Below, piece after piece: positions 1 through 64,000 of a stretch of DNA of 64,000 bases. The stretch covers positions 2,852,001 to 2,916,000 of the forward strand of contig NZ_JACCFO010000001.1 of the NCBI RefSeq assembly GCF_013410565.1, in the 5' to 3' direction. The position numbers and the translations under genes are program-made. Under the pieces are notes generated by a model, which did not search any database, was not told the origin of the DNA, and worked only from the letters and a program-made list of their open reading frames with translations. Each line of letters opens with the position of its first letter. The stretch's first letter is position 1. The stretch comes from Streptomonospora nanhaiensis (GTDB taxonomy: Bacteria > Actinomycetota > Actinomycetes > Streptosporangiales > Streptosporangiaceae).

Positions 1-299
1 TCGCCGAGCGCGGCGGCCAGCGGCTCCAGGTAGGCGGCGGCCCACTCCCGCCCGGTGGGGTAGGCGCCGTCGTCGGGCCGCGTCCAGCCGGTCGGCGCGA
101 GCAGCCGCCCGGCGGCCGGGGCGACCAGGTCGCGCCAGGCGGAGAACAGCCGCACGTGCCCCCACTCGCGCACCGCCGCCCCGGCCGCGGCGCCCTTCTC
201 CAGGACGAGCACCGGCAGCCCGCGCTCCGCCAACTCCGCCGCCGCGGCCAGGCCGACCGGACCGGCACCGATCACCACGATCGGGGTCCCCTCGCTCAT
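1..299 (-). CDS. ArsO-like FAD/NAD(P)-binding oxidoreductase, 5' part only
   Basis: Only the first 100 codons lie in the window; the gene runs off the left edge. The ATG at 297-299 has an AAAGGGG ribosome binding site. The start reads MSEGTPIVVIGAGPVGLAAA, a dinucleotide-binding GxGxxG fold, followed by VLEKG at the end of the second strand and a WGHVRLFSAW stretch typical of flavoprotein monooxygenases and oxidoreductases near actinobacterial ars genes. It is divergent from an ArsR-type regulator and shares its promoter region with three operator copies, so control by that regulator is likely. The ArsO assignment rests on context and this N-terminus; another flavin-dependent oxidoreductase is possible. 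Confidence 0.75.
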   Translation of the reverse strand, partial: MSEGTPIVVIGAGPVGLAAAAELAERGLPVLVLEKGAAAGAAVREWGHVRLFSAWRDLVAPAAGRLLAPTGWTRPDDGAYPTGREWAAAYLEPLAAALG

Positions 300-311
300 G
301 CCGCCCCTTTC

Positions 312-383
312 ATCGATGTATGTCGATTTAGCGTGCACTTTATCGACAACCATCAATGGACGCAACCATCGATTGTCGTCGAT
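312..383. promoter_or_regulatory. three ArsR-type operator copies in a divergent promoter
   Basis: Three related 16-bp imperfect palindromes occur at 312-327 (ATCGATGTATGTCGAT), 342-357 (ATCGACAACCATCAAT) and 368-383 (ATCGATTGTCGTCGAT), spaced 30 and 26 bp. They fill the gap between the flavoprotein gene and the ArsR fusion gene. The last copy overlaps GATAAT at 381-386, a plausible -10 box only 7 nt before the ATG at 393, which suggests a leaderless transcript repressed by its own product. Operator identity is inferred from symmetry, repetition and position. Confidence 0.7.
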
Positions 384-392
384 AATGACGTC

Positions 393-1277
393 ATGAGCGC
401 ACCGCCTCTTACCGGCTCCCTGCCGACCCTGGACGCCGCCGACGCCGAGACCTACGCCGCCTGGTTCGCCTGCCTGGCCGAACCCGCCCGGGTGCGGCTG
501 CTGCACACGGTCGCCACCGCCCCCGGAGCGGTGACGGTGGGCGAACTCGCCGACGCGCTCGGCCTGCGCCAGCCCACGGTCTCCCACCACCTCCGCAAGC
601 TGGCCGAGGCCGGGTTCGTCACCCTGACCAAGTCCGGCACCTCCACCCGCGTCATGGTCAACCCCGACTGCTGCAGCGGCCTGCCGCACGCCGCCGACGC
701 CGTGATGGGCCTGCTGGCCGCCCGGCCGTGCTGCCCCGCCGACCTGCCGGCCGACGTCGCGGTACGCGCCATGGCCGACACCGACTTCCCCGCCGTGCTG
801 CGGATCTACGCCGAGGGCATCGCCACCGGCAACGCCACGTTCGAGACCGAGACCCCCTCGGCGGAGGCCCTCGACGCCAAGTGGCTGCCCGGCCACCGCT
901 GGGTCGCCGAGATCGACGGCGAGGTCGTGGGCTGGGCCGCCGCCACCCCCGTCTCCAGCCGCCCCGTCTACGCGGGGGTGGCCGAGACCTCCATCTACGT
1001 CTCGTCCGCCGCGCGCGGGCGCGGCGTGGGCAAGGTCCTGCTCCACCGCCAGGTCACCGCCGCCGACTCCGGGGGCCTGTGGACCCTGCAGACCGCGATC
1101 TTCCCCGAGAACAAGGCCAGCCTCGCCCTCCACCACAGCGCGGGGTTCCGCACGCTGGGGGTGCGCGAGCGCATCGGGCGCCACCACGGGGTCTGGCGCG
1201 ACACCGTGATGCTGGAGCGCCGCCGCGACGACACCCGCGCCGCCGGCGACTCCGGCACCGCCGAGGGCGGGTGCTGA
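393..1277 (+). CDS. ArsR-type repressor fused to an ArsN-like GNAT acetyltransferase
   Basis: 294 residues. Residues about 20-90 form an ArsR winged helix (PTVSHHLRKLAEAGFV is the recognition helix region). Residues about 123-275 form a GNAT acetyltransferase of the phosphinothricin/ArsN type, with the acetyl-CoA loop RGRGVGK at 208-214. Two cysteine pairs, 93-94 and 113-114, sit in the linker and could bind As(III) or another soft metal. ArsN proteins acetylate the organoarsenical antibiotic arsinothricin or related amino acids, so sensor and detoxifier may be one polypeptide. The ATG at 393 is chosen because the helix domain begins just after it and a -10-like GATAAT precedes it by 7 nt; upstream in-frame codons overlap the operators and the divergent gene. 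Confidence 0.85.
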   Translation: MSAPPLTGSLPTLDAADAETYAAWFACLAEPARVRLLHTVATAPGAVTVGELADALGLRQPTVSHHLRKLAEAGFVTLTKSGTSTRVMVNPDCCSGLPHAADAVMGLLAARPCCPADLPADVAVRAMADTDFPAVLRIYAEGIATGNATFETETPSAEALDAKWLPGHRWVAEIDGEVVGWAAATPVSSRPVYAGVAETSIYVSSAARGRGVGKVLLHRQVTAADSGGLWTLQTAIFPENKASLALHHSAGFRTLGVRERIGRHHGVWRDTVMLERRRDDTRAAGDSGTAEGGC

Positions 1278-1282
1278 CCCCG

Positions 1283-1314
1283 CCGCCCCGCCCGCCCGCG
1301 CGGCGGCGGGGCGG
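1283..1314. terminator. hairpin between convergent genes
   Basis: A 10-bp perfect stem (1283-1292 with 1305-1314) and a 12-nt loop lie just after the fusion gene and before the stop of the opposite-strand membrane protein, so it could end both transcripts. There is no T tract, which is usual in this type of genome. Confidence 0.5.
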
Positions 1315-1326
1315 GCGTACCCGGGG

Positions 1327-1719
1327 TCACACCGAGACCAGGACGACGACCCCCGCGGCCAGCAGGAAGTCCAGCACGGCACAGAACTCCGCCAGCGGGC
1401 GGTGCACCACCCGGTCCGCCCGCCAGTGCACGACGTCCCAGGCCGCGTGGCCGAACAGCACCGCGGCCACCAGGTAGCCGGCGAAGGGCAGCCCGCCGTA
1501 CTCGGCGACCAGCACCACCGCCGCCACGGCCGCCGTCTGCGGCAACTGCCAGCGGTACAGGCCGGGGCGCAGCAGCCGCCCGTTGACGAGGCCGGCCACC
1601 GCCGTCACGGCGGCGAGCGGCCCCACCACCGCCGGGTAGCCGACGCCGAGGTACTCGGCGGCCTGCGCGAGGGCCAGCAGCACCAGCATGACCGGCCAGA
1701 CGGCGAGGGGCCGGCCCAC
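1327..1719 (-). CDS. small membrane protein of unknown function
   Basis: Up to 130 residues with about four hydrophobic segments (for example MLVLLALAQAAEYLGVGY, VVGPLAAVTAVAGLV, VAAVVLVAEYG and AVLDFLLAAGVVVLV). I do not recognise the family. An internal ATG at 1687-1689 gives 120 residues starting directly in the first membrane segment and is the likelier start, because the first ten codons lie in DNA that may belong to the neighbouring gene remnant. It is convergent with the ArsR fusion gene and head-to-head with the GlxA remnant. Confidence 0.55.
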   Translation of the reverse strand: MGRPLAVWPVMLVLLALAQAAEYLGVGYPAVVGPLAAVTAVAGLVNGRLLRPGLYRWQLPQTAAVAAVVLVAEYGGLPFAGYLVAAVLFGHAAWDVVHWRADRVVHRPLAEFCAVLDFLLAAGVVVLVSV

Positions 1720-1732
1720 GACCGCCGAGCAC

Positions 1733-2281
1733 CCCGCCGTCGCCGTGGACGCCGACCCGATCTACATCCGCGACGGCAACGTCGCCACCTCCGCCGGGGT
1801 CACCAGCGCCCTGGACCTGATGATCGCGTTCATCGAGGAGGACCACGGGCCGGAACTGGGGCGGCGGGTGGCGCGGGCGCTGGTGACCTATCTGCAGCGG
1901 CCCGGCAACCAGGCGCAGATCAGCATGTTCACCGCCCCCGCACCGGCCGGCCCCGACGTGGTGCGGCGGGTGACCGACCACGTCACCGCCAACATCGGGG
2001 GCGACCTCACCACCGAGGCCCTGGCCGCGGTGGCGGGCGTCAGCCCGCGCCACCTCACCCGGCTGTTCCTCGGCCACCTCGGGCAGCCGCCCGGCCGGTA
2101 CGTCCGCCGGGCCCGCGCCGAGGCCGCCGCGCACCTGCTGGCCACCACCGCGCTGCCGGTGCGGCGCGTGGCCGCGCGCTGCGGGTTCGGCTCGGCCGAG
2201 GCGCTCCGCCACGCGTTCGTGGAGCGGTACGGCACCACCCCCTCGCGCCACCGCGCGACCGGCAGCCGCGCGGCCTCCTGA
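1733..2281 (+). pseudogene. GlxA-type (DJ-1/PfpI + AraC) regulator lacking its N-terminal half
   Basis: The reading frame begins abruptly with HPAVAVDADPIYIRDGN, which in this family follows the catalytic-like cysteine and THW segment of the DJ-1/PfpI domain. It then continues normally through the end of that domain and a complete AraC helix-turn-helix pair (LTTEALAAVAGVSPRHLTRL, then VRRVAARCGFGSAEALRHAF) to the stop. About 130 N-terminal residues are missing compared with the intact homologue at 35268-36194. The frame opens at 1688, overlapping the start of the opposite-strand membrane gene. It could still make a bare DNA-binding protein from the ATG at 1688, but a remnant is likelier. Confidence 0.65.
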
Positions 2282-2289
2282 CGCGGCCG

Positions 2290-2311
2290 GCCCGTGCCGC
2301 CCGGCACGGGC
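2290..2311 (+). terminator. hairpin after the GlxA remnant
   Basis: Perfect 10-bp stem GCCCGTGCCG/CGGCACGGGC with a 2-nt centre, 9 nt after the stop codon. No T tract follows. Confidence 0.5.
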
Positions 2312-2413
2312 GCGGCGGCCGCGCCGGACGCGTTGGCCGCAACCCCGGTTCCGCCGGGGCGGCGCCGGGTAGACTCCCCGCGCCCCCAGTTCCCCGCACA
2401 TCGGGAGACCGCG

Positions 2414-2749
2414 TTGACCAGCCCGCCCCCCGCCCACCCCTCCCCCGCCCCTTCGCGCGGCGGACCCGACGCCCTGGTCGTCGTCGCGGTCCTGGGGGTG
2501 GTGGGGCTCGTCGCCGGCTTCGGGCTCGGCCTGCTGCCCGTGTCGGTCGCCGACACCTCCTGCGGATCGGTGTTCAGCCCCGCCTACGACGCCCAGCCCT
2601 CGGTCGGCGACTGGCTGTTCGGCAACCCGGTGCGCGACGCCTGCATCGAGATGCACAACAGCATGCGCACGCCGATGTTCGTGCTGCTCATCCTGGGCGC
2701 GGCCGCCACCGTCATCCCGCTGGTCATCCGCTGGACCATGCGCCGCTGA
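2414..2749 (+). CDS. small two-span membrane protein
   Basis: 111 residues from a TTG at 2414, which has GGGAGA 6 nt upstream; no ATG or GTG fits better, and the longer frame from 2294 begins inside a terminator-like hairpin. A proline-rich start is followed by a hydrophobic segment (ALVVVAVLGVVGLVAGFGLG), a 50-residue loop with two cysteines (DTSCGSVFSP and RDACIEMHNS) and a second segment (MFVLLILGAAATVIPLVI). The paired cysteines between the spans suggest a disulphide outside the membrane. Function unknown; many actinomycetes encode similar small membrane proteins. Confidence 0.6.
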   Translation: MTSPPPAHPSPAPSRGGPDALVVVAVLGVVGLVAGFGLGLLPVSVADTSCGSVFSPAYDAQPSVGDWLFGNPVRDACIEMHNSMRTPMFVLLILGAAATVIPLVIRWTMRR

Positions 2750-2815
2750 CCCCGCGACCGACCCCGCGGCGGGCGGCCCGCGGCCCCCGGGCCGGGACCG
2801 CCGCCCGAGCGGCGC

Positions 2816-4999
2816 TCAGGCCGGCGGGGCCAGGTCGACCCTGCGCAGCAGCTGGGCGTTGAGCGCCACCACGATCGTGGACAGGCTCATCACGACCGCG
2901 CCCACCGCCGGCGGCAGGACGAACCCCACGGGCGCCAGCACGCCCGCGGCCAGCGGGACCGACAGGACGTTGTACCCGGCGGCCCACAGCAGGTTCTGCC
3001 ACATCTTGCGGTATCCGGCCGCCGACAGCGTGCGCACCGAGACCACCGCGCGGGGGTCGTCGGAGGCCAGCACCACCCCGGCCGACTCGATGGCGACATC
3101 GGTGCCGGCGCCGATGGCGATCCCCACGTCAGCGCGCGCCAGCGCGGGCGCGTCGTTGACGCCGTCGCCCACCATGGCCACGCGCCGCCCCCGCTCCTGG
3201 AGGCCGCGCACCACCCGGTCCTTCTGGTCGGGCAGCACCTCGGCGAACACCTCGTCGATCCCCAGGCGCGCGGCCACCGCGTCGGCCACGCTCTGGGCGT
3301 CGCCGGTGACCATGGCCACGCGCGCGCCCCGCTCGTGCAGGGCGCGGACGGCGCTGTGGGACTCCGGGCGGACCTCATCGGCCACCCCCAGGGCGCCCAC
3401 CACCGCGCCGTCGGCCACCACGTAGAGCACCGTGGTGCCCTCCGCCCGCCACGCGGCGGTGCGCCCGGCCAGGGACTCGGGCTCGGCGGTGCCCAGCTCG
3501 GCCAGCAGCCCGGGGCCGCCCACGTGGACCACGGCGCCCTCGACCTCGGCGCGCACGCCGCGCCCGGTGAGCGAGCCGAAAGCCGAGGCGGCGGGTACCG
3601 CGCCGCGCTCGCGCGCCGCCCGCACGACCGCGCGGGCCAGCGGGTGCTCGGAGTCGGACTCGGCCGCGCCGGCCAGTGCCAGCACGCGGTCGGTGCCGTG
3701 CCCCTCGGCCGCCGCGGCGGCGGTCACGGCGGGGGCGCCCTTGGTCAGGGTTCCGGTCTTGTCGAAGAGGACGGTGTCGACGATCCGCATGCGCTCCAGG
3801 GCCAGCCGGTCCTTGACCAGGATCCCCGACCGGGCGGCCTTGCCCGTGGAGATCGCGATGACCAGGGGGATGGCCAGGCCCAGGGCGTGCGGGCAGGCGA
3901 TCACCAGGACGGTGACGGTGCGTTCGACGGCGACCGTGGTGTCGCCCGCGGCCGCCCACACGGCGAAGGTCACCGCCGCCACCGCCAGGGCGAACCAGAA
4001 CAGCAGCGCCGCGGCGCGGTCGGCCAGCGCCTGGGCGCGCGACCGCGACGCCTGGGCCTCGCCGACCAGCCGCTGGATGCCCGCGAGCGTGGTGTCCTCG
4101 CCGACGGCCTCCACCCGCACCCGGATGGCGGAGTCGGTGGCCACGGTCCCGGCCGTCACCCGGTCGCCCTCGGTGCGGGCCACCGGGCGCGACTCGCCGG
4201 TGATCATGGACTCGTCCATGGCGGCGCGCCCCGACACCACCGCGGCGTCGGCGGGCACCCGGCCGCCCGAGCGCACCAGCACGGTGTCGCCGACGCGCAG
4301 GGCCGACGCCGGCACCTGCTCGATCGCGCCGTCCGCGCCGACGCGTTCGGCGGTGTCGGGCAGCAGGTCGGCCAGGGCCTCCAGCGCACCCGAGGCCTGG
4401 CCCAGGGCGCGCATCTCCAGCCAGTGGCCCAGCAGCATGATGGCGACGAGCAGGACCAGCTCCCACCAGAAGTCCAGCGCCATCGAGGCCAGGCCCAGGG
4501 TGCTCATCAGGCTGGCGGCGAAGGCCACGGTGATCGCGAGGGCGACCAGGGTCATCATGCCCGGCCGGCGGGTGCGCAACTCGCCCACGGCGCCGCTGAG
4601 GAAGGGCCAGCCGCCGTAGCCGAACACCACCGTGCCCAGCACCGGCGGCACCCAGGTCAGGGTGTGCGGCACGGTGTAGCCGAACCAGTCGGCGATCATG
4701 TGGCTGGTCAGCACCACCGGCACGGCCAGGGCCAGGTTCCACCAGAAGCGGGAGCGGAACTGGGCGGCGTGGTCGCCGTGCCCGGCGTGCCCACCATGGC
4801 CGCCGTGCCCGGCGTGGCCGTGGTGCCCGAGGTGGGCCTGGTCGGCCTTGTGGGGCGTGTGGTCGGCGTGCTCGCCGTGCCCGGCGTGCGTGCTCCGCGG
4901 TGCGGGGCCGTGCCGGTCGTGGTCGTGCCGCGCGTGCGGTCCGGCCGCGCCCGGCTCGCCCGGCGGGTGGTGCCCCGAGTGGTCGGCGTGGGGATTCAC
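2816..4999 (-). CDS. CopB-type heavy-metal P1B ATPase with His-rich N-terminus
   Basis: 727 residues from the GTG at 4999, preceded by AAAGGAGG at ideal spacing; this trims ten codons from the longest frame. Residues 1-80 are packed with His-Gly/His-Asp repeats, a metal-binding tail. The P-ATPase core follows: MITGES actuator region, CPH in the sixth membrane segment near residue 369 (CopB-type rather than CPC), the phosphorylation motif DKTGTLTKG near 413, the SEHPLA nucleotide-domain motif near 450 and GDGVNDAP near 613. It should pump copper or silver ions out across the membrane using ATP. A perfect palindrome of CsoR type lies 29 bp upstream, so copper-responsive derepression is likely. 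No csoR or copZ gene is in the window. Confidence 0.93.
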   Translation of the reverse strand: MNPHADHSGHHPPGEPGAAGPHARHDHDRHGPAPRSTHAGHGEHADHTPHKADQAHLGHHGHAGHGGHGGHAGHGDHAAQFRSRFWWNLALAVPVVLTSHMIADWFGYTVPHTLTWVPPVLGTVVFGYGGWPFLSGAVGELRTRRPGMMTLVALAITVAFAASLMSTLGLASMALDFWWELVLLVAIMLLGHWLEMRALGQASGALEALADLLPDTAERVGADGAIEQVPASALRVGDTVLVRSGGRVPADAAVVSGRAAMDESMITGESRPVARTEGDRVTAGTVATDSAIRVRVEAVGEDTTLAGIQRLVGEAQASRSRAQALADRAAALLFWFALAVAAVTFAVWAAAGDTTVAVERTVTVLVIACPHALGLAIPLVIAISTGKAARSGILVKDRLALERMRIVDTVLFDKTGTLTKGAPAVTAAAAAEGHGTDRVLALAGAAESDSEHPLARAVVRAARERGAVPAASAFGSLTGRGVRAEVEGAVVHVGGPGLLAELGTAEPESLAGRTAAWRAEGTTVLYVVADGAVVGALGVADEVRPESHSAVRALHERGARVAMVTGDAQSVADAVAARLGIDEVFAEVLPDQKDRVVRGLQERGRRVAMVGDGVNDAPALARADVGIAIGAGTDVAIESAGVVLASDDPRAVVSVRTLSAAGYRKMWQNLLWAAGYNVLSVPLAAGVLAPVGFVLPPAVGAVVMSLSTIVVALNAQLLRRVDLAPPA

Positions 5000-5027
5000 G
5001 GCGTCCTCCTTTGCGGTTCGACTGCCC

Positions 5028-5056
5028 ACATATATACCCCCCAGGGGTATATATGT
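5028..5056. promoter_or_regulatory. CsoR-like operator of the copper ATPase
   Basis: Perfect inverted repeat with 13-bp arms (ACATATATACCCC and GGGGTATATATGT) around a CCA centre. The TACCCC...GGGGTA core is the known form of CsoR sites, which repress copper genes until Cu(I) binds. It is strikingly AT-rich against its surroundings and may overlap the promoter. Confidence 0.8.
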
Positions 5057-5183
5057 GTCAAATTCGCGCGCTGTGACCTGGGCGGGGCCGGGGCACGTGC
5101 GCTCCCCGCCCCCGCGAAGCCGATCGCGCCCGCCGCTAGCATGTGGCCTCTGGCGGACCCGCTAGGCGACCGGAGGTCACGGC

Positions 5184-5573
5184 ATGGCCGGCAAGTTCAC
5201 CGAACTCGCGATCGACTGCGCCGATCCCCGCGGGCTCGCGCGGTTCTGGTGCGCGGTCCTCGGCTACGAGGTGCGGGAGGAGGACGACGGGCTCGTCACC
5301 ATCGGCCCCCCTGCCCGGCCCGGGGACGGCGACCGCCTCGGGCCGGTGCCGCCGCTGCTGACCTTCGCGCGCGTGCCCGAGGGCAAGACCGTCAAGAACC
5401 GGCTGCACATCGACGTCAGCCCCACCGACCGGGAGCAGGACGAGGAGGTCCGCCGCCTGCTCGCCCTGGGCGCCCGGCACGCCGACGTCGGGCAGACGGG
5501 CGAGGAGAGCTGGGTCACGCTCGCCGACCCCGAGGGCAACGAGTTCTGCGTCCTGGCGGACCGCCGCCCCTGA
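5184..5573 (+). CDS. VOC-family (glyoxalase-like) protein
   Basis: 129 residues covering a single two-module VOC fold: an opening ELAIDCADPRGLARFWCAVLGY, a central LHIDVSP strand and the closing WVTLADPEGNEFCVL, all typical of actinobacterial glyoxalase/bleomycin-resistance-like proteins. Metal-ligand positions are partly kept (His and Glu in the central and last strands), so it may be an enzyme or a binding protein. The ATG at 5184 follows CGGAGGTCACGGC. It stands alone between the copper pump promoter and catalase; no substrate can be named. Confidence 0.85.
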   Translation: MAGKFTELAIDCADPRGLARFWCAVLGYEVREEDDGLVTIGPPARPGDGDRLGPVPPLLTFARVPEGKTVKNRLHIDVSPTDREQDEEVRRLLALGARHADVGQTGEESWVTLADPEGNEFCVLADRRP

Positions 5574-5710
5574 CCCCCGCACACCGCGCCAAACCCGCGC
5601 CTTTGCCTCCAAGACGGCCGTGTTCCCGCTGGTCGCGGGGTGGTTACGGGTGGGTTCACGGGTTAGCGGATCCCCGAACGTGACGGACGACGATCGAGGG
5701 ATCTCGCGCT

Positions 5711-7375
5711 ATGACGGACGTAGCCAGCCAGGGCTCCAGCAACAGCGCCGACGACCGGCGCTACCTGACCGACCGGCAGGGGCACCCGATCTACGACAAC
5801 CAGAACCAGCGCACCGTGGGTGCCCGCGGGCCGGCGACCCTGGAGAACTACCACTTCCTGGAGAAGATCAGCCACTTCGACCGGGAGCGCATCCCCGAGC
5901 GCGTGGTCCACGCGCGCGGCGCCACCGCGTTCGGCTTCTTCGAGGCCTACGGCCGGTGGGGCGACGAGCCGATCTCCCGCTACACCCGCGCCCGGCTGTT
6001 CCAGGAGGAGGGCAAGCGGACCGACGTCGCGCTGCGGTTCTCCACGGTGATCGGCGGCCGCGACTCCTCCGAGTGCGCCCGCGACCCCCGGGGCTTCGCG
6101 GTGAAGTTCTACACCGAGGAGGGCAACTGGGACCTCGTCGGCAACAACCTCGCGGTCTTCTTCATCCGCGACGCCGTGAAGTTCCCCGACGTCATCCACG
6201 CGCTCAAGCCCGACCCGGTGACGTTCCGCCAGGAGCCCAACCGGATCTTCGACTTCATGTCGCAGACGCCCGAGTGCATGCACATGCTGGTCAACCTGTT
6301 CAGCCCGCGCGGCATCCCGTCGGACTACCGGCACATGCAGGGCTTCGGGGTGAACACCTACAAGTGGGTGAACGACCGCGGCGAGACCGTGCTGGTCAAG
6401 TACACCTGGATGCCCCGGCAGGGCGTGCGCAGCATGACCGAGGAGGACGCCGCCGCCGTGCAGGCCCACGAGCTCGGCCACGCCACCCGGGACCTGCACG
6501 AGGCCATCGACCGGGGCGACTACCCCGAGTGGGAGCTGCTCGTCCAGATGATGAGCGACGGCGACCACCCCGAACTGGACTTCGACCCGCTGGACGACAC
6601 CAAGACGTGGCCCGAGCAGGACTTCCCGCCCAAGCCGGTCGGCCGCATGGTGCTCAACCGCAACGTGTCCGACAACTTCACCGAGAACGAGCAGATCGCG
6701 TTCGGCACCGGCGTGCTGGTCAACGGCCTGGACTTCTCCGACGACAAGATGCTCGTCGGGCGGACGTTCTCCTACAGCGACACCCAGCGCTACCGCGTGG
6801 GCCCCAACTACCTGCAACTTCCGGTGAACAACGCCCGCAACGCCCGGGTGCACACCAACCAGCGCGACGGCTACATGGCCCACCGCCAGGACTCCGGCGG
6901 CGAGAACCCGCACGTCAACTACGAGCCGTCGATCACCGGCGGGCTGCGCGAGGCGCAGTACCCCACGCACGACGAGCAGGGGCCGGTCATCCACGGCCGG
7001 CTGACCCGCAAGCGCATCCCGCTCACCGCCGACTACAAGCAGGCGGGGCAGCGCTACTGCCTCATGGAGCAGTGGGAGCGCGACGACCTGGTGAAGAACC
7101 TCGTCAACCAGCTCTCCCAGTGCGACCGACCGATCCAGGAGCGGATGGTGTGGCACTTCCTGCTCGTCGAGGACGACCTGGGGCTGCGCGTCGGCGAGGG
7201 CCTGGGCATCTCGCCGCAGGACGTGGCGCACCTGGAGCCGCTGCAGAGCCAGACCATGACAGACGAGGACCGCGAGCGCCTGGCCAACCTCGGCAAGAAC
7301 GGCTCGCGCGACGTCACCGGCCTGCAGATGACCCACTGCGTGCCCAACGAGCGCTTCGAGGCCGCCCGGCGGTAG
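5711..7375 (+). CDS. heme catalase
   Basis: 554 residues, a full monofunctional catalase of the large-enough small-subunit clade. It shows [16 protein letters not shown] with the catalytic histidine at 67, the distal asparagine in VGNNLAVFF near 146 and the heme-ligating tyrosine in [15 protein letters not shown] near 355. It converts hydrogen peroxide to water and oxygen in the cytoplasm. The ATG at 5711 lies in a stretch with no strong Shine-Dalgarno; GAGGG occurs 11 nt upstream. Three GGTTA/GGTTC repeats lie at 5642-5665 in its promoter region, possible regulator contacts. No FurA/PerR gene is adjacent. Confidence 0.95.
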
Positions 7376-7416
7376 CGGGGCGGCCGGTCCCGGGGCCGTC
7401 GGCGACCGGAGCGCAA

Positions 7417-7449
7417 GGGGCCCGCCGCGCCGGGCGCGCGGCGGGCCCC
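7417..7449 (+). terminator. strong hairpin after catalase
   Basis: 14-bp perfect stem (7417-7430 with 7436-7449) and 5-nt loop, 41 nt after the catalase stop. Confidence 0.7.
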
Positions 7450-7510
7450 CGCGTGCCCGGCGCCCGGCCGGTGGCGGAACCCGGCGGCGGGCGGTCACTA
7501 CCCTGGCCGC

Positions 7511-8803
7511 ATGGACGCCCCACGCTCCCCGGACGCGCCGGACACCTCCTGGATCCGCCACGCCATCTGGTGGCACGTCTACCCGCTGGGATTCTGCGGC
7601 GCCCCGGTCCGCCCGGCCGGTCCCGCGCCCGCGCCCCGGCTGCGCGCCCTGCTGGACTGGCTGGACTACGCCGTGGAGCTCGGCGTCAACGGGCTGCTGC
7701 TCGGGCCGGTCTTCCACTCCGCCACGCACGGCTACGACACGCTGGACCACTACCGGATCGACCCCCGCCTGGGCACGCTCGCGGACTTCGACGACCTCGT
7801 GGCGGCCTGCCGCGCCCGGGGCCTGCGCGTCGTCCTCGACGGGGTCTTCAGCCACGTGGGCGCCGGGCACCCCGCGCTGGCGCGCGCCCTGGCCGCCGGG
7901 CCCGGCAGCCCCGAGGCCGAGCTGTTCGACGTCGACTGGCAGGCCCCCGGCGGGCCGCGCCCGCGCGTGTTCGAGGGGCACGGGGAGCTGGTCCGCCTCG
8001 ACCACACCCGGCCGCGCACCGCCGACCTCGTCGCCGACGTGCTGGGGTACTGGCTGGAGCGCGGTGTCGACGGCTGGCGGCTGGACGCCGCCTACTCCGT
8101 CGACCCCCGCTTCTGGGCCGAGGTGTGCGGGCGGGTGCGCCGCGACCACCCGCGCGCGTGGTTCCTCGGCGAGGTCATCCACGGCGACTACGGCGCGTTC
8201 GTCGCGGAGTCGCGCCTGGACTCGGTCACCCAGTACGAGCTGTGGAAGGCCCTGTGGTCCAGCCTGGCCGAGCGCAACCTCTTCGAGCTGGACTGGGCGC
8301 TCCAGCGCCACAACCGGTTCCTGGACTCCTTCACGCCGACGACCTTCGTCGGCAACCACGACGTCACCCGCATCGCCAGCACCCTGGGCGGGGACGGTGC
8401 CGTGGCGGCGCCGGCCCTGCTCATGTGCGTCGGCGGGGTGCCCTGCGTCTACTACGGCGACGAGCAGGGGTTCACCGGAATCAAGGAGGAGCGCCTGGGC
8501 GGCGACGACGCCGTGCGGCCCGCGTTCCCCGGCTCCCCCGGCGAACTGGCGCCCTGGGGGCGCGGCGTGCACCGCGCCCACCGGGAGCTGATCGGCCTGC
8601 GCCGCAGGCACCCCTGGCTGGCCACCGCCGCCACCGAGGCGGTCGCCCTGGACAACACCCGCTACGTGTTCCGCGCGCACGGGCGGCACGGCGGTGCCCA
8701 CCTGGAGGTCGAGGCCGACATCGCCGCCGGGTGGCACGTGGCGATCCGCGGCCCCGCCGGCCACACGCTGTGGCGGCTGGACGCCGAGCCCGACCGGTCC
8801 TGA
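7511..8803 (+). CDS. GH13 alpha-amylase-family glycoside hydrolase
   Basis: 430 residues without a signal peptide, so probably cytoplasmic. The catalytic barrel begins at IWWHVYPLGF. It keeps all GH13 signatures: VVLDGVFSHVG (region I), DGWRLDAAY with the nucleophile Asp near 191, LGEVIHGDY with the acid/base Glu near 221, and FVGNHDVTR with the third Asp near 283. The short length and lack of extra starch-binding domains suggest action on small alpha-glucosides or maltodextrins rather than polymer; the exact substrate cannot be read from this. It follows the catalase terminator and is convergent with the monooxygenase remnant. Confidence 0.85.
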   Translation: MDAPRSPDAPDTSWIRHAIWWHVYPLGFCGAPVRPAGPAPAPRLRALLDWLDYAVELGVNGLLLGPVFHSATHGYDTLDHYRIDPRLGTLADFDDLVAACRARGLRVVLDGVFSHVGAGHPALARALAAGPGSPEAELFDVDWQAPGGPRPRVFEGHGELVRLDHTRPRTADLVADVLGYWLERGVDGWRLDAAYSVDPRFWAEVCGRVRRDHPRAWFLGEVIHGDYGAFVAESRLDSVTQYELWKALWSSLAERNLFELDWALQRHNRFLDSFTPTTFVGNHDVTRIASTLGGDGAVAAPALLMCVGGVPCVYYGDEQGFTGIKEERLGGDDAVRPAFPGSPGELAPWGRGVHRAHRELIGLRRRHPWLATAATEAVALDNTRYVFRAHGRHGGAHLEVEADIAAGWHVAIRGPAGHTLWRLDAEPDRS

Positions 8804-8851
8804 CGTGGACGCCGGTCCCCACGGGCCGCCGGCCGCGCGTCGTCCCCGCCG

Positions 8852-10049
8852 TCAGGGCCGGGGTGCGGGGCGGGGGTAGTCGGGCAGCTCGCCGGCGGTG
8901 GCGAAGGCGTCGGTGCTCTTCAGCAGCAGGCGGGTGAGCCGGGGTGAGGCGAACATCCGCTCGCGCAGCCAGAGGCCCATCGCGGTGGAGGGCGCCAGGA
9001 ACGTGCTGGCGTTGCCCGTGCGGGCCGGGGCGGCGTGCCGGCGCATCAGCGCGCCGCAACGGGCGAACGCGGCGGTGTGGTCGCCGTCGGCGGCGGCCAG
9101 TTCGCCGGCCAGCACGCAGGCTGCGCCGATCACGGCCAGGCCGGTGCCGAACCCGGCCAAGGTGTTGCCGAACGCGGCGTCGCCCAGCAGCGCGACGCGG
9201 CCGCGCGTGTAGGAGGGCATCTGCACGCGGCTGATGGAGTCGACGAACAGGTCGTCGGCGCGCAGCGCCCGCTCCACCAGGTCTGCCACGGGTTCGGCGG
9301 CGTTTGCGAACGCGGCGGCCAGGAGGCGCCGCCGGTCGGCGTCGTCGGCGCGCCCGGCGGGCGGGGGGTCGGCGGCGAACACGAACATGGCACTCGTTCC
9401 GCCGTAGACGGCGGTGCGGCCGGGCGTGCTGCGCATCAGCGCGACCAGGGGGCCACCGGGGGCGGGCGCGGGCGCGGGTAGGGGTGGGCCGTCCTCGGGC
9501 AGGGTGGCGATGGCGTAGTGGGCGCCCAGGTAGCGGACGTGGCGCTCCTCCGGGCCGAAGGCCAGGGCGCGGGTGCGGGAGTGGATGCCGTCGGCGCCCA
9601 CGACCAGGTCGAAGGTGTGCTCGGCGCCGCTGTCGAAGACGGCGCGCACACCGCCGGCCTCCTCGCGGAGCGCGGCGAGGGAGTCGCCGAAGCGGTAGTC
9701 GCAGTGGGGGGGCGGTGGCGGCGTGGAGGATGCGCACCAGGTCGCCCCGGACGATCTCCACGTCGCCGCCGGTGAACTCCGCGGGAATGCGGGCGCGCTC
9801 GCGGCCGCGGGCGTCGACCATGACGGTGTCGGTGCCCCCGGTCTGATGAGCGCGCACCTCCTCCAGCAGGCCCATGCGGCGCAACACGGCCAACTGCGTG
9901 GCCCCCTTGAAGTCGACGGCCTGGCCGCCGGGTCGCGGACCGGGGGCGCGCTCGACCACGGTGACACGGTGGCCGTAGCGGACGAGCCAGTGGGCGAGAG
10001 CGGGGCCGGCTATCCCAGCGCCGGAGATGAGGATGTTGAGGGAGCGCAC
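8852..10049 (-). pseudogene. FAD-dependent monooxygenase, frameshifted
   Basis: A PheA/TetX-like class A flavoprotein in two frames. The N-terminal part from the GTG at 10049 (GGAGG six bases upstream) has LNILISGAGIAGPALAHWL and continues to LVRILHAATAP. The rest, starting HCDYRFGDSL and including VVGADGIHSRTR, the DG motif, and VALLGDAAFGNTLAGFGTG for FAD binding, is in another frame to the stop at 8852. The switch is in a run of seven G (9706-9712 on the plus strand), where six would restore a 398-residue protein. Either a real mutation, a phase-variable tract or a sequencing error. It is divergent from a TetR repressor across a symmetrical operator, the usual arrangement for such enzymes. 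Confidence 0.85.
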
Positions 10050-10073
10050 GGCGCACCTCCGCGATAACGACAA

Positions 10074-10108
10074 TAGTGTCCACCAGAAACGGTTTCCAGT
10101 GGACACCA
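10074..10108. promoter_or_regulatory. TetR-type operator between monooxygenase and regulator
   Basis: A 35-bp near-palindrome: outer arms TAGTGTCCAC (10074-10083) and GTGGACACCA (10099-10108) match at nine of ten positions, and a perfect inner GAAACGGTTTC sits at the centre. A third related half-site, TGGTAGACAC, follows at 10117-10126. It covers the divergent promoters, so the TetR protein probably represses both genes. Confidence 0.7.
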
Positions 10109-10167
10109 TTAGTATCTGGTAGACACGGTTTTCGCAAGGCCGAACGGCACAGACGTGAGGAGCACCC

Positions 10168-10950
10168 ATGGCGCCCGACCACGGCGGTCCCCGGAAGCCG
10201 CCCGCCCCCGGCGACTCCCTCCCGGCGGCCGAGCGCACCGCCGGCGTGCTGTGGGACGATCCCGCGCAGCCGCGCCGGGGCCCCAAGCCCTCACTCAGCC
10301 GCGCCGCCGTCGTGGCGGCGGGGATCTCGCTGGCCGACGCCGAAGGGCTCGCGGCGCTGTCCATGCAGCGGGTGGCCGACGCCCTGGGCTACACGAAAAT
10401 GTCTCTGTACCGGTACGCGCCGGGGCGTGCGGAGCTGATCGCGCTCATGGTCGAGGAGGCGGTCGGCCCCCCGCCCGACCTGGCCGCCGAGCCGCCGGGG
10501 TGGCGCCCGCGCCTGCGCGCCTGGGCGTCGGCCCTGCTGCCGCGCCTGAGCGCGCACCCGTGGGCGGTAGAGGCGTCGACGGGCCCTCGGGTGATGGGAC
10601 CCAACGAACTGGCCTGGTTGGAGGCCGGGCTGGCGGCCATGCGGGGCACCGGCCTCACCGGGGCCGAACGGCTGGACGCGGCCGTGCTGCTGCTCGGGCA
10701 CGTGCGGGGCATCGCCCAGCAGGGCGCCGCCGCGCCGGGCGGGGACGGGGGTGCGGGCGCGGTCGAGGGCGAACTGGGCCGGGTGATGGCGGGGGTGCTG
10801 CGCCGCCGGGGCGGCGACTTCCCCGAGGCGGCGGCCGCCTTCGCCGAGGCGGCCGCCGGGACCGGTCAGGACCGCGCACTGGAGTTCGGCCTGGAGCGCA
10901 TTCTGGACGGACTGGCTGTGCTGGTGCGGGAGCGCACCGGCGAGGGGTGA
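10168..10950 (+). CDS. TetR-family transcriptional repressor
   Basis: 260 residues. The helix-turn-helix is at about 47-90 (LSRAAVVAAGISLADAEGLA, then MQRVADALGYTKMSLYRYAP), a clear TetR DNA-binding domain. The C-terminal half resembles TetR_C of the tetracycline-repressor type, with an alanine-rich tail. The N-terminal 45 residues are a proline-rich extension. ATG at 10168 with GAGGAG upstream. It faces the frameshifted FAD monooxygenase across a palindromic operator and probably senses that enzyme's substrate. Convergent with the following kinase-like gene. Confidence 0.9.
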   Translation: MAPDHGGPRKPPAPGDSLPAAERTAGVLWDDPAQPRRGPKPSLSRAAVVAAGISLADAEGLAALSMQRVADALGYTKMSLYRYAPGRAELIALMVEEAVGPPPDLAAEPPGWRPRLRAWASALLPRLSAHPWAVEASTGPRVMGPNELAWLEAGLAAMRGTGLTGAERLDAAVLLLGHVRGIAQQGAAAPGGDGGAGAVEGELGRVMAGVLRRRGGDFPEAAAAFAEAAAGTGQDRALEFGLERILDGLAVLVRERTGEG

Positions 10951-10987
10951 GCGGCGCGCGGGTGGGGGCGGGAGGCGGAGCAGGGGA

Positions 10988-12028
10988 TCAGCGCAGACGG
11001 GCGTCCAAGGCGGCGGTGATCTCGTGCGCCGCGCGGGTGCGGCGGCCGTCGGCGTCGGCGGGGGTGCCCCGCAGGCCGCGGTGGTACAGCGACGTGGTGA
11101 ACCGCTCGAACACCTCCCAGGCGTCGCGGCGGGCGCGCAGGTCGGGCAGGTCGACGCCGTGGCCGGCGGCCTCGGCCGCCTCGGCGTAGGCGCGCAGCAG
11201 CACCTCCACCCGGTCCTCGTCCAGCGGGACGTACCACGGCGGCGCGGCCACGGTGCCGCCCAGGTAGGCCAGGTCCTGGGCGGGGTCGCCGATCTCGGCC
11301 CACTCCCAGTCCACGTACCGGGGGGTGCCGCCGTCCACCAGGATGTTGCCCGGCACCAGGTCGCCGTGGACGAGCGCGAAGCGGCGCAGCCGGGAGAACG
11401 CCGGCGCTGCCCGCTCGACGCGGGCGGCCACGCGCGGCAGCAGGCGCGCGACATCCGGCTCGGCGAAGACCTCGGGGCGGGTGCGCCGCCACCACCGCAG
11501 GCTGCCCTGGAGGCGGTCGGTGAGCCGCAGGCGGGCGCCGCGCCGGGGCGCGGGGGCGGTGACCTCGCCGCAGCCGGTGTGGGCGCGGGCGTGCAGGGCG
11601 GCCAGTTGGCGCGCGTGCGCGGTGAGCAGGGCGGTGTCCCACTCCCGGTGCCCCACCGGCCGGCCCGGCACCAGGGAGGTCGCCATGTAGGGCGCGCCGA
11701 GCACGTCGGCGTCCAGTTGCAGGCGCAGCGGCCGGGGGCCGAGCCCCGGCGGCGCCGCCTTCAGCGCGGCGAACTCCTCGCCCATGGCGCGCGGAAGCTC
11801 GGTGAGGGGGCGGCGCAGGACGCGCACGACGACGGGCTCGGGCGCGGCCGCACCGGGCCCGGGCGGCCCCACCGCCACCCGCCAGGCCGTGTAGCTCTCG
11901 CCGCGGCCCAGCGGTGCGACCTCGACCCGCGCCGAGTCGGGAGGGGCGGCGGGCAGTCCCACGAGGGTCGGCGCGGTACGGGCCAGGTAGGCGAGGCGCC
12001 GGCCCTGGCGGGCAAGGGCGGAGTCCAC
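10988..12028 (-). CDS. APH-like phosphotransferase family protein
   Basis: 346 residues with the aminoglycoside-phosphotransferase/choline-kinase fold: an N-lobe opening VEVAPLGRGESYTAW, the Brenner catalytic loop LVHGDLVPGNILV near residue 220 with its Asp and Asn, and the Mg-binding VDWEWAEIGDPAQDLAYL. These enzymes use ATP to phosphorylate small hydroxyl compounds. The substrate is unknown: it could be an antibiotic, a sugar or an amino alcohol. It stands alone between a convergent TetR gene and a divergent hypothetical gene. Confidence 0.85.
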   Translation of the reverse strand: MDSALARQGRRLAYLARTAPTLVGLPAAPPDSARVEVAPLGRGESYTAWRVAVGPPGPGAAAPEPVVVRVLRRPLTELPRAMGEEFAALKAAPPGLGPRPLRLQLDADVLGAPYMATSLVPGRPVGHREWDTALLTAHARQLAALHARAHTGCGEVTAPAPRRGARLRLTDRLQGSLRWWRRTRPEVFAEPDVARLLPRVAARVERAAPAFSRLRRFALVHGDLVPGNILVDGGTPRYVDWEWAEIGDPAQDLAYLGGTVAAPPWYVPLDEDRVEVLLRAYAEAAEAAGHGVDLPDLRARRDAWEVFERFTTSLYHRGLRGTPADADGRRTRAAHEITAALDARLR

Positions 12029-12188
12029 GTGGTCGGTCCCTCCCCGGTGCGCGGCGGCCGGACCGGTTTCCGGGGCTCGCCCTCAGATGTCCCGGTTCCC
12101 CGGGGGACGGCGGCCGAATCCCCGGCGGCGGCGCGTCCGGGCGGGGTCTGGGACCCTGGAACGGCACGGAGAGCGCGAAGGAGGACCG

Positions 12189-13382
12189 ATGGACCGCATG
12201 CGGCGGGCGGGCGATCTCAAGGTGGAACTGCTGGAGTTCGGGCTGGAGCCGCGGTTCGCGGCCGAGCGGGACGCGGTCCTGGCCGACGCCTCGGACGAGA
12301 CCGCCGAGGACGGCGCGGTGGCCTCCCAGCTGATCGACTCCTTCCTGCTGGAGCACGAACTGGCGGGCGGCGGCACCGTGCTCGACCGCTTCCTCGCCGC
12401 GCGCCCCGACCTCGGCGACGAGGACCGCGCGATGCTGCTGTCCTGGCGCGACCCCGTGGAGGGCGTCTTCCGGGTCGACGCGCGCGAGGGCGCCGCGCTG
12501 GTCGCGTTCAACCTGGTCGACGAGCGGACCTACCGCATGCACTCCAACCTCGGCGAGGACGGCAGCGCCGCCGTGGCGGTCGGGGACTTCCTGGTCACCC
12601 GCCTGGTGCCCGTGGGCGAGGACTGGATGATCAGCGGCGAGCCGGTCGCCTTCGCGGCCGAGGACGCCGCCGACGTCTACGAGATCGCCGAGGAACTGGC
12701 CTGGCACCATCCCGAGCAGGTGTTCCGCAACCCCGAGAAGCTGGCCGAGGGCTGGCGGCTGCAGGCCGAGCACCGGGCGTCCTTCATCGAGCTGTTCGGG
12801 TCCGACGAGGTCGTCGTGCCGGCCGCGGAGCTGGCCGACCGGCTGGAGGAGCTGGACCGGCACCACTACGAGCGCACCCGCGAACCCGGCGACCCCGAGT
12901 GGGCCGAGGTGGCGGGCGAGGGCGGCAGCCGGGCGGACCTGCGCGTGGAGGAATGGGAGGAGGCGGAGACGGCCGGGCTCGTCTACGACCCCGAGGAGGG
13001 GCTGGGCGTCTACGCCGACTTCGGGCTCGCCGAGGAGGCGTTCGCCGACCCGGACCTGGTGGTGAAGCGCCGGTACCGCGAGGTCATCAGCATGTACGTG
13101 CGCGACGCGACCATTCCGCCGGTGCCGGTCCGGCGCCTGGCGGCGCGCGACACCGCAAAGGCCGACCGGGTGTTCCGCACGCTGCTGAACAAGCCGCGCT
13201 TCTCCTGGGAGCGCGACGGCGAGGACCTGCTGCGCCGCTACAAGCCCGAGCACTACGCGCACCCGCCGCTGCCGCTGATGATGCCGCCGCCCGGCTACGC
13301 ATCGGCCGGCGAGGACGGCGGGGGCGGCGTGTCCGCTCCGGCCGCGCGCGCCGGAGGCCCGGCGGGCGCCGGGGACTTTTGA
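12189..13382 (+). CDS. acidic cytoplasmic protein of unknown function
   Basis: 397 residues from the ATG at 12189, which has AAGGAGG five to six bases upstream; a longer frame from 12087 lacks such a site. The protein is acidic with no signal or membrane segment. It contains WRDPVEGVFRVDAREGAALV and AVGDFLVTRLVPVGEDWMISG, a small beta-rich domain like those in SEC-C-linked actinobacterial proteins, then a helical part with EELDRHHYERTREPGDPEWAE. The C-terminus is low-complexity Gly/Ala/Pro. I do not recognise a function. Confidence 0.8.
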   Translation: MDRMRRAGDLKVELLEFGLEPRFAAERDAVLADASDETAEDGAVASQLIDSFLLEHELAGGGTVLDRFLAARPDLGDEDRAMLLSWRDPVEGVFRVDAREGAALVAFNLVDERTYRMHSNLGEDGSAAVAVGDFLVTRLVPVGEDWMISGEPVAFAAEDAADVYEIAEELAWHHPEQVFRNPEKLAEGWRLQAEHRASFIELFGSDEVVVPAAELADRLEELDRHHYERTREPGDPEWAEVAGEGGSRADLRVEEWEEAETAGLVYDPEEGLGVYADFGLAEEAFADPDLVVKRRYREVISMYVRDATIPPVPVRRLAARDTAKADRVFRTLLNKPRFSWERDGEDLLRRYKPEHYAHPPLPLMMPPPGYASAGEDGGGGVSAPAARAGGPAGAGDF

Positions 13383-13676
13383 ACCAGGCGCCGCGTCCCC
13401 TCGGTGCTCCTCCCTCCCCTCGCCGCCGCGTTCCCCGGCCGGCGTGCCGGCGATCACCGTGCCCGGCGATCTTTCGACGGCCCCGCGCCGGGTAGCGGCC
13501 GCCCCGTCGGCACACCGCCTTCCCGCGGCGGTCCCGGCCGGGGACGCGCCGGCCGGCTCCCCGCCACGCCCCGCCTCGCGCGGGCGCGCCCGGAGCCCGG
13601 CCCGCGCCCGGCGGGCCCGCCGTATCGGGCGGTGCGCCGGCGGGGCAGTCGGATCCACTCCAGGGGAGGACACACG

Positions 13677-14240
13677 ATGGGCGTCACGATCGGCGACGCG
13701 GCGGCACTGGCGGTGCGCGCCGGAATCGGGGCGACGGTCTTCGCCCACGGCACGCAGAAGCTGTTCGGCTGGTTCAACGGCGGCGGCCCCGAGGGCACCG
13801 CGCAGGCGTTCCACGGCATGGGCTACCGCCCGGGCCGCCCGATGGCGCTCACCGCCGGGGCGAGCGAGGCCGCGGGCGGCGCCGCGCTCGTGCTCGGCCT
13901 GGGCACGCCCGCCGCCGGCGCGGCCGTGGCCGGGACCATGGCCGTGGCCGCCGAACTGCACGCGCCCAACGGGTTCTTCAACACCGAGGGCGGCCTGGAG
14001 TACCCGGCGCTGATCGCGCTGACCGCGCTGTCGATCGCCGCGTCGGGGCCGGGCCGGCTCTCGCTGGACCACCTCACCGGCGGCGTCCTGGACCGGCCGT
14101 GGATGCGCGCGGCGGCCTGCGCCGCCGTGGTGCCGGCGGTGGCGCTCGTGGTCGCGCGCAAGCGCCGCCTGCTGGCCCGCGAGGCCGAGGCCGAGGCCGT
14201 CGTGGACGGCGACGGAGCCGACACCGAGGGCGCCGACTAG
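13677..14240 (+). CDS. DoxX-family membrane protein
   Basis: 187 residues. FAHGTQKLFGWFNGGGPEG and the following GYRPGRPMALTAGASEAAGG are diagnostic of the DoxX/YphA family, with four membrane spans. Members are redox-linked membrane proteins (some partner with sulphur or thiol-stress enzymes), but no reaction is established for this branch. The ATG at 13677 follows GGGGAGGACACACG. The C-terminal tail after residue 170 is acidic and probably cytoplasmic. It ends 4 nt from a convergent gene. Confidence 0.88.
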   Translation: MGVTIGDAAALAVRAGIGATVFAHGTQKLFGWFNGGGPEGTAQAFHGMGYRPGRPMALTAGASEAAGGAALVLGLGTPAAGAAVAGTMAVAAELHAPNGFFNTEGGLEYPALIALTALSIAASGPGRLSLDHLTGGVLDRPWMRAAACAAVVPAVALVVARKRRLLAREAEAEAVVDGDGADTEGAD

Positions 14241-14244
14241 GGCG

Positions 14245-14874
14245 CTAGGCGGCCCCGGACGCCCCGGTGCCGTCCTGCGCGCGGGGGCGGGTGCGCCGGT
14301 AGGCCACGGTCCCCGACAGCGCGGGCACCCAGCCCAGCATGAGTGTGAGGGCGGCGGTGCCGTAGGGCAGGACCGATCCCCCGAGAGCCGGTGCGGCGGA
14401 GACCGCGACCGCCGCCTGGACGGCGGTGCCGGCGGTGGGCGCACCGGTCGGCTCGGCGGTGGGCGCCGGGAGGGGTGCGCCGCCGGGCGCAAAGGTCGGC
14501 TCCGCGTGGCCCGAGGGCGGCGGCGCGGCGTGCGGCCCGCCCGCCGAGCCCTCCCCGGAGTCCTCCCAGGGCTGCGCGGTCTCCGCGCGCGCCGCCAGCT
14601 CGTTGGCCGCGAGCGCGGCCGCCGACTCGCCGACGGCCGACGCGAGCACGACCGCTCCCCACGCGAGCACGAAGACCGCGGCCGTGCCGGTGCGGCGGTC
14701 GAGCCCGCGCAGAACGGCGTAGACCAGCCCCGCCGTGGCCGGCATCGCCACGAGCCCGCCGACAGCGCCGGCCGTCAGGCCGGCGGCTCCCCATTCGGCG
14801 ACGTTGAGGAGCACCAGCGGCCCCGCCGGAACGAGCACGGCGGCGGCGATGACGTGGCGTCGTCGGGAATCCAT
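14245..14874 (-). CDS. membrane protein with Pro/Ala-rich linker
   Basis: 209 residues from the ATG at 14874. Three or so hydrophobic segments occur in the first 100 residues (VIAAAVLVPAGPLVLLNV, GAVGGLVAMPATAGLVYAVL, VFVLAWGAVVLASAVG). A low-complexity stretch rich in Pro, Gly and Ala follows, then a final span (YGTAALTLMLGWVPALSG) and a basic tail. I see no catalytic motif and recognise no family. The upstream Shine-Dalgarno is weak. Confidence 0.55.
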   Translation of the reverse strand: MDSRRRHVIAAAVLVPAGPLVLLNVAEWGAAGLTAGAVGGLVAMPATAGLVYAVLRGLDRRTGTAAVFVLAWGAVVLASAVGESAAALAANELAARAETAQPWEDSGEGSAGGPHAAPPPSGHAEPTFAPGGAPLPAPTAEPTGAPTAGTAVQAAVAVSAAPALGGSVLPYGTAALTLMLGWVPALSGTVAYRRTRPRAQDGTGASGAA

Positions 14875-15235
14875 GTCGGAGCACCCTAGCGGAGGCGGAC
14901 GAAAGGGGCGGTCCGGCGCGTTCGCGACCGCGTCGCCATTCCCCTCAAAAGGGATTACCACCAGATAACCGGATATCAAGCTCGAAAGTCGACATCCACC
15001 CCGCATGGGCGCACCGGACGCACCCGACCCACCGCCTCCTCGCGACAGCGCGCGAAAAACAACATCGCTGACCAGGAAAACCAATCAATTCCAAGAAATT
15101 ACAACCTGAAAGCCACACAAAACCCTGTTGCGAACCGTTCGTGTGTGGTTGACTGCGTCGCGCCACGTTGGTCGGCGCGGCCGGGCCCGGACCCCGCCCG
15201 GCCGTAGCCGCCGCCCGGGAACCCCAAGGAGACGC
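14875..15235. other. AT-richer divergent promoter region
   Basis: This 361-bp gap contains no convincing gene. From about 14938 to 15130 the base composition drops well below the surroundings, with A-rich tracts such as CCAATCAATTCCAAGAAATT. It probably holds promoters for both divergent genes, especially the secreted protein at 15236. CCCCTCAAAAGGG at 14942-14954 is a short palindrome. Confidence 0.4.
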
Positions 15236-15607
15236 ATGTCCGCTTTCCGCCGAGGTCTGGCCCTCACCTCGTCGTTGGCCGCCACCCTGCTCCTCGCCGC
15301 GGGCCTGTCGGTCGCCGCGGCCGCCCCGGCCTCCGCCGCCGCGGGGACCTTCCGGCTCTGCAACGTCGGCTCCGACTACTCCGCGTGGGCGGATTTCCCG
15401 GCCGGCCACTTCTCGACCTTCGTCGTCAACCCCGGCCAGTGCACCAGCGTGAGCACCAACGGGGGCGAGGACTTCTACGTGACCATCCAGAACTCCGGGG
15501 GGCGGATGAAGTCCACGACCTCCTACCACATCCCGGCCGGCCGGAACATGCAGTTCTCCACGGGCGGCACCTTCGCCGCTCCGCAGTTCCACCCGCAGGT
15601 CTACTGA
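15236..15607 (+). CDS. small secreted protein
   Basis: 123 residues from the ATG at 15236 with AAGGAG upstream. A Sec signal peptide (MSAFRRGLALTSS, then a hydrophobic core and APASAAA cleavage region) leaves a mature protein of about 88 residues with two cysteines (RLCNVG and GQCTSV), probably disulphide bonded. The mature part is rich in Ser, Thr, Gly and aromatic residues and looks like a small beta domain. Similar small secreted proteins are common in streptomycetes and Nocardiopsis, of unknown role. It has its own AT-rich promoter and a strong terminator. Confidence 0.8.
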   Translation: MSAFRRGLALTSSLAATLLLAAGLSVAAAAPASAAAGTFRLCNVGSDYSAWADFPAGHFSTFVVNPGQCTSVSTNGGEDFYVTIQNSGGRMKSTTSYHIPAGRNMQFSTGGTFAAPQFHPQVY

Positions 15608-15630
15608 GGGCGCCGCGCACCGCGCTCCCC

Positions 15631-15667
15631 CCGGGCCCGGGCCGCGCACCGCGCGGCCCGGGCCCGG
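15631..15667. terminator. strong terminator between convergent genes
   Basis: 17-bp perfect stem (15631-15647 with 15651-15667), 3-nt loop, followed by CGCTTTT. It ends the secreted-protein transcript and may also serve RNase HI on the other strand. Confidence 0.8.
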
Positions 15668-15700
15668 CGCTTTTCCGCGCCCGGCGCGATCCGGCGCGTG

Positions 15701-16192
15701 TCAGCCGGCGCGGGCCTCGTCGCGGCCGCGGCAGGCCAGGGCGTCGGCGCGCTCGTTGCCCGCGTCGCCGTTGTGGCCGCGCACCCAGCGCCACTCGATG
15801 TCGTGGCGGGCCGCGATCGCGTCCAGGCGCTGCCACAGGTCGGCGTTCTTCACCGGCTTCCTGTCGCGCGTGCGCCAGCCCGAGCGCTTCCAGCCGTGGA
15901 TCCACGACGTGATCCCGTTGCGCACGTAGGTGCTGTCGGTGTGCAGGCGCACCGACAGCGGACGCTTCAGCGCCTCCAGGGCCATGATGGCGGCCATCAG
16001 CTCCATGCGGTTGTTGGTCGTCCGCGCCTCGCCGCCGTACAGCTCCTTGTCGTGCTCGCCGTAGCGCAGCACCGCTCCCCATCCGCCCGGACCGGGGTTG
16101 CCCGAGCACGCGCCGTCGGTGTAGATCACCACCGAGCGCGTGGGCGACTCCTGCTCCGCGTCCGCCGCGCTCTGCTCTTCGCTTGTTCGCAC
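15701..16192 (-). CDS. rnhA: ribonuclease HI
   Basis: 163 residues from the GTG at 16192. It hydrolyses the RNA strand of RNA-DNA hybrids in the cytoplasm. All catalytic residues are visible: D26 in [21 protein letters not shown]64 in [11 protein letters not shown]86 in [13 protein letters not shown]140 in [15 protein letters not shown] and D150. The length is that of bacterial single-domain RNase HI; there is no N-terminal hybrid-binding domain and no C-terminal phosphatase domain. The start is uncertain by up to about 20 residues, since the first stretch is not conserved. Confidence 0.93.
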
Positions 16193-16396
16193 GCCCGGAA
16201 ATCTATCGCCTGACCGGGCCTTCCCACGTCCGTCGACGGCCTCCGCCCACCGCCGCCGGCGACTCGGCGCGGATGGACCCGCCCGTACCGGGCAGCGGAA
16301 CCGTATGCGTGTTGTCCCCTCAGCGCCCGCCGCGACCGCGCGGGCCCCCCGCCCGTCCGCCGCCCCCGACCTCCGCACCGGCCGGCGGGGGCCGCG

Positions 16397-17317
16397 GTGA
16401 GCGGCGCGTGGATCGCCGCCGCCGTGGCCCTGGCCTCGGCGGTCTGCTACGGCACGGGCGCGGCCACACAGCGCCGCCTGGCCGCGCGGCTGGGCGGCCC
16501 CCTGGACCGGCGCATGGTCGGTGTCCTGATGCGGCAGCGGCTGTGGTGGTTCGCGGTCGCGCTGAACGGCGCGGGCGCGGCCCTGCACGTCGTCGTGCTC
16601 GCCTACGGCACCCTGATCGTCGTGCAGCCGCTGGGCACGCTGGCCCTGGTCTTCGCGCTGCCCTGGGCCGCCCGGTGGTCGGGGCGCCGGGTGTCGCGGC
16701 GGGAGTGGTGGGGCGCGCTGCTGACCGTCGCGGGCCTGAGCGTGCTGCTGGTGGCGGCGGCGTCCTCGGGGGAAGGGCGGCCGCTGGGCCCCTCCGGCGC
16801 CCTGCTCACGCTGGGCGCGGTGCTGCTGGCCGTGGCCGCGTTCGCCGCGGCGGGGCGGTTCGCCCGGCGGCCGCGGTGGCGCAGCGGCCTGTACGCCGCG
16901 GCCGCCGGGGCGGCGTTCGCGGGCGGGTCGGCCATGACCAAGGCCCTCACCGACACCGCCACCGCCCAGGGCGTGCTCGCGGCGGTGGCGCATCCGGCGC
17001 CCGCCGGGATCGCCGCCCTGGCCGCGGCGGGGGCGCTGCTGTCGCAGGCCGCCTACCGGGGCAGCGCGGTCGGCGCGCCGCTGGCCGTGATCAACCTGGC
17101 CAACCCGCTGTCGTCGGTGGTCGTCGGGCTGACGTTCCTCGGCGAGACCTACCAGGGCGGTGTGTGGGGCGTGGTGGTCGCCGCCGCGGCGGGGCTGGTG
17201 GCGATGCGCGGCGTGTTCCTGCTCGCCACCGTCGACCCCGACACGGGCGAGCCCGCCGGGCGGGCCGGGCGCGGGGAGCGGGCCGGGGCGGCCGGGCGCG
17301 CCACCGGGGACGGCTGA
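16397..17317 (+). CDS. DMT-superfamily transporter
   Basis: 306 residues, GTG start at 16397. About nine to ten membrane segments with the EamA-type pattern: [19 protein letters not shown] at the start, [19 protein letters not shown] in the fourth segment, and [20 protein letters not shown] near the end. DMT proteins export or import small metabolites and solutes; the substrate is unknown. A Gly/Ala/Arg-rich tail follows the last span. It is divergent from RNase HI and convergent with DUF817. Confidence 0.85.
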
Positions 17318-17339
17318 GGCGCCGGGGCCACCGCGCGGC

Positions 17340-18161
17340 TCACCCCTGCGGGGTCTCGCGCCGCCCGTTGCGCCACGAGGCCACCAGCACGCAGGCCACC
17401 GTCACCAGCAGCGCCCACGCGCCGAACTTGGCGGGGTGCACCAGGTGCCACACGTCGGCCTGGTGGGGGTACTGCCACGCCCCCAGCAGGGTCGCGATGT
17501 TCTCGGCCACCCACAGGAAGAACCCGATGAGCACGAACGACACCGCGAGCGGCATGCGGTAGCGCACCGAACCGACCGTGAACCCCACCATCACGCCCCA
17601 CGTGGCGGCCACCATGGCCGCGGCCAGCGGCACGCGGAAGTCCGGCAGGAAGTGGTGGGTGAGGAAGTTGGCGTAGATCGCGGCGGCCACGACGGCGGTG
17701 GCGATCCGGCGGTAGCCCACGAACTCCAGGTCCAGCCGCCGCCAGGCGTGGCACACGTAACTGCCGACCGCCGCGTAGAGGAACCCGCTGTAGAGCGGCA
17801 CCCCGGCGATCTTGGTGAGGGCGTCCTCGGGATAGCTCCACGACCCCATGTGCACCTTCACCAGTTCGAACACCAGGCCCACCACGTGGAACCCGGCGAT
17901 GGCCAGCGCCTCGGTACCGGTCTCCAGGCGCACGGCCCAGAAGAGCAGCGTCAGCGCGATCCCGTAGAGCAGCAGCGCGTCGTAGCGGGCGATGGGCAGC
18001 GGCACGACCGACGACAGCGCCAGCCCGGCGAACAGGCACACCGCGAACAGGCAGGACAGCCCCTCCAGCCAGGCGAACCGCAGCAGCTGGGACGGCGAGA
18101 ACCAGTCGGCCGCCCGCGCCGCGCGCACGGCGGGACCGGCCGGAAGCGCCTCCGCGACCAT
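17340..18161 (-). CDS. DUF817 integral membrane protein
   Basis: 273 residues with about eight membrane spans. Characteristic DUF817 stretches include [56 protein letters not shown] and [20 protein letters not shown]. The family is conserved in proteobacteria and actinobacteria without an established function. ATG at 18161 with GGGGAGG eight bases upstream. Confidence 0.9.
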
Positions 18162-18433
18162 CCGCGCAACCTCCCCGGTGGGTGCCGGACGGGTCCCGGC
18201 GCCGGAGCGGCAGCGTACACCACCACCGGCCGGCCGTCGGGGGCCGCGGTGGCGCGCCGACGGCGGGAACGCCCTGGTGGCGGGCTGTCCGCACGCCCGT
18301 CCCGGCTCCGGCCGGCCGTCGGGCCGGCCCCACCGCGCGCACCGGCCCCAGGCCGCACGCCGGGCGGGGGCGCGCCGCTCCCCGCCCCCGCGCCGCCGCC
18401 GCCGACGGCGGCGGTCCGGCCGTCCGGCCCGAC

Positions 18434-18902
18434 TCAGCCCACCGGCGTCTCGCGGCGCTCGTCGGGGGCGCCGGCCAGGGCGGCGCGGTAGGAGCTGGGC
18501 GAGACCCCGCGCACGCGCTTGAACGCGGCGCTGAAGCCGAACGGGTCGGCGTAGCCCACGCGCCGCGCCACCGCCGCGACCGTCACCTGCGGATCGGCGA
18601 GCAGGTCGGCCGCCAGGTCCATGCGCCACTCGGTGAGGTAGGCGGCCGGGGCCTCGCCCATCAGCTCGCGGAACCGCTTGGCGAAGGTCGTGCGCGAGAC
18701 CCCGGCCTCGGCGGCCAGCTCGGCGGTCGTCCAGGGCCGCGCGGGGGCCGCGTGCATCGCGCGCAGCGCCGGGCCGACCGCCTCGTCGGTCAGCGCCCGG
18801 TACCAGGCCGGGGGCCGCGCCTCGGGCAGGTCGAACCAGTCGCGCAGCGTGCACACCAGCAGCCAGTCCAGCAGCCGGTCCAGCACGATCTGCCGCCCCG
18901 CT
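18434..18902 (-). pseudogene. AraC-family regulator, C-terminal part
   Basis: The remaining part begins at about GRQIVLDRLLDWLLVCTLRD, which is the end of the cupin/linker region in this AraC subfamily. It keeps both helix-turn-helix units (WTTAELAAEAGVSRTTFAKR, and VAAVARRVGYADPFGFSAAF) and a normal stop. The N-terminal cupin sensor, roughly 150-170 residues, is missing. The break coincides, within a few bases, with the start of the NmrA-like fragment on the other strand, so one deletion removed the N-termini of both divergent genes and their promoters. Confidence 0.75.
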
Positions 18903-19478
18903 TCGTGGTCCTCTCCGGGCGCGGCATGGACAAGGTGGGCGAGGCGTTCGGGGCGGGCATGGCCGCCGCCGAGGCCGCCGTCGCCTCCTCCGGCGCGGAG
19001 TGGACCGTCCTGGCCGCCAACAACTTCGCGCAGAACTTCACCGAGGACCTCTGGTACGCGCCCGTGATGGCCGGACGGCTGGCCCTTCCCGTCGGCGCCG
19101 TCCCCGAGCCCTTCGTCGACGTCGGGGACGTGGCCGAGGTCGCGGTGGCGGTCCTGACCTCCGACGGCCACGCCGGGCGCCGCTACGAGCTGTCGGGGCC
19201 GCGCGGGCTCACCTTCGCCGAGGCGGTGCGCACCGTGGCCCGCGCCTCCGGCCGCGCCGTCGACTACGTCGAACTCACCCCCGAGGAGTACCGCGCCGAA
19301 CTCGCGGCCGAGGGCATGCCCCCCCGAGGGCGTGGAGGCGTTCGACGCGCTGTACGCCCTGCTCCGCGAAGGCCACCTCGCCGAGCCCGCCGACGGCGTG
19401 CGGCGGGTGCTGGGCCGCGAGGCGACCGACTTCACCGCCTGGGCCACCCGGGTCGCCTCCGAAGGCGCCTGGTCCTAG
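18903..19478 (+). pseudogene. NmrA/SDR-type NAD(P)-binding protein, truncated and frameshifted
   Basis: The fragment opens in mid-protein with FVVLSGRGMDKVGEAFG, the region after the Rossmann motif, and runs through EWTVLAANNFAQNFTEDLW and VDVGDVAEVAVAVLTSDGHA. At a run of seven C (19319-19325) the frame shifts; six C would join LAAEGMP to PEGVEAFDALYALLREGHLA and the natural end at 19478. The N-terminal GxxGxxG nucleotide-binding part, about 90 residues, is absent. AraC regulators and NAD(P)H-binding NmrA proteins often stand divergently, which matches this damaged pair. Confidence 0.75.
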
Positions 19479-19568
19479 CGCCGGTCTCCGCCGCGCCGGT
19501 GCCTCCGGCGCGGCGGCGCGCGCCCAAGGCACCGTGAAACCGCGGTAAAGGCGGGTAGTGAGGCCGCA

Positions 19569-20669
19569 ATGCGCTACGCGGAGGACGACATCGGCGAGGC
19601 CGCCCGGCGCCGCGGCCTGCGGCGCGGCGACCCCGCCGCCGCGGGGATCACCCGGGTGCGCCGGGGCCGCGGCTACCGGTTCCACGACCCCGAGGGCCGC
19701 CCCATCACCGATCCCGAGGTGGTCCGGCGCTGCCGGGCGCTGGCCGTGCCCCCGGCCTGGCGGGACGTGTGGATCTGCCCGCACCCCGACGGCCACCTCC
19801 AGGCCGTGGGCACCGACGAGGCCGGCCGGCGCCAGTACATCTACCACCAGGAGTGGCAGCGGATCCGGGAGGAGACCAAGTACGACCGGATGCTGGACTT
19901 CGCCGAGCGGCTGCCCGACATCCGCGCCGCGGTCGGCGCCGACCTGCGGCGCGCCGGGCTGGGCCGCGAACGGGTCCTGGCCGCGGCGGTGCGGCTGGTC
20001 GACCTCGGCCTGTTCCGCGCCGGCAACCGCGCCTACGCCGAGGAGAACGACACCTACGGGGTCGCCAGCCTGCTGCGCGAGCACGTGCGCCGGCGCCGGG
20101 GGCTGCTGGTGTTCTCCTACCCGGCCAAGGGCGGCCGGCACCGGACGGTGGAACTGGCCGAGCCCGACGTCGCCCGGCTGATCGCCGTGCTCCAGCGGCG
20201 CCGCACCCCGGGCCAGACGCTGCTGGCCTACCGGGACGGCGGCGACTGGCGGGAGATCCGCAGCGAGGACGTCAACGACTACCTGCGTGAGACCAGCGGC
20301 GAGGACTTCACCGTGAAGGACTTCCGGACCTGGCACGCCACCGTGCTGGCGGCCGTGGGGCTGGCCGTGGCCGCCAAGCCCGCGAGCCCCACCGCGCGCA
20401 CGCGCCTGGCCGCCCACGTCACCCGCGAGGTCGCCGCCTACCTGGGCAACACCATGGCCGTGGCGCGCGCCTCCTACATCGACCCCCGCGTGTTCCGGCT
20501 GTTCGACGAGGGCGTTACCGTCGCGGCGGCCCTGCCCGGCCTGGGCCGCGACTCCGACTTCGGCGAACTCGCCACGCAGGGCGCGGTCGAGAAGGCCGTG
20601 CTGAAGATGCTGCGCACCCACCCCGAGCACCGCGCCCCCGCCGAGGCCGGGGCAAAAGCGCCGGGCTGA
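19569..20669 (+). CDS. DNA topoisomerase IB
   Basis: 366 residues, the bacterial/poxvirus-like type IB enzyme that relaxes supercoils through a 3'-phosphotyrosine without ATP. The N-terminal domain shows RGYRFHDPEGRPITDPEV and IPPAW-like VPPAWRDVWICPHPDGHLQA. The catalytic domain has RVLAAAVRLVDLGLFRAGN, FDYPAKGG-like FSYPAKGGR, KDFRTWHATVLAA and the nucleophilic tyrosine in ARASYIDPRVF near residue 303. ATG at 19569. An AlkZ-like winged-helix protein follows 101 nt later, both on the plus strand, perhaps a small DNA-maintenance unit. Confidence 0.95.
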   Translation: MRYAEDDIGEAARRRGLRRGDPAAAGITRVRRGRGYRFHDPEGRPITDPEVVRRCRALAVPPAWRDVWICPHPDGHLQAVGTDEAGRRQYIYHQEWQRIREETKYDRMLDFAERLPDIRAAVGADLRRAGLGRERVLAAAVRLVDLGLFRAGNRAYAEENDTYGVASLLREHVRRRRGLLVFSYPAKGGRHRTVELAEPDVARLIAVLQRRRTPGQTLLAYRDGGDWREIRSEDVNDYLRETSGEDFTVKDFRTWHATVLAAVGLAVAAKPASPTARTRLAAHVTREVAAYLGNTMAVARASYIDPRVFRLFDEGVTVAAALPGLGRDSDFGELATQGAVEKAVLKMLRTHPEHRAPAEAGAKAPG

Positions 20670-20770
20670 GCGGGCGGACGCGGCGGCGCACTGCCAGGAT
20701 GGTCCCCTACGCAGCCGCGCCCGGCGCCTCCGTCCCCGCCCCGGCGCCCCGCCCCACCCGTGGAGACCGC

Positions 20771-21892
20771 ATGACCGCGCTCAGCCTCCGGCAGCTCAAC
20801 CGCGCCACCCTCGCCCGCCAGCACCTGCTCGAACGGGCCCGCCTCACCGTGCCCGAACTGCTGGAGCGGCTGGTCGGGCTCCAGGCGCAGACGCCGCACA
20901 CCTGGTACGTGGGCCTGTGGTCGCGGCTGGCGGGGTTCTCCCCCGAGGAGGCGTCGGACCTGCTGGGCCGCGGCCACATCGTGCGGCTGGCGCTGATGCG
21001 CTCGACCATCCACCTGGTCACCGCCGAGGACGCGCAGTGGCTGCGGCCCGCGGTGCAGCCCGTGCACGACCGGGGCTTCCAGGCCACCTACGGCCGCCAG
21101 GCCGCGGGGCTCGACTTCGCCGAGGTCGAGCGGGCCGGCCGCGCCGCGCTGGCCGACAAGCCGCTGCCCTTCAGCGCCCTGGGGCGGGCGCTGGCCGAGC
21201 ACGGGCGGCGGGCCGGCTGGGGCGAGCGCGACCCCCAGGCCCTGGCCAACCTGGTCCGGACACGGGTGGCGCTGGTGCAGGTGCCGCCGCGCGGGCAGTG
21301 GGGCCGCAGCGGCACCGCCGCCCACACCCCCATCGAGACGTGGCCGGGCCGCGCCCTGGCCCCCGACCCCTCGGTGTCGCGGCTGGTGCTGCGCTACCTC
21401 GCCGCGTTCGGCCCGGCCTCGGTGCGCGACGTGCAGCACTGGTCGGGGCTGACGCGCCTGGCCGAGGTCGTGGACGGCCTGCGGCGCGGGCTGGAGGTCT
21501 TCACCGGCCCCGACGGGCGGGAACTGTTCGACCTGCCCGACGCGCCGCGCCCCGATCCCGACACCCCGGCGCCGGTGCGGTTCTGCTACGAGTACGACAA
21601 CCTGCTGCGCTCCCACGCCGACACCGCGCGCCTGGTGGCGGTTCGGCTGCGCGACCACGGGTTCAACGCCAAGAACGGCGTGGACCCCGGGACGGTGCTG
21701 GTCGACGGGACGGTGGCGGCGGGCTGGCGGATCGCGCTCGACCGGGACTCGGCCGTGCTGGCGATCACCCCCGTGCGCGCGCTCACCGCCGCCGAGGAGG
21801 CGGAGGTGAGCGCCGAGGGGGCCGCCCTGCTGGAGTTCTGGGCGCCCAAGGCCGGCGAGCGGCGGATCGAGATCGCCGCGCCCACGGGGTAG
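20771..21892 (+). CDS. AlkZ/YcaQ-like winged-helix protein, possible DNA glycosylase
   Basis: 373 residues from the ATG at 20771 with GGAG upstream. It belongs to the HTH_42 winged-helix family. Within it, Q38-A-Q40 in LLERLVGLQAQTPHTWYVGL matches the QxQ catalytic motif of AlkZ, the glycosylase that unhooks azinomycin interstrand crosslinks, at almost the same position. IVRLALMRSTIHLVTAEDA and HDRGF-like segments, and the C-terminal LVDGTVAAGWRIALDRDSAV, fit the tandem winged-helix fold. Activity and lesion are inferred. It lies just after topoisomerase IB. Confidence 0.8.
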   Translation: MTALSLRQLNRATLARQHLLERARLTVPELLERLVGLQAQTPHTWYVGLWSRLAGFSPEEASDLLGRGHIVRLALMRSTIHLVTAEDAQWLRPAVQPVHDRGFQATYGRQAAGLDFAEVERAGRAALADKPLPFSALGRALAEHGRRAGWGERDPQALANLVRTRVALVQVPPRGQWGRSGTAAHTPIETWPGRALAPDPSVSRLVLRYLAAFGPASVRDVQHWSGLTRLAEVVDGLRRGLEVFTGPDGRELFDLPDAPRPDPDTPAPVRFCYEYDNLLRSHADTARLVAVRLRDHGFNAKNGVDPGTVLVDGTVAAGWRIALDRDSAVLAITPVRALTAAEEAEVSAEGAALLEFWAPKAGERRIEIAAPTG

Positions 21893-21933
21893 GGCCCGCG
21901 CGGCGGGCGCGGCGGGGCGCCGCCCCCGGGGGG

Positions 21934-22707
21934 TCAGCGGAGTTCGCGGGGCTCGGGGAAGCTGCCCGTCCGCACCAGCTCCTCGACCAGCGCGCTGAGC
22001 TTGACGTTGAGGTTCTGCGACGCCTTGGCCAGCAGGGTGAACGCCTGGCGGTCGGTCAGCTTGTAGCGCTCGATGAGGATCCCGGTGGCCTCGCCGATGC
22101 GCTGGCGGGTGCGGATGGCGCGCGTGAGGTGGTGCTGGGTGCGGGCGTTGGCCAGCGCCACGGCGGCGTGGGCGGCCAGGATCTCGCCGATCTCCTGGGC
22201 CGTGACGTCGAAGGCGTTGGGCGTGCCGGAGTAGAGGTTGAGCCCCCCGAGGACGTCGCTGTGCGTGAAGAGCTGGAAGGAGATGACGCTCTTGATGCCC
22301 AGGCCGCCGGCCTCGGCGACGAACTCCGGCCAGCGGGTCTCCTCGTCGACGGAGTCGAGGCTGAACACCTCGCGCACCCAGATCGCGTCCAGGCACGGCC
22401 CCTGGCCGGTGCGGTACTGGATCCGGTCCACGCGCTCGACCAGGGGGTCGGTGGGTGCGTGGGTGGAGAGTTCGCGGGTGCGCCGGTCGTAGAGGGTGAC
22501 CCCGGCGTAGTCGGCACCGTCGATCTCGGCCACGGCCAGGGCGGTGATCTCCTCCAGGGTGGCCGGGACGGAGTCCTTCTCCAGGACGTCGCGGGCGAAG
22601 TCGGCGAACGCGCGGGCGACCGCGAGGTCCTCGCCGGCGGCGGCCGGGGCCGCGGGCTCCTGCCCGGGCTCGCCGCCGTCGCCGTGCTCGACCATGGTTC
22701 CGCTCAC
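21934..22707 (-). CDS. GAF-ANTAR RNA-binding antiterminator
   Basis: 257 residues from the GTG at 22707, with AAAGGA six bases upstream. After a variable start there is a GAF sensory domain (about 55-190: SVPATLEEITALAVAEIDGA through VIS FQLF and LGGLNLYSGTPNAFD), then an ANTAR domain (about 200-250: TRQRIGEATGILIERYKLTD, ending LNVKLSALVEELV). ANTAR proteins bind paired hairpins in nascent mRNA and prevent termination; GAF would sense a ligand or signal. GAF-ANTAR proteins are abundant in actinomycetes. The divergent region leads to a chitin-type LPMO. Confidence 0.9.
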   Translation of the reverse strand: MSGTMVEHGDGGEPGQEPAAPAAAGEDLAVARAFADFARDVLEKDSVPATLEEITALAVAEIDGADYAGVTLYDRRTRELSTHAPTDPLVERVDRIQYRTGQGPCLDAIWVREVFSLDSVDEETRWPEFVAEAGGLGIKSVISFQLFTHSDVLGGLNLYSGTPNAFDVTAQEIGEILAAHAAVALANARTQHHLTRAIRTRQRIGEATGILIERYKLTDRQAFTLLAKASQNLNVKLSALVEELVRTGSFPEPRELR

Positions 22708-23495
22708 GTCCGTTCCTTTCTGGGGTGCGCCCCTGCGGCCGGGGCCGCGAGCGGGCCCGGACACGCCGTGCGACCGCGGCGGCGCCCGTGGGACGGGCGC
22801 GCGGCGCCGGGTGCGGGCGGCGCGCCGCGGCGCGGGTGCGCGGGCGGGTCGGCGGTGCGGCAGGGAGCGGGGGCGGGCCCGCCAGGTCGCGGCGCGCCGA
22901 CAGCAAGTGTGTTCCTACCTGTGTACCCGCTGAGCCCTTCGGAGGGAAGTGTTACTGGAAGGACAGAAGTCCCTTACTTCCGGTATCGGTGCGCCGACGC
23001 TCCGGAGCAGGGGCCGGTCGGCCGCGCCGGTCTAGACCGGCGCGGGGGCCGGGGTGCCGACGGCGCAGGTTGCGCGCGCGGCGCGAAATCAGGCGGAGCA
23101 ATACCGGTCGGCCATTGCCGCCGGATAATCCGCCGCCGACCGGCGTGGCCTGGGGATTCACCGGGATCGACAATCCCGTTCGCGACCTTGACGCCCTCTG
23201 GCGCGCCATTTACCGTCGAAATCGCTCCGCGGCCGAAGAATACCCTCCGCCCGGGTCGGCGGGCGGCGGAATTCCGCGGCCGGGCGGCGCGGTCGCCCCG
23301 ACCTCCGCCGCCTTCGAGGGGAATTCGCACCGGCGCGCGATCCCCCTCCGGCGCACTTCGCATCCGCGGCGGCCGCGCCCCTGCCGGGCCGGCCGCCCGC
23401 ACCCGCACGACCCATCCCCGCTACCGCGACGCTCCGACCCCCCGGGCCGCCCGCACCGGCCCGCCGCGGCGCGCCGCGAGAAACGAAGGTCTTCC
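22708..23495. other. long divergent intergenic region upstream of the LPMO gene
   Basis: This 788-bp gap has no convincing gene. It contains an inverted repeat GGAAGT/ACTTCC (22945-22950 and 22976-22981), the 24-bp palindrome listed separately, and a less GC-rich tract at about 23095-23230 that includes TTGACG at 23188, a possible -35 element. It probably carries the promoters of the GAF-ANTAR gene and of the LPMO gene with a long leader. Confidence 0.45.
23022..23045. promoter_or_regulatory. 24-bp perfect palindrome with DasR-like core
   Basis: Perfect symmetry with arms CCGCGCCGGTCT and AGACCGGCGCGG. The central GGTCTAGACC is the core of the DasR operator known from streptomycetes (TGGTCTAGACCA), a GntR repressor responsive to amino-sugar phosphates that controls chitin genes. 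It lies upstream of a chitin-type LPMO. The flanking base differs from the consensus on both sides, so another GntR protein could be the binder. Confidence 0.6.
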
Positions 23496-24020
23496 ATGAA
23501 CCTGAAGAAGGCGTCCCTCTCCGCCGCGGCGGTCGCCCTGGCCACCCCGCTGCTGTTCGCGCTGATGCCCGCCGGCACCGCCAACGCCCACGGCTACGTC
23601 TCCTCCCCGCCCAGCCGCCAGGCGCAGTGCGCGGCCGGGGTGGTGGAGTGCGGCGGGATCAAGTGGGAGCCGCAGAGCGTCGAGGGCCCCAAGGGCCTGA
23701 AGAGCTGCAGCGGCGGCAACGCCCGGTTCGCCGAACTCGACGACGACAGCCTGGGCTGGCAGGTCACCCCGGTGGGCCGCAGCGCCACCTTCACCTGGCG
23801 GCTGACCGCCCAGCACGCCACGTCCACGTGGGAGTACTACATCGGCGGCACCCGGATCGCCGTGTTCAACGACGGCGGCGCGCGGCCGCCGGCCACGGTC
23901 ACCCACAACGTCAACCTGAGCAACTACAGCGGGCGGCAGAAGATCCTGGCGGTGTGGAACGTCGCCGACACCGCGAACGCCTTCTACGCCTGCATCGACG
24001 TCAACGTCGGCGCGGCCTGA
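23496..24020 (+). CDS. secreted AA10 lytic polysaccharide monooxygenase
   Basis: 174 residues. The signal peptide ends at TANA, leaving His32 as the mature N-terminus (HGYVSSPPSRQAQC), the first ligand of the copper histidine brace; His107 in LTAQHATSTWEYYI is the second and Phe163 in NAFYACIDV the axial position. Four or more cysteines suit two disulphides. The mature enzyme is a single small AA10 domain with no carbohydrate-binding module, resembling chitin-active members (SCSGGNARFAELDD). It oxidatively cleaves crystalline chitin (possibly cellulose) outside the cell. ATG at 23496 with GAAGG upstream; a strong hairpin follows. Confidence 0.93.
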   Translation: MNLKKASLSAAAVALATPLLFALMPAGTANAHGYVSSPPSRQAQCAAGVVECGGIKWEPQSVEGPKGLKSCSGGNARFAELDDDSLGWQVTPVGRSATFTWRLTAQHATSTWEYYIGGTRIAVFNDGGARPPATVTHNVNLSNYSGRQKILAVWNVADTANAFYACIDVNVGAA

Positions 24021-24050
24021 CCCGCGCCCGACCCGCACCAGCCCCGCCCT

Positions 24051-24079
24051 CGGGTACCGGCCCCACCGGCCGGTACCCG
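24051..24079 (+). terminator. hairpin after the LPMO gene
   Basis: 12-bp perfect stem CGGGTACCGGCC/GGCCGGTACCCG with a 5-nt loop, 31 nt after the stop. Confidence 0.7.
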
Positions 24080-24590
24080 GGCGGCGCCCGCATCGGGGAC
24101 CGGGCAGGGCCGGGCGGGCGCGCGGGCGGACCGCCGCGCCGCGCGCGAAAGCACCGCCCGGCACCGTACCGGGCCGGCGGATACCGCACCGGAATCCGTT
24201 TCCCGCCGTTTTCCGCCGTTTTCCGAAATCGCTGCAGCACGCCCGGTAAGGCAATTCCCGAGGCGCCCGGCGCCCGTTCCGGACTCTTTCCCGGAACGGT
24301 TTTCCGGCGTGCCGGCCGGGATTCCGCACGCCGTTCCCACGGCCGTTTCCGCCGCCGTTCCGCGACTGCTTCTGCGACGGTTTCCGAATCGTCTGCGCCG
24401 TTTCCGCGCGGACACCAGCGGCCAGGGCGGCCGGGCCCGCCCGGTGGGACCGGCCGCCACCTGCGCCACCTCCCGCCACCGCGCGGTTGCGCCGCGTGGT
24501 CCGCGCACCCCACTTGACGCCCCGCCGAGCCGTGGTGTTTGATGCCTCACACTCAACCGGGATCTTCACACGGATTCACACACCACCGGA
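24080..24590. other. intergenic tract rich in GTTTCCG-like repeats
   Basis: No gene is visible. From about 24190 to 24410 the motif (G)TTTCCG or GTTTTCCG recurs roughly ten times in irregular spacing on the plus strand, including CCGCCGTTTT twice in a row near 24206-24225. The composition is lower in GC than the neighbours. It separates the LPMO terminator from the operator of the next operon. Confidence 0.4.
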
Positions 24591-24606
24591 CTGTAAACGT
24601 TTACAG
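24591..24606. promoter_or_regulatory. LacI-type operator of the ADP-ribosylglycohydrolase operon
   Basis: Perfect 16-bp palindrome CTGTAAACGTTTACAG, 30 bp before the start codon of the LacI-family gene it probably autoregulates. The central CG and A/T-rich arms are typical for LacI-family repressors. A single copy is seen, so the whole downstream operon would be under this one control point. Confidence 0.8.
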
Positions 24607-24635
24607 TTTCCGTCCACGCAGCTCAGGGAGGGCGC

Positions 24636-25670
24636 ATGGCAAAGCCCGTCCCGACGATCACCACGATCGCCGAGGCCGCCGGTGTGTCGATCGCCTCGGT
24701 GTCGCGGGTCTTCAACGGCCAGCCCGTGCGCGAGTCGACCCGCCGCCGCGTGCTGGCCGAGGCGGAGCGCCTGGGCTACGTCCCCAACGCGGTCGCGCGG
24801 TCGCTGAAGTCCAACCGCACCGACCAGGTGGCGTTCGCCGTGGAGGACATCGGCAACCCCGTCTACCTGGCGATGCTGCGCGAGATCCAGCCGGTCCTGC
24901 GCGCGGACGGCTTCCGGCTGGTCGTCCACTCCACCGGCGGCGACCCCGGCGAGGAGATCGAGGTGCTGCGCGGGCTGGGCCGCCGGCACGCCGACGGCCT
25001 GATCATCAGCCCCATCCGGGTCACCCCCGAACTCCTCGGCGCCCTCGCCGAGACCGCCGCCCCCGTGGTCGTCATCGGCTCGGTGCCGCCCGGCACCCCC
25101 GTGGACAACGTGCGCGCCGACTCCCGCACCGGCATCCGCCTGGCCCTGCGCCACCTGTTCGGCACCGGGCGCCGCCGCATCGGGTTCGTCAACGGCCCGC
25201 TGGACACCGTGCCCGGCGGCCGCCGCGACTCCGCCTTCCGCGACGTGATGGCCGACGCCGGCAGCCCCGTGGACGACGGGCTCGTGCACGTCGGGGAGTT
25301 CCGCCGCGAGACCGGCGCCGAGGGCGCCCGCCGCCTGCTCGCCCACCCCGGCGGTCCGCCCGACGCGCTGCTGTGCGCCAACGACCTGATCGCCCTGGGC
25401 GCGCTGGACACGCTGCGCGCCGCCGGCCTGCGGGTGCCCGACGACGTCGCCGTGGTCGGCATGGACGACACCGAACTCGCGGCGGTGTCGTGGCCCACGC
25501 TGACCAGCGTCTGCCTCGGCTCGGCCGAGCGCGGCCGCCGCGCCGCCGGACTGCTGCTCGACCGCCTGCGCGGCGCTCCCCCCGCGGCACCGGCCGCCGA
25601 GGCCGCGCGGACCGTCACCGTGGCGCCGCGCCTGGTGGTGCGCGCCTCGACCACAGGAGGCGACCAATGA
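24636..25670 (+). CDS. LacI-family repressor of the transporter/glycohydrolase operon
   Basis: 344 residues. The N-terminal helix-turn-helix and hinge are intact (TTIAEAAGVSIASVSRVFNG, RRRVLAEAERLGYVPNAVAR), followed by a periplasmic-binding-protein-like sensor domain (VAFAVEDIGNPVYLAMLREI, PDALLCANDLIALGALDTL, VAVVGMDDTELAAVSWPTLT). It starts 30 bp after a 16-bp palindrome and its stop overlaps the ATG of the first permease (ATGA). It should release the operator when the imported sugar or glycoside, or a product, accumulates. Confidence 0.93.
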   Translation: MAKPVPTITTIAEAAGVSIASVSRVFNGQPVRESTRRRVLAEAERLGYVPNAVARSLKSNRTDQVAFAVEDIGNPVYLAMLREIQPVLRADGFRLVVHSTGGDPGEEIEVLRGLGRRHADGLIISPIRVTPELLGALAETAAPVVVIGSVPPGTPVDNVRADSRTGIRLALRHLFGTGRRRIGFVNGPLDTVPGGRRDSAFRDVMADAGSPVDDGLVHVGEFRRETGAEGARRLLAHPGGPPDALLCANDLIALGALDTLRAAGLRVPDDVAVVGMDDTELAAVSWPTLTSVCLGSAERGRRAAGLLLDRLRGAPPAAPAAEAARTVTVAPRLVVRASTTGGDQ

Positions 25671-26605
25671 CGCTCACCTCGGCGTCCCCACCCCCCGCCG
25701 AAGCGGCGCCGCCCCGGCCCCGCGCCCGCCCCCGGCGGCCCGACCGCTCGGCCTACGCGCTGCTGCTTCCGGCCCTGGTGCCGGTGGTGCTGTTCAGCAT
25801 CGCGCCCCTGGTCTACGGGATGTTCCTGGCGTTCACCGACGCCCGCGCCGGCCGCGACGTCGACACCTCGTTCGTGTTCCTGGAGAACTTCGGGCACCTG
25901 CTCGCCGACGTCCAGTTCTGGTCGTCGTTCCGGATCGGCCTGGTCTGGGCCGTCACCGTGACGCTGCTGCAGTACGCGGCGGGCATGGGGCTGGCGCTGC
26001 TGCTCAACCAGAACCTGCGGCTGCGCTGGCTGGCGCGCACACTGGCGCTGTTCCCGTGGGCCATGCCGCCGGTGATCGTCGGCCTGATGTGGCGGCTGGT
26101 CTACCACCCCGACGCCGGCGTCCTCAACGCCGCGCTCACCGACCTCGGGCTGATCTCGGAGAACATCGACTGGCTCAACGACTTCGGCTGGGCGCTGCCC
26201 GCCGTCGTGGTGGTGGGCGTGTGGACCGGCATGCCGCAGACCACCATCGTGCTGCTGGCCGGGCTGCAGAACGTCTCCCGGGACCTCGGCGAGGCGGCGC
26301 GGGTCGACGGCGCCGGGCCCTGGCGCCGCTTCACCGCCGTCACCCTGCCGCAGCTGCGCACCGTCACCGTGGCGATCACCTCGCTGAACTTCGTGTGGAA
26401 CATGAACGAGTTCGCGCTGGTGTACGTGCTCACCCAGGGCGGCCCCGGCGGGATGACGCGGCTGCCCATGCTCTACGCCTACGAGGAGGCGTTCCGCTAC
26501 GGGTTCTTCGGCTACGCCTCGGCGATGGGCGTGGCGATCGTGATCGTTGTCCTCGCGGTGCTCGGGTTCTACCTGCGCCGCCAGTTGAAGGAGGCCGAGG
26601 CATGA
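25667..26605 (+). CDS. sugar ABC transporter permease (MalF-like)
   Basis: 312 residues, six membrane spans after a proline/arginine-rich cytoplasmic start. The ATPase-docking EAA loop reads EAARVDGAGPWRRFTAVTLP. It belongs to the carbohydrate-uptake CUT1 family and should pair with the next permease. Translationally coupled to the LacI gene through a 4-nt overlap. No ATPase gene is in the cluster, so a shared multi-sugar ATPase (MsiK type) encoded elsewhere is likely to energise it. Confidence 0.93.
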   Translation: MTLTSASPPPAEAAPPRPRARPRRPDRSAYALLLPALVPVVLFSIAPLVYGMFLAFTDARAGRDVDTSFVFLENFGHLLADVQFWSSFRIGLVWAVTVTLLQYAAGMGLALLLNQNLRLRWLARTLALFPWAMPPVIVGLMWRLVYHPDAGVLNAALTDLGLISENIDWLNDFGWALPAVVVVGVWTGMPQTTIVLLAGLQNVSRDLGEAARVDGAGPWRRFTAVTLPQLRTVTVAITSLNFVWNMNEFALVYVLTQGGPGGMTRLPMLYAYEEAFRYGFFGYASAMGVAIVIVVLAVLGFYLRRQLKEAEA

Positions 26606-26657
26606 GGCGAGCCCGCACGTGCGCCGCGCCGCGGCGGCGACGGACAGGAGGCCCGCG

Positions 26658-27512
26658 ATGGCCGCGGTGACCGCGACCCGCGTGCGCCGGGCGGCGGCCC
26701 GCACCGGCCAGTACGCCGCGCTGCTGTGCTACCTGGTCTTCCTGGCGTTCCCCCTGGTGTGGCTGCTGTCCACGGCGCTGAAGACGCCGCAGGAGATGGC
26801 GCTGCTGGACCCCACGTGGATCCCGCTGGAGCCCACCCTGGCCAACTTCGCCGCCGCGTTCGGTGAGCAGGACCTGGTGGGCGCGGCCCGGCGCAGTCTG
26901 ACCGTGGCGGTGTGCTCGGCGGTGCTGACGGTGCTGCTCGCGCTGCCGGCCGCCTACGTGCTGGCGCGCTACCGCTCGGTGGTGAACCGGATCGCCATGA
27001 GCTGGGTGCTGGTCAGCCAGGTGTTCCCGTTCATCCTGGTGATCATCGCGCTGTTCATGATCCTGCGGCAGTTCGGGCTGGTGAACTCCCTGGTGGGACT
27101 GGTGCTGGTGCACGCCACCTGGTGCCTGCCGTTCGTGCTGTGGATGCTGCGGGGCTACCTGCGCGGCATCCCGCGGGTGCTGGAGGAGGCCGCGGCGGTC
27201 GACGGCGCGGGCCGCTGGCGCACGCTGGTGTCGGTGGTGGCCCCGCTGGCGGCGCCGGGCGTGGCGGCCGCGCTGATGTTCGGGTTCATCTCGTCGTGGA
27301 ACGAGTTTTTGTTCGCGCTGATCCTGCTGAAGGACCCCGGGGTGCAGACGCTGCCGCTGGTGCTGGTGGCGTTCACCGGGCCCGAGGGCGTGGCGCGGCT
27401 GGGTCCGCTGGCGGCGGCGTCGCTGATGGCGGCCGTGCCCAGCCTGGTGTTCTTCGCGTTCATCCAGCGCCGGTTCCGCGGCGGCCTGGTCGACGGGGCG
27501 GTGAAGGGGTGA
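26658..27512 (+). CDS. sugar ABC transporter permease (MalG-like)
   Basis: 284 residues from the ATG at 26658 with CAGGAGG upstream, 52 nt after the first permease. Six spans and the EAA loop EEAAAVDGAGRWRTLVSVVA; the SSWNEFLFALILLKD stretch is typical of the second CUT1 permease. The start of the frame at 26619 is rejected because it lacks a binding site. Confidence 0.93.
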   Translation: MAAVTATRVRRAAARTGQYAALLCYLVFLAFPLVWLLSTALKTPQEMALLDPTWIPLEPTLANFAAAFGEQDLVGAARRSLTVAVCSAVLTVLLALPAAYVLARYRSVVNRIAMSWVLVSQVFPFILVIIALFMILRQFGLVNSLVGLVLVHATWCLPFVLWMLRGYLRGIPRVLEEAAAVDGAGRWRTLVSVVAPLAAPGVAAALMFGFISSWNEFLFALILLKDPGVQTLPLVLVAFTGPEGVARLGPLAAASLMAAVPSLVFFAFIQRRFRGGLVDGAVKG

Positions 27513-27517
27513 CCGCG

Positions 27518-28825
27518 ATGAGCGGAGGAACGGTGCGCCGGCGGCCGGGCGCGGCCCTGGTGGCCGCGGGCCTGGCGACGGCGGTGCTGGTGACCGGCTG
27601 CGCCCAGGGCGACCCGGGTGAGGAGCCGATGCGCTACCTGAGCCTGGCCTGGCAGACCCAGTCGATCGAGGCCAACCGGCGGCTGGTCGAGGAGTGGAAC
27701 CGGGAGCACCCCGAGGCGCCCGTGGAGTACGTGCAGGGCAGCTGGGACAACGTCAACGACCAGCTGGTCACGGCGTTCGAGGGCGGCGACCCGCCCGACA
27801 TCATCCACAACGAGTCGCCCACGCTGACCAGCTTCGAGTACCGCAACTACCTGGCCGACCTCGGCGACCACCTGCCCGCGGACGTGCGCGCCGACATCGG
27901 CGACGCCGCCTGGGACACCGTCACCATCGACGGCCGCGTGGTGGGCGTGCCGCTGCTCCAGGAGCCGCAGGTGCTGATCGCCAACGCCGACATCCTGCGG
28001 GAGTCGGGGGTGCGCGTGCCCACGGTCGAGGAGCCCTGGACCTGGGACGAGTTCGAGCAGGCGAGCCGGGAGCTGACCGTGCCCGGCGAGCGGCACGCGG
28101 TGGCCTGGCCGCTGAGCAGCCCCACCAACCGGGTGCTCAACCTGGCGCTGAACTTCGGCGGGGAGTTCTTCCGCGTCGCCGAGGACGGGGCGGTCACCGT
28201 CGAGGTGGGGCCCGAGGAGCGCGAGGTGCTGGAGCGCATCCACCGCCAGCTCTACACCGACCGCACGGCCGACCCGCAGGCGGTGGGCATGGGCGGCTCC
28301 GACCCGCTGCCCGCGTTCTTCGCCGGGCAGTACGCCATGGTCCAGGGCGGGGTCTACACCCGCCAGCAGGTGGTGGAGCAGGCGCCCGACGGGTTCGACT
28401 GGGTGATGCTGCCGCCGCTGGTGGGCGACGTCCCCGACCAGGGCGCCACCTCCCAGACGCTGTCGGTGGCCGCCGACAGCCCGCACGAGGCGGACGCGGC
28501 CGCGTTCGTGGCGTTCATGGCCGAGCCCGACAACCAGGTGGACCTCGCGCTGGGCGACTGGCTGACGCCCACCAGCCAGGAGGCGCTGGCATCACCCGAG
28601 CTGACCACGGAGGCCAACGAGTGGGACGTCGCCGTCCACGCGGCGGGCAGCCTCCGCTCGGCGCCCTACCTCCAGGTGCCCGGCTTCGACGAGTTCAAGA
28701 ACCGGGTGTCCGAGCCGCTTCTCCAGGAGTACTTCGGCGACCGCATCAGCCTGGACGAACTGGCGCGGCGCATGGAGGAGGAGGGCAACGCGGTGATGGC
28801 GAGGTACACGACCGATGAGGGGTGA
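27518..28825 (+). CDS. extracellular solute-binding lipoprotein of the glycohydrolase operon
   Basis: 435 residues from the ATG at 27518 (AAGGGG upstream); a GTG at 27509 overlapping the previous stop is an alternative. A lipobox LVTGC places the protein on the outer face of the membrane. The mature part is a family-1 sugar-binding protein (WDNVNDQLVTAFEGGDPPDI, NRVLNLALNFGGEFF, ADAAAFVAFMAEPDNQVDLA). It captures the ligand for the two permeases. It is unrelated in detail to the binding protein at 50094, so the two systems likely take different ligands. The next gene overlaps it by 11 nt. Confidence 0.92.
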   Translation: MSGGTVRRRPGAALVAAGLATAVLVTGCAQGDPGEEPMRYLSLAWQTQSIEANRRLVEEWNREHPEAPVEYVQGSWDNVNDQLVTAFEGGDPPDIIHNESPTLTSFEYRNYLADLGDHLPADVRADIGDAAWDTVTIDGRVVGVPLLQEPQVLIANADILRESGVRVPTVEEPWTWDEFEQASRELTVPGERHAVAWPLSSPTNRVLNLALNFGGEFFRVAEDGAVTVEVGPEEREVLERIHRQLYTDRTADPQAVGMGGSDPLPAFFAGQYAMVQGGVYTRQQVVEQAPDGFDWVMLPPLVGDVPDQGATSQTLSVAADSPHEADAAAFVAFMAEPDNQVDLALGDWLTPTSQEALASPELTTEANEWDVAVHAAGSLRSAPYLQVPGFDEFKNRVSEPLLQEYFGDRISLDELARRMEEEGNAVMARYTTDEG

Positions 28826-29900
28826 GGACACGGGCCGCGCCGGCGGCGCGGCCGAGGGCCCGGACGGCTCCCTTCGGGACCGGGCGCGCGGCGCCCTGCT
28901 GGGCCTGGCCTGCGGCGACGCGCTGGGGCGGCCGGCCGAGAACATGACGCCCGAGGCCATCGCCGAGCGGTGGGGGCGGCTGACCGAACTGGCCGTCGAC
29001 GAGCACGGCGTGGCGGCGGGCACCGACGACACCGAGTACTCGGTGTTCATCGGGCTGCTGCTGGCCGAGCACGGCCGGGGCCTGCGGCCCGAGCACGTGG
29101 TGGCGGCCTACGAGCGCGACGTGCTGACCATCGAGGGGCCCATGCGCGGCGCGGGGTTCTCCGAACTGGGCACCGTCCAGGCGCTGCGGCGGGGGCTGGC
29201 GCCGCCCCACACCGGGCGGCGGCACCTGCACGGCTGGTCCGACGGCCTGGCGATGCGGGCGGCGCCCTACGGGGTGTTCGCGGCGGGCGACCCGGCGCAG
29301 GCCGCGCGGCTGATCGAACTCGAAGGGCAGGTCAGCCACGCCGGCGAGGGCCTGCTGGGCGGCCGCGCGGTGGCGGCGGGCGTGGCGGCGGCGATCGCCG
29401 GGGCCGCGCCGCACGAGGTCGCCGCGGCGGCGCGGGAGCAGGTCCCGGCCGACTCCTGGACGGGACGCGCCCTGGCCCACGCGGTGCGCGCCGCCGACGA
29501 GGCGCCCGACACCGCCGCGCTGGGCGCGGCGCTGCACGCGGCCGTGGTGCCGGCGCACTACCCGTGGACCGACCTGGCGCCCGAGGCGGTCGCGCTGGCG
29601 TTCGGTGCCTACCTCGCCGCGGGCGGCGAGGTCGAGGAGGCCGTGGTGACGGCCGCCAACATGGGCCGCGACGCCGACACCACGGCGGCGATCGCCGGAG
29701 CCCTCGCGGGGGCCGGGCGCGGCGCCTCGCGGATCCCGCGGCGGTGGGCGGCGGCGATCGGGCCGGTGACGGGCAGCTGCCTGCCGTCGGTCGCGGGGCG
29801 CCGCGTCACCGAGGTCGCCGACCTGCTGGTGGCGGCCGGCGCGGCCGACCGGGCCGGGGCGGCGGGCCGGGGCGGCGCCGCGCGGGGGGCGCACGACTGA
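28815..29900 (+). CDS. ADP-ribosylglycohydrolase family protein A
   Basis: 361 residues, all-helical DraG/ARH fold. The metal-binding residues are canonical: GLACGDALGRPAEN, then TDDTE at 70-74, and GRDADTTAAIAGALAGA near 286-290. Family members use two Mg/Mn ions to hydrolyse ADP-ribosyl or other ribosyl N- or O-glycosidic bonds. No signal peptide, so it acts in the cytoplasm on an imported or internal substrate. It overlaps the binding-protein gene by 11 nt and is first of four relatives, which argues for a catabolic role tied to the transporter. Confidence 0.9.
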   Translation: MRGEDTGRAGGAAEGPDGSLRDRARGALLGLACGDALGRPAENMTPEAIAERWGRLTELAVDEHGVAAGTDDTEYSVFIGLLLAEHGRGLRPEHVVAAYERDVLTIEGPMRGAGFSELGTVQALRRGLAPPHTGRRHLHGWSDGLAMRAAPYGVFAAGDPAQAARLIELEGQVSHAGEGLLGGRAVAAGVAAAIAGAAPHEVAAAAREQVPADSWTGRALAHAVRAADEAPDTAALGAALHAAVVPAHYPWTDLAPEAVALAFGAYLAAGGEVEEAVVTAANMGRDADTTAAIAGALAGAGRGASRIPRRWAAAIGPVTGSCLPSVAGRRVTEVADLLVAAGAADRAGAAGRGGAARGAHD

Positions 29901-30000
29901 TGACCCGCGCCGCCGGCCGCGGGGCCGGCGGCGCGCGCACGAGCGGTAGAGGCGACCGGGCCGCGCCCGTCGGCGGGCCCGGCGCAGGGAGGGGACGGCA

Positions 30001-31131
30001 GTGACAACGGGGGACGATCCGGCACGCAGAACCGGTGCCGGCACGGCGGGCGCGGGTCCGGGGCCGCAGGCGTCCGGCGCGCTCGGCGACCGGATCCGCG
30101 GGGCGTTCGCGGGCCTGGCGATCGGGGACGCGGTGGGCTGGCCGGCCGGGCGGCACCGGTTCGCGCTGCTCGCGCCGTGGACGCGGCGGCTGGGCCGGGA
30201 GCTGGACCTGTTCGCCGAGGAGCACCGCGTCACGACGCTGCCGGTGCCCTTCGCGCTGAACCAGCCGGTGGCGCCGCTGGCCATGGGGCCCTCCGACGAC
30301 GCCGAGTGGCTGGCGTGGACGGCCCTGGGCATCGCGACCGACCGCGCCGAGGCGTTCGCCGCCCTGGCCGGCCGCGACGACATCCGGGCGCGGATCTCGG
30401 TGCGCACGGCGCTGGACAACCTCGCCCGGGGGCTGGGCCCGCCGCACAGCGGACACGACAACCCGCACTTCTTCGACGACGCGGCGGCGGTGCGCGCGGT
30501 CGCCTTCGGCGCGGCCCGGCCCGGGCGGCCCGAGGCCGCCGCCGACGACGCCCGCGCCGACGCCGAGGTCACCAACTCCGGCGACGGCGTCAGCGCCGCC
30601 CGCGCCATGGCCGCGGCCGTCGCGGCGGCGGTGGCCGGCGCCGGACCGGCCGAGGCGCTGGCCACCGGCACGGCGCAGCTGCCGCCGGGCAGCGCGATCG
30701 GCGCGGTCGTGGGCGAGGCGCTGGCCGAACTGGGGCGGGCCGCGCCCGGGCAGCCGTTCGACCTGCTTCCGGCCCTCGAAGCGGTCTGCTGCGACCACGT
30801 CTACTCCTACGGCACGGCGGCGCAGGCCACGCTGGCCGCCGCGTTCGCGCTGACCGGCGCCGCCCAAGGCGCGCTGGGCCCGGCCGTGAGCGCGGCGGCG
30901 TGCCTGGCGCCGCTGGCGGACTCCGCGCCCGCCCTCACGGGCGCGCTCGCCGGGGCGCTGGGCGGCTACTCCGCCGTCGCGCCCGCCTGGCGGGCGCGCG
31001 CGGCCCCGCTGGCCGGGTGCTGCCTGCCCGAACTGGCCGGCACCGACCTCATCGGCGTCGCCGACGCGCTCGCCGCCTCGGCCCGGAGTGACAACGACGA
31101 CCGCGGCGCGGGTGCGCGCCGCGACCCGTGA
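30001..31131 (+). CDS. ADP-ribosylglycohydrolase family protein B, divergent active site
   Basis: 376 residues, GTG start with GGAGGGG upstream, 100 nt after gene A. The opening GAFAGLAIGDAVGWPAGRH is family-like, but the first metal motif is SDDAE near residue 98 instead of TDDT. The C-terminal motif aligned with GRDADT reads PLADSAP, so one of two aspartates is lost. HSGHDNPHFFDDAAAVRAVA and TNSGDGVSAARAMAAAVAA resemble the substrate-side region of the family. It may be an enzyme with altered metal use, or a non-catalytic partner. Its stop overlaps a possible GTG start of gene C. Confidence 0.85.
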   Translation: MTTGDDPARRTGAGTAGAGPGPQASGALGDRIRGAFAGLAIGDAVGWPAGRHRFALLAPWTRRLGRELDLFAEEHRVTTLPVPFALNQPVAPLAMGPSDDAEWLAWTALGIATDRAEAFAALAGRDDIRARISVRTALDNLARGLGPPHSGHDNPHFFDDAAAVRAVAFGAARPGRPEAAADDARADAEVTNSGDGVSAARAMAAAVAAAVAGAGPAEALATGTAQLPPGSAIGAVVGEALAELGRAAPGQPFDLLPALEAVCCDHVYSYGTAAQATLAAAFALTGAAQGALGPAVSAAACLAPLADSAPALTGALAGALGGYSAVAPAWRARAAPLAGCCLPELAGTDLIGVADALAASARSDNDDRGAGARRDP

Positions 31132-31142
31132 AGGAGCCATCC

Positions 31143-32291
31143 ATGCTGACCCGCCTGCAGGACAAGGCCGTCGGCGCGATCGCCGGTGCCGCCGTGGGCG
31201 ACGCGCTCGGCGGCGCGACCGAAGGCTGGACCGTCGAGCAGATCCACCGGCGCTACGGCGGCTACGTGGAGGGAGTCGTCGGCCCCTTCAACCCCGACTG
31301 GCGCAACGCCCGGCCCATCGCGCCCTACCACAAGGGCGACGGCCACATCACCGACGACACCCTGATGACCCAGGCGCTGATCCGGGTCTACGCCCGGGCC
31401 GAGCGGCACCTGGACGCCTACGCCGCCGCCGAGCTGCTGGTGCCGGAGATGATGGGGCAGCGGCGGTGGGTGCCCGAACTGGAGGAGGAGGCGCTGCTGC
31501 TGCAGCGGGTCTTCCTCGCCGAGAAGTGGCTGGTGGCGCGGCTGCACTACGGGCACGTGGATCCGCGCGAGGCGGGCACCGGCAACATCGTCAACTGCGG
31601 CGCGGCGATGTACATGGCGCCGGTGGGCGTGGTCAACGCCGGCGACCCGGAGGGCGCCTACGCCGAGGCGATCGACCTGGCGGGGGCGCACCAGTCCAGC
31701 TACGGCCGGGAGGCGGCCGGGGTGTTCGCGGCGGCGGTGGCGGCGGCCATGGCGCCGGGCGCCGACGCCGAGGCGGTGGTGGCGGCCGCGCTGGGGCTGG
31801 CCAAGGACGGCACGCGCGCCGCGATCGAGGCCGTGTGCGAGCGGGCGCGCGGCATCGACGGGTGGCGCGGGTCGGCCCCGGCGCTGCGCGAGGCCATGGC
31901 GCCGTTCGACACGGTCGCCGACACCTACCGCGACCAAGGGCTGGGCGCCCGCAGGCCCAGCCGGGTGCACGCCATCGAGGAACTGCCGATGGCGCTGGCG
32001 TTCCTGCTGATCGCTGGGGGCGACTACCGCGAGACCGTGCTGGGCGGGGTGAACTACGGGCGCGACGCCGACTCCATCGCCAGCATGGGCGGCGCCATCG
32101 CCGGGGCCCTGGGCGGCCGCGACGCGGTGCCCGGCGAGTGGCGCACCCAGGTCGCCGAGGCCAGCCGCACCGACATCGAGACCCCCGGCCTGGAGCTGGC
32201 GGAGGTCGCGCTGCGCATCCGCGCGGCCGACCGCCGCCGCCGCGAGGCGGCCGACGCCGCCCTGGCCGCCCTGGAGGCCCCGGCCGGCTGA
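31143..32291 (+). CDS. ADP-ribosylglycohydrolase family protein C
   Basis: 382 residues from the ATG at 31143, which has AAGGAG six bases upstream; the GTG at 31128 is less likely. Complete motifs: GAAVGDALGGATEGWT, GHITDDTLMTQAL with TDDT near 70-73, GTGNIVNCGAAMYMAPVGVV, and VNYGRDADSIASMGGAIAGA near 308. It differs from A by a longer lid region after TDDT (VPEMMGQRRWVPELEEEALL). Likely a cytoplasmic hydrolase of a ribosyl or related glycosidic bond, co-translated with its neighbours. Confidence 0.9.
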   Translation: MLTRLQDKAVGAIAGAAVGDALGGATEGWTVEQIHRRYGGYVEGVVGPFNPDWRNARPIAPYHKGDGHITDDTLMTQALIRVYARAERHLDAYAAAELLVPEMMGQRRWVPELEEEALLLQRVFLAEKWLVARLHYGHVDPREAGTGNIVNCGAAMYMAPVGVVNAGDPEGAYAEAIDLAGAHQSSYGREAAGVFAAAVAAAMAPGADAEAVVAAALGLAKDGTRAAIEAVCERARGIDGWRGSAPALREAMAPFDTVADTYRDQGLGARRPSRVHAIEELPMALAFLLIAGGDYRETVLGGVNYGRDADSIASMGGAIAGALGGRDAVPGEWRTQVAEASRTDIETPGLELAEVALRIRAADRRRREAADAALAALEAPAG

Positions 32292-32660
32292 GGGAGGCGC
32301 GGGTGCGGCGCGGTGGCCAGGCGCGGCCGGTGCGGCTCTCCGGCACCGGCCCGGCGTTGGGGCGCCGGTTCACCGGGCAGCCGTCGCGCGATCGCGTGCG
32401 CGCCGGCAGGCCACCCGTCCCGCCGGCCGCACCCGGCACGGCCCTCGGCGCGCCGCGGAACCCGGCGCGGCACCGATTGGGACGGCGCGAAGCCCCGTCC
32501 ACGGTCGCGGGCAAACCCGGTGCCGGGCACGCGCGGGGCCGCGCCGCGCGTTGGCCGGTCAACGGCCGCCGCCGCGCGGCCCGTCGGCGGCCGGCTCCGC
32601 CGGAGCCGCCCCGCCGGAGCCGGTCCGTCCGACACAACGACCACTGGAGGAACCCGCCCC
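32292..32660. other. gap between glycohydrolases C and D with overlapping hairpins
   Basis: No gene is visible. At 32591-32623 the sequence CCGGCTCCG can pair either with an adjacent CGGAGCC (32600-32606 region) or with CGGAGCCGG at 32615-32623, giving two mutually exclusive stems 38 nt before gene D. This could be a partial terminator or an attenuator, or just GC-rich chance. Confidence 0.35.
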
Positions 32661-34037
32661 ATGCGCGTGACCTGGATCCATTCCGAGGACCTCATCGGGC
32701 ACGAACTGCGCCAAGCCGATCAGGACGGCCGCGACCCCGGCGCCGTGGCCCGGGTGCGGGAGCGCTGGCGGGCCGCCGGCGGGCACGACGCGCCGCCGCT
32801 GGCGGGCGCGTCGCCGGAGCCGGCCCCGCCCGAACTGCGGGCGCTGGCCGAGGACCTGCTGGACGAACTGTCCGCCCTTCCCTCGCCGCTGGCCGGGGAC
32901 GAGCCCACCGACCTGCCCGACATCATCGCGGCCTGCCCGGAGTGGCCGGTGGGTCCCGTGGCCGCGCCGGGCGCCGACCTCGCCGACCGGCTACTCGGCG
33001 CCTGGACCGGCCGGGCGGCCGGGTGCGTGCTCGGCAAGCCGGTCGAGAAGATCCCCCGCGCCGGTATCCGGGAGATCGCCGAGGCCACCGGGAACTGGCC
33101 GGTGCGGGGCTGGTTCACGGCCAAGGGCCTGCCCGACGACGTCGCGGCGCGCTGGCCGTGGAACCGGCGCAGCGCCCCCACCAGCCTGGCCGAGACCCTC
33201 GACGGCACGCCCGAGGACGACGACCTCAACTTCCCCATGCTCGGCCTGGCCCTGCTCGAACGCCACGGATCCCGGTTCACCAGCGAGGACGTCGCCCAGA
33301 TCTGGCTGGACGAACTTCCGCCCGGCCGGATCTTCACCGCCGAGCGGGTGGCCGTGCGCAACCTGCTCACGGGGGTCGTGCCGCCGCACACCGCAACCGT
33401 GCGCAACCCCTTCCGGGAGTGGATCGGCGCGCTGATCCGCGCCGACGTGTTCGGGTGGGCCAACCCGGGCGATCCGGGCACGGCCGCGATGATGGCGCAC
33501 CGCGACGCCGTGGTCAGCCACACCGGCAACGGGGTCTACGGCGCGATGTTCGCCGCCGCGCTGGCCGCGATGGCCCCGGTGGCCGACTCCCCCGCCGCCG
33601 CCCTGGAGACCGCGCTGCGGGTGGTGCCGCCGCGCTCGCGGCTGGCCGCCGCCGTCCGCGACGCGATGGTGCTCGCGGCGGGCGCCGACGACTTCGAGGA
33701 GGTGGTCGACGGCCTCTACGCGGCGCACGGCCACCTGCACTGGGTGCACGCGGTGAACAACGCGGCGGTGATCGCCGCCGCGCTGGTCCACGGCGCCGGG
33801 GACTTCGCCGCGTCCATCACCCGGGCGGTGTCGGCCGGGTGGGACACCGACTCGGTGGGCGCCACGGTGGGGTCGGCGGCCGGGGCGCTGACGGGCGCCG
33901 CGGCCCTGCCGGAGTACTGGACCGCCCCGCTGCGGGGCCGCGTGGCCAGCAGCCTCACCGGCTTCGGCGGGATCACCTTCGCCGAACTGACCGCCCGCAC
34001 CCTGGCCCTGCGCACCGACCCCGCCGCGATGCCGTAG
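32661..34037 (+). CDS. ADP-ribosylglycohydrolase family protein D with N-terminal extension
   Basis: 458 residues, ATG at 32661 with GGAGG ten bases upstream. Residues 1-105 form an extension beginning MRVTWIHSEDLIGHELRQA, seen as a conserved start in one subgroup of this family. The glycohydrolase domain follows: GAWTGRAAGCVLGKPVEKIP, an unusual TPEDDDLNFPML in place of TDDT near residue 185, GNGVYGAMFAAALAAM, and VSAGWDTDSVGATVGSAAGA near 395. Acidic metal ligands are kept, though the motif differs. It is the last gene of the LacI/ABC cluster, 369 nt after gene C. Confidence 0.88.
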   Translation: MRVTWIHSEDLIGHELRQADQDGRDPGAVARVRERWRAAGGHDAPPLAGASPEPAPPELRALAEDLLDELSALPSPLAGDEPTDLPDIIAACPEWPVGPVAAPGADLADRLLGAWTGRAAGCVLGKPVEKIPRAGIREIAEATGNWPVRGWFTAKGLPDDVAARWPWNRRSAPTSLAETLDGTPEDDDLNFPMLGLALLERHGSRFTSEDVAQIWLDELPPGRIFTAERVAVRNLLTGVVPPHTATVRNPFREWIGALIRADVFGWANPGDPGTAAMMAHRDAVVSHTGNGVYGAMFAAALAAMAPVADSPAAALETALRVVPPRSRLAAAVRDAMVLAAGADDFEEVVDGLYAAHGHLHWVHAVNNAAVIAAALVHGAGDFAASITRAVSAGWDTDSVGATVGSAAGALTGAAALPEYWTAPLRGRVASSLTGFGGITFAELTARTLALRTDPAAMP

Positions 34038-34522
34038 CCCAGGGGCACCCGGCTCGCCGCCGGCGCCTGGCCGCCCGCCGGGTGCGGGACCCTGCTCTCG
34101 GCGGACCGCCGCGAGGACCGCCACCACCCGGCGGGGCCGGCCGGCGGCCACCGCTCCGCATCGCGGCGGTGGGGGCGCGGCGGGGGCGGTCGCCTCCCGG
34201 CCGGGTGTGGCCGGTGCTGGGAGGCGTTTTCGTGGGCGGTGACGCGGTTCGCGGCCACCCGGGCCGGAGGGATGAGGCGGAATCCCCGCCCGGCCTGCGC
34301 GCGCGAGGGCACCTGCCGGCCGTTCGCCCTTCTTGCCCTCACCGACGGCGGGCGCGGTGCCGGCCACGAGGTCCCACCGAGGCCCCGGTATCTGCCCATG
34401 GTGAGACGCCGAACAGGTGCGCCGCGCCCTGGTGTTCCCCGGGTCTGCGTCCCGCGCGCCCCCGCCCCCGCCGCCCTCGGCTCCCGTCGCCACCTCGCCC
34501 GCCCCTCCTGGGCAGCGCCGGC
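34038..34522. other. intergenic region between convergent genes
   Basis: 485 bp with no convincing gene and only short hairpins (for example CCACCGC/GCGGTGG at 34148-34172). Nothing else is recognisable. Confidence 0.3.
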
Positions 34523-35164
34523 TCAGGCCGGCACGGCCGGCGCCTCCTCTGCCGCTTCCTCGCCGCCGCGGGCGGCCGGGCGGCGCCACACGGTGCCCCG
34601 GCGCTCGTGTTCGAGGATCTGCTCGGCCAGCAGCGCCGCCTGGGCGCCGTAGAGGCGCTCCACCAGCCACAGGCCGAGGTCGATCCCCGAGGTCACACCG
34701 CCGCAGGTGACCAGGTCGCCGTCGTCCACGACCCGGCCCGCCACCACCTCGGCGCCCTGGGCGGCGAGGTCCTGCGTTGCGGCGTGGTGCGTGGTGCAGG
34801 GGCGCCCGGCGGTGAGGCCGGCGGCCGACAGCAGCAGGGTGCCGGTGCACACCCCCGCCATGATCAGGCCGGGCCGCGCCGCCTCGGCGAGCGCCCGGGG
34901 CAGCGCGCCCGACCGGACCTGGCGGTCCACGGCCGAGCCCGCGCCGTAGCCGCCGCCGGGGACCACGACGAGGTCGGCCCGCGCGGGGTCCAGGGCCGCG
35001 CCGGCCCGCACCTCCATGCCGAAGGACGTGGTGACGGTTCCGGGTCCGCCCAGGGTGACGAACGTCGTGCGGACGTCGTCCACGACGTCCAGCGCCCCCA
35101 GCGGACCGACGAGGTCCTGGTCCTCCACTCCGTCGTAGAGCACGGCCTGCACGCGCAGGGTCAT
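34523..35164 (-). CDS. DJ-1/PfpI family protein
   Basis: 213 residues from the ATG at 35164, with GGGGAGG upstream. A single DJ-1/PfpI domain: VVVPGGGYGAGSAV, the nucleophile-elbow cysteine in MAGVCTGTLLLSAAGLTAGR near residue 102, and CGGVTSGIDLGLWLVERLYG. Such proteins include isonitrile hydratases and stress-related deglycase-like proteins. Divergent from a full-length GlxA-type regulator that carries the same domain fused to a DNA-binding part, with a 103-bp shared promoter region, so it may be that regulator's target. Confidence 0.88.
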   Translation of the reverse strand: MTLRVQAVLYDGVEDQDLVGPLGALDVVDDVRTTFVTLGGPGTVTTSFGMEVRAGAALDPARADLVVVPGGGYGAGSAVDRQVRSGALPRALAEAARPGLIMAGVCTGTLLLSAAGLTAGRPCTTHHAATQDLAAQGAEVVAGRVVDDGDLVTCGGVTSGIDLGLWLVERLYGAQAALLAEQILEHERRGTVWRRPAARGGEEAAEEAPAVPA

Positions 35165-35267
35165 CGCTGCCTCCCCGGGATCGGCTGTCTTGCGGACACG
35201 CCGAGTATCGCGACGGGCTCCCCGGGGGGACAGCGGCCCGATGGACCGCCATGCGTAGGATTCGGCC

Positions 35268-36194
35268 ATGCACGTGGTCGCCGTACTCGCCTTCGAGGGG
35301 ATCGTCGGCTTCGACCTGACCATCCCGTGCCAGGTGTTCTCGTTCGCGCCCGGCTACGAGGTGCGGGTCTGCGCTGACACCGACATCGCCGCGACCGCCG
35401 CCGGCCGCGAGACCTTCCGGCTGTCGGCGCCCTACGGCCTGGCCGAGGCCCGCCGCGCCGACACGGTGGTCGTGCCGGGCGGCGACCCCGCGAACCCGCC
35501 GCCGGAGGAGGTCTTGGGGCTCCTGCGCGAGACCGTGGACCGCGGCGCGCGCGTGGCCTCGATCTGCACCGGGGCGTTCGTGCTGGCGGCGGCCGGCCTG
35601 CTCGACGGCCGCCCGGCCGCCACCCACTGGCTGCTGGCCGACGATTTGGCCCGCGCCCACCCGCGCGTGCGGGTGGACCCCTCGGTCCTGTTCGTGGACG
35701 ACGGCCAGATCCTGACCTCGGCGGGGGTGGCCTCCGGCCTCGACCTGTGCCTGCACATGGTGCGGCGCGACCGCGGCGCGGCGGCCGCCGCCGACACCGG
35801 GCGCATGATCGTGATGCCGCCGCAGCGCCCCGGCGGCCAGGCGCAGTTCATCGAGCACCGCGACCCGGTGGACGACACCGCCGACCTGGGCGCCACGCTG
35901 CGCTGGATGGAGGACCACCTGGACGAGCCGCTGACCGTGGCCGACATCGCCGCCCACGCGGCGGTGAGCCCCCGCCACCTGTCGCGGCGGTTCCGCGCGC
36001 AGACGGGGACCACGCCGCTGCGCTGGCTGCTCGACCGCCGGCTGCAGCGGGCGCGGGAGCTGCTGGAGACCACCGGCCTGCCGGTGGCGCGGATCGCGCG
36101 GAGCACGGGGTTCGGCACCGTGGAGACGCTGCGCTACCACTTCGGCCGGCAGGTGGGCGCAACCCCCACCGCCTACCGTGCCGCGTTCCAGTGA
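35268..36194 (+). CDS. GlxA-family transcriptional regulator (DJ-1/PfpI + AraC)
   Basis: 308 residues, complete. The N-terminal DJ-1/PfpI-like domain starts VVAVLAFEGIVGFDLTIPCQ and has the cysteine in ASICTGAFVLAAAGLLDGR near 100. The C-terminal AraC domain has two helix-turn-helix units (LTVADIAAHAAVSPRHLSRR, VARIARSTGFGTVETLRYHF). This is the intact form of the remnant at 1733-2281. It probably controls the divergent DJ-1 gene in response to a small molecule bound by its N-terminal domain. Confidence 0.92.
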   Translation: MHVVAVLAFEGIVGFDLTIPCQVFSFAPGYEVRVCADTDIAATAAGRETFRLSAPYGLAEARRADTVVVPGGDPANPPPEEVLGLLRETVDRGARVASICTGAFVLAAAGLLDGRPAATHWLLADDLARAHPRVRVDPSVLFVDDGQILTSAGVASGLDLCLHMVRRDRGAAAAADTGRMIVMPPQRPGGQAQFIEHRDPVDDTADLGATLRWMEDHLDEPLTVADIAAHAAVSPRHLSRRFRAQTGTTPLRWLLDRRLQRARELLETTGLPVARIARSTGFGTVETLRYHFGRQVGATPTAYRAAFQ

Positions 36195-36279
36195 GGGTGA
36201 TACCGTCACCGCGACCCCCGCTCCGCGCGGCCCCTGCACCCCGGCGCGCGCCTCTACCCCGCGAGGAGGACCCCACGCC

Positions 36280-37536
36280 ATGGCTGACCGCAGCGGAGGA
36301 CCACGCCGGCGAGGCGTGCTCGGCCGGCTGCTGGGGCGGACCCGCACCGCGCCCACACCCGCGGAGTCGGCGCGGCCGGACCCCCGGATCCCCCAGACCA
36401 CCCCGGCGGGGTACGCGCGGTGGTGGCGCGGTCTGGACCCCGCCGAGCGCGACCGGCTCGTGCGCGAGGACCCCGCCGCGCTGGGCGCGCTGGACGGCCT
36501 GCCCGCCGAGGTCCGCGACGCCGCGAACCGCCGGGTGCTGCGGGAGTACCTGGAGGCCAACACCGACAAGGACGTCGCGATCCTGAGCAGGGTCCTGGCC
36601 GTCCACGACCGGGAGCCCACGCGGATGTACCTCATGCAGTTCACGCCGCCGAGCCGGCCCGGCGCGGGCGACGGGCTCGCGGCGGTATCGGCGGGCAACC
36701 CCGACACCGCGAAGCGGAGGCTGGTGATCGTGCCCGGCGCCGGCACCGATCTGCACAACATCGGGCGCAACATCCGCCGTATCACCCGGATCAAGGACGA
36801 GGCCGACGCCAAGGCGGGCACGGTGGGCGCATCCGACCACGCGGTGCTGGTGTGGCAGGGCGCCCGGGCGCCGAAGTTCGGCCCCGAGGCGGCACGGCTC
36901 GACCTGGCCCTCGCCGCCCGGGAGCCGCTGCGGAACTTCCTGGCCGGCCTCGAGGCGCGGGACCCGCTCGCCACGAGCACCACCACGGTCTACGGGCTGA
37001 GCTACGGATCGCTGGTGGTGGCCCAGGCCGCCGCGGGGACCGCCGACTCCGCGGCCCCCGGCTCCGCGGAGTCGCCGGGGTTCGCGGCCGACAACGTGAT
37101 CCTGGGCGCCAGCCCCGGCATGGGCGAGGGCGTCAGCGGTGTGGCGGACCTGCGCGTGGCCCCCGGCCGCGCCTACGCCCTGGCCTCCGACGCGGACTCC
37201 ATCACCTACCTGCCGCCCTCGCTGCACGGGGTCAACCCCGCGGCCGCGGACTCGGGGCTGATCCGGCTGGCCACCGACCCGCACGGGCACCATGACTACG
37301 TGGAGCCCGGCGTGGGCCTGGACAACGTGGTGGCGGTGTTCACCGGTGCGACCGACGACCTGGTGCCGGCCGCGCCGCGGCCACCCGGCGGCAGCCCGTG
37401 GAAGGTGCTGCGGCACGCGCGCGGCGTGGTCCGCCGGCAGGAGAGCGCGTCGGGCCGCCGGCCCCGCGCCGCCGCCACCCGGACCCGGCCCGGGCACCGG
37501 CCCTGGCCCCGGCGCGGCGGGCGGCGCGGGCCGTGA
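36280..37536 (+). CDS. DUF1023 alpha/beta-hydrolase
   Basis: 418 residues from the ATG at 36280 behind GAGGAGGA; the longer frame from 36178 overlaps the previous gene and lacks a site. After a basic proline-rich start, residues 45-100 carry the family's LDGLPAEVRDAANRRVLREY segment, then an alpha/beta-hydrolase core with the nucleophile elbow VYGLSYGSLVVAQ and a late HGHHDYVEPGVG histidine. DUF1023 proteins in actinomycetes are often encoded with secreted or ESX-linked small proteins; a lipase/esterase-like activity is supposed. The next gene starts 42 nt downstream and may be its partner. Confidence 0.82.
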   Translation: MADRSGGPRRRGVLGRLLGRTRTAPTPAESARPDPRIPQTTPAGYARWWRGLDPAERDRLVREDPAALGALDGLPAEVRDAANRRVLREYLEANTDKDVAILSRVLAVHDREPTRMYLMQFTPPSRPGAGDGLAAVSAGNPDTAKRRLVIVPGAGTDLHNIGRNIRRITRIKDEADAKAGTVGASDHAVLVWQGARAPKFGPEAARLDLALAAREPLRNFLAGLEARDPLATSTTTVYGLSYGSLVVAQAAAGTADSAAPGSAESPGFAADNVILGASPGMGEGVSGVADLRVAPGRAYALASDADSITYLPPSLHGVNPAAADSGLIRLATDPHGHHDYVEPGVGLDNVVAVFTGATDDLVPAAPRPPGGSPWKVLRHARGVVRRQESASGRRPRAAATRTRPGHRPWPRRGGRRGP

Positions 37537-37578
37537 GCGGCCCGCGGTACCGCGACGACGAGTAGGGCGGGAGTGGCC

Positions 37579-38052
37579 ATGGCACTGGAAGAGGTCCGCG
37601 AACCGGACGCGGCGCGGCGCGCGATGGCACGCGGCGAGGCGCTGGCCGACCTGGTGGGCGCGCCGCTGGAGTTCGCCGGCGCGCGCCCCGACTCCCCCGG
37701 CCCGATCGACGCCGACCCGGGCTCCGACGAGTCGGCCGACGTGTTCGTGGCGGTGGCCCTGTGGACGGCCGCCACCGGCGCCGAGGGCGTGCTGCCCGCC
37801 CTGGAGCGGCTGCACGAGCACTGGCGGGCGCGCGGGATGGAGGCCGCCCTGCGCCCGCTCGGCGGCGGTGCCCGGGTTTCGGCCCGCGACGCCGACGGGT
37901 TCGCCTACACGGCGCAACCCCAGCACCACCGGGCGGGGATCGTGCTGCGGGTGGTGACCCCCCGCTACACCAACCCCGAACCCGACCGGCCGTTCGTGGG
38001 GATCTTCGCCCAGGGCGAGGTGCCGCCGCCCGAGGCCGGGGGCACCGCCTGA
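37579..38052 (+). CDS. small protein of unknown function downstream of the DUF1023 gene
   Basis: 157 residues from the ATG at 37579 (GGGAG five bases upstream; GTG at 37573 is in frame). No signal peptide or span. I see an acidic helical first half (ALEEVREPDAARRAMARGEA) and a second half with VLRVVTPRYTNPEPDRPF and VGIFAQGEVPPPEAG. I do not recognise the family. Close spacing suggests co-transcription with the hydrolase. Confidence 0.65.
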   Translation: MALEEVREPDAARRAMARGEALADLVGAPLEFAGARPDSPGPIDADPGSDESADVFVAVALWTAATGAEGVLPALERLHEHWRARGMEAALRPLGGGARVSARDADGFAYTAQPQHHRAGIVLRVVTPRYTNPEPDRPFVGIFAQGEVPPPEAGGTA

Positions 38053-38175
38053 AGGATCGCCGATGGGAGAGCGGTGCCTGGGCCAGTGGTCGTCAGCGAG
38101 CAAAGACCGCCTGCCCGGGCCGCCCACCCGCCGGTTGTGCCGGATCGCGGCGGGGGCGCACACGCGCCGGCGGGA

Positions 38176-39414
38176 TCACGGCGCGCCGCCCGCCGGGTCG
38201 GCCCCCGCCTGCGCCGGCACCCGCGCCCCGACCGCCGGGCGCACCGCCGCGGACACCGGCCGCGCGGGCAGGCGGGCGGTGAGCACGGTCGGGCCGCCCG
38301 GGGGGCTGTCGAGGTGCAGGGTGCCGTCGACGGCCGCGATCCGCCGGGCCAGCCCGGACAGGCCGGTGCCCCGGGGGTCGGCGCCGCCCCGGCCGTTGTC
38401 GGTGACGCGCACGGTGAGCACGCCCCGGTCCTCGCCGACCTCGACGCGCACGGAGTCGGCGCCGGCGTGCTTGGCGGCGTTGGTGACCGCCTCGCGGACG
38501 GCGAAGTAGACGGCGGTGGCGACGCTGCGCGCGGGGGGCCGGTCGAGCGTGTAGTCGACGTGCAGCGGCAGGCCGGCGCGGTCGGCCAGCGAGACCAGCG
38601 CGGTTTCGAGGCCGAACTCGTCGAGCACGATGGGGTAGACGCGGAACGCGACCTCGCGGAGTTCGTCAAGGGCCTGGCGGGCCTCCTGGTGGGCGTCGCG
38701 GACCAGGGCGGCGGCGCGGTCGGGGTCGCGCCCGCGCTGCGCCCGGCCCAGCAGCATGGCCAGTGACACCAGCCGCTGCTGCACGCCGTCGTGCAGGTCG
38801 CGCTCGATGCGGCGGCGCTCCTCGTCGACGGCCTCGACCACCCCGGCGCGGCTGGCGGTGAGTTCGGCGACGCGCTCCTCAAGGAGGTCCTGGCGGGTGG
38901 GGCCCAGCACCGTGCGCGCCAGCCAGCGCTCCATGCCGATCAGACCGACCGTGCCCTGCACGCTCAGGTACATGAACATCAGGCCGAACACCACGATGGC
39001 CGGGCTGTTGCCGTCAAGGGCGCCCAGCGGGGACACCACCAGGTAGGCGCCGGCGGGGAACACCCCCAGCACCAGCGCGCCGAGCATGCCCAGCGGCCAG
39101 CGCGCCGCGAGGTAGCCCAGGGAGCGCGGCAGAGCGTGGGGGCCGGGGATCTCGATGCCGTAGCAGCGGGCCAGCCGGTACAGCTCCAGCCGGGTGAGCG
39201 CGCGGACCAGCGGCCGCAGCGCGGCGGGCAGGGCCGCGCGCGCGGGCCGCCACAGCAGCAGCGGCGCCAGCGGCAGCGCCGCCAGGCACAGCAGCGCCAG
39301 CCAGAGTTCGGCGACGGCCGTGGCCACGCCCAGCGCGGCGCCGACGGCGGCCAGCGCGGCGGAGCGCGCGAGTTGGCACGCCGCACCGCGGCGCACCTGG
39401 GGATCGGTGGTCAT
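38176..39414 (-). CDS. NarL-type sensor histidine kinase, orphan
   Basis: 412 residues, ATG at 39414 with GGAAGG upstream. Four to five membrane spans in the first 170 residues form the sensor part. The dimerisation/phosphoacceptor helix is RIERDLHDGVQQRLVSLAML near residue 205 (HisKA_3 type). The ATPase domain has AVREAVTNAAKHAGADSV (N box) and VTDNGRGGADPRGTGLSGLA (G box). It should sense a membrane-associated signal and phosphorylate a LuxR/NarL-type response regulator. No response regulator lies next to it. Confidence 0.9.
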   Translation of the reverse strand: MTTDPQVRRGAACQLARSAALAAVGAALGVATAVAELWLALLCLAALPLAPLLLWRPARAALPAALRPLVRALTRLELYRLARCYGIEIPGPHALPRSLGYLAARWPLGMLGALVLGVFPAGAYLVVSPLGALDGNSPAIVVFGLMFMYLSVQGTVGLIGMERWLARTVLGPTRQDLLEERVAELTASRAGVVEAVDEERRRIERDLHDGVQQRLVSLAMLLGRAQRGRDPDRAAALVRDAHQEARQALDELREVAFRVYPIVLDEFGLETALVSLADRAGLPLHVDYTLDRPPARSVATAVYFAVREAVTNAAKHAGADSVRVEVGEDRGVLTVRVTDNGRGGADPRGTGLSGLARRIAAVDGTLHLDSPPGGPTVLTARLPARPVSAAVRPAVGARVPAQAGADPAGGAP

Positions 39415-39690
39415 GGCGCCTTCCGAAGGGGGGTCCGAGCAGGTCAGGACTGAGGCTAGTCCGGGGCCCGGCACCGCCGCACTGCGGATTTCCGCACCTG
39501 TGGACTACGGATGCCCCCGCGCGGCCGGGTGGCCGTTCCCATGGGTCGGGCGGCCCCGCCGCTCCTAGCGTTGGCCACTGCCGGCGCCGGCCGCCCCGGG
39601 CACCCGCCCCGGGAGCCGCCGCGGCGGCGTGCCCGCCGGCGCCGCCCGGCGGCGCCGGCCCCTCGTCGACACCCCGGAAAGGGTTCCACC

Positions 39691-41298
39691 ATGCCCATGC
39701 CACCCCCCGGCGCGCCCAGCGCCCCCGGCGCCCCGGGCTCTCCCGGCACCGCCGGCCCGGCCGGCCGCGCCGGCTCCCCCGCATCCGGCCGGCCCTCCCG
39801 CCGGCGCCGCTACCTCTGGCTGGCGGCGGGCACCGCCGTCTCGCTGTTCGCCGTCCACGGCAACTGGGACATCCCGCTCGCCGCCTGGGTCTACGCCGTC
39901 TTCCTGCTCCGCTTCACCCGCACCGGCGGCGCCGCGGCGGGCACGGCCTGGATGGTCGGCGTCGCCTCGCTGGGCCTGGCGTTCTGGTTCTGGCAGGCCG
40001 ACGTGTTCTCCCCGCCGATGCTGCTGCTCGCCGCGGCCCTGGCGCTCATCGAGGCCGTGCCCTTCGTCCTGGACCGGCTCGCGGCGCCGCGCCTGGCCCG
40101 CCGCGGCGCCCTGGCCGCGAGCCTGGTGTTCCCCGCGGCGACCGCGGCCACCGAGTTCCTCACCGCCTCGCTCAGCCCGCTGGGCACCATCTACGGCGTG
40201 CTCGGCGGCACCCAGCACGGCAACCTCCCGCTCATCCAGATCGCCTCGGTCACCGGGGTGTACGGGGTCAGCTTCCTCGTGGCCTGGTTCGCCGCCGTGG
40301 CCGCGCACGCCTGGGAGACCGGGTGGGGCGCCCCGCGCACCCGCCGCCTGGTGGTCGTCTACACGGCCGTCCTCGCCCTCGTGCTGTCCTTCGGCGGCGC
40401 CCGGCTGGGGTTCGCGCCGCCGTCGTCGCCGACCGTGCGCGTCGCCGGGGTCACCCTGGCCGAGGAGACGTGGGACACCAGGGTGAGCGCCGCCTTCACC
40501 GAGTTCGACTCCCTGGAGGCCATCGTCGCGGCCGACCGGGGCCGCGTGCGCGAGGTGTTCGCGCCGATCCACGACGAGCTGCTGCGCGCCACCGAGCGCG
40601 AGGCGCGCGCCGGCGCCCGGCTCGTGGTGTGGTCGGAGTCGGCCGCCCACACCCGCGAGGAGGACAAGGGCGCGCTGCTGGAGCAGGTCGCCGCCGTCGC
40701 CCGCGAGCACCGCGTCTACGTGCAGATCGGGGTGTCGGTCTACATCCACGAGAAGCCCTACATGCGCAACCAGACCGTCCTGGTGACACCGGAGGGCGAG
40801 ACCGCCTGGACCTACGACAAGGCCCACCCCATCCCGGTCCTGGAGCCCTACGACGCCGGCTCGGGCGAGACCCCGGTGGCCGACACCCCGTTCGGCCGGC
40901 TGGCCACCGCCATCTGCTACGACGTGGACTTCCCGCAGACCCTGCGGCAGGCGGGCGCGCAGGGGGCGGGCATCGTGCTGCTGCCGTCCAACGAGTGGGA
41001 GGGGATCCGCAAGCTGCACGCCGAGCGGGCGCTGTTCCGCGCGGTCGAGGGCGGGTTCTCCCTGGTGCGGCCGGTCAACCGGGGGCAGTCCACCGCCGTC
41101 GACCACCAGGGCCGCACCATCGCCACCACCGACTACTTCGACACCGGTGAGCAGGCGATGGTGGCCGAGGTCCCCACCGCGGGCGCGACGACCGTCTACA
41201 GCCGGGTCGGCGACCTGTTCTCGTGGCTGTGCCTGGCCGGGCTGCTGGTGCTGCTGGCCCTGGCCGCGCGGAGCCGGGCGCGGCGCCACGGCGGCTGA
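39691..41298 (+). CDS. lnt: apolipoprotein N-acyltransferase-like protein
   Basis: 535 residues from the ATG at 39691. The first 40 residues are a collagen-like Gly-Ala-Pro tract (PPPGAPSAPGAPGSPGTAGP). Six or so membrane spans follow, then a nitrilase-type periplasmic domain with the Glu-Lys-Cys triad: LVVWSESAAH (E near 316), YDKAHPIPVLE (K near 376) and ATAICYDVDFPQT (C near 409), and a final anchor span. Lnt adds the third acyl chain to lipoproteins. The homologous proteins of actinomycetes can be functional or have other substrates. A strong terminator follows. Confidence 0.88.
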   Translation: MPMPPPGAPSAPGAPGSPGTAGPAGRAGSPASGRPSRRRRYLWLAAGTAVSLFAVHGNWDIPLAAWVYAVFLLRFTRTGGAAAGTAWMVGVASLGLAFWFWQADVFSPPMLLLAAALALIEAVPFVLDRLAAPRLARRGALAASLVFPAATAATEFLTASLSPLGTIYGVLGGTQHGNLPLIQIASVTGVYGVSFLVAWFAAVAAHAWETGWGAPRTRRLVVVYTAVLALVLSFGGARLGFAPPSSPTVRVAGVTLAEETWDTRVSAAFTEFDSLEAIVAADRGRVREVFAPIHDELLRATEREARAGARLVVWSESAAHTREEDKGALLEQVAAVAREHRVYVQIGVSVYIHEKPYMRNQTVLVTPEGETAWTYDKAHPIPVLEPYDAGSGETPVADTPFGRLATAICYDVDFPQTLRQAGAQGAGIVLLPSNEWEGIRKLHAERALFRAVEGGFSLVRPVNRGQSTAVDHQGRTIATTDYFDTGEQAMVAEVPTAGATTVYSRVGDLFSWLCLAGLLVLLALAARSRARRHGG

Positions 41299-41312
41299 GG
41301 CCGGTGCCGAGG

Positions 41313-41348
41313 CGGGCGGGAAGGCCGGCGCGCGGGCCTTCCCGCCCG
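41313..41348. terminator. terminator between convergent genes
   Basis: 14-bp perfect stem (41313-41326 with 41335-41348, CGGGCGGGAAGGCC/GGCCTTCCCGCCCG) and 8-nt loop, between the acyltransferase and the beta-helix gene. Confidence 0.75.
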
Positions 41349-41364
41349 GGTCGCGGTGCCCGCG

Positions 41365-42615
41365 TCAGCACACGCTCTGGGTGCTGTTGACCAGGGTGTT
41401 GCTGCGGACGGTGGTGTTCTGGCCGCAGGGCCGCTCGGTGATGGCGGAGTCCACCACGGTGAGGTTCTGCAGTGTGATGCCGGAGGACACCGGGAACTCC
41501 GCGCGCGAGGCGATCCGGATGTCGCCGGGCCCCTCGACGCGGCCGCTCTGGGCGGCGATGGTGACGTTGTGGCAGTTCTCCACCAGGATCGCGTTGCTCC
41601 CGGTGTCGGCGATGTCCACGCGGTCGATCACGGCGCCGCCGCTCTCCGACACGCAGAACAGGCCCCGGCCGCCGCCGCGCGCGACCACCTCGCCGACGCG
41701 GACGTTGGTCGGGTAGGAGTCGCCGATGCGGCCGTTGCGGTTGGCCATGCGGAACGCGGCGTAGCCGGTGCCCGTCCCCGTGCCCTGGCCGTCGACCCTG
41801 CCCACGCGGGCGTTGACGGTCTGGTTGAGCAGCAGGCCGGAGTAGGCGGTGTTGCGGGCCGTCACGGCGCCGATGGTCAGGCCGTCGACCCCGTAGGTCT
41901 CCACGCCGTGGTTGCCGGTGCCCGACACGTAGACGTCGTCGATGGTGACGTCGCGCGTGGGCCGGCTGCGGTCGGCGTGGTTGTCGATGCGGACCCCCAG
42001 GCCGCCGGAGAGGCGCATGTCGATCTGGCCCAGGTGGATGTGCTCGCCGTTGCGGACGAAGACGCCGAAGTAGGGCGCGCCGGTGACGTTGAGGTAGGGC
42101 ACCGAGACGTGCTGGACGTTGCGGGCCCGCACCACCGCGTGGTCGCCGCCGGGGGTGCCCACCACGTTGACGGTGCCGCAGACCTCCAGGGAGGTGTAGC
42201 TGGGCAGGTCGAGCGACTGCCCGGCGCTCACCTCGCCCGAGCCGCGCACCACGATCCGCTCCACCGAGGTGCGCCCCGGGGTGAGGGCGCGCACGGCCGA
42301 GCGCATGGCCTCCAGCAGGTTGGTGCCGCTGTAAACCGTTTCACCGCCGTCGTAGGCGGTCCAGGTGCCGCCGCTGCGCACCACCGAGGCGTGGAAGGAG
42401 CCGTCGCCGCAGGCGGCCGCCGCCGGTGCGGCGGCCTCGGCGGCGGGCGCCGCCGGGGGCGCGGCGGCCTCCTCCGAGAGCGCCGCCGTGGCGCCGGAGA
42501 AGGCGAGGATCAGGGCGGAGGCGGTCGCCAGTCCGGCCGCGAGCGGCGCCGGTGCCCCGCGCCGGCGCGGGGCGGCGGGGGGACGCAGGGAAGGCGCCGC
42601 GCTGTGAGGTCCCAT
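41365..42615 (-). CDS. secreted right-handed beta-helix protein
   Basis: 416 residues from the ATG at 42615 with AGGAGA upstream. A signal peptide-like span (LATASALILAFSGATAALS) is followed by an Ala-rich linker and a region of regularly spaced V/I-x-V and N/D turns (DHAVVRARNVQHVSVPYLNV, VTIDDVYVSGTGNHGVETYG), a parallel beta-helix of the pectate-lyase fold. The cysteine in EVCGTVNV, LFCVSES, ENCHNVT and the terminal QSVC suggests disulphide bracing. It probably acts on plant or microbial polysaccharide outside the cell, but no family-specific catalytic motif was found. A LacI-type palindrome 60 bp upstream indicates sugar control. Confidence 0.85.
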   Translation of the reverse strand: MGPHSAAPSLRPPAAPRRRGAPAPLAAGLATASALILAFSGATAALSEEAAAPPAAPAAEAAAPAAAACGDGSFHASVVRSGGTWTAYDGGETVYSGTNLLEAMRSAVRALTPGRTSVERIVVRGSGEVSAGQSLDLPSYTSLEVCGTVNVVGTPGGDHAVVRARNVQHVSVPYLNVTGAPYFGVFVRNGEHIHLGQIDMRLSGGLGVRIDNHADRSRPTRDVTIDDVYVSGTGNHGVETYGVDGLTIGAVTARNTAYSGLLLNQTVNARVGRVDGQGTGTGTGYAAFRMANRNGRIGDSYPTNVRVGEVVARGGGRGLFCVSESGGAVIDRVDIADTGSNAILVENCHNVTIAAQSGRVEGPGDIRIASRAEFPVSSGITLQNLTVVDSAITERPCGQNTTVRSNTLVNSTQSVC

Positions 42616-42982
42616 CGTTCTCTCCTGGTGGTTGGGGGATGGAAGGAGACAGGAGGCGTGCCGCACGGAACAGAGGTAAGCGCTTACCGGTGGTCGGGAG
42701 TATGGCAACGGACACCCACCGTGGCAACCCGCCTTCGCACCGCTGTTTTCCGCACCCTCCGCCCACCGGCGGAAAGGCACTCAAAACGATTCACCCGCCG
42801 CCGTCGGGCTCCCCCACGCGAGCCGGTTCACCGGCGTTCGCCGGGTCCACCGCCCCGCCACCGGGGCCGTGACGCAGGCCACGCACGCTGCGGTGTCACA
42901 TCCGCGCGCCGCGCCGGGTCGGGGTGGTGACGGCCGCACGGCCGGGCGGGAGACCCCCGCACCACCCGAGAAGGAGACCCCC
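42616..42982. other. divergent region between the beta-helix gene and a DoxX-like gene
   Basis: 367 bp without a gene. It carries the promoter and operator of the beta-helix gene at 42675-42688 and, nearer 42983, the binding site AAGGAGA of the DoxX-like gene. Confidence 0.4.
42675..42688. promoter_or_regulatory. LacI/CcpA-type operator upstream of the beta-helix gene
   Basis: Perfect 14-bp palindrome GGTAAGCGCTTACC. It differs from the two other LacI-type operators in this window (CTGTAAACGTTTACAG and the TCGAAGCG family), so a third LacI-family protein encoded elsewhere is the expected binder. Confidence 0.75.
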
Positions 42983-43327
42983 ATGTCCGTCGTCCACATC
43001 GCCGTCACGCTGTTCGCCGCCGCCTTCGTGGCGTTCTCGGCGGTCTCCGTGTTCGTCCGCGCGCCCTGGGTCGTGGGCCCCATCGCCGAGTACGGGGTGC
43101 CCCTCTCGTGGCTGCCCTGGCTGGGCGCCGCCAAGGCCGCGGGCGCGGTCGGCCTGGTCGCCGGGCTCTTCGTCCCGCTCGTCGGACTGCTGGCGGGGGC
43201 CGGCCTGGTGCTGTACTTCGCGGGCGCCGTGGTCACCGTCCTGCGCGCCCGCTCCTACTCCCACGTACCGTTCCCGCTGGTCTACGCGGCGCCCGTGGTC
43301 GCGTCCCTGGCGCTGGCGGCGGCCTGA
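42983..43327 (+). CDS. DoxX-like membrane protein
   Basis: 114 residues, ATG at 42983 with AAGGAGA upstream. Four spans with WLPWLGAAKAAGAVGLVAGL and YFAGAVVTVLRARSY, the pattern of the short DoxX_2 group, often annotated as DoxX-like. No reaction known. It is convergent with the L,D-transpeptidase. Confidence 0.85.
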   Translation: MSVVHIAVTLFAAAFVAFSAVSVFVRAPWVVGPIAEYGVPLSWLPWLGAAKAAGAVGLVAGLFVPLVGLLAGAGLVLYFAGAVVTVLRARSYSHVPFPLVYAAPVVASLALAAA

Positions 43328-43330
43328 CAC

Positions 43331-43357
43331 CCGCCGCCGCGCCGGGCGCGGCGGCGG
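43331..43357. terminator. terminator between convergent genes
   Basis: 13-bp perfect inverted repeat CCGCCGCCGCGCC/GGCGCGGCGGCGG separated by one base, just after the DoxX-like stop and before the L,D-transpeptidase stop. Confidence 0.65.
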
Positions 43358-43388
43358 TCGGGGCGTGCGGGGGCGGAGGCGGCGCGGG

Positions 43389-44156
43389 TCAGCGCACCAC
43401 CACGGCCGCGCCGTTCTCGACGCGCCCGTTGGCCCACAGCCAGTCCATGGCCGGCAGGCTCACGCGGGCGCAGCCGTGGGAGGCGGGGTAGCCCGGCACC
43501 GAGGAGTAGCCGTGGATGGCGATCCCCCCGTTGAAGTAGGCGGGCCGGTAGAGGGAGCCCAGCGGACCGTCGTCCCAGCCGTCGACCCGGCGGAAGACGC
43601 TGTACTCGCCCTCGGGGGTGACGGCCACGTTGGTCTGGCCCCGCGAGAAGTAGGTCTCGCCGGAGCCGGTGGAGGTGTTGAAGATCTTGCGCACCTCGCC
43701 GTCGCGCACGACGAGCAGCACCTGGCGGTCGAGGTCGATCTCCAGTACCACGCCGGAGGACGTGGACGGCTGGGGCCGGGGCCCCTCCTCCAGCGCGGCC
43801 CGGGTGTCGGGGCCGACCACGCTGTCGCGGTCGATGCCGGCCACCTTCTGGAGCGCCATCACCGCCTGGGCCGTGCGGACGTCGTACTCGCCGTCGACCG
43901 GCCCGAGCCAGTAGCCCAGTTCCTTCAGGCGCTCCTCGACCTCGCGCACGGCGGGGCCGGAGTCGCCCATGCTGAGCAGCGGCTCGTCCTGGGAGGTCGA
44001 CGCGGCGGCGGACGGGGCGGCGCCCGGCGCCGCCGCGGGTGCCGCGCCGGCGTGGGCCGCCGGCGCCCACCCGGTCACGGCGACCGCGGCCAGCGCCAGG
44101 GCGGCCGCGGTTCTCGTGCACTGCTTGCGAAGGTGCGGTGGTCGATGAGAGGCCAT
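43389..44156 (-). CDS. secreted L,D-transpeptidase with peptidoglycan-binding domain
   Basis: 255 residues. Signal peptide (TAAALALAAVAVTGWAPAAH), Ala-rich linker, then a peptidoglycan_binding_1 domain (MGDSGPAVREVEERLKELGY through VVGPDTRAALEEG) and a YkuD catalytic domain. The active-site motif is IHGYSSVPGYPASHGCARVS with the nucleophilic Cys near 229. It would form 3-3 crosslinks in, or attach proteins to, peptidoglycan outside the membrane. The ATG at 44156 is chosen because it starts the signal peptide; an in-frame ATG 12 codons earlier is possible. Confidence 0.92.
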   Translation of the reverse strand: MASHRPPHLRKQCTRTAAALALAAVAVTGWAPAAHAGAAPAAAPGAAPSAAASTSQDEPLLSMGDSGPAVREVEERLKELGYWLGPVDGEYDVRTAQAVMALQKVAGIDRDSVVGPDTRAALEEGPRPQPSTSSGVVLEIDLDRQVLLVVRDGEVRKIFNTSTGSGETYFSRGQTNVAVTPEGEYSVFRRVDGWDDGPLGSLYRPAYFNGGIAIHGYSSVPGYPASHGCARVSLPAMDWLWANGRVENGAAVVVR

Positions 44157-44316
44157 GGGCCGATCTTTACCCGGCGGTGACTCCCCCATGACGCTCGGCG
44201 CACCCGGGCACGCCCGGGTGCTGCGCCGCGCGGGGCGGGCCGGACGCGTGTGCGCACGTCGGGCCGCGCGCGCCCGCGCCAAACCCGGCGGGCGTGGCCG
44301 GATGCGGCCACCGCCG

Positions 44317-45228
44317 TCAGCCCGCCGCCGACTCCTCGGGCGCGATGAAGCTGGCGTGGTAGCCGGCGGCCATGTCGGCGTCGCCGTGCCCGGCCTCGGC
44401 CGCGCGCGCGAACCGGCGGGCCGATGCGGCGGCCAGGTCCAGGTGCACGCCCGCCGCCGCCGCGGCGTCCAGGACCAGATTGGCGTCCTTGGCGGCGTTG
44501 GCCACGGAGAAGCTGGGGGTGTAGTCGCCGCTGAGGATGGCACCGGCCTTGGCGTGCAGGTAGCCGCTGTCCAGGGGGCCGCCCGAGACCACGTCGAGGA
44601 AGTCGCGGGCGTCCACGCCCAGGCCCTCGGCCAGCGACAGCGCCTCGGCCGTGGCCGAGGTCAGCGCCAGGACCCAACTGTTGGCCACCAGCTTGAGCCG
44701 GCTGGCCGCGCCCACCTGGTCGAAGGAGACGGTGCGTGCGCCGATGGCGGAGAAGACGGGCGCGGCGCGCCGGCGGGCGCGCTCGGGGCCGGCCGCCAGG
44801 ACGGTCAGCGCGCCCTGTTCGGCCGGGCCGCGCGTGCCCAGCACGGGTGCGTCCAGGTAGTCCATGCCGAGTTCGGCCGCGCGGGCGGCCAGGCGGTTGG
44901 TCGCGGCCAGGCCCACCGTGGTGGTCTGGGCCCACACCGCGCCGGGGGCCGGCGGCACGATGCCGGCCATCACCTCCTCGACCGTGTCGCCGTCGTAGAG
45001 CATGGTCACCACGATGTCGGCGTCGGCGACGGCCTCGTCCAGGGTGCCGGCGACCTCGATGCCGGCGCCGGCCAGCGGCTCGGCCTTGGCGCGGGTGCGG
45101 TTCCAGACGCGGACGGGCATCCCCGCCGCCGCGATGTTGCGCGCCATGGGGGCGCCCATGGTCCCGGTGCCCAGGACGGCGACCCTGGGGGCCTCGGCGG
45201 GCGGTGTCGATGGTGTCGATGGCTGCAT
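44317..45228 (-). CDS. NAD(P)-dependent 3-hydroxyacid dehydrogenase-like oxidoreductase
   Basis: 303 residues. Rossmann motif VAVLGTGTMGAPMARNIAAA near 16-35, substrate loop DAPVLGTRGPAEQGALTVLA and the catalytic lysine in RLKLVANSWVLALTSATAEAL near 172. These place it in the beta-hydroxyacid dehydrogenase family (6PGDH/HIBADH/tartronate semialdehyde reductase). Substrate not determinable. ATG at 45228 with AAAGGG upstream. Confidence 0.9.
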   Translation of the reverse strand: MQPSTPSTPPAEAPRVAVLGTGTMGAPMARNIAAAGMPVRVWNRTRAKAEPLAGAGIEVAGTLDEAVADADIVVTMLYDGDTVEEVMAGIVPPAPGAVWAQTTTVGLAATNRLAARAAELGMDYLDAPVLGTRGPAEQGALTVLAAGPERARRRAAPVFSAIGARTVSFDQVGAASRLKLVANSWVLALTSATAEALSLAEGLGVDARDFLDVVSGGPLDSGYLHAKAGAILSGDYTPSFSVANAAKDANLVLDAAAAAGVHLDLAAASARRFARAAEAGHGDADMAAGYHASFIAPEESAAG

Positions 45229-45768
45229 GGGGCCCTTTCTACCCCGGAGGCGGCGCGGCCGACCGCGCGGGATGCACGTCCGCGCCGCGTGGCGGGTGCG
45301 GCCCCCTCGGGGTTCGGCGCGGTGGGATTCGGCGCGGGCGAATCCCCGGCTTCTCCGGCCCGCGCCCGCCCGTTTTTTCCGCGCCTCCCCCATTGACCGC
45401 ATTGACACCTTTGGTGGTTGTTTTCGGAATTGCGGATCCGCGCCCGCGGATTACGGTCGCACCATTGCCCGAACCTGGCCACCCGGTTTCACGGTGAGCA
45501 CCAATCGGAAACACCGCTCCTCCGGTGGCGAAACGGACGGAGTGGAGCCGCTCTTGACCGGACGCACACCGCTCTGACCGGCTGTTATCCGCACCGCCCG
45601 CATTTTGGCAGCGCACCAATCCCCGGCGCACCAACGCGAAAACGGGCCCCCGGCGGACCGCCTTTCGCGCCTGTTTCCCAAACGGCCCGGTGGGCGCGTC
45701 GGACACCGTGCTAGAAGAGGTGGACCAGCGTTTCCGGCCCGGACCACCGGATAAGGAGTGCGACCCCC
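45229..45768. other. intergenic region with AT-richer promoter tract
   Basis: 540 bp without a convincing gene. A less GC-rich part spans about 45385-45620, including the duplication CATTGACCGCATTGACACC (TTGACA at 45402 as a possible -35). It probably holds divergent promoters for the oxidoreductase and the proline-rich protein gene. Confidence 0.4.
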
Positions 45769-46482
45769 ATGAACCCCCGTCGCAACGCAGGCCGGTACCG
45801 CGCCCGTACCGGTGTCTGCGTGTTGGCCGTGCTCACCGTCGAGCTGGCCCTGTCGGGCGGCACCGCCCACGCCGACACCCTCGCGGGAACGGGCGCGGCG
45901 GCGGCCGTCCCCGAGGCGTCCGCGGGCGGGCTCGCCGGCGTCCCCGGCGGGCCGGTCACCCCCGACCCCCCGGACTGGATGAAACCGCCGTACGGGCCCG
46001 AGCCCCCGGTGGCCCCGGCGCTGCCCGGCCACCCCTGGCCGCCCGGCCCCGGCTGCCCGGAGCCGCCCAAGCCGCCACCGCCCGACCCCGGCCCCGAGGA
46101 ACCGCCTCCGCCGGAGGAACCACCGCCGCCCGAGGAGCCGCCGCCGCCCGAGGAGCCGCCGGCATCCCCGGAGGAACCCGCGCAGCCGGAGCGGCCCGAG
46201 CCCCCGCTCCCCCAACCGCCCGAGCCGGACACCCCCGCCCCGCCCGCGCAGGAGGTGGCCGCACCGGCTCCGGCAGCGCCCCCGGCCCCCGACCCCGCGC
46301 CGCCGCGCGAGCGGCCCGCCGAGCCGCCGTCCGAGGAGGAAGCGGCCCAGCTGATCGGCGCCCCCCTGATCGGCCCCGGTGAACGCGGCGGTCCGCACGG
46401 GTTCGAGCCCATGCAGATCATGGTCTTCGCCGTCCTCATCGCCGTGGCCGCCGCCGTGGGCGCCTCCGGGGTCCGCCGCTGA
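45769..46482 (+). CDS. secreted proline-rich protein with C-terminal membrane anchor
   Basis: 237 residues, ATG at 45769 with AAGGAG. Signal peptide (TGVCVLAVLTVELALSGGTAHA); then a proline-rich extracellular stalk including repeats of EEPPPP at about residues 110-132; then MQIMVFAVLIAVAAAVGAS, a single C-terminal span. It would be an extended wall-spanning or surface protein. No catalytic domain. The repeats are encoded by near-identical 15-bp units (46100-46160). Confidence 0.8.
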   Translation: MNPRRNAGRYRARTGVCVLAVLTVELALSGGTAHADTLAGTGAAAAVPEASAGGLAGVPGGPVTPDPPDWMKPPYGPEPPVAPALPGHPWPPGPGCPEPPKPPPPDPGPEEPPPPEEPPPPEEPPPPEEPPASPEEPAQPERPEPPLPQPPEPDTPAPPAQEVAAPAPAAPPAPDPAPPRERPAEPPSEEEAAQLIGAPLIGPGERGGPHGFEPMQIMVFAVLIAVAAAVGASGVRR

Positions 46483-46488
46483 GGCCGC

Positions 46489-46518
46489 CGGCCCGCCGCC
46501 CTCGAAGGCGGCGGGCCG
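46489..46518. terminator. terminator between convergent genes
   Basis: 12-bp perfect stem CGGCCCGCCGCC/GGCGGCGGGCCG with 6-nt loop, directly after the proline-rich gene. Confidence 0.7.
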
Positions 46519-46557
46519 CCGCGCCCTCGGCCACCGCTCAGCACCGCTCGGAGCGGC

Positions 46558-47334
46558 TCAGGGGCCGGCCAGCGCGGCGTCGATCCGGTCGAACCCGGCG
46601 CGGGCGTCCTCGAAGGCGCCGGAGTCGGTGGCCAGCAGCCCGGTGTAGGGGTGGTCCAGCGCGAGCAGGATGAGCAGGCTCGACACGATGAACACGAGGT
46701 TGACCACCGACCAGAAGATCCGCGTGCGCGCCTGGCCGACCCGCATGGCGAACGGCAGCACCACCACCGCCAGTCCGCTGACCGCCGTGGCCAGCAGGAT
46801 CACCCCCGGCACGGTGGCCTGGGCGGAGTCGGCCCGCTCCACGCGGCTCTGCACGAGGTCGGTGACGTTCTGCCGGGCCTCCATGCGCTCCAGGGCGGCG
46901 GCCGAGCCCTCGGCGGGGACCTCGTTGACGCTGACCCGCAGGCGGTCCAGGGCGGCAGCGCCGGAGGGGTCGAGTTCGCGCTGCTCGCGCATCGCCGGCC
47001 AGTCCTCCTCGATCACGGTGTCGACGTAGTCGCGCAGGTCCGCGCGCACGGCGTCGCCCTCCTTGTCGGGGAAGGCGGCGGTGCCCCAGTACAGCGCGGT
47101 GGCGTAGCCGGCCTCCTCGACCGCGGAGTCGGCGGCGCCCCGGTTGTTCTCCCAGCCGATCACCAGGCCCATGGCCAGCGCGATGAGGTAGATCGACAGC
47201 ACGCACGGGGCGATGAGCGAGCCGACCGGGCCGTCGGAGTCGTCGGGGGAGATGACGAATTTGCGCGCCACCACGATCCCCGCGACCAGAAGGACGGCGA
47301 GAATGACGAAAACCACAATTAGGCTGGCGGTCAT
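46558..47334 (-). CDS. DUF4239 membrane protein
   Basis: 258 residues, ATG at 47334 with AGGAGAATC. Two N-terminal spans, an acidic soluble helical region (RADLRDYVDTVIEEDWPAMR, VSVNEVPAEGSAAALERMEA) and two C-terminal spans (VPGVILLATAVSGLAVVVLP, VVNLVFIVSSLLILLALDHP) are the DUF4239 layout. Function unknown; sometimes called bestrophin-like. Confidence 0.85.
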   Translation of the reverse strand: MTASLIVVFVILAVLLVAGIVVARKFVISPDDSDGPVGSLIAPCVLSIYLIALAMGLVIGWENNRGAADSAVEEAGYATALYWGTAAFPDKEGDAVRADLRDYVDTVIEEDWPAMREQRELDPSGAAALDRLRVSVNEVPAEGSAAALERMEARQNVTDLVQSRVERADSAQATVPGVILLATAVSGLAVVVLPFAMRVGQARTRIFWSVVNLVFIVSSLLILLALDHPYTGLLATDSGAFEDARAGFDRIDAALAGP

Positions 47335-47863
47335 GATTCTCCTGAATAGGTGATTTCCGGGCGAAGTGGGCACCGGTTGAGGGGGCCGCAGCGGCCTGTG
47401 GGAACAAGAGCGTGATTCCGTAGGGTTTCGGAACCGCTCCTGCTTTACCATGTGATCATGCGGAACATCTGCCACTCGCGTCATTTCCCGACACTGGGGA
47501 AGTTCCGGAGTTCCGCTATCCGGAGCGGCCCGTGGCCGGTTATCGGAATACCGCACCCCCTTACCTCGGACGACACCCCAATCCCGTGGAATTTCGGACC
47601 CCGACCCATGCTCGAAACCCGCTCCCGGCCCCCTCGGAAACCCGACGGCGCCGACTCTTTCCCCCGACCCCGACCTGGTCACCAGATCACCGCCGCGCCT
47701 GCGGCCGAACGCCGCGCGCACCTTTCCCGCCCGCCGCGCGGCCGGCCGTGCGCGCCGCCGCCGCGGGCGCGGGTTCCACACCGCCGCCGCACCCTTTTTC
47801 GCCCCTTTCGGGGATGGATCCGGTATTCGCCGGAGATCGGCGGACGGCCGGAGGGATCCCCCC
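47335..47863. other. intergenic region upstream of the MEDS/HATPase gene
   Basis: 529 bp without a convincing gene and with lower GC at 47335-47600. It contains several short CGGAAT/ATTCCG motifs (for example ATCGGAATACCGCA near 47540). Presumably holds promoters in both directions. Confidence 0.35.
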
Positions 47864-48805
47864 GTGGGTGACCCGCACCTGACCCACCAGGCGTGCGTCT
47901 ACGGCTCCGACGACGAGTTCCTGGCGATGGCGCTGCCGTTCACCGGCCACGGCGTCGACTCCGGCGACCCCGTCCTGGCCGCGCTCACGCCCGCCAACGC
48001 CGCGCTGCTGGACCAGGCCCTGGGCCCGCGCAGCCGGCGCGTCGACTACGTCGACCCCGCGCGCTTCGGCCACCGCCCGCCCGAGCGCCTCTCCGCCATC
48101 GACCGCTACTGGCGCGGGCACGCCGCCCGGGGCCGCGCCGAGCGCGTGCGGATCCTCGCCGAACCCGTGTGGGCGGGGCGCTCACCCCGCGAGATCGCCG
48201 CGTGGGCCCACCTGGAGTCCAGCCTGACCCCGCTCTTCGGGGCCACCAACCTCTGGCTGGTCTGCGCCTACGACACCCGCCGCGTGCCGCCCCGCGTCGT
48301 CGAGGCCGCCCGCAGGACCCACCCCGAACTCGTCCGGGCCGGCCGCGTCCGGCCCAACGACGCCTACGTGCCGCCGGGGGTGTTCGCCGCCGGCGGCGCC
48401 GTCGAGGAGCCGTCGTCCCTGCCGGCCGACCTCATGGGCGGCCAGTTCACCCCCGCCGACCTCTCCCGGCTCCGCGCCGACGCACTGGCCTACGCCGACC
48501 GGCTGGGGGTGCCCCGGTCGCGGGCGCTGGACCTCGTCATCGCCGTCAACGAGGTGGTCACCAACGTGGTCCTGCACGGCGGCGGCACCGGCAGCGTGTG
48601 GTTTTGGACCGAGGACGACGAGGTGGTGTGCGAGGTCGCCCAGGACACCGCCTACCTGGTGGTGCCGCCGTTCGCGGGCAGCCCGCCCGCGCTGGACGAG
48701 CGCGGCGGCGGCCTGTGGATCGTGCGTCAGCTGTGCGACCGCGTGCACCTGGGCTCGGTGGGCGGGCGCAGCGTGGTGCGGCTGCACCTGCTGGTCCGGG
48801 GCTGA
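47864..48805 (+). CDS. MEDS-HATPase regulatory protein (RsbA-like anti-sigma factor)
   Basis: 313 residues, GTG at 47864 behind GGAGGG. The N-terminal half is a MEDS/DcmR-type sensory domain (HQACVYGSDDEFLAMALPFT, VRILAEPVWAGRSPREIAAW), and the C-terminal half a HATPase_c_2 kinase-like domain (LDLVIAVNEVVTNVVLHGGG with the N box; ERGGGLWIVRQLCDRV with the G box). Such fusions in actinomycetes bind or phosphorylate anti-sigma-antagonists in partner-switching stress control. The sensed ligand is unknown. Confidence 0.88.
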   Translation: MGDPHLTHQACVYGSDDEFLAMALPFTGHGVDSGDPVLAALTPANAALLDQALGPRSRRVDYVDPARFGHRPPERLSAIDRYWRGHAARGRAERVRILAEPVWAGRSPREIAAWAHLESSLTPLFGATNLWLVCAYDTRRVPPRVVEAARRTHPELVRAGRVRPNDAYVPPGVFAAGGAVEEPSSLPADLMGGQFTPADLSRLRADALAYADRLGVPRSRALDLVIAVNEVVTNVVLHGGGTGSVWFWTEDDEVVCEVAQDTAYLVVPPFAGSPPALDERGGGLWIVRQLCDRVHLGSVGGRSVVRLHLLVRG

Positions 48806-48938
48806 TCGGCGTGCGCGGGGCCACCACGCCGCCCGCCGCCGCGGCCGCCCCGCGCGCCCTCCCCGCCGCCGCGCCCGCCGCGACGACCTCGCCCGCACCC
48901 ATTGCGCGGCGAATGTGATCGTCGTAACATCCCAGGCA

Positions 48939-48954
48939 GTCGAAGCGGTTCGAC
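48939..48954. promoter_or_regulatory. LacI operator 1 of the xyloside/glucoside system
   Basis: GTCGAAGCGGTTCGAC, a 16-bp palindrome with one central mismatch, 24 bp before the GTG of the LacI-family gene. It matches the perfect site at 50060-50073, indicating autoregulation. Confidence 0.85.
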
Positions 48955-48978
48955 ACTCTGATGCTCTGGGAGGCGTGC

Positions 48979-49989
48979 GTGCGGATCTCCGATGTCGCCC
49001 GGCATGCCGGGGTGTCGCCCAGCACGGTCTCCTACGTGCTGAGCGGCAAGCGCTCCATCTCGGCCGCCACCCGCGCCCGGGTCCTCAAGAGCATCGAGGT
49101 GCTGGGCTACCAGCCGCACGCCGGCGCCCGCGCCCTGGCCAGCAACCGCGCCAACGTCATCGCGCTGGTCCTGCCGCTGCGGCCGGGCATCCACGTGCCG
49201 GTGGCCATGCAGTTCGCGGTGTCGGTGGTCACCAGCGCCCGCGACCGCGAGCACGACGTCCTCCTGCTCACCCAGGCCGAGGGCGAGAGCGGCCTGCGCC
49301 GTGTCGCGGGCACCTCGATGGTCGACGGCATCATCGTCATGGACGTCCAGCTCAACGACGCCCGGGTCCCCACCCTGCGCACGCTGGGCCACCCCTCCGT
49401 GCTGATCGGCGTGCCCGCCGACAGCCAGGGCCTCACCTGCGTCGACCTCGACTTCGACGCCGCCGGCCGCATCTGCGTGGCCCACCTCGCCCACCTGGGG
49501 CACCGCGAGGTCGCCCTCATCGGCCAGCCGCCCTCGGTCTACGAGCGCCGCACCGGTTTCGCCGAGCGCACCATCGCCGGATTCGAGGACGAGGCCCGCG
49601 AACGCGGCCTGCGCCCGCTGGTCGTGCCGTGCGAGGCCGCCCCCGCCCAGGTCGCCGCCGCCGTCGGCGCCCTGCTGCGCGACCACCCCGGTGTCACCGG
49701 GATCGTCGTGCACAACGAGCCCGCGGTGGCGCCGCTGCTGGACGCCCTGCGCGCCGCCGGCCGCGATATCCCCGGCGACGTCTCGGTGGTGGCCATCGGC
49801 CCCGACGACCTCGCCACCGAGTCCGTCCCCCCGCTGACCTCGGTCACCCTGCCCACCGAGGAGATGGGCGGGCGGGCCGTCGCCCTGCTCATGGACAAGC
49901 TCGACAACGTCGACACCCCCGAGATCACCCTGATCCAGCCGCGCCTCGTGCCGCGGGCGAGCACCGCCGCCCGACCCGCCCTGCCCTGA
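48979..49989 (+). CDS. LacI-family repressor of the GH31/GH3 sugar system
   Basis: 336 residues from the GTG at 48979, with GGGAGG five bases upstream; this gives the standard start VRISDVARHAGVSPSTVSYV. Helix-turn-helix and hinge (LSGKRSISAATRARVLKSIE) are complete and the sensor domain is full length (GIIVMDVQLNDARVPTLRTL, DVSVVAIGPDDLATESVPPL). Matching palindromes precede both this gene and the binding-protein gene, so it likely represses both and is induced by an oligosaccharide. Confidence 0.93.
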   Translation: MRISDVARHAGVSPSTVSYVLSGKRSISAATRARVLKSIEVLGYQPHAGARALASNRANVIALVLPLRPGIHVPVAMQFAVSVVTSARDREHDVLLLTQAEGESGLRRVAGTSMVDGIIVMDVQLNDARVPTLRTLGHPSVLIGVPADSQGLTCVDLDFDAAGRICVAHLAHLGHREVALIGQPPSVYERRTGFAERTIAGFEDEARERGLRPLVVPCEAAPAQVAAAVGALLRDHPGVTGIVVHNEPAVAPLLDALRAAGRDIPGDVSVVAIGPDDLATESVPPLTSVTLPTEEMGGRAVALLMDKLDNVDTPEITLIQPRLVPRASTAARPALP

Positions 49990-50059
49990 CCCCGCCCCCG
50001 CCACCACCCTTTCCGTCCATCCCCATCACCGCCATCCCCGTTTCCCCACGTCGACGCGA

Positions 50060-50073
50060 TCGAAGCGCTTCGA
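50060..50073. promoter_or_regulatory. LacI operator 2 upstream of the binding-protein gene
   Basis: Perfect 14-bp palindrome TCGAAGCGCTTCGA, 20 bp before the start codon; same arms as operator 1. A GTCGACGCGATCG half-like motif overlaps its left side. Confidence 0.85.
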
Positions 50074-50093
50074 CGGACATGAAGGAGCGCACC

Positions 50094-51335
50094 ATGACAC
50101 GCGTTTCCGGCAACCCCGCACACCGCCTCCGCGCCCCCTCGGCCCTGGTCGCCGCCGGCCTGCTCGGCCTCACCACCGCCTGCGGCGGTGGCGGCGAGGA
50201 CGGCGGCGAGGTCACCTCGATCACCGCCCTCGACTACAACCTCGCCGAACCGCAGAACGGCGCCACCGAGAGCATGCTCCAGGAGTGCGGCGAGCAGGCC
50301 GGGGTGGAGGTCGAGCGCGAGGCGCTGCCCCGCGAGCAGCTCATGCCGCGCCTGCTCCAGGGCGCCTCCCAGCAGGAGCTGCCCGACCTCATGCTGATCG
50401 ACAACCCCGACCTCCCCCAGTTCGCGGCCACCGGGGCACTGCTGCCGCTGGAGGAGGCCGGGTTCGACACCGCCGGCTACTACGACAGCGTCCTGCAGGT
50501 GGGCACCCACGAGGACACCCTCTACGGCATCGCCTCGGGCGTGAACGGCCTGGCGCTGTTCACCAACACCGCGCTGCTCCAGGACGCCGGGGTCGAGCCG
50601 CCCGCCACGTGGCAGGAGCTGCGCGAGGCCGCCGACGAGCTGACCCGGGGCGACACCAAGGGGTTCGCGTTCTCGGCCATCGGCCACGAGGAGGGCACCT
50701 GGACCTTCGAGCCCTTCATGTGGAGCAACGGGGCCACGCTCACCGAACTGGACTCCCCCGAGGCCGTCGAGGCGCTGGAGCTGTGGGCCGGCATGGTCGA
50801 GGACGGCTCGGTCTCGCAGTCGGTCGTCAACTGGTCCCAGGCCGACGTCAACGACCAGTTCATCGGCGGGCGCGCGGCCATGATGATCAACGGCTCCTGG
50901 CAGATCCCGGTGCTGGCCGAGGAGGACGTCGACTACGAGGTCGTGCCGCTGCCCGTGCCCGAGGCCGGCGGCGACCCCGCCACCCCCATGGGCGGTGAGG
51001 TGTGGGCCATCGGCCGCAACGGCACCGAGCGCGAGGAGAAGGCCGCCGAGGTGCTGCGGTGCCTGCTCAGCGACGACAACATGACCGAGTGGGCCGAGCT
51101 GAACGCCTACGTCCCCGCCAAGGAGGAGCCGGCCCAGCGGCTCGCCGAGGACAACGAGCAGATGGCGCCGTTCGTGGAGTCGGTGCCCACCGCCCAGGCC
51201 CGCACCGCCGACCTGGGCGAGGACTACCCCGACGTCTCCGCCGCGATCGCCGACGCCATCCAGCAGGCCCTGGCCGGATCGGGCTCCGCCGAGGACGCCC
51301 TGGCCCAGGCCCAGCAGTCGGTGCCGGAGTCCTGA
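50094..51335 (+). CDS. extracellular sugar-binding lipoprotein
   Basis: 413 residues, ATG at 50094 with AAGGAG six bases upstream. Lipobox LGLTTAC then a Gly/Glu-rich linker. The mature part is a CUT1 sugar-binding protein (LPDLMLIDNPDLPQFAATGA, WTFEPFMWSNGATLTEL, GRAAMMINGSWQIPVLAEED, TPMGGEVWAIGRNGTEREEK). Its gene is under a perfect LacI operator and its stop overlaps the first permease (TGATG). It supplies ligand to the two permeases. Confidence 0.93.
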   Translation: MTRVSGNPAHRLRAPSALVAAGLLGLTTACGGGGEDGGEVTSITALDYNLAEPQNGATESMLQECGEQAGVEVEREALPREQLMPRLLQGASQQELPDLMLIDNPDLPQFAATGALLPLEEAGFDTAGYYDSVLQVGTHEDTLYGIASGVNGLALFTNTALLQDAGVEPPATWQELREAADELTRGDTKGFAFSAIGHEEGTWTFEPFMWSNGATLTELDSPEAVEALELWAGMVEDGSVSQSVVNWSQADVNDQFIGGRAAMMINGSWQIPVLAEEDVDYEVVPLPVPEAGGDPATPMGGEVWAIGRNGTEREEKAAEVLRCLLSDDNMTEWAELNAYVPAKEEPAQRLAEDNEQMAPFVESVPTAQARTADLGEDYPDVSAAIADAIQQALAGSGSAEDALAQAQQSVPES

Positions 51336-52225
51336 TGCTAGCCCGGGTCGGCTTTCTCGCACCCCTGGTCGTCTACCTGGCCGTGTTCTTCGGCTACCCG
51401 CTCCTCGCCAACCAGTCGATGGCGCTGCGGGAGTACACCGCCGCGTCGTTCTACACCGGTGAGGCGCCGTTCGTCGGGGCCGCCAACTACGCGGCGGTGC
51501 TGGCCGACCCGGTCTTCGGGACCGCGCTGAGCAACACCGCGCTGTTCACGGTGGGCTCGCTGGTCTTCCAGTTCGCCATCGGGCTGGCGCTGGCGGTGTT
51601 CTTCCAGCGGCACGTCCCGCTCAACGGCCTGCTGCGCTCGCTGCTGCTGGTGCCCTGGCTGCTGCCGCTGGTGGTATCGGGCACCGTGTGGCGGTGGATC
51701 TTCGACCAGGAGTACGGGGTCCTCAACCAGACCCTCCTGGGCCTGGGGCTGATCGACCAGGGCGTGCCGTGGCTGTCGAGCACGTCGATGGCGCTGGCCT
51801 CGGTCACCGTCGCCAACATCTGGGTGGGGATCCCGTTCAACATGGTCATCCTCTACGGCGGGCTGCAGAGCATCCCGGCCCACCTCTACGAGGCAGCCGC
51901 GCTCGACGGCGCCGGCCCCTGGCAGCGGTTCCGGCACGTCACCTGGCCGCTGCTGCGGCCGGTGAGCGCGGTGGTGCTGATGCTGGGCCTGGTCTACACG
52001 CTCAAGCAGTTCGACGTGATCATGGTGCTCACCCAGGGCGGGCCGGCCAACGCCACCCAGACCCTGACCACGTGGGCGCACGCGCTGTCCTTCGGCGAAC
52101 TCGACTTCGGGCTCGGCGCGGCCGTGGGCAACCTGCTGATCGTGATCGCGCTGGTGTTCGCCCTGGTCTACCTGCGCGGCCTGCGCACGCAGCCGGGCGC
52201 CCCGGGCTCGGGAAGGAGGGGGTGA
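51335..52225 (+). CDS. sugar ABC transporter permease 1
   Basis: 296 residues, six spans, EAA loop EAAALDGAGPWQRFRHVTWP. Starts at the ATG overlapping the previous stop. CUT1 family; needs the next permease and an ATPase that is not encoded nearby. Confidence 0.93.
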   Translation: MLARVGFLAPLVVYLAVFFGYPLLANQSMALREYTAASFYTGEAPFVGAANYAAVLADPVFGTALSNTALFTVGSLVFQFAIGLALAVFFQRHVPLNGLLRSLLLVPWLLPLVVSGTVWRWIFDQEYGVLNQTLLGLGLIDQGVPWLSSTSMALASVTVANIWVGIPFNMVILYGGLQSIPAHLYEAAALDGAGPWQRFRHVTWPLLRPVSAVVLMLGLVYTLKQFDVIMVLTQGGPANATQTLTTWAHALSFGELDFGLGAAVGNLLIVIALVFALVYLRGLRTQPGAPGSGRRG

Positions 52226-52227
52226 GA

Positions 52228-53055
52228 ATGGCCGTGCACCGCCGGGTCCGCACCGCGTTCACCACCGTCACCGCGGTGGCGATCGTCGCCGTGCTGCTGT
52301 TCCCGCTGTACTGGATGGTCAACGCGTCCTTCCAGCCGCCCGCCGGCCTGCTGGAGACCCCGCCGCGGTGGCTGCCGATCGGCGGCACCCTGGAGGGCTA
52401 CCGGGCGGCGCTGGACGGCCAGGGCCAGGCGCTGCTCAACAGCCTGGCCATCGCGGCCGGCACGGTGGCGCTCACCCTGCTGCTGTCGGTTCCGGCGGCC
52501 TACGCGCTGAGCCGGTTCCGCGTGCGCGGCGCGGGCGTGGTGCTGTTCGCGCTGCTGCTGGTGCAGATGGTGCCCGGGATCGTCATGGCGAACTCGCTGT
52601 ACGCGGTGATGAACCAGGCGGGCCTGCTCAACACCCACCTGGCGCTGATCCTGGCCGACTCCACGGTCGCGGTGCCCTTCGCGGTGCTGATCCTGCGGGC
52701 GTTCATGGTGACCATCCCCAAGGAGCTGGGCGAGGCCGCCATGGTCGACGGCGCGGGGGCGGCGCGGGTGCTGTGGTCGGTGATCCTGCCGGTCAGCCGC
52801 AACGCCATGATCACCGCGGCGCTGTTCGCGTTCCTGTTCGCCTGGGCGGACTTCCTGTTCGCCATCTCCCTCAACACCGACGACTCCGTCATGCCGGTCA
52901 CGGTCGGCATCTACCGCTTCATCGGGGCGCACACCGCCGACTGGAACAGCGTCATGGCCACCGGCGTGATCGCGTCCATCCCGGCGGCGGTGCTGCTCGT
53001 GGCCGCCCAGCGCTACGTGGCGGCGGGTGTCACCGGCGGCGCCCTCAAGGACTGA
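52228..53055 (+). CDS. sugar ABC transporter permease 2
   Basis: 275 residues from the ATG at 52228 with GGAAGGAGG upstream, 2 nt after the first permease. Six spans, EAA loop GEAAMVDGAGAARVLWSVIL and the usual LFAWADFLFAISLNTD region. A very strong terminator follows, so the ABC genes probably end here as a transcript. Confidence 0.93.
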   Translation: MAVHRRVRTAFTTVTAVAIVAVLLFPLYWMVNASFQPPAGLLETPPRWLPIGGTLEGYRAALDGQGQALLNSLAIAAGTVALTLLLSVPAAYALSRFRVRGAGVVLFALLLVQMVPGIVMANSLYAVMNQAGLLNTHLALILADSTVAVPFAVLILRAFMVTIPKELGEAAMVDGAGAARVLWSVILPVSRNAMITAALFAFLFAWADFLFAISLNTDDSVMPVTVGIYRFIGAHTADWNSVMATGVIASIPAAVLLVAAQRYVAAGVTGGALKD

Positions 53056-53083
53056 CCGCCACCGGACCGGCCCCGGACCGCCC

Positions 53084-53136
53084 GCGCGGCCCGGCCCCCG
53101 CCGCCGCCTGCCGGGGCGGCGGGGGCCGGGCCGCGC
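53084..53136 (+). terminator. 22-bp terminator after the ABC genes
   Basis: A 22-bp perfect stem (53084-53105 with 53115-53136) around a 9-nt loop, the longest in the window. It separates the transporter genes from the GH31 gene. Confidence 0.8.
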
Positions 53137-53316
53137 CCCGAGCCGCACGTCCCCGTCCCCTGTCCCCGGCCCTCGTCCGCCCCTGCCCCCGGCCGCCCTT
53201 ACCGCCCGCTTCCGTCCACTCCCCCTTCCCCGACTCCCTGTTCCCGCGACCACCGCGCCGCACCGCGGGTGCGTGCGCCCGAAATCCACTGGTTCGTACA
53301 CGTGAAAGGACTCCGC

Positions 53317-55326
53317 GTGCTGCACGAGATCGACGGCGGCATCGAATGGCACGGCGGGCACCAGGTGGTGCGCGTCGAGCCCTGGGGCGCCGACAGCGTC
53401 CGGGTGCGCGCCGGGCTGTCCCGCCTGCGCTCCGACATCCCCGGCGCGCTGGGCGACCGCCCCGCCTCCGAGGCGAAGATCCGCATCGACGACGACTCCG
53501 GCGCACCCACCGCGCGGCTGGTCAACGGCGAGATCACCGCCGAGGTCGGCGACGACGGCATGCTGCGCTTCGTGCGCACGGCCACGGGCGCCGAACTGCT
53601 GGCCGAGCGGCGGGCGCACTTCTGGTGGCCCGGGCCGCGCGTGTTCTCCTCCACCGGCAACGGCTACTACCGCATCGAGCAGCGGTTCGCCGCCTACGCG
53701 GGCGAGCGGGTGTTCGGCCTGGGCCAGCACACCCACGGGCTGCTGGACCAGAAGGGCGCGGTCATCGACCTGGTCCAGCGCAACGCCGAGGTCACCATCC
53801 CGTTCCTGTTCTCCTCGCGCGGCTACGGCCTGCTGTGGAACAGCCCGGCGGTGGGCCGCGTGGAGCTGGCCGGCAACGGCACCCGGTGGGTGGCCGACAG
53901 CGCGCGGCAGATCGACTACTGGGTCACCACCGGCCCCGACCCGGCGGCGGTCCTGGACCACTACTCCGCGGCGACCGGCCGCGCGCCGATGCTGCCGGAG
54001 TGGGCGTCGGGGTTCTGGCAGTCCAAGCTGCGCTACAAGACCCAGGAGGAGCTGCTGGAGGTCGCCCGCGAGTACAAGCGGCGCGGACTGCCGCTGTCGG
54101 TCATCGTCAGCGACTTCTTCCACTGGACCCACCTGGGCGACTGGCGGTTCGACCCCGCCGAGTGGCCGGACCCCGCCGCGATGGTGCGCGAACTGCGCGA
54201 GATGGGCACCGAGCTGATGGTGTCGGTATGGCCGTCGGTGAGCCCGCTGAGCGAGAACTACGACGAGATGCTGCGGCAGGGCCTGCTCGTGGCCACCGAG
54301 CAGGGCCCGCCGGTGCACGCCGACTGGGCCGACAAGGGCGTGGCCGCCAAGGTGCAGGTGTCCTTCTACGACGCCACCAACCCCCGGGCGCGCGCCTACG
54401 TCTGGGACAAGGCCCGCCGCAACTACCTCGACCTGGGCGTGCGGGTGTGGTGGCTGGACGCCTGCGAGCCCGAGATCAAGCCCGGCCACCAGGAGAACCT
54501 GCGCTACCACGCCGGGCCGGGCGCGGAGGTCGGCAACATCTACCCGGCCGAGCACGCGCGCGGCTTCTACGAGGGCATGCGCGAGGCCGGCGAGACCGAC
54601 GTCATCACCCTGTGCCGGTCGGCGTGGGCCGGCAGCCAGCGCTACGGGGCCGCCCTGTGGTCGGGCGACATCGCCGCGACGTTCGCCTCCCTGCGCGCCC
54701 AGATCCGCGCGGGCCTCAACGTCGCGATGTCGGGGATCCCGTGGTGGACCACCGACATCGGCGGGTTCCACGGCGGCGACCAGGAGTCGCCGGAGTACCG
54801 GGAGCTGCTGGTGCGGTGGTTCCAGTACGGGGTGTTCTGCCCGCTGCTGCGGCTGCACGGGTTCCGCGAGCCGTTCGTGGACGAGCTGCACCCGCAGATG
54901 TCGGGCGGCCCCAACGAGGTGTGGTCCTACGGCGAGGAGGTCTACGGCCACCTGCGGGAGCTGCTGTTCCTGCGGGAGCGGCTGCGGCCCTACGTCATGG
55001 AGCAGATGCGCGCCGCGCACGAGCGGGGGCTGCCGCCCATGCGCCCGCTGTTCGTGGACTTCCCCGACGACGACCGGGCCTGGGCGGTCGAGGACGCGTT
55101 CCTGTTCGGCCCCGACGTGCTCGTGGCACCGGTGACCGAGTACGGGGCGCGCGAGCGCGAGGTCTACCTGCCCGCCGGGGCGCGCTGGCGCGACCCGTGG
55201 ACGGGCGAGGTGCACGCGGGCGGCGCGGTGATCCGGCTGGCGGCGCCCCTGGAGCGGGCGCCGGTGCTGGTCCGCGAGGGCGCCGACGTGCCGATCGCCG
55301 GGAGCGCCCCAAAGTCCGCGCGGTAG
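53317..55326 (+). CDS. GH31 alpha-xylosidase/alpha-glucosidase-like enzyme
   Basis: 669 residues from the GTG at 53317 (AAAGGA six bases upstream); the frame is open to 53269 but the natural start VLHEIDGGIEW fits. No signal peptide, so cytoplasmic. N-terminal beta-sandwich, then the barrel: EWASGFWQSKLRYKTQEELL, nucleophile Asp near 381 in VWWLDACEPEIK, acid/base Asp near 451 in LWSGDIAATF, and GIPWWTTDIGGFHGG. The WLDxxEPE form is usual in bacterial and fungal alpha-xylosidases of GH31. It would cleave non-reducing alpha-linked xylose (or glucose) from imported oligosaccharides. Confidence 0.9.
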   Translation: MLHEIDGGIEWHGGHQVVRVEPWGADSVRVRAGLSRLRSDIPGALGDRPASEAKIRIDDDSGAPTARLVNGEITAEVGDDGMLRFVRTATGAELLAERRAHFWWPGPRVFSSTGNGYYRIEQRFAAYAGERVFGLGQHTHGLLDQKGAVIDLVQRNAEVTIPFLFSSRGYGLLWNSPAVGRVELAGNGTRWVADSARQIDYWVTTGPDPAAVLDHYSAATGRAPMLPEWASGFWQSKLRYKTQEELLEVAREYKRRGLPLSVIVSDFFHWTHLGDWRFDPAEWPDPAAMVRELREMGTELMVSVWPSVSPLSENYDEMLRQGLLVATEQGPPVHADWADKGVAAKVQVSFYDATNPRARAYVWDKARRNYLDLGVRVWWLDACEPEIKPGHQENLRYHAGPGAEVGNIYPAEHARGFYEGMREAGETDVITLCRSAWAGSQRYGAALWSGDIAATFASLRAQIRAGLNVAMSGIPWWTTDIGGFHGGDQESPEYRELLVRWFQYGVFCPLLRLHGFREPFVDELHPQMSGGPNEVWSYGEEVYGHLRELLFLRERLRPYVMEQMRAAHERGLPPMRPLFVDFPDDDRAWAVEDAFLFGPDVLVAPVTEYGAREREVYLPAGARWRDPWTGEVHAGGAVIRLAAPLERAPVLVREGADVPIAGSAPKSAR

Positions 55327-55451
55327 CCGCCGCACACCGCCCGCCGCACCGCTGTGCCACCGGCCGGAGGGCCGGCCTCACCGAGTCGACCGGGGCGGAC
55401 CCGAGTCGGCACCCCAGCGCAGGAACCCCCCAACCGAAGCGAGGTAGCACG

Positions 55452-58400
55452 GTGAACCCCAGCATCCCCCATCGACCACCCGCCCCCTCCGCGCCGGCCG
55501 CCGGGCCGCGGCGCGCCCGCCGGGGCCGCTCCCGGTGGGCGGCCGCCGCCCTGGCGGCGGCGCTGGCCGCCGGCCTGGTGTCGGCGGTGCCCGGCGCGGC
55601 CTCGGCCGACACCGGCACGTTCCGCGATCCCGACCTGCCCCTGGACACCCGCGTCGAGGACCTGCTCGGCCGCCTCACCCGCGCCGAGAAGATCGCCATG
55701 CTGCACCAGTACCAGCCGGCGGTCCCCCGGCTGGACATCGGCCCGTTCCGCACCGGCACCGAGGCGCTGCACGGCGTCGCCTGGCTGGGCGAGGCGACCG
55801 TGTTCCCGCAGTCGGTGGGCCTGGGCGGCACCTGGGACCCCGAACTGGTGGAGCGCGTGGGCGACGCCACCGGCACCGAGATGCGCGGGTTCCACGTCCA
55901 GGACCCCGCCGCCCACGGGCTGAACGTGTGGGCCCCGGTGGCCGACCCGCTGCGCGACCCCCGCTGGGGCCGCAACGAGGAGGGCTACTCCGAGGACCCC
56001 ACGCTCGTCGGGGAGATGGCCACGGCCTACACCGGCGGGCTGCGCGGCGACGACGACTTCTACCTCAAGACCGCGCCCACCCTGAAGCACTTCGCCGCCT
56101 ACAACATCGAGGCCGACCGCGACCGCGTGTCGGTGACCGTCCCGCCGCGCGCGCTGCACGAGTACGTCTACCCGGCGTTCCGCCCGGCCATCGCGGCGGG
56201 CAACGCCACCGGGGTGATGGCCGCCTACAACCTGATCAACGGGCGGCCCGCGCACGTGACGCCGCTGCTGGACGACGTGCGGTCGTGGAGCGAGCACGAC
56301 CTGATGGTCGTCAGCGACGCCTACGGGCCCTCCAACGTCGCCAACAGCCAGGGGTACTACGACACCCACGCCGAGTCGCACGCGGCGATGCTGACGGCCG
56401 GGATCGACAGCTACACCGACCAGGACACCAACCCCTCGCTGACCGTCGACGCGGTGACCGAGGCCCTGGAGCAGGGGCTGATCACCGAGGCCGACGTCGA
56501 CCGGGCGGTGGGCCGCAGCCTGTCCGTGCGGTTCCGGCTGGGCGAGTTCGACCCGCCCGAGCGCAACCCCTACTCCGGCATCACGCCCGAGGCCATCGAC
56601 ACCCCCCAGCACCGCAAGCTGGCGCGCGAGGCCGCGCTGGCGCAGATGACGCTGCTGAAGAACGACGGCGCCCTGCCGCTGGACCCGGAGTCCGACACCG
56701 AGGTGGCCGTGGTCGGGCCGCTGGCCGACACCCTCTACGAGGACTGGTACAGCGGCACCATGCCCTACGAGGTCACGCCGGCCGACGGGATCGCCGAGCG
56801 GCTGGGCGAGGGCGGCTCGGTGGCCACGGCCGAGGGCGCCGACCGCGTCACGCTGACCACCGCCGACGGCCGGGCGGTCACCGCCTCGGCCGAGGCCGGG
56901 GGCGGGGTGCTGCGCGCCCAGGAGGCCGGCGGGGGCGGCGAGGACGCCCGCGCCATCAGCGTGTTCGAGTGGGGCGAGGGCGTGGTGACCCTGCGTACCG
57001 AGGCCAACGGCAAGGTGGTCGGCCTCGGCGAGGGCAACCGGCTCTACAACGACCAGGAGCAGCCCAACGGCTGGTTCGTGCAGCAGCTGTTCCGCATGGA
57101 GGAGGTCGGCGACGGCGAGGTCGTGCTGAAGTACGCCGGGTACGACACCTGGAACCGCAAGTACGTGTCGGTCGGCGAGGACGGCGCGCTCACCGTCGAC
57201 GCCGACACCCCCGAGGACGCCGCGCGCTTCCGGGTCGACACCCTGGTCAGCGGCACGGACGCGGCCGTGGAGGCGGTGTCGGGCGCCGACGCCGCGGTCG
57301 TGGTGGTGGGCAACATGCCCTTCATCAACGCCCGCGAGACCGACGACCGGGAGAGCATCGAGCTGCCGCAGGCCCAGCGGGAGCTGGTCGAGGCGGTCAC
57401 CGCGGCCAACCCCAACACCGTGGTGGTGCTGGAGTCCAGCTACCCGCAGGCGGTGCCGTGGGCCCAGGAGCACGTCCCGGCGCTGCTGTGGACCTCCCAC
57501 GCCGGGCAGGAGACCGGCAGCGCGCTGGCGGCGGTGCTGTTCGGCGACCACAACCCGGCCGGGCGGCTGCCGCAGACGTGGTACCGCTCCACCGACGACC
57601 TGCCCGCCATGCACGACTACGACATCATCCACTCCGGGCACACCTACCAGTACTTCGAGGGCGATCCGCTCTACGCGTTCGGGCACGGGCTGTCCTACTC
57701 GACCTTCGAGTACGGCAAACCGCGCCTGGACCGGCGGCGGATCGGCGCCGAGGGCACGGTCACGGTGCGGGTGCCGGTGACCAACACCGGCGAGCGCGAC
57801 GGCGACGAGGTGGTGCAGCTCTACACCCACCAGAACCGGTCGCGGGTGGCGCAGCCGATCCAGGAGCTGCGCGACTTCGAGCGGGTGCACGTCGAGGCCG
57901 GCGAGACGGTCACGGTGGAACTGGAGATCGACGCCGCCGACCTGGCCTTCTGGGATGTCACCCGGGGCCGGGAGGTCGTGGAGACCGCGAGCCACGACGT
58001 GCTCATCGGGTCGTCGTCGGCCGACATCCGCCGCCGGACGCAGATCGAGGTGAAGGGCGAGCGCATCCCGCCCCGGGACCTGACCGAGACCACGCGGGCG
58101 GCCGACTTCGACCGCTACTCGGGTATCGCGATCGCCGACGAGACCAAGGCCGACGGCATGGCCGTGGAGGGCTCGGCGGGCGACTGGATCGCCTTCGACG
58201 CCGCGTCCCTGCCGTCGCGCCTGTCGGGATTCACCGCCCAGGCCGCCCGCGCCCAGGAGGGCGGCGCGGCCCTGGAGATCCGCCTCGGCTCGCCGGAGGG
58301 CCGCCTCCTGGGCACGGCCGAGGTCCCCTCGACCGGCGGGAAGTACACCTACGAGGAGGTCACCACCGCCCTCACCCGCCCCGGCGCCGGGCACGGCGAC

Positions 58401-58460
58401 GTCTACCTCGTGTTCACCGGCGACCTCCGCCTCAGCGAGTTCGCCCTGACCAAGCGGTAA
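55452..58460 (+). CDS. secreted GH3 beta-glucosidase/beta-xylosidase with inserted and CBM6-like domains
   Basis: 1002 residues, GTG at 55452. Signal peptide (WAAAALAAALAAGLVSAV, cleavage near ASA). GH3 barrel: LLGRLTRAEKIAMLHQYQPA, KHFAAYN, and the nucleophile Asp near 289 in LMVVSDAYGPSN. Between the two halves of the GH3 C-terminal sandwich, residues about 500-600 form an inserted beta-trefoil/fascin-like region (FEWGEGVVTLRTEANGKVVG, YDTWNRKYVSVGEDGALTV). A fibronectin-III-like domain (VPVTNTGERDGDEVVQLYTH) follows, and residues about 878-1002 resemble CBM6 (GDWIAFDAASLPSRLSG, DVYLVFTGDLRLSEFAL). It should release sugars from plant polysaccharide fragments outside the cell. Confidence 0.92.
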   Translation: MNPSIPHRPPAPSAPAAGPRRARRGRSRWAAAALAAALAAGLVSAVPGAASADTGTFRDPDLPLDTRVEDLLGRLTRAEKIAMLHQYQPAVPRLDIGPFRTGTEALHGVAWLGEATVFPQSVGLGGTWDPELVERVGDATGTEMRGFHVQDPAAHGLNVWAPVADPLRDPRWGRNEEGYSEDPTLVGEMATAYTGGLRGDDDFYLKTAPTLKHFAAYNIEADRDRVSVTVPPRALHEYVYPAFRPAIAAGNATGVMAAYNLINGRPAHVTPLLDDVRSWSEHDLMVVSDAYGPSNVANSQGYYDTHAESHAAMLTAGIDSYTDQDTNPSLTVDAVTEALEQGLITEADVDRAVGRSLSVRFRLGEFDPPERNPYSGITPEAIDTPQHRKLAREAALAQMTLLKNDGALPLDPESDTEVAVVGPLADTLYEDWYSGTMPYEVTPADGIAERLGEGGSVATAEGADRVTLTTADGRAVTASAEAGGGVLRAQEAGGGGEDARAISVFEWGEGVVTLRTEANGKVVGLGEGNRLYNDQEQPNGWFVQQLFRMEEVGDGEVVLKYAGYDTWNRKYVSVGEDGALTVDADTPEDAARFRVDTLVSGTDAAVEAVSGADAAVVVVGNMPFINARETDDRESIELPQAQRELVEAVTAANPNTVVVLESSYPQAVPWAQEHVPALLWTSHAGQETGSALAAVLFGDHNPAGRLPQTWYRSTDDLPAMHDYDIIHSGHTYQYFEGDPLYAFGHGLSYSTFEYGKPRLDRRRIGAEGTVTVRVPVTNTGERDGDEVVQLYTHQNRSRVAQPIQELRDFERVHVEAGETVTVELEIDAADLAFWDVTRGREVVETASHDVLIGSSSADIRRRTQIEVKGERIPPRDLTETTRAADFDRYSGIAIADETKADGMAVEGSAGDWIAFDAASLPSRLSGFTAQAARAQEGGAALEIRLGSPEGRLLGTAEVPSTGGKYTYEEVTTALTRPGAGHGDVYLVFTGDLRLSEFALTKR

Positions 58461-58477
58461 CCCCGCCCCCACGAACA

Positions 58478-58512
58478 GGCGAGGGCGCCCACGAGAGGGG
58501 GGCGCCCTCGCC
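58478..58512 (+). terminator. terminator after the GH3 gene
   Basis: 13-bp perfect stem GGCGAGGGCGCCC/GGGCGCCCTCGCC with a 9-nt loop, followed by GTTT; it is 17 nt after the GH3 stop. Confidence 0.8.
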
Positions 58513-58593
58513 GTTTATGAAAACAGGATCGGCCGCCCCACACCATATGCGGAGCCGTACGGAGCCCCGCAACCGAGGGATTCGTGGGTGCCA

Positions 58594-59088
58594 TCACATG
58601 CCAATATCGAACTCCTGCTGCCCGATGGCGTGGGGTTCGCTCATCAGAACACCTTCGATCTCCTGCCCCATGGGGAAATCTCGCTTGTTCCACGAGAACA
58701 GATGTGAGCATCGTGCAAGTACGGCAGAGGCAAGATGAATCGCGTCATTCGACTTGAGTCCATACGACCGAGAAAATCCGATGGCTTTGTCTACCACAAA
58801 ACGGTCAACGGAGACGATTTGGATGCCGGAGTGTGTGAACCACTCTCTGATTTTTGATTGAGCGCTCACCCTGTGCGCTTCACCGACTTCGCGAGACCTG
58901 AGCCGTCCCGCACAGGCGACTTCGGCGTATATCAATGAGGACGCCACGATATCGTACTCGCCGCGCTCCCCGCGGTCGATCACGATGAAACTTTGATCGA
59001 ATCGTTCCGGGTTACTGTCCTTCGCGCCCAATATCACGTTCAAGTAGACGTCGGAATCGATGTAGACCCGCCCGCTATTCTTCTTCAC
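58594..59088 (-). CDS. PIN-domain (VapC-like) ribonuclease, toxin candidate
   Basis: 164 residues from the GTG at 59088, GGAGG four bases upstream. PIN acidic quartet: D11 in VYIDSDVYLNVI, E56 in SLIYAEVACAG, D115 in LKSNDAIHLASAV and D137 in FSWNKRDF. VapC-type proteins cleave RNA and are held inactive by an antitoxin. The gene overlaps the end of the upstream gene by 14 nt, so the two are translationally coupled. Base composition and codon use are clearly less GC-rich than the neighbours (for example GTCTACCACAAAACGG), so it was probably acquired by transfer. Confidence 0.88.
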   Translation of the reverse strand: MKKNSGRVYIDSDVYLNVILGAKDSNPERFDQSFIVIDRGERGEYDIVASSLIYAEVACAGRLRSREVGEAHRVSAQSKIREWFTHSGIQIVSVDRFVVDKAIGFSRSYGLKSNDAIHLASAVLARCSHLFSWNKRDFPMGQEIEGVLMSEPHAIGQQEFDIGM

Positions 59089-59860
59089 GATGCCTCCGGA
59101 CCCATTCCGTGGGGTCTTCTCCGTCAGTCCACCAGGGAGCGATTCCGGCGATCTCCCGGACAGACACGGGCGGGCGGTCATCGATCCTTTCAAGACGTTC
59201 GATCTCGAAGGAGACTATCTGCCCAGAAGCCGTCTTTTGGGCCAGCCCCCAGGCCGCAACACGCTGCTTTATGCTGCCCACAATGTCAGCGAGCATGTCA
59301 TCCGAGAAAGTGGCCCGAACGGACCGGTTCTGCTCCGTATCGAATATGCTGACTTCCCGCTTGCCACCCCGGACGTCAATCCGATCGATCTCGCCCTGAA
59401 CCGACTCGAATTCCAGGATCCGAGCGGACAGCAGTTTGCGCGCATTGGCGGCAAGTTGCGCAGAAACCGCTGCTGCGGCAGCCGCCTTTCCTTCTCCGAA
59501 TCTCAACGTCAATCGTGCGCGATCGCTCTGCTCTGAGTTCGAGGCCACACGCAGGAGGCCGCGAAGCACCTCCAATGTGAAGGCGGAGGGCATCTGGGGG
59601 GATCTCTCCAGTGAGCCAACGCCTTTCACCAGCAACTCCCCGGCCTCGTTCGCGCTTGGGCTATCCTCAATCGGTGTGGTGACAACCACCGCACTGCCGA
59701 GTCGGAGTTCCGTGATGCCCCACCGTGTAGCTACGCGTGTCCTGCCGAGTGATCGCTCAATCTGCTGCACAAGGTCGATCACGGTTTTCGCGCTTTCAAA
59801 GAAGACAGCAGCGTCGACCGGCTCACCCTCTCGGCTGAGCAGAATCTCCAGAGCACTCAT
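59075..59860 (-). CDS. unrecognised protein coupled to the PIN toxin, possible antitoxin
   Basis: 261 residues, ATG at 59860 behind GGAGGAGG. No HTH, ribbon-helix-helix, AbrB or other standard antitoxin fold is visible. An N-terminal region (MSALEILLSREGEPVDAAVF) precedes a helical part with an Ala tract and a C-terminal beta-rich part (IDRIDVRGGKREVSIFDTEQ, SGQIVSFEIERLER). The tail PPVSVREIAGIAPWWTDGED, then PTEWVRRHREEE, is acidic/basic and could wrap the toxin, as antitoxin tails do. Far longer than usual antitoxins (70-100 residues). Lower GC, same island as the toxin. Confidence 0.7.
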   Translation of the reverse strand: MSALEILLSREGEPVDAAVFFESAKTVIDLVQQIERSLGRTRVATRWGITELRLGSAVVVTTPIEDSPSANEAGELLVKGVGSLERSPQMPSAFTLEVLRGLLRVASNSEQSDRARLTLRFGEGKAAAAAAVSAQLAANARKLLSARILEFESVQGEIDRIDVRGGKREVSIFDTEQNRSVRATFSDDMLADIVGSIKQRVAAWGLAQKTASGQIVSFEIERLERIDDRPPVSVREIAGIAPWWTDGEDPTEWVRRHREEE

Positions 59861-60067
59861 CAGCGCCTCCTCCGCCCGCTAATCCGCCTGGGAATGATGT
59901 CCGTGTGCGCCGCCGATCCTCAAGATGGACCTGGCACATACGAACGGGTCGACGCCTCCACTCTGTCTAGCGGACGCCCAAGGTCAACGTAGCAAACCGG
60001 GTACCGGATCGGTTTCAGCTTCGTGACATTGGCAGCCCATTGCAAGCTCTCCCTGCCGGAGGTGGGC

Positions 60068-60631
60068 TCACACCGGGCGGGCGGTGTAGTGCAGGAAGAC
60101 CGTGCCGCCGGTGAAGCGGCGTTCCGATTGGAGGGTGAGGTCGAGGCGGACGTCGTCGGGGAACGCCTTGAGGCCGCCGCCGACGATCACCGGTACGACG
60201 AACAGGTGGCACTCGTCCACCAGGCCCGCCCGGAACGCGTGGGCGGCCAGGGTCGGGCCCGCCACCGTGACGTCGCGGGACGCGTTCTCCTTGAGGCGGC
60301 GGACCGCCTCCGGGTCGAAGACCGGCTCGATCCGGGTGCGCCGCGTGGCGGTCGCGGCGAGGGTGGTGGAGTAGACGACCTTGTCCGCCTCGCGCCACAG
60401 TTCGGCGAAGTCGCGCAGCTCCGGGGAGTGCTCGGCCAGCGCGGGGTCGGTCTCCCAGACGGTCATCATCTCGTACATGCGGCGGCCGTACAGGTAGGTG
60501 CCGATCGGCCGCTCCAGCTCGTTGATGAAGGCGTGGACCTCGGGATCGGGCTCGGCCCAGGAGAAGTCGCCCCGGGCGTCGGCGACGTAGCCGTCCAGCG
60601 AGGCGATCATCGAGTAGATCAGACTGGCCAT
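60068..60631 (-). CDS. RibD C-terminal/dihydrofolate-reductase-like protein
   Basis: 187 residues, ATG at 60631. Opening IYSMIASLDGYVADARGDFS and TYLYGRRMYEMMTVWE, central DVTVAGPTLAAHAFRAGLVD, and HLFVVPVIVGGGLKAFPD are typical of the YyaP/YwjB DHFR-related family common in actinomycetes. Binds NADPH probably; its natural substrate is unknown. It is on the same strand as PEP carboxykinase but 357 bp away. Confidence 0.88.
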   Translation of the reverse strand: MASLIYSMIASLDGYVADARGDFSWAEPDPEVHAFINELERPIGTYLYGRRMYEMMTVWETDPALAEHSPELRDFAELWREADKVVYSTTLAATATRRTRIEPVFDPEAVRRLKENASRDVTVAGPTLAAHAFRAGLVDECHLFVVPVIVGGGLKAFPDDVRLDLTLQSERRFTGGTVFLHYTARPV

Positions 60632-60988
60632 GCCGGCGCCTTCCCTCACGGTGTCACCGCGACGGCCCGTCCCCGCCGTCCGGGGCGGCGCCGCCTCGAT
60701 CACCGCCAGCGTACGGCGCCGCCGACCCACCGGCCAGTCCGCGCGCGGCGCGCCCGGCGGGTGGCCGCGGCCCCGCCCGGCCCCCGTGCCCGGGCACGGG
60801 GATGGCCCGGGATGGGCCGCGCGGATGGCTTTCCGCGCGTTCCGTCCCGGGCCGGTCCGTGGGGAGGTCCCACCCCTGGTGGCCGTCGGTGCCGTGGGGG
60901 CCTCCCCGGCTCTGCCCGCTCGGGCCCGCCGGTTCCCGCTGGTTCTTCCGGCTTGCGCCGGTACTGCGGTTCCCGCCGGGTCCGGCGG
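60632..60988. other. intergenic region downstream of PEP carboxykinase
   Basis: 357 bp, no gene seen. GC-rich, with a short palindrome GTGGGGAGGTCCCAC near 60860. It would contain the terminator of the carboxykinase gene and the promoter of the following RibD-like gene. Confidence 0.3.
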
Positions 60989-62803
60989 CTAACCCAGGCG
61001 GTTCAGCAGGGCGTTGTACTCGTCCCACAGCTCGTCGGGCAGCTGGTCGCCGAAGGTCTTGAAGAACTCGGGGATCAGCGACGCCTCCTCGCGCCAGGTC
61101 GCCCTGTCGACCGTCAGCAGGAACTCCAGGTCCTCGCGCGAGATGTCCAGGCCCGAGGTGTCCAGCGCCTCAGGCTTGGGCACGTTGCCGATCGGGGTGC
61201 GCTCGGCCTCGGCGGTGCCGTTGAGGCGCTCCACGATCCACTTGATGACGCGGCTGTTCTCGCCGAAGCCCGGCCACACGATCCGGCCCTGGTCGTCCTT
61301 GCGGAACCAGTTGACGTAGAAGATCCGGGGCAGTTTCGCGGGGTCGGTCTTGCGGCCGATCTCCAGCCAGTGGCCGAAGTAGTCGCCCATGTTGTAGCCG
61401 CAGAAGGGCAGCATCGCGAACGGGTCGCGGCGCAGCTCGCCGACCGTGCCCTCGGCGGCGGCGGTCTTCTCCGAGGCCACGTTGGCGCCCAGGAAGACGC
61501 CGTGCTGCCAGTCGAAGGACTCGTTGACCAGCGGCACCGCCGTGGCCCGCCGGCCGCCGAACAGGATGGCCGAGATCGGCACGCCCGCCGGGTCCTCCCA
61601 CTCGGGGGCGATCGTCGGCGCCTGGCTGGCCGGGGTGGTGAAGCGGGCGTTGGGGTGGGCGGCCGGCTCGGCGGAGTCCGGGGTCCAGTCGCGGCCCTTC
61701 CAGTCGGTCAGGTGCGCGGGCGGCTCCTCGGTGAGGCCCTCCCACCACACGTCGCCGTCGTCGGTGAGGGCGACGTTGGTGAAGATGCTGTTGCCCCACA
61801 GCGCCTTGACCGCGTTGAGGTTGGTGGCCTCGCCGGTGCCCGGGGCCACTCCGAAGAACCCGGCCTCGGGGTTGATGGCGCGCAGCCGCCCCTCGTCGTC
61901 GAAGCGCATCCACGCGATGTCGTCGCCGACCGTCTCGACCTTCCAGCCGGGGATGGTGGGCGCCAGCATCGCCAGGTTGGTCTTGCCGCACGCGCTGGGG
62001 AACGCGGCCGCGATGTAGCGCGGCTCCCTCTGCGGCGGGGTGACCTTCAGGATGAGCATGTGCTCGGCCATCCAGCCCTCGTCGCGCGCCATCACCGAGG
62101 CGATGCGCAGCGCGTAGCACTTCTTGCCGAGCAGGGCGTTGCCGCCGTAGCCCGAGCCGTAGGACCAGATCTCACGGGTTTCGGGGAAGTGCGAGATGTA
62201 CTTGGTGCTGTTGCAGGGCCACGGCACGTCGGCCTGCCCCGGCTCCAGCGGCGCGCCCACCGAGTGGACGGCCTTGACGAACGAGCCGCGCTCCTCGATG
62301 AGGCGCAGGGCCGCCGTGCCCATGCGGGCCATGATCCGCATCGAGACCACCACGTAGGGCGAGTCGGTGATCTCGACGCCGAGCTGGGAGATCTCGCCGC
62401 CCAGCGGGCCCATGCAGAACGGCACCACGTACATCGTGCGGCCGCGCATGCAGCCGGCGAAGACGTCGGCGAAGGTCGCGCGCATCTCGGCCGGGTCGAT
62501 CCAGTTGTTGGTGGGTCCGGCGTCCTGCTCGCGCTCCGAGCAGATGAACGTGCGGTCCTCGACGCGGGCGACGTCGCTCGGGTCGGACCGGCAGTAGAAG
62601 CTGTTGGGCCGGAGTTCGGGGTTGAGCCGGACGAACGTCCCCTGCTCTACCAATTGTCCGGTGAGCTGCTCCCACTCGGCCTCCGAACCGTCGCACCATA
62701 CGACCCGGTCCGGCCGTGTGAGGTCCGCTATCTCGCGGACCCAGTCGATCAACTCCTTGTGGCCAGTTGGGACCATGCCCAGGCCAGGCACCTGTTCCGA
62801 CAC
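60989..62803 (-). CDS. pckG: phosphoenolpyruvate carboxykinase (GTP)
   Basis: 604 residues from the GTG at 62803, AAAGGAG five bases upstream; a longer frame starts 11 codons earlier without a site. It converts oxaloacetate and GTP to phosphoenolpyruvate, CO2 and GDP, the first step of gluconeogenesis. The P-loop with hyperreactive cysteine [13 protein letters not shown] lies near residue 271; [40 protein letters not shown] and [20 protein letters not shown] are other conserved blocks. Tandem GntR/DasR-like boxes in its leader region point to control by sugar supply. Confidence 0.96.
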
Positions 62804-63304
62804 AGCGGCTCCTTTGTCTACGTCAAGCCGAATCATCGCCGACGCCTTCGGAAAGGGCCAGTTGGTCTGGACAAGTGGTGTGGACCAATGGTCTATTTTT
62901 TCGCGCCACAGCCCACACGCAGGGGATTACGCCTTGTCAGCGGCGGGTGCGGTGGGTGGCGGCGGACGCGCCGGGGTACTGGACCACGCGCCCGGACGGG
63001 GGCCGCGCCGCCGGGCGGGAGTTCCCGGTCACCGCGCCCGCCGCCCGCCGACGCGGGTGCGCACCGCGCACGGCGGGCGGCACCTACGAGAGGACATGAC
63101 CGCAGGTCAGATGCTGTTTCGCGGGCGCGCCGCCCGCGCCGCGCCGACCGGTTCAAGCGCGGTTCACCGGGCCGACGGCGGGTGTTCACGCAGGCCGACC
63201 AGGGGCGTCGCGCCGCCGCCGTGACGCGGCGCGCACGCCCCGCATGATTCGCGTCACACTAGTGGTCGACCCGGCCCGCCGGAACGGCCCCAAAGGGTGT
63301 GCTC
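62804..63304. other. divergent-like gap upstream of PEP carboxykinase
   Basis: 501 bp. The part nearest the carboxykinase gene holds the GntR-like boxes and an A/T run GTCTATTTTTTCG (62891-62903). The rest is GC-rich with no recognisable gene and contains the downstream side of the lipoprotein gene at 63305. Confidence 0.35.
62861..62889. promoter_or_regulatory. tandem GntR/DasR-like boxes upstream of PEP carboxykinase
   Basis: Two overlapping 16-bp elements, GTTGGTCTGGACAAGT (62861-62876) and AGTGGTGTGGACCAAT (62874-62889), match the streptomycete DasR consensus (A S TGGTCTAGACCA S T) at 12 and 13 of 16 positions by eye. A third half-site, ATGGTCTA, follows at 62888-62895. They lie 58-86 bp before the start codon, in promoter position. 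Confidence 0.55.
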
Positions 63305-63856
63305 CTATTGGCCGGGGAACTCCACGTAGCCGCCGGTGCCCTCCGGGCTGGGGTGCGGCAGCACCTCCGAGCGGGTGCCCTGGGGGCCCACCGCGAACCA
63401 CACGCCGTCGGCGCCCTGGCCGTTGACGTCGCCGGGGTCGACGTCGCCGGAGAACCGGTAGAGCGGCCAGCCCGCCAGGGTGAGCTGGGTGCCGCCCTCG
63501 GGGCGCTCGTAGCCGTCCACGAGGGAGGCGTCGATGCCCTCGGTGGTGACCTCGCCCTGGACGGTCGCCGGCGGCCACTGCTCGGCGCACTCCCCCGTGC
63601 ACGCCGAGACGGTGGGGTCGGCGCTGTCGGCGGCGGAGACGTAGAGCGTGTAGCCGTCGGAGTCGGTGACGACCGGCCCGGCCTGGGTGTCCTCGGCGAC
63701 GCTGAGCGTGGCCGACACCCCCTCGCCCGGCTCGGTCTCGCCGGGCCGGTCGCCGTAGCCGCCCGGACTGCCCTCGTCGGGGGTACAGCCCACGGTCGTC
63801 AGCAGCGCGGCGGCGCCGCCGGCCAGGTACAGCCGCATCGTCCTGGGAGCGTCCAC
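63305..63856 (-). CDS. lipoprotein with COG4315-type repeats
   Basis: 183 residues from the GTG at 63856 with GGAAG upstream (an ATG six codons later is possible). Lipobox LLTTVGC near residue 24. The mature part has two copies of the family's short unit: VTDSDGYTLYVSAADSADPT with SACTGECAEQWPP, and LTLAGWPLYRFSGDVDPGDV with WFAVGPQGT, as in secreted proteins of the COG4315 group found in actinomycetes. The paired cysteines ACTGECAEQW are typical. Function unknown, exposed on the outer membrane face. Confidence 0.9.
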   Translation of the reverse strand: MDAPRTMRLYLAGGAAALLTTVGCTPDEGSPGGYGDRPGETEPGEGVSATLSVAEDTQAGPVVTDSDGYTLYVSAADSADPTVSACTGECAEQWPPATVQGEVTTEGIDASLVDGYERPEGGTQLTLAGWPLYRFSGDVDPGDVNGQGADGVWFAVGPQGTRSEVLPHPSPEGTGGYVEFPGQ

Positions 63857-64000
63857 GGGTGGTCTTCCTTCCTCGCCGTGCGGGTTCGCCGCCGCGTCGG
63901 AAGGGGCCGCGCCGAGCGGGCGCGGCCGGCGCGCGGCGGCGGACCGGGGCCCGGGCGGTGCGCGGCGGCGGGAACGCCGTCAATTGAAACCCACCGGGGT
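63857..64000. other. right edge of the window upstream of the lipoprotein gene
   Basis: 144 bp with no gene. A less GC-rich patch, GTCAATTGAAACCC, lies at 63979-63992 and could be part of a promoter beyond the edge. Confidence 0.3.

Follow-up and report, generated by a model that had tools for sequence, protein, structure and literature searches.

The E. coli yegTUV operon places a transporter, an ADP-ribosylglycohydrolase (ARH) and a PfkB-family kinase under one repressor, a design shared by the locus described here when the kinase of its relatives' clusters is counted. Unlike our cluster, however, yegTUV has an MFS nucleoside-type transporter, one ARH, a GntR repressor and no CoA enzymes. 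In Bacteroides, the rus ribose-utilisation loci reportedly bring together genes for a ribokinase, an ARH-type protein and a nucleoside hydrolase, but are said to use SusCD-type uptake and to lack a CoA-transferase or lyase. The itaconate degradation pathway (Rip, or Ict-Ich-Ccl) has in common with the relatives' clusters a family III CoA-transferase (CoAT) and an HpcH-type lyase, although no hydratase class was seen among the cluster genes and their lyase scores far below the cut-off.

In Streptomyces coelicolor, SCO2028-SCO2031 look, by gene order and place, like the same block of four ARH genes, called A1 to A4 below. The S. griseus genes A1-A4-kinase-CoAT-HpcH lie between glutamate synthase and lgt/trpA-trpB-trpC, and SCO2038 is placed in the S. 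coelicolor trp locus in the abstract of PMC5036795; individual SCO numbers are tentatively assigned to A1, A2, A3 and A4 by their order. The passages that concern SCO2028-2031 (PMC9411070, PMC5087735, PMC13036486) treat them as hydrolases still to be characterised and do not bring up a catabolic role. Among the matches listed in a search of the open-licence literature, with subscription papers mostly outside its scope, no paper linked the ARH cluster to catabolism. Compared with SCO2028-SCO2031, the block in Streptomonospora nanhaiensis has an adjoining LacI gene and importer but no CoAT or HpcH gene there. It lies in a window of 64,000 nucleotides, the whole stretch of DNA analysed, with the following features:

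24590..24607, no strand: putative LacI operator, 18-bp perfect palindrome ACTGTAAACGTTTACAGT (sequence symmetry)
24636..25670, + strand: LacI-family repressor, 344 aa (PF00356 + PF13377)
25667..26605, + strand: ABC permease 1 (P1), 312 aa (PF00528)
26658..27512, + strand: ABC permease 2 (P2), 284 aa (PF00528)
27518..28825, + strand: solute-binding protein (SBP), 435 aa (PF01547/PF13416)
28815..29900, + strand: ARH paralogue A1, 361 aa (PF03747, 182 bits)
30001..31131, + strand: ARH paralogue A2, 376 aa, GTG start (PF03747, 94 bits)
31143..32291, + strand: ARH paralogue A3, 382 aa (PF03747, 166 bits)
32661..34037, + strand: ARH paralogue A4, 458 aa (PF03747, 163 bits from residue 113)

All eight genes lie on the + strand and belong, by Pfam, to the families that the earlier note had named. 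Neighbouring genes overlap by 4 nt (LacI/P1) and 11 nt (SBP/A1) or are separated by 52 nt (P1-P2), 5 nt (P2-SBP), 100 nt (A1-A2) and 11 nt (A2-A3). The range of 2-100 nt given previously for most junctions is exceeded at A3-A4, which measures 369 nt with A4 read from ATG 32661, the start that aligns with those of relatives; A4 has an N-terminal extension of ~110 aa ahead of its ARH domain. No sigma-70-type promoter was found at the operon, and terminator-like sites numbered 1, compared with 1.7 in shuffles. The putative operator proved to be a perfect palindrome, as had been claimed, but of 18 rather than 16 bp. Its 14-bp core, TGTAAACGTTTACA, occurs once in the 6.28-Mb S. nanhaiensis genome, with no further copy at one mismatch or fewer. 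Of the 61 orthologous loci tested, 52 have the core, allowing one mismatch, upstream of LacI; random 310-bp windows drawn from these loci contain it in 14 of 1600 cases, and some of those windows may include the operator. Gene order and operator are conserved to a degree that exceeds chance, and at the level of sequence the proposal of one regulated gene cluster is supported.

We computed gene content, conserved order, the operator, motif retention and loss, and the co-occurrence of CoAT with the cluster. Counts of loci refer to 80 loci overall or to 64 relatives whose cluster is flanked by 7.5 kb or more on either side (full-flank loci); all co-occurrence counts ignore shared descent. The gene order is conserved across several actinobacterial families. 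Every full-flank locus has A3 and A4; of the 64, 52 also carry LacI/ABC genes, 48 encode a PfkB kinase, 45 a family III CoA-transferase and 44 an HpcH-type lyase. The complete series LacI-P1-P2-SBP-A1-A2-A3-A4-kinase-CoAT-HpcH occurs in 18, one of which also has a TIM-barrel protein. The S. nanhaiensis operon itself has no PfkB kinase, CoAT or HpcH-type lyase, so that the earlier statement that no kinase or ATPase accompanies it is correct for this operon but does not extend to the 48 relatives whose cluster includes the kinase. Genes overlap by a median of 4 nt at the A2-A3, A3-A4, A4-kinase and CoAT-HpcH junctions across loci, and among 396 genomes sampled from the phylum all ten that have A3 have A4 next to it. 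The cluster is free of called genes outside the twelve classes in 71 of 80 loci; the remaining nine hold additional genes that were identified in part.

The ARH block occurs without LacI/ABC genes in 13 of 80 loci, assigned by name to Streptomyces or close kin, which have the same neighbours by gene length, these having been identified in one locus. Among the 12 full-flank loci without nearby LacI/ABC genes, likewise named as Streptomyces or close kin, CoAT and HpcH are present in 11, and there the substrate may be internal or enter through another transporter. In Agrobacterium, Mycolicibacterium, Deinococcus and Subdoligranulum, ARH genes are again accompanied by sugar ABC genes and a ribokinase or PfkB. 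A tblastn comparison with four rhizobial regions found no CoAT or HpcH and a full kinase in one only.

The four paralogues all score above the curated PF03747 cut-off of 26.2 bits, and phylogeny separates them into four groups with support of 100/99 to 100/100, which rules out a recent tandem duplication and bears out the claim made from their differing motifs. A1, A3 and A4 possess the ARH active-site features (metal motifs [TE]DD and DxD[TS], plus a Glu flap). These are kept in A1 as TDDTE and RDADT in 60 of 60 aligned members (flap in 57 of 57 having a residue there), in A3 as TDDT and RDADS in 80 of 81 (flap 78 of 78) and in A4 as EDDD and DTDS in 76 of 76 (flap 75 of 75). The four metal motifs are as quoted previously, but A2, with SDDAE/LADS, is a degenerate site and more than a subtype. 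Across 63 aligned A2 proteins neither the metal motifs nor the Glu flap are intact: the first Asp of DxD is missing in all 63 and the flap residue in all 51 with a residue there, 12 rows being gapped. The predicted A2 structure (pLDDT 81, pTM 0.86) appears ARH-like, most of the 50 Foldseek matches listed being ARH3, DraG and their kin. Sequence and fold make A2 an ARH relative; its active site does not.

A2 never occurs without A1 in the 64 full-flank loci. The pair seems, from gene content, to be optional and replaced by the TIM-barrel protein: 49 loci have only A1 and A2, 12 only the TIM-barrel protein, two both and one neither. In one relative's locus (L113) the TIM-barrel protein is fused to the kinase. 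Its predicted structure has a mean pLDDT of 58 and the best 50 of 1526 Foldseek matches are mostly TIM-barrel glycosidases with TM-scores below 0.5, and we therefore accept only its broad fold; a search of the 396 genomes of the phylum, run with no positive control, gave no matches to it.

The importer has a CUT1 composition, with an SBP_bac_1 binding protein and two BPD_transp_1 permeases. The top NCBIfam models, both under cut-off, are UgpA for P1 and GlcU for P2; the SBP has a VTGC lipobox-like motif near its N-terminal start, spotted by eye, and its top PDB match by sequence is Lmo0181 (E 5e-20). No cognate ATPase is encoded in the operon. Elsewhere there are two candidate ATPases with 59% identity to a UgpC query, and one of them (L165:6021-7229) has no other ABC genes adjoining it on the strand that encodes it. 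SBP and permeases being closest to sugar and oligosaccharide (CUT1) types rather than nucleoside types, the importer argues against the operon serving to salvage ADP-ribose, NAD or nucleoside-like compounds in the manner of the yegTUV-like clusters to which the earlier note had pointed. That model of an ARH adjacent to a nucleoside-type MFS transporter and PfkB was not borne out, since the operon has an ABC importer and no kinase. Salvage does gain from the archaeon Halostella, where nucleoside hydrolases, a PnrA-like transporter and PfkB are encoded next to an A4-like ARH, and from E. coli, in which the yegT-yegU-yegV repressor GgaR is described, in the relevant passage, as responsive to ADP-glucose (PMC10819704). 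Yet no nucleoside hydrolase or Nudix protein was recognised within the cluster in 80 loci (extra genes in nine being partly identified), and salvage gives no evident role to the relatives' CoA-transferase and lyase; we regard it as unlikely.

It is equally hard to believe that the role of the four ARHs is to strip ADP-ribose from macromolecules of the cell itself, with co-regulation alongside a sugar importer a coincidence. The family name, the fold and the intact metal motifs of A1, A3 and A4 fit such a role, and the passages concerned list SCO2028-2031 (PMC9411070) and SCO2028-2030 (PMC5087735) as DraG/ARH homologues and report that another S. coelicolor ARH, SCO5809, acts on ADP-ribosylated RNA ends (PMC11833690). 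The conserved clustering with importer, kinase and CoA enzymes, to the exclusion of other called classes in those 71 loci, is difficult to reconcile with it, and SCO2028 and SCO2030 are reported as inactive on U-alpha-ADPr, a single substrate (PMC13036486). The published passages that list the S. coelicolor homologues come near to this view of ADP-ribose removal.

A link to ribose had been suggested earlier, and the kinases support it. Three cluster kinases from actinobacteria were scanned, and each exceeds the cut-off of the ribokinase model TIGR02152 (304.3, 316.8 and 300.5; cut-off 299.65), as does a distant ribokinase copy in S. nanhaiensis (304.3), and the Halostella neighbourhood of nucleoside hydrolases and a PnrA-like transporter also favours the link. 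A second ribokinase model (cut-off 341) is reached by none of these three, the S. nanhaiensis or the Sphingopyxis kinases. The cluster kinases of Kribbella and Nocardioides have only 43-50% identity to the reference kinase. A tie between the S. nanhaiensis ribokinase and the cluster within the genus was rejected, because the same gene is present in all four cluster-free members. GH127 is a furanosidase family, and a Sphingopyxis plasmid carries a GH127-like protein beside a ribokinase, a TIM-barrel protein, a CoA-transferase and a CoA-ester lyase, with no A1-A4 match by tblastn. The GH127-like protein's other plasmid matches fall below 60% identity (~25-27% among the rows listed), and replacement of the ARHs by GH127 is therefore one case. 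This locus and the kinase-free S. nanhaiensis operon could be taken to mean that the ARH-fold proteins cleave another furanoside, such as an arabino- or galactofuranoside, and that the ribose link is incidental; we think this improbable, as relatives' kinases pass the ribokinase model, the Sphingopyxis case is a single locus with weak family scores and a kinase below the ribokinase cut-off (259.8), and characterised ARHs are described, in the passage concerned, as acting on ADP-ribosyl bonds (PMC7050489). The same source gives Tyr212 and ExxA as the adenosine-binding residues of DraG.

What the earlier reading missed is that the cluster extends, in relatives, to a CoAT and a CoA-ester lyase, and the ligand therefore probably has a carboxylic part. 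In S. nanhaiensis a CoAT/lyase pair lies 2.15 Mb from the operon with a GntR regulator and a TRAP-type permease. Among genomes of the family, a match to this CoAT of at least 67% identity is present in 17 of 17 that bear the ARH cluster (the query's genome included) versus 1 of 16 that do not and, within the genus, in two of two cluster-bearing versus none of four cluster-free members. In sixteen full-flank loci (15 from Nonomuraea, 1 from Streptomyces) the cluster includes the kinase and lacks a CoAT. The CoAT and HpcH proteins of relatives and S. nanhaiensis pass no NCBIfam equivalog cut-off, those of itaconate degradation enzymes included, the top model for the lyase being RipC_Ccl at 153 and 159 of 375 bits.

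We favour, with a probability of about 60%, a LacI-controlled catabolic operon that takes up a ribose-containing glycoside and degrades it step by step, the carboxylic part of the glycoside proceeding to CoA-ester cleavage. Counting against this are the loci that lack LacI/ABC genes or a CoAT, the presence of the S. nanhaiensis ribokinase in cluster-free members of the genus, the low identity of the Kribbella and Nocardioides kinases, the CoAT and HpcH scores below cut-off and the rhizobial regions. Import of an outside glycoside dismantled by several hydrolases, as first proposed, remains the best reading of the genes. The original interpretation thus stands for the cluster, the absence of recent duplication, glycoside import and the ribose link, but overlooked the CoA enzymes, the A2 defect, the optional nature of A1 and A2 and the loci in which the ARH block lacks LacI/ABC genes. 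In the mechanism we envisage, the CUT1-type importer, presumably powered by an ATPase encoded elsewhere, would bring in the glycoside, and the ARH-fold enzymes would act as intracellular glycosidases on what are probably ribofuranosyl bonds. A3 and A4 could make the core cuts, while the linked A1 and A2 could deal with an additional linkage or decoration; in that pair A2 would probably be the non-canonical partner. The ribokinase would phosphorylate the released ribose, and the carboxylic aglycone or acyl group would be activated by the family III CoA-transferase and then split by the HpcH-type lyase. The enzyme families make malate-, citramalate- or HMG-like acids candidates for the acid; the open-licence literature searched gave no match for ribosyl-malate or ribosyl-citramalate. 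A more speculative version, which we hold only tentatively and consider rather doubtful, is that the ARH-fold proteins of the cluster are catabolic small-molecule pentofuranosidases and not ADP-ribosylation erasers, that A1 pairs with A2 in a heteromer, A2 having lost its own metal chemistry, and that many actinobacteria, Streptomyces among them, use as substrate an undescribed ribofuranoside to which a dicarboxylic hydroxy acid is attached.

Annotation usually casts ARH homologues as erasers of ADP-ribosylation, and in a passage of PMC5087735 the count of putative hydrolases in Streptomyces is read as a sign of lively ADP-ribosylation metabolism. This view would change if four of the homologues in S. 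coelicolor turned out to be glycosidases of a catabolic pathway. The gene neighbours (ribokinase, CoA-transferase and lyase) would then offer a direct route to the substrate, and enzymes whose job has hitherto been unassigned would acquire a testable role.

The operon in the window is real and conserved, and it carries a conserved putative operator. The earlier note had placed a LacI repressor gene, ABC transporter genes and four ADP-ribosylglycohydrolase (ARH/DraG, PF03747) genes on one strand, and this arrangement was borne out, with the Pfam family of every product confirmed; the operator it described is indeed a perfect palindrome, of 18 bp rather than 16.

24590-24607, perfect 18-bp palindrome, putative operator
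24636-25670, + strand, LacI repressor
25667-26605, + strand, permease P1
26658-27512, + strand, permease P2
27518-28825, + strand, solute-binding lipoprotein SBP
28815-29900, + strand, ARH gene A1
30001-31131, + strand, ARH gene A2
31143-32291, + strand, ARH gene A3
32661-34037, + strand, ARH gene A4

The window spans 2,852,001-2,916,000 within a 6.28-Mb genome. Upstream of the operon lies an LPMO_10 lytic polysaccharide mono-oxygenase gene (23496-24020, +), and downstream a divergent pair encodes a DJ-1/PfpI protein (34523-35164, -) and a DJ-1/AraC (GlxA-like) regulator (35268-36194, +).

A scan with A3 orthologues returned at least 579 loci encoding relatives, the best 80 of which, all actinobacterial by the genus named in the record, were kept; genes were called with a purpose-written script, and absences of A1 or A2 were rechecked by tblastn. 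Sixty-four loci with at least 7.5 kb on either side were counted, and the 16 with short flanks were left out. In this neighbourhood search, which had been proposed earlier, A4 was present in 64/64 loci (as was A3, being the query), and LacI, P1, P2 and SBP each in 52. A PfkB kinase gene was found in 48, a family III CoA-transferase gene in 45, an HpcH/HpaI-type lyase gene in 44 and, in 14, a gene for a TIM-barrel protein whose C-terminal domain is of the FGE type. The gene calls placed A1 in 50 loci and A2 in 49; after tblastn correction of three loci, one by a 166-aa match only, the two were present together in 51 and never singly. At E <= 0.001, 36 of the 149 nearby genomes, the window's genome among them, encode a relative of A2. 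Across 396 sampled genomes of the phylum, A3 was detected at E <= 1e-60 in 10, always adjoined by A4, and A4-type matches in 15.

The DD motif, DxD motif and Glu flap, ARH active-site features treated in part of PMC7050489, are retained in A1, A3 and A4. A2 retains DD, although the first Asp of DxD is lost in 63/63 and the Glu flap in all 51 with a residue there. Its model is of good quality (pLDDT 81, pTM 0.86) and matched ARH3, DraG and their kin in most of the 50 Foldseek matches listed. Because A2 was never found without A1 among the 64 loci, we propose that it is a partner of A1. In Streptomyces spiroverticillatus (L127, about 7973-10240), a single 756-aa reading frame apparently spans A1 and A2, which would fit a joint function.

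The TIM-barrel protein is nearly confined to loci without A1 and A2. Among the 64, 12 carry it alone, 49 carry A1 and A2 alone, two carry both and one neither (Fisher 3.5e-10), and, since the 12 belong by record title to Kribbella, Nocardioides and Microbacteriaceae, independent events may be few. One such gene was called as two pieces (L108), and two loci outside the 64 (L039 and L048) have the TIM-barrel protein and A1 and A2 together. Fusions join the TIM-barrel protein to the kinase in L113 and to an esterase in L130; 3' of its gene, L113 and L125 each have an esterase gene. This near-exclusion, with the fusions and neighbours, suggests that the TIM-barrel protein and A1 plus A2 are alternative treatments of one part of the ligand, perhaps ester-bearing.

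In relatives, A4 is followed by the kinase, the CoA-transferase and then the lyase. Among PDB sequences, the lyase is best matched by acyl-CoA and malyl-CoA lyases and the transferase by formyl-CoA, CaiB/BaiF-type, benzylsuccinate and succinate-HMG CoA-transferases. At 5.03 Mb in the window's genome, a CoA-transferase with 71% identity to one from a cluster stands beside a lyase (53%), and genes for a TRAP-type permease and a regulator of the GntR family adjoin them. We compared 17 cluster-bearing family members (A2 match at E 1e-59 or better, from the 36 positives) with the first 16 listed of the 113 negatives. A CoA-transferase at least 67% identical to the window genome's was found in 17/17 of the former, its own copy counted, and, at 69%, in 1/16 of the latter, another of which reaches 58% (Fisher 1.5e-8 over 33 genomes, ignoring shared descent). 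Ribokinase did not discriminate between cluster-bearing and cluster-free genomes. Elsewhere in the window's genome (L164:6788-11540, about 6.05 Mb), a GntP-type permease, a CoA-transferase and an ORF that combines HpcH and LysR domains are perhaps a paralogous acid pathway.

Comparable loci occur in other organisms. Four rhizobial plasmid regions carry LacI, ABC genes, an A3-like ARH and UgpC, and three a second, A4-like ARH; one has a full kinase gene, another shows a 72-aa stretch matching the kinase on the opposite strand, and none of the four gave a match to the CoA-transferase or the lyase. In the tree, the rhizobial A3-like ARHs lie on a long branch inside the A3 group, with the second ARHs placed next to A4; both placements need caution. 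LacI, ABC genes and a ribokinase accompany an A4-like ARH in Mycolicibacterium and two ARHs in Deinococcus; a Subdoligranulum locus has ABC genes, PfkB and two ARHs, and in the archaeon Halostella an A4-like ARH adjoins a PnrA-like transporter, nucleoside hydrolases and PfkB. A Sphingopyxis locus encodes a ribokinase, a TIM-barrel protein, a GH127-like protein and a CoA-transferase, with a CoA-ester lyase across the record's start; the Sphingopyxis stretches examined gave no match to A1-A4. A second, remoter cluster type in the window's family (L046, L053, L054, L055) has an A1-like/A2-like pair with LacI and ABC genes, and no match to A3 in these loci. ARH proteins of about 690-700 aa are encoded at L136:13002-15071, L138:13021-15120 and L143:12082-14184; in the two scanned (L136, L143), roughly 390 residues past the ARH domain have no Pfam match. 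The one further PF03747 place in the window's genome, 2.3 Mb off, encodes a VWA-ARH protein (L163:5716-7899, about 530.7 kb), directly downstream of a family III CoA-transferase gene.

By order and place, the Streptomyces coelicolor counterparts appear to be SCO2028-2031, which passages of PMC9411070 (SCO2028-2031) and PMC5087735 (SCO2028-2030) describe as uncharacterised DraG/ARH homologues. A portion of PMC13036486 reports no activity of SCO2028 or SCO2030 on U-alpha-ADPr. Another S. coelicolor ARH, SCO5809, acts on ADP-ribosylated RNA ends according to sections of PMC11833690, and some bacterial ARHs are therefore true ADP-ribose hydrolases. In PMC5036795, SCO2028 is named just in a cloning passage, apparently meaning SCO2038, which the abstract of that paper assigns to the trp locus. 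For yegTUV, the source is a part of PMC10819704.

Gene context lends good support to a catabolic role, in which a ribose-containing glycoside with a carboxylic part would be imported and broken down stepwise. The ribose link of the putative substrate is fairly supported, and its carboxylic part moderately so.
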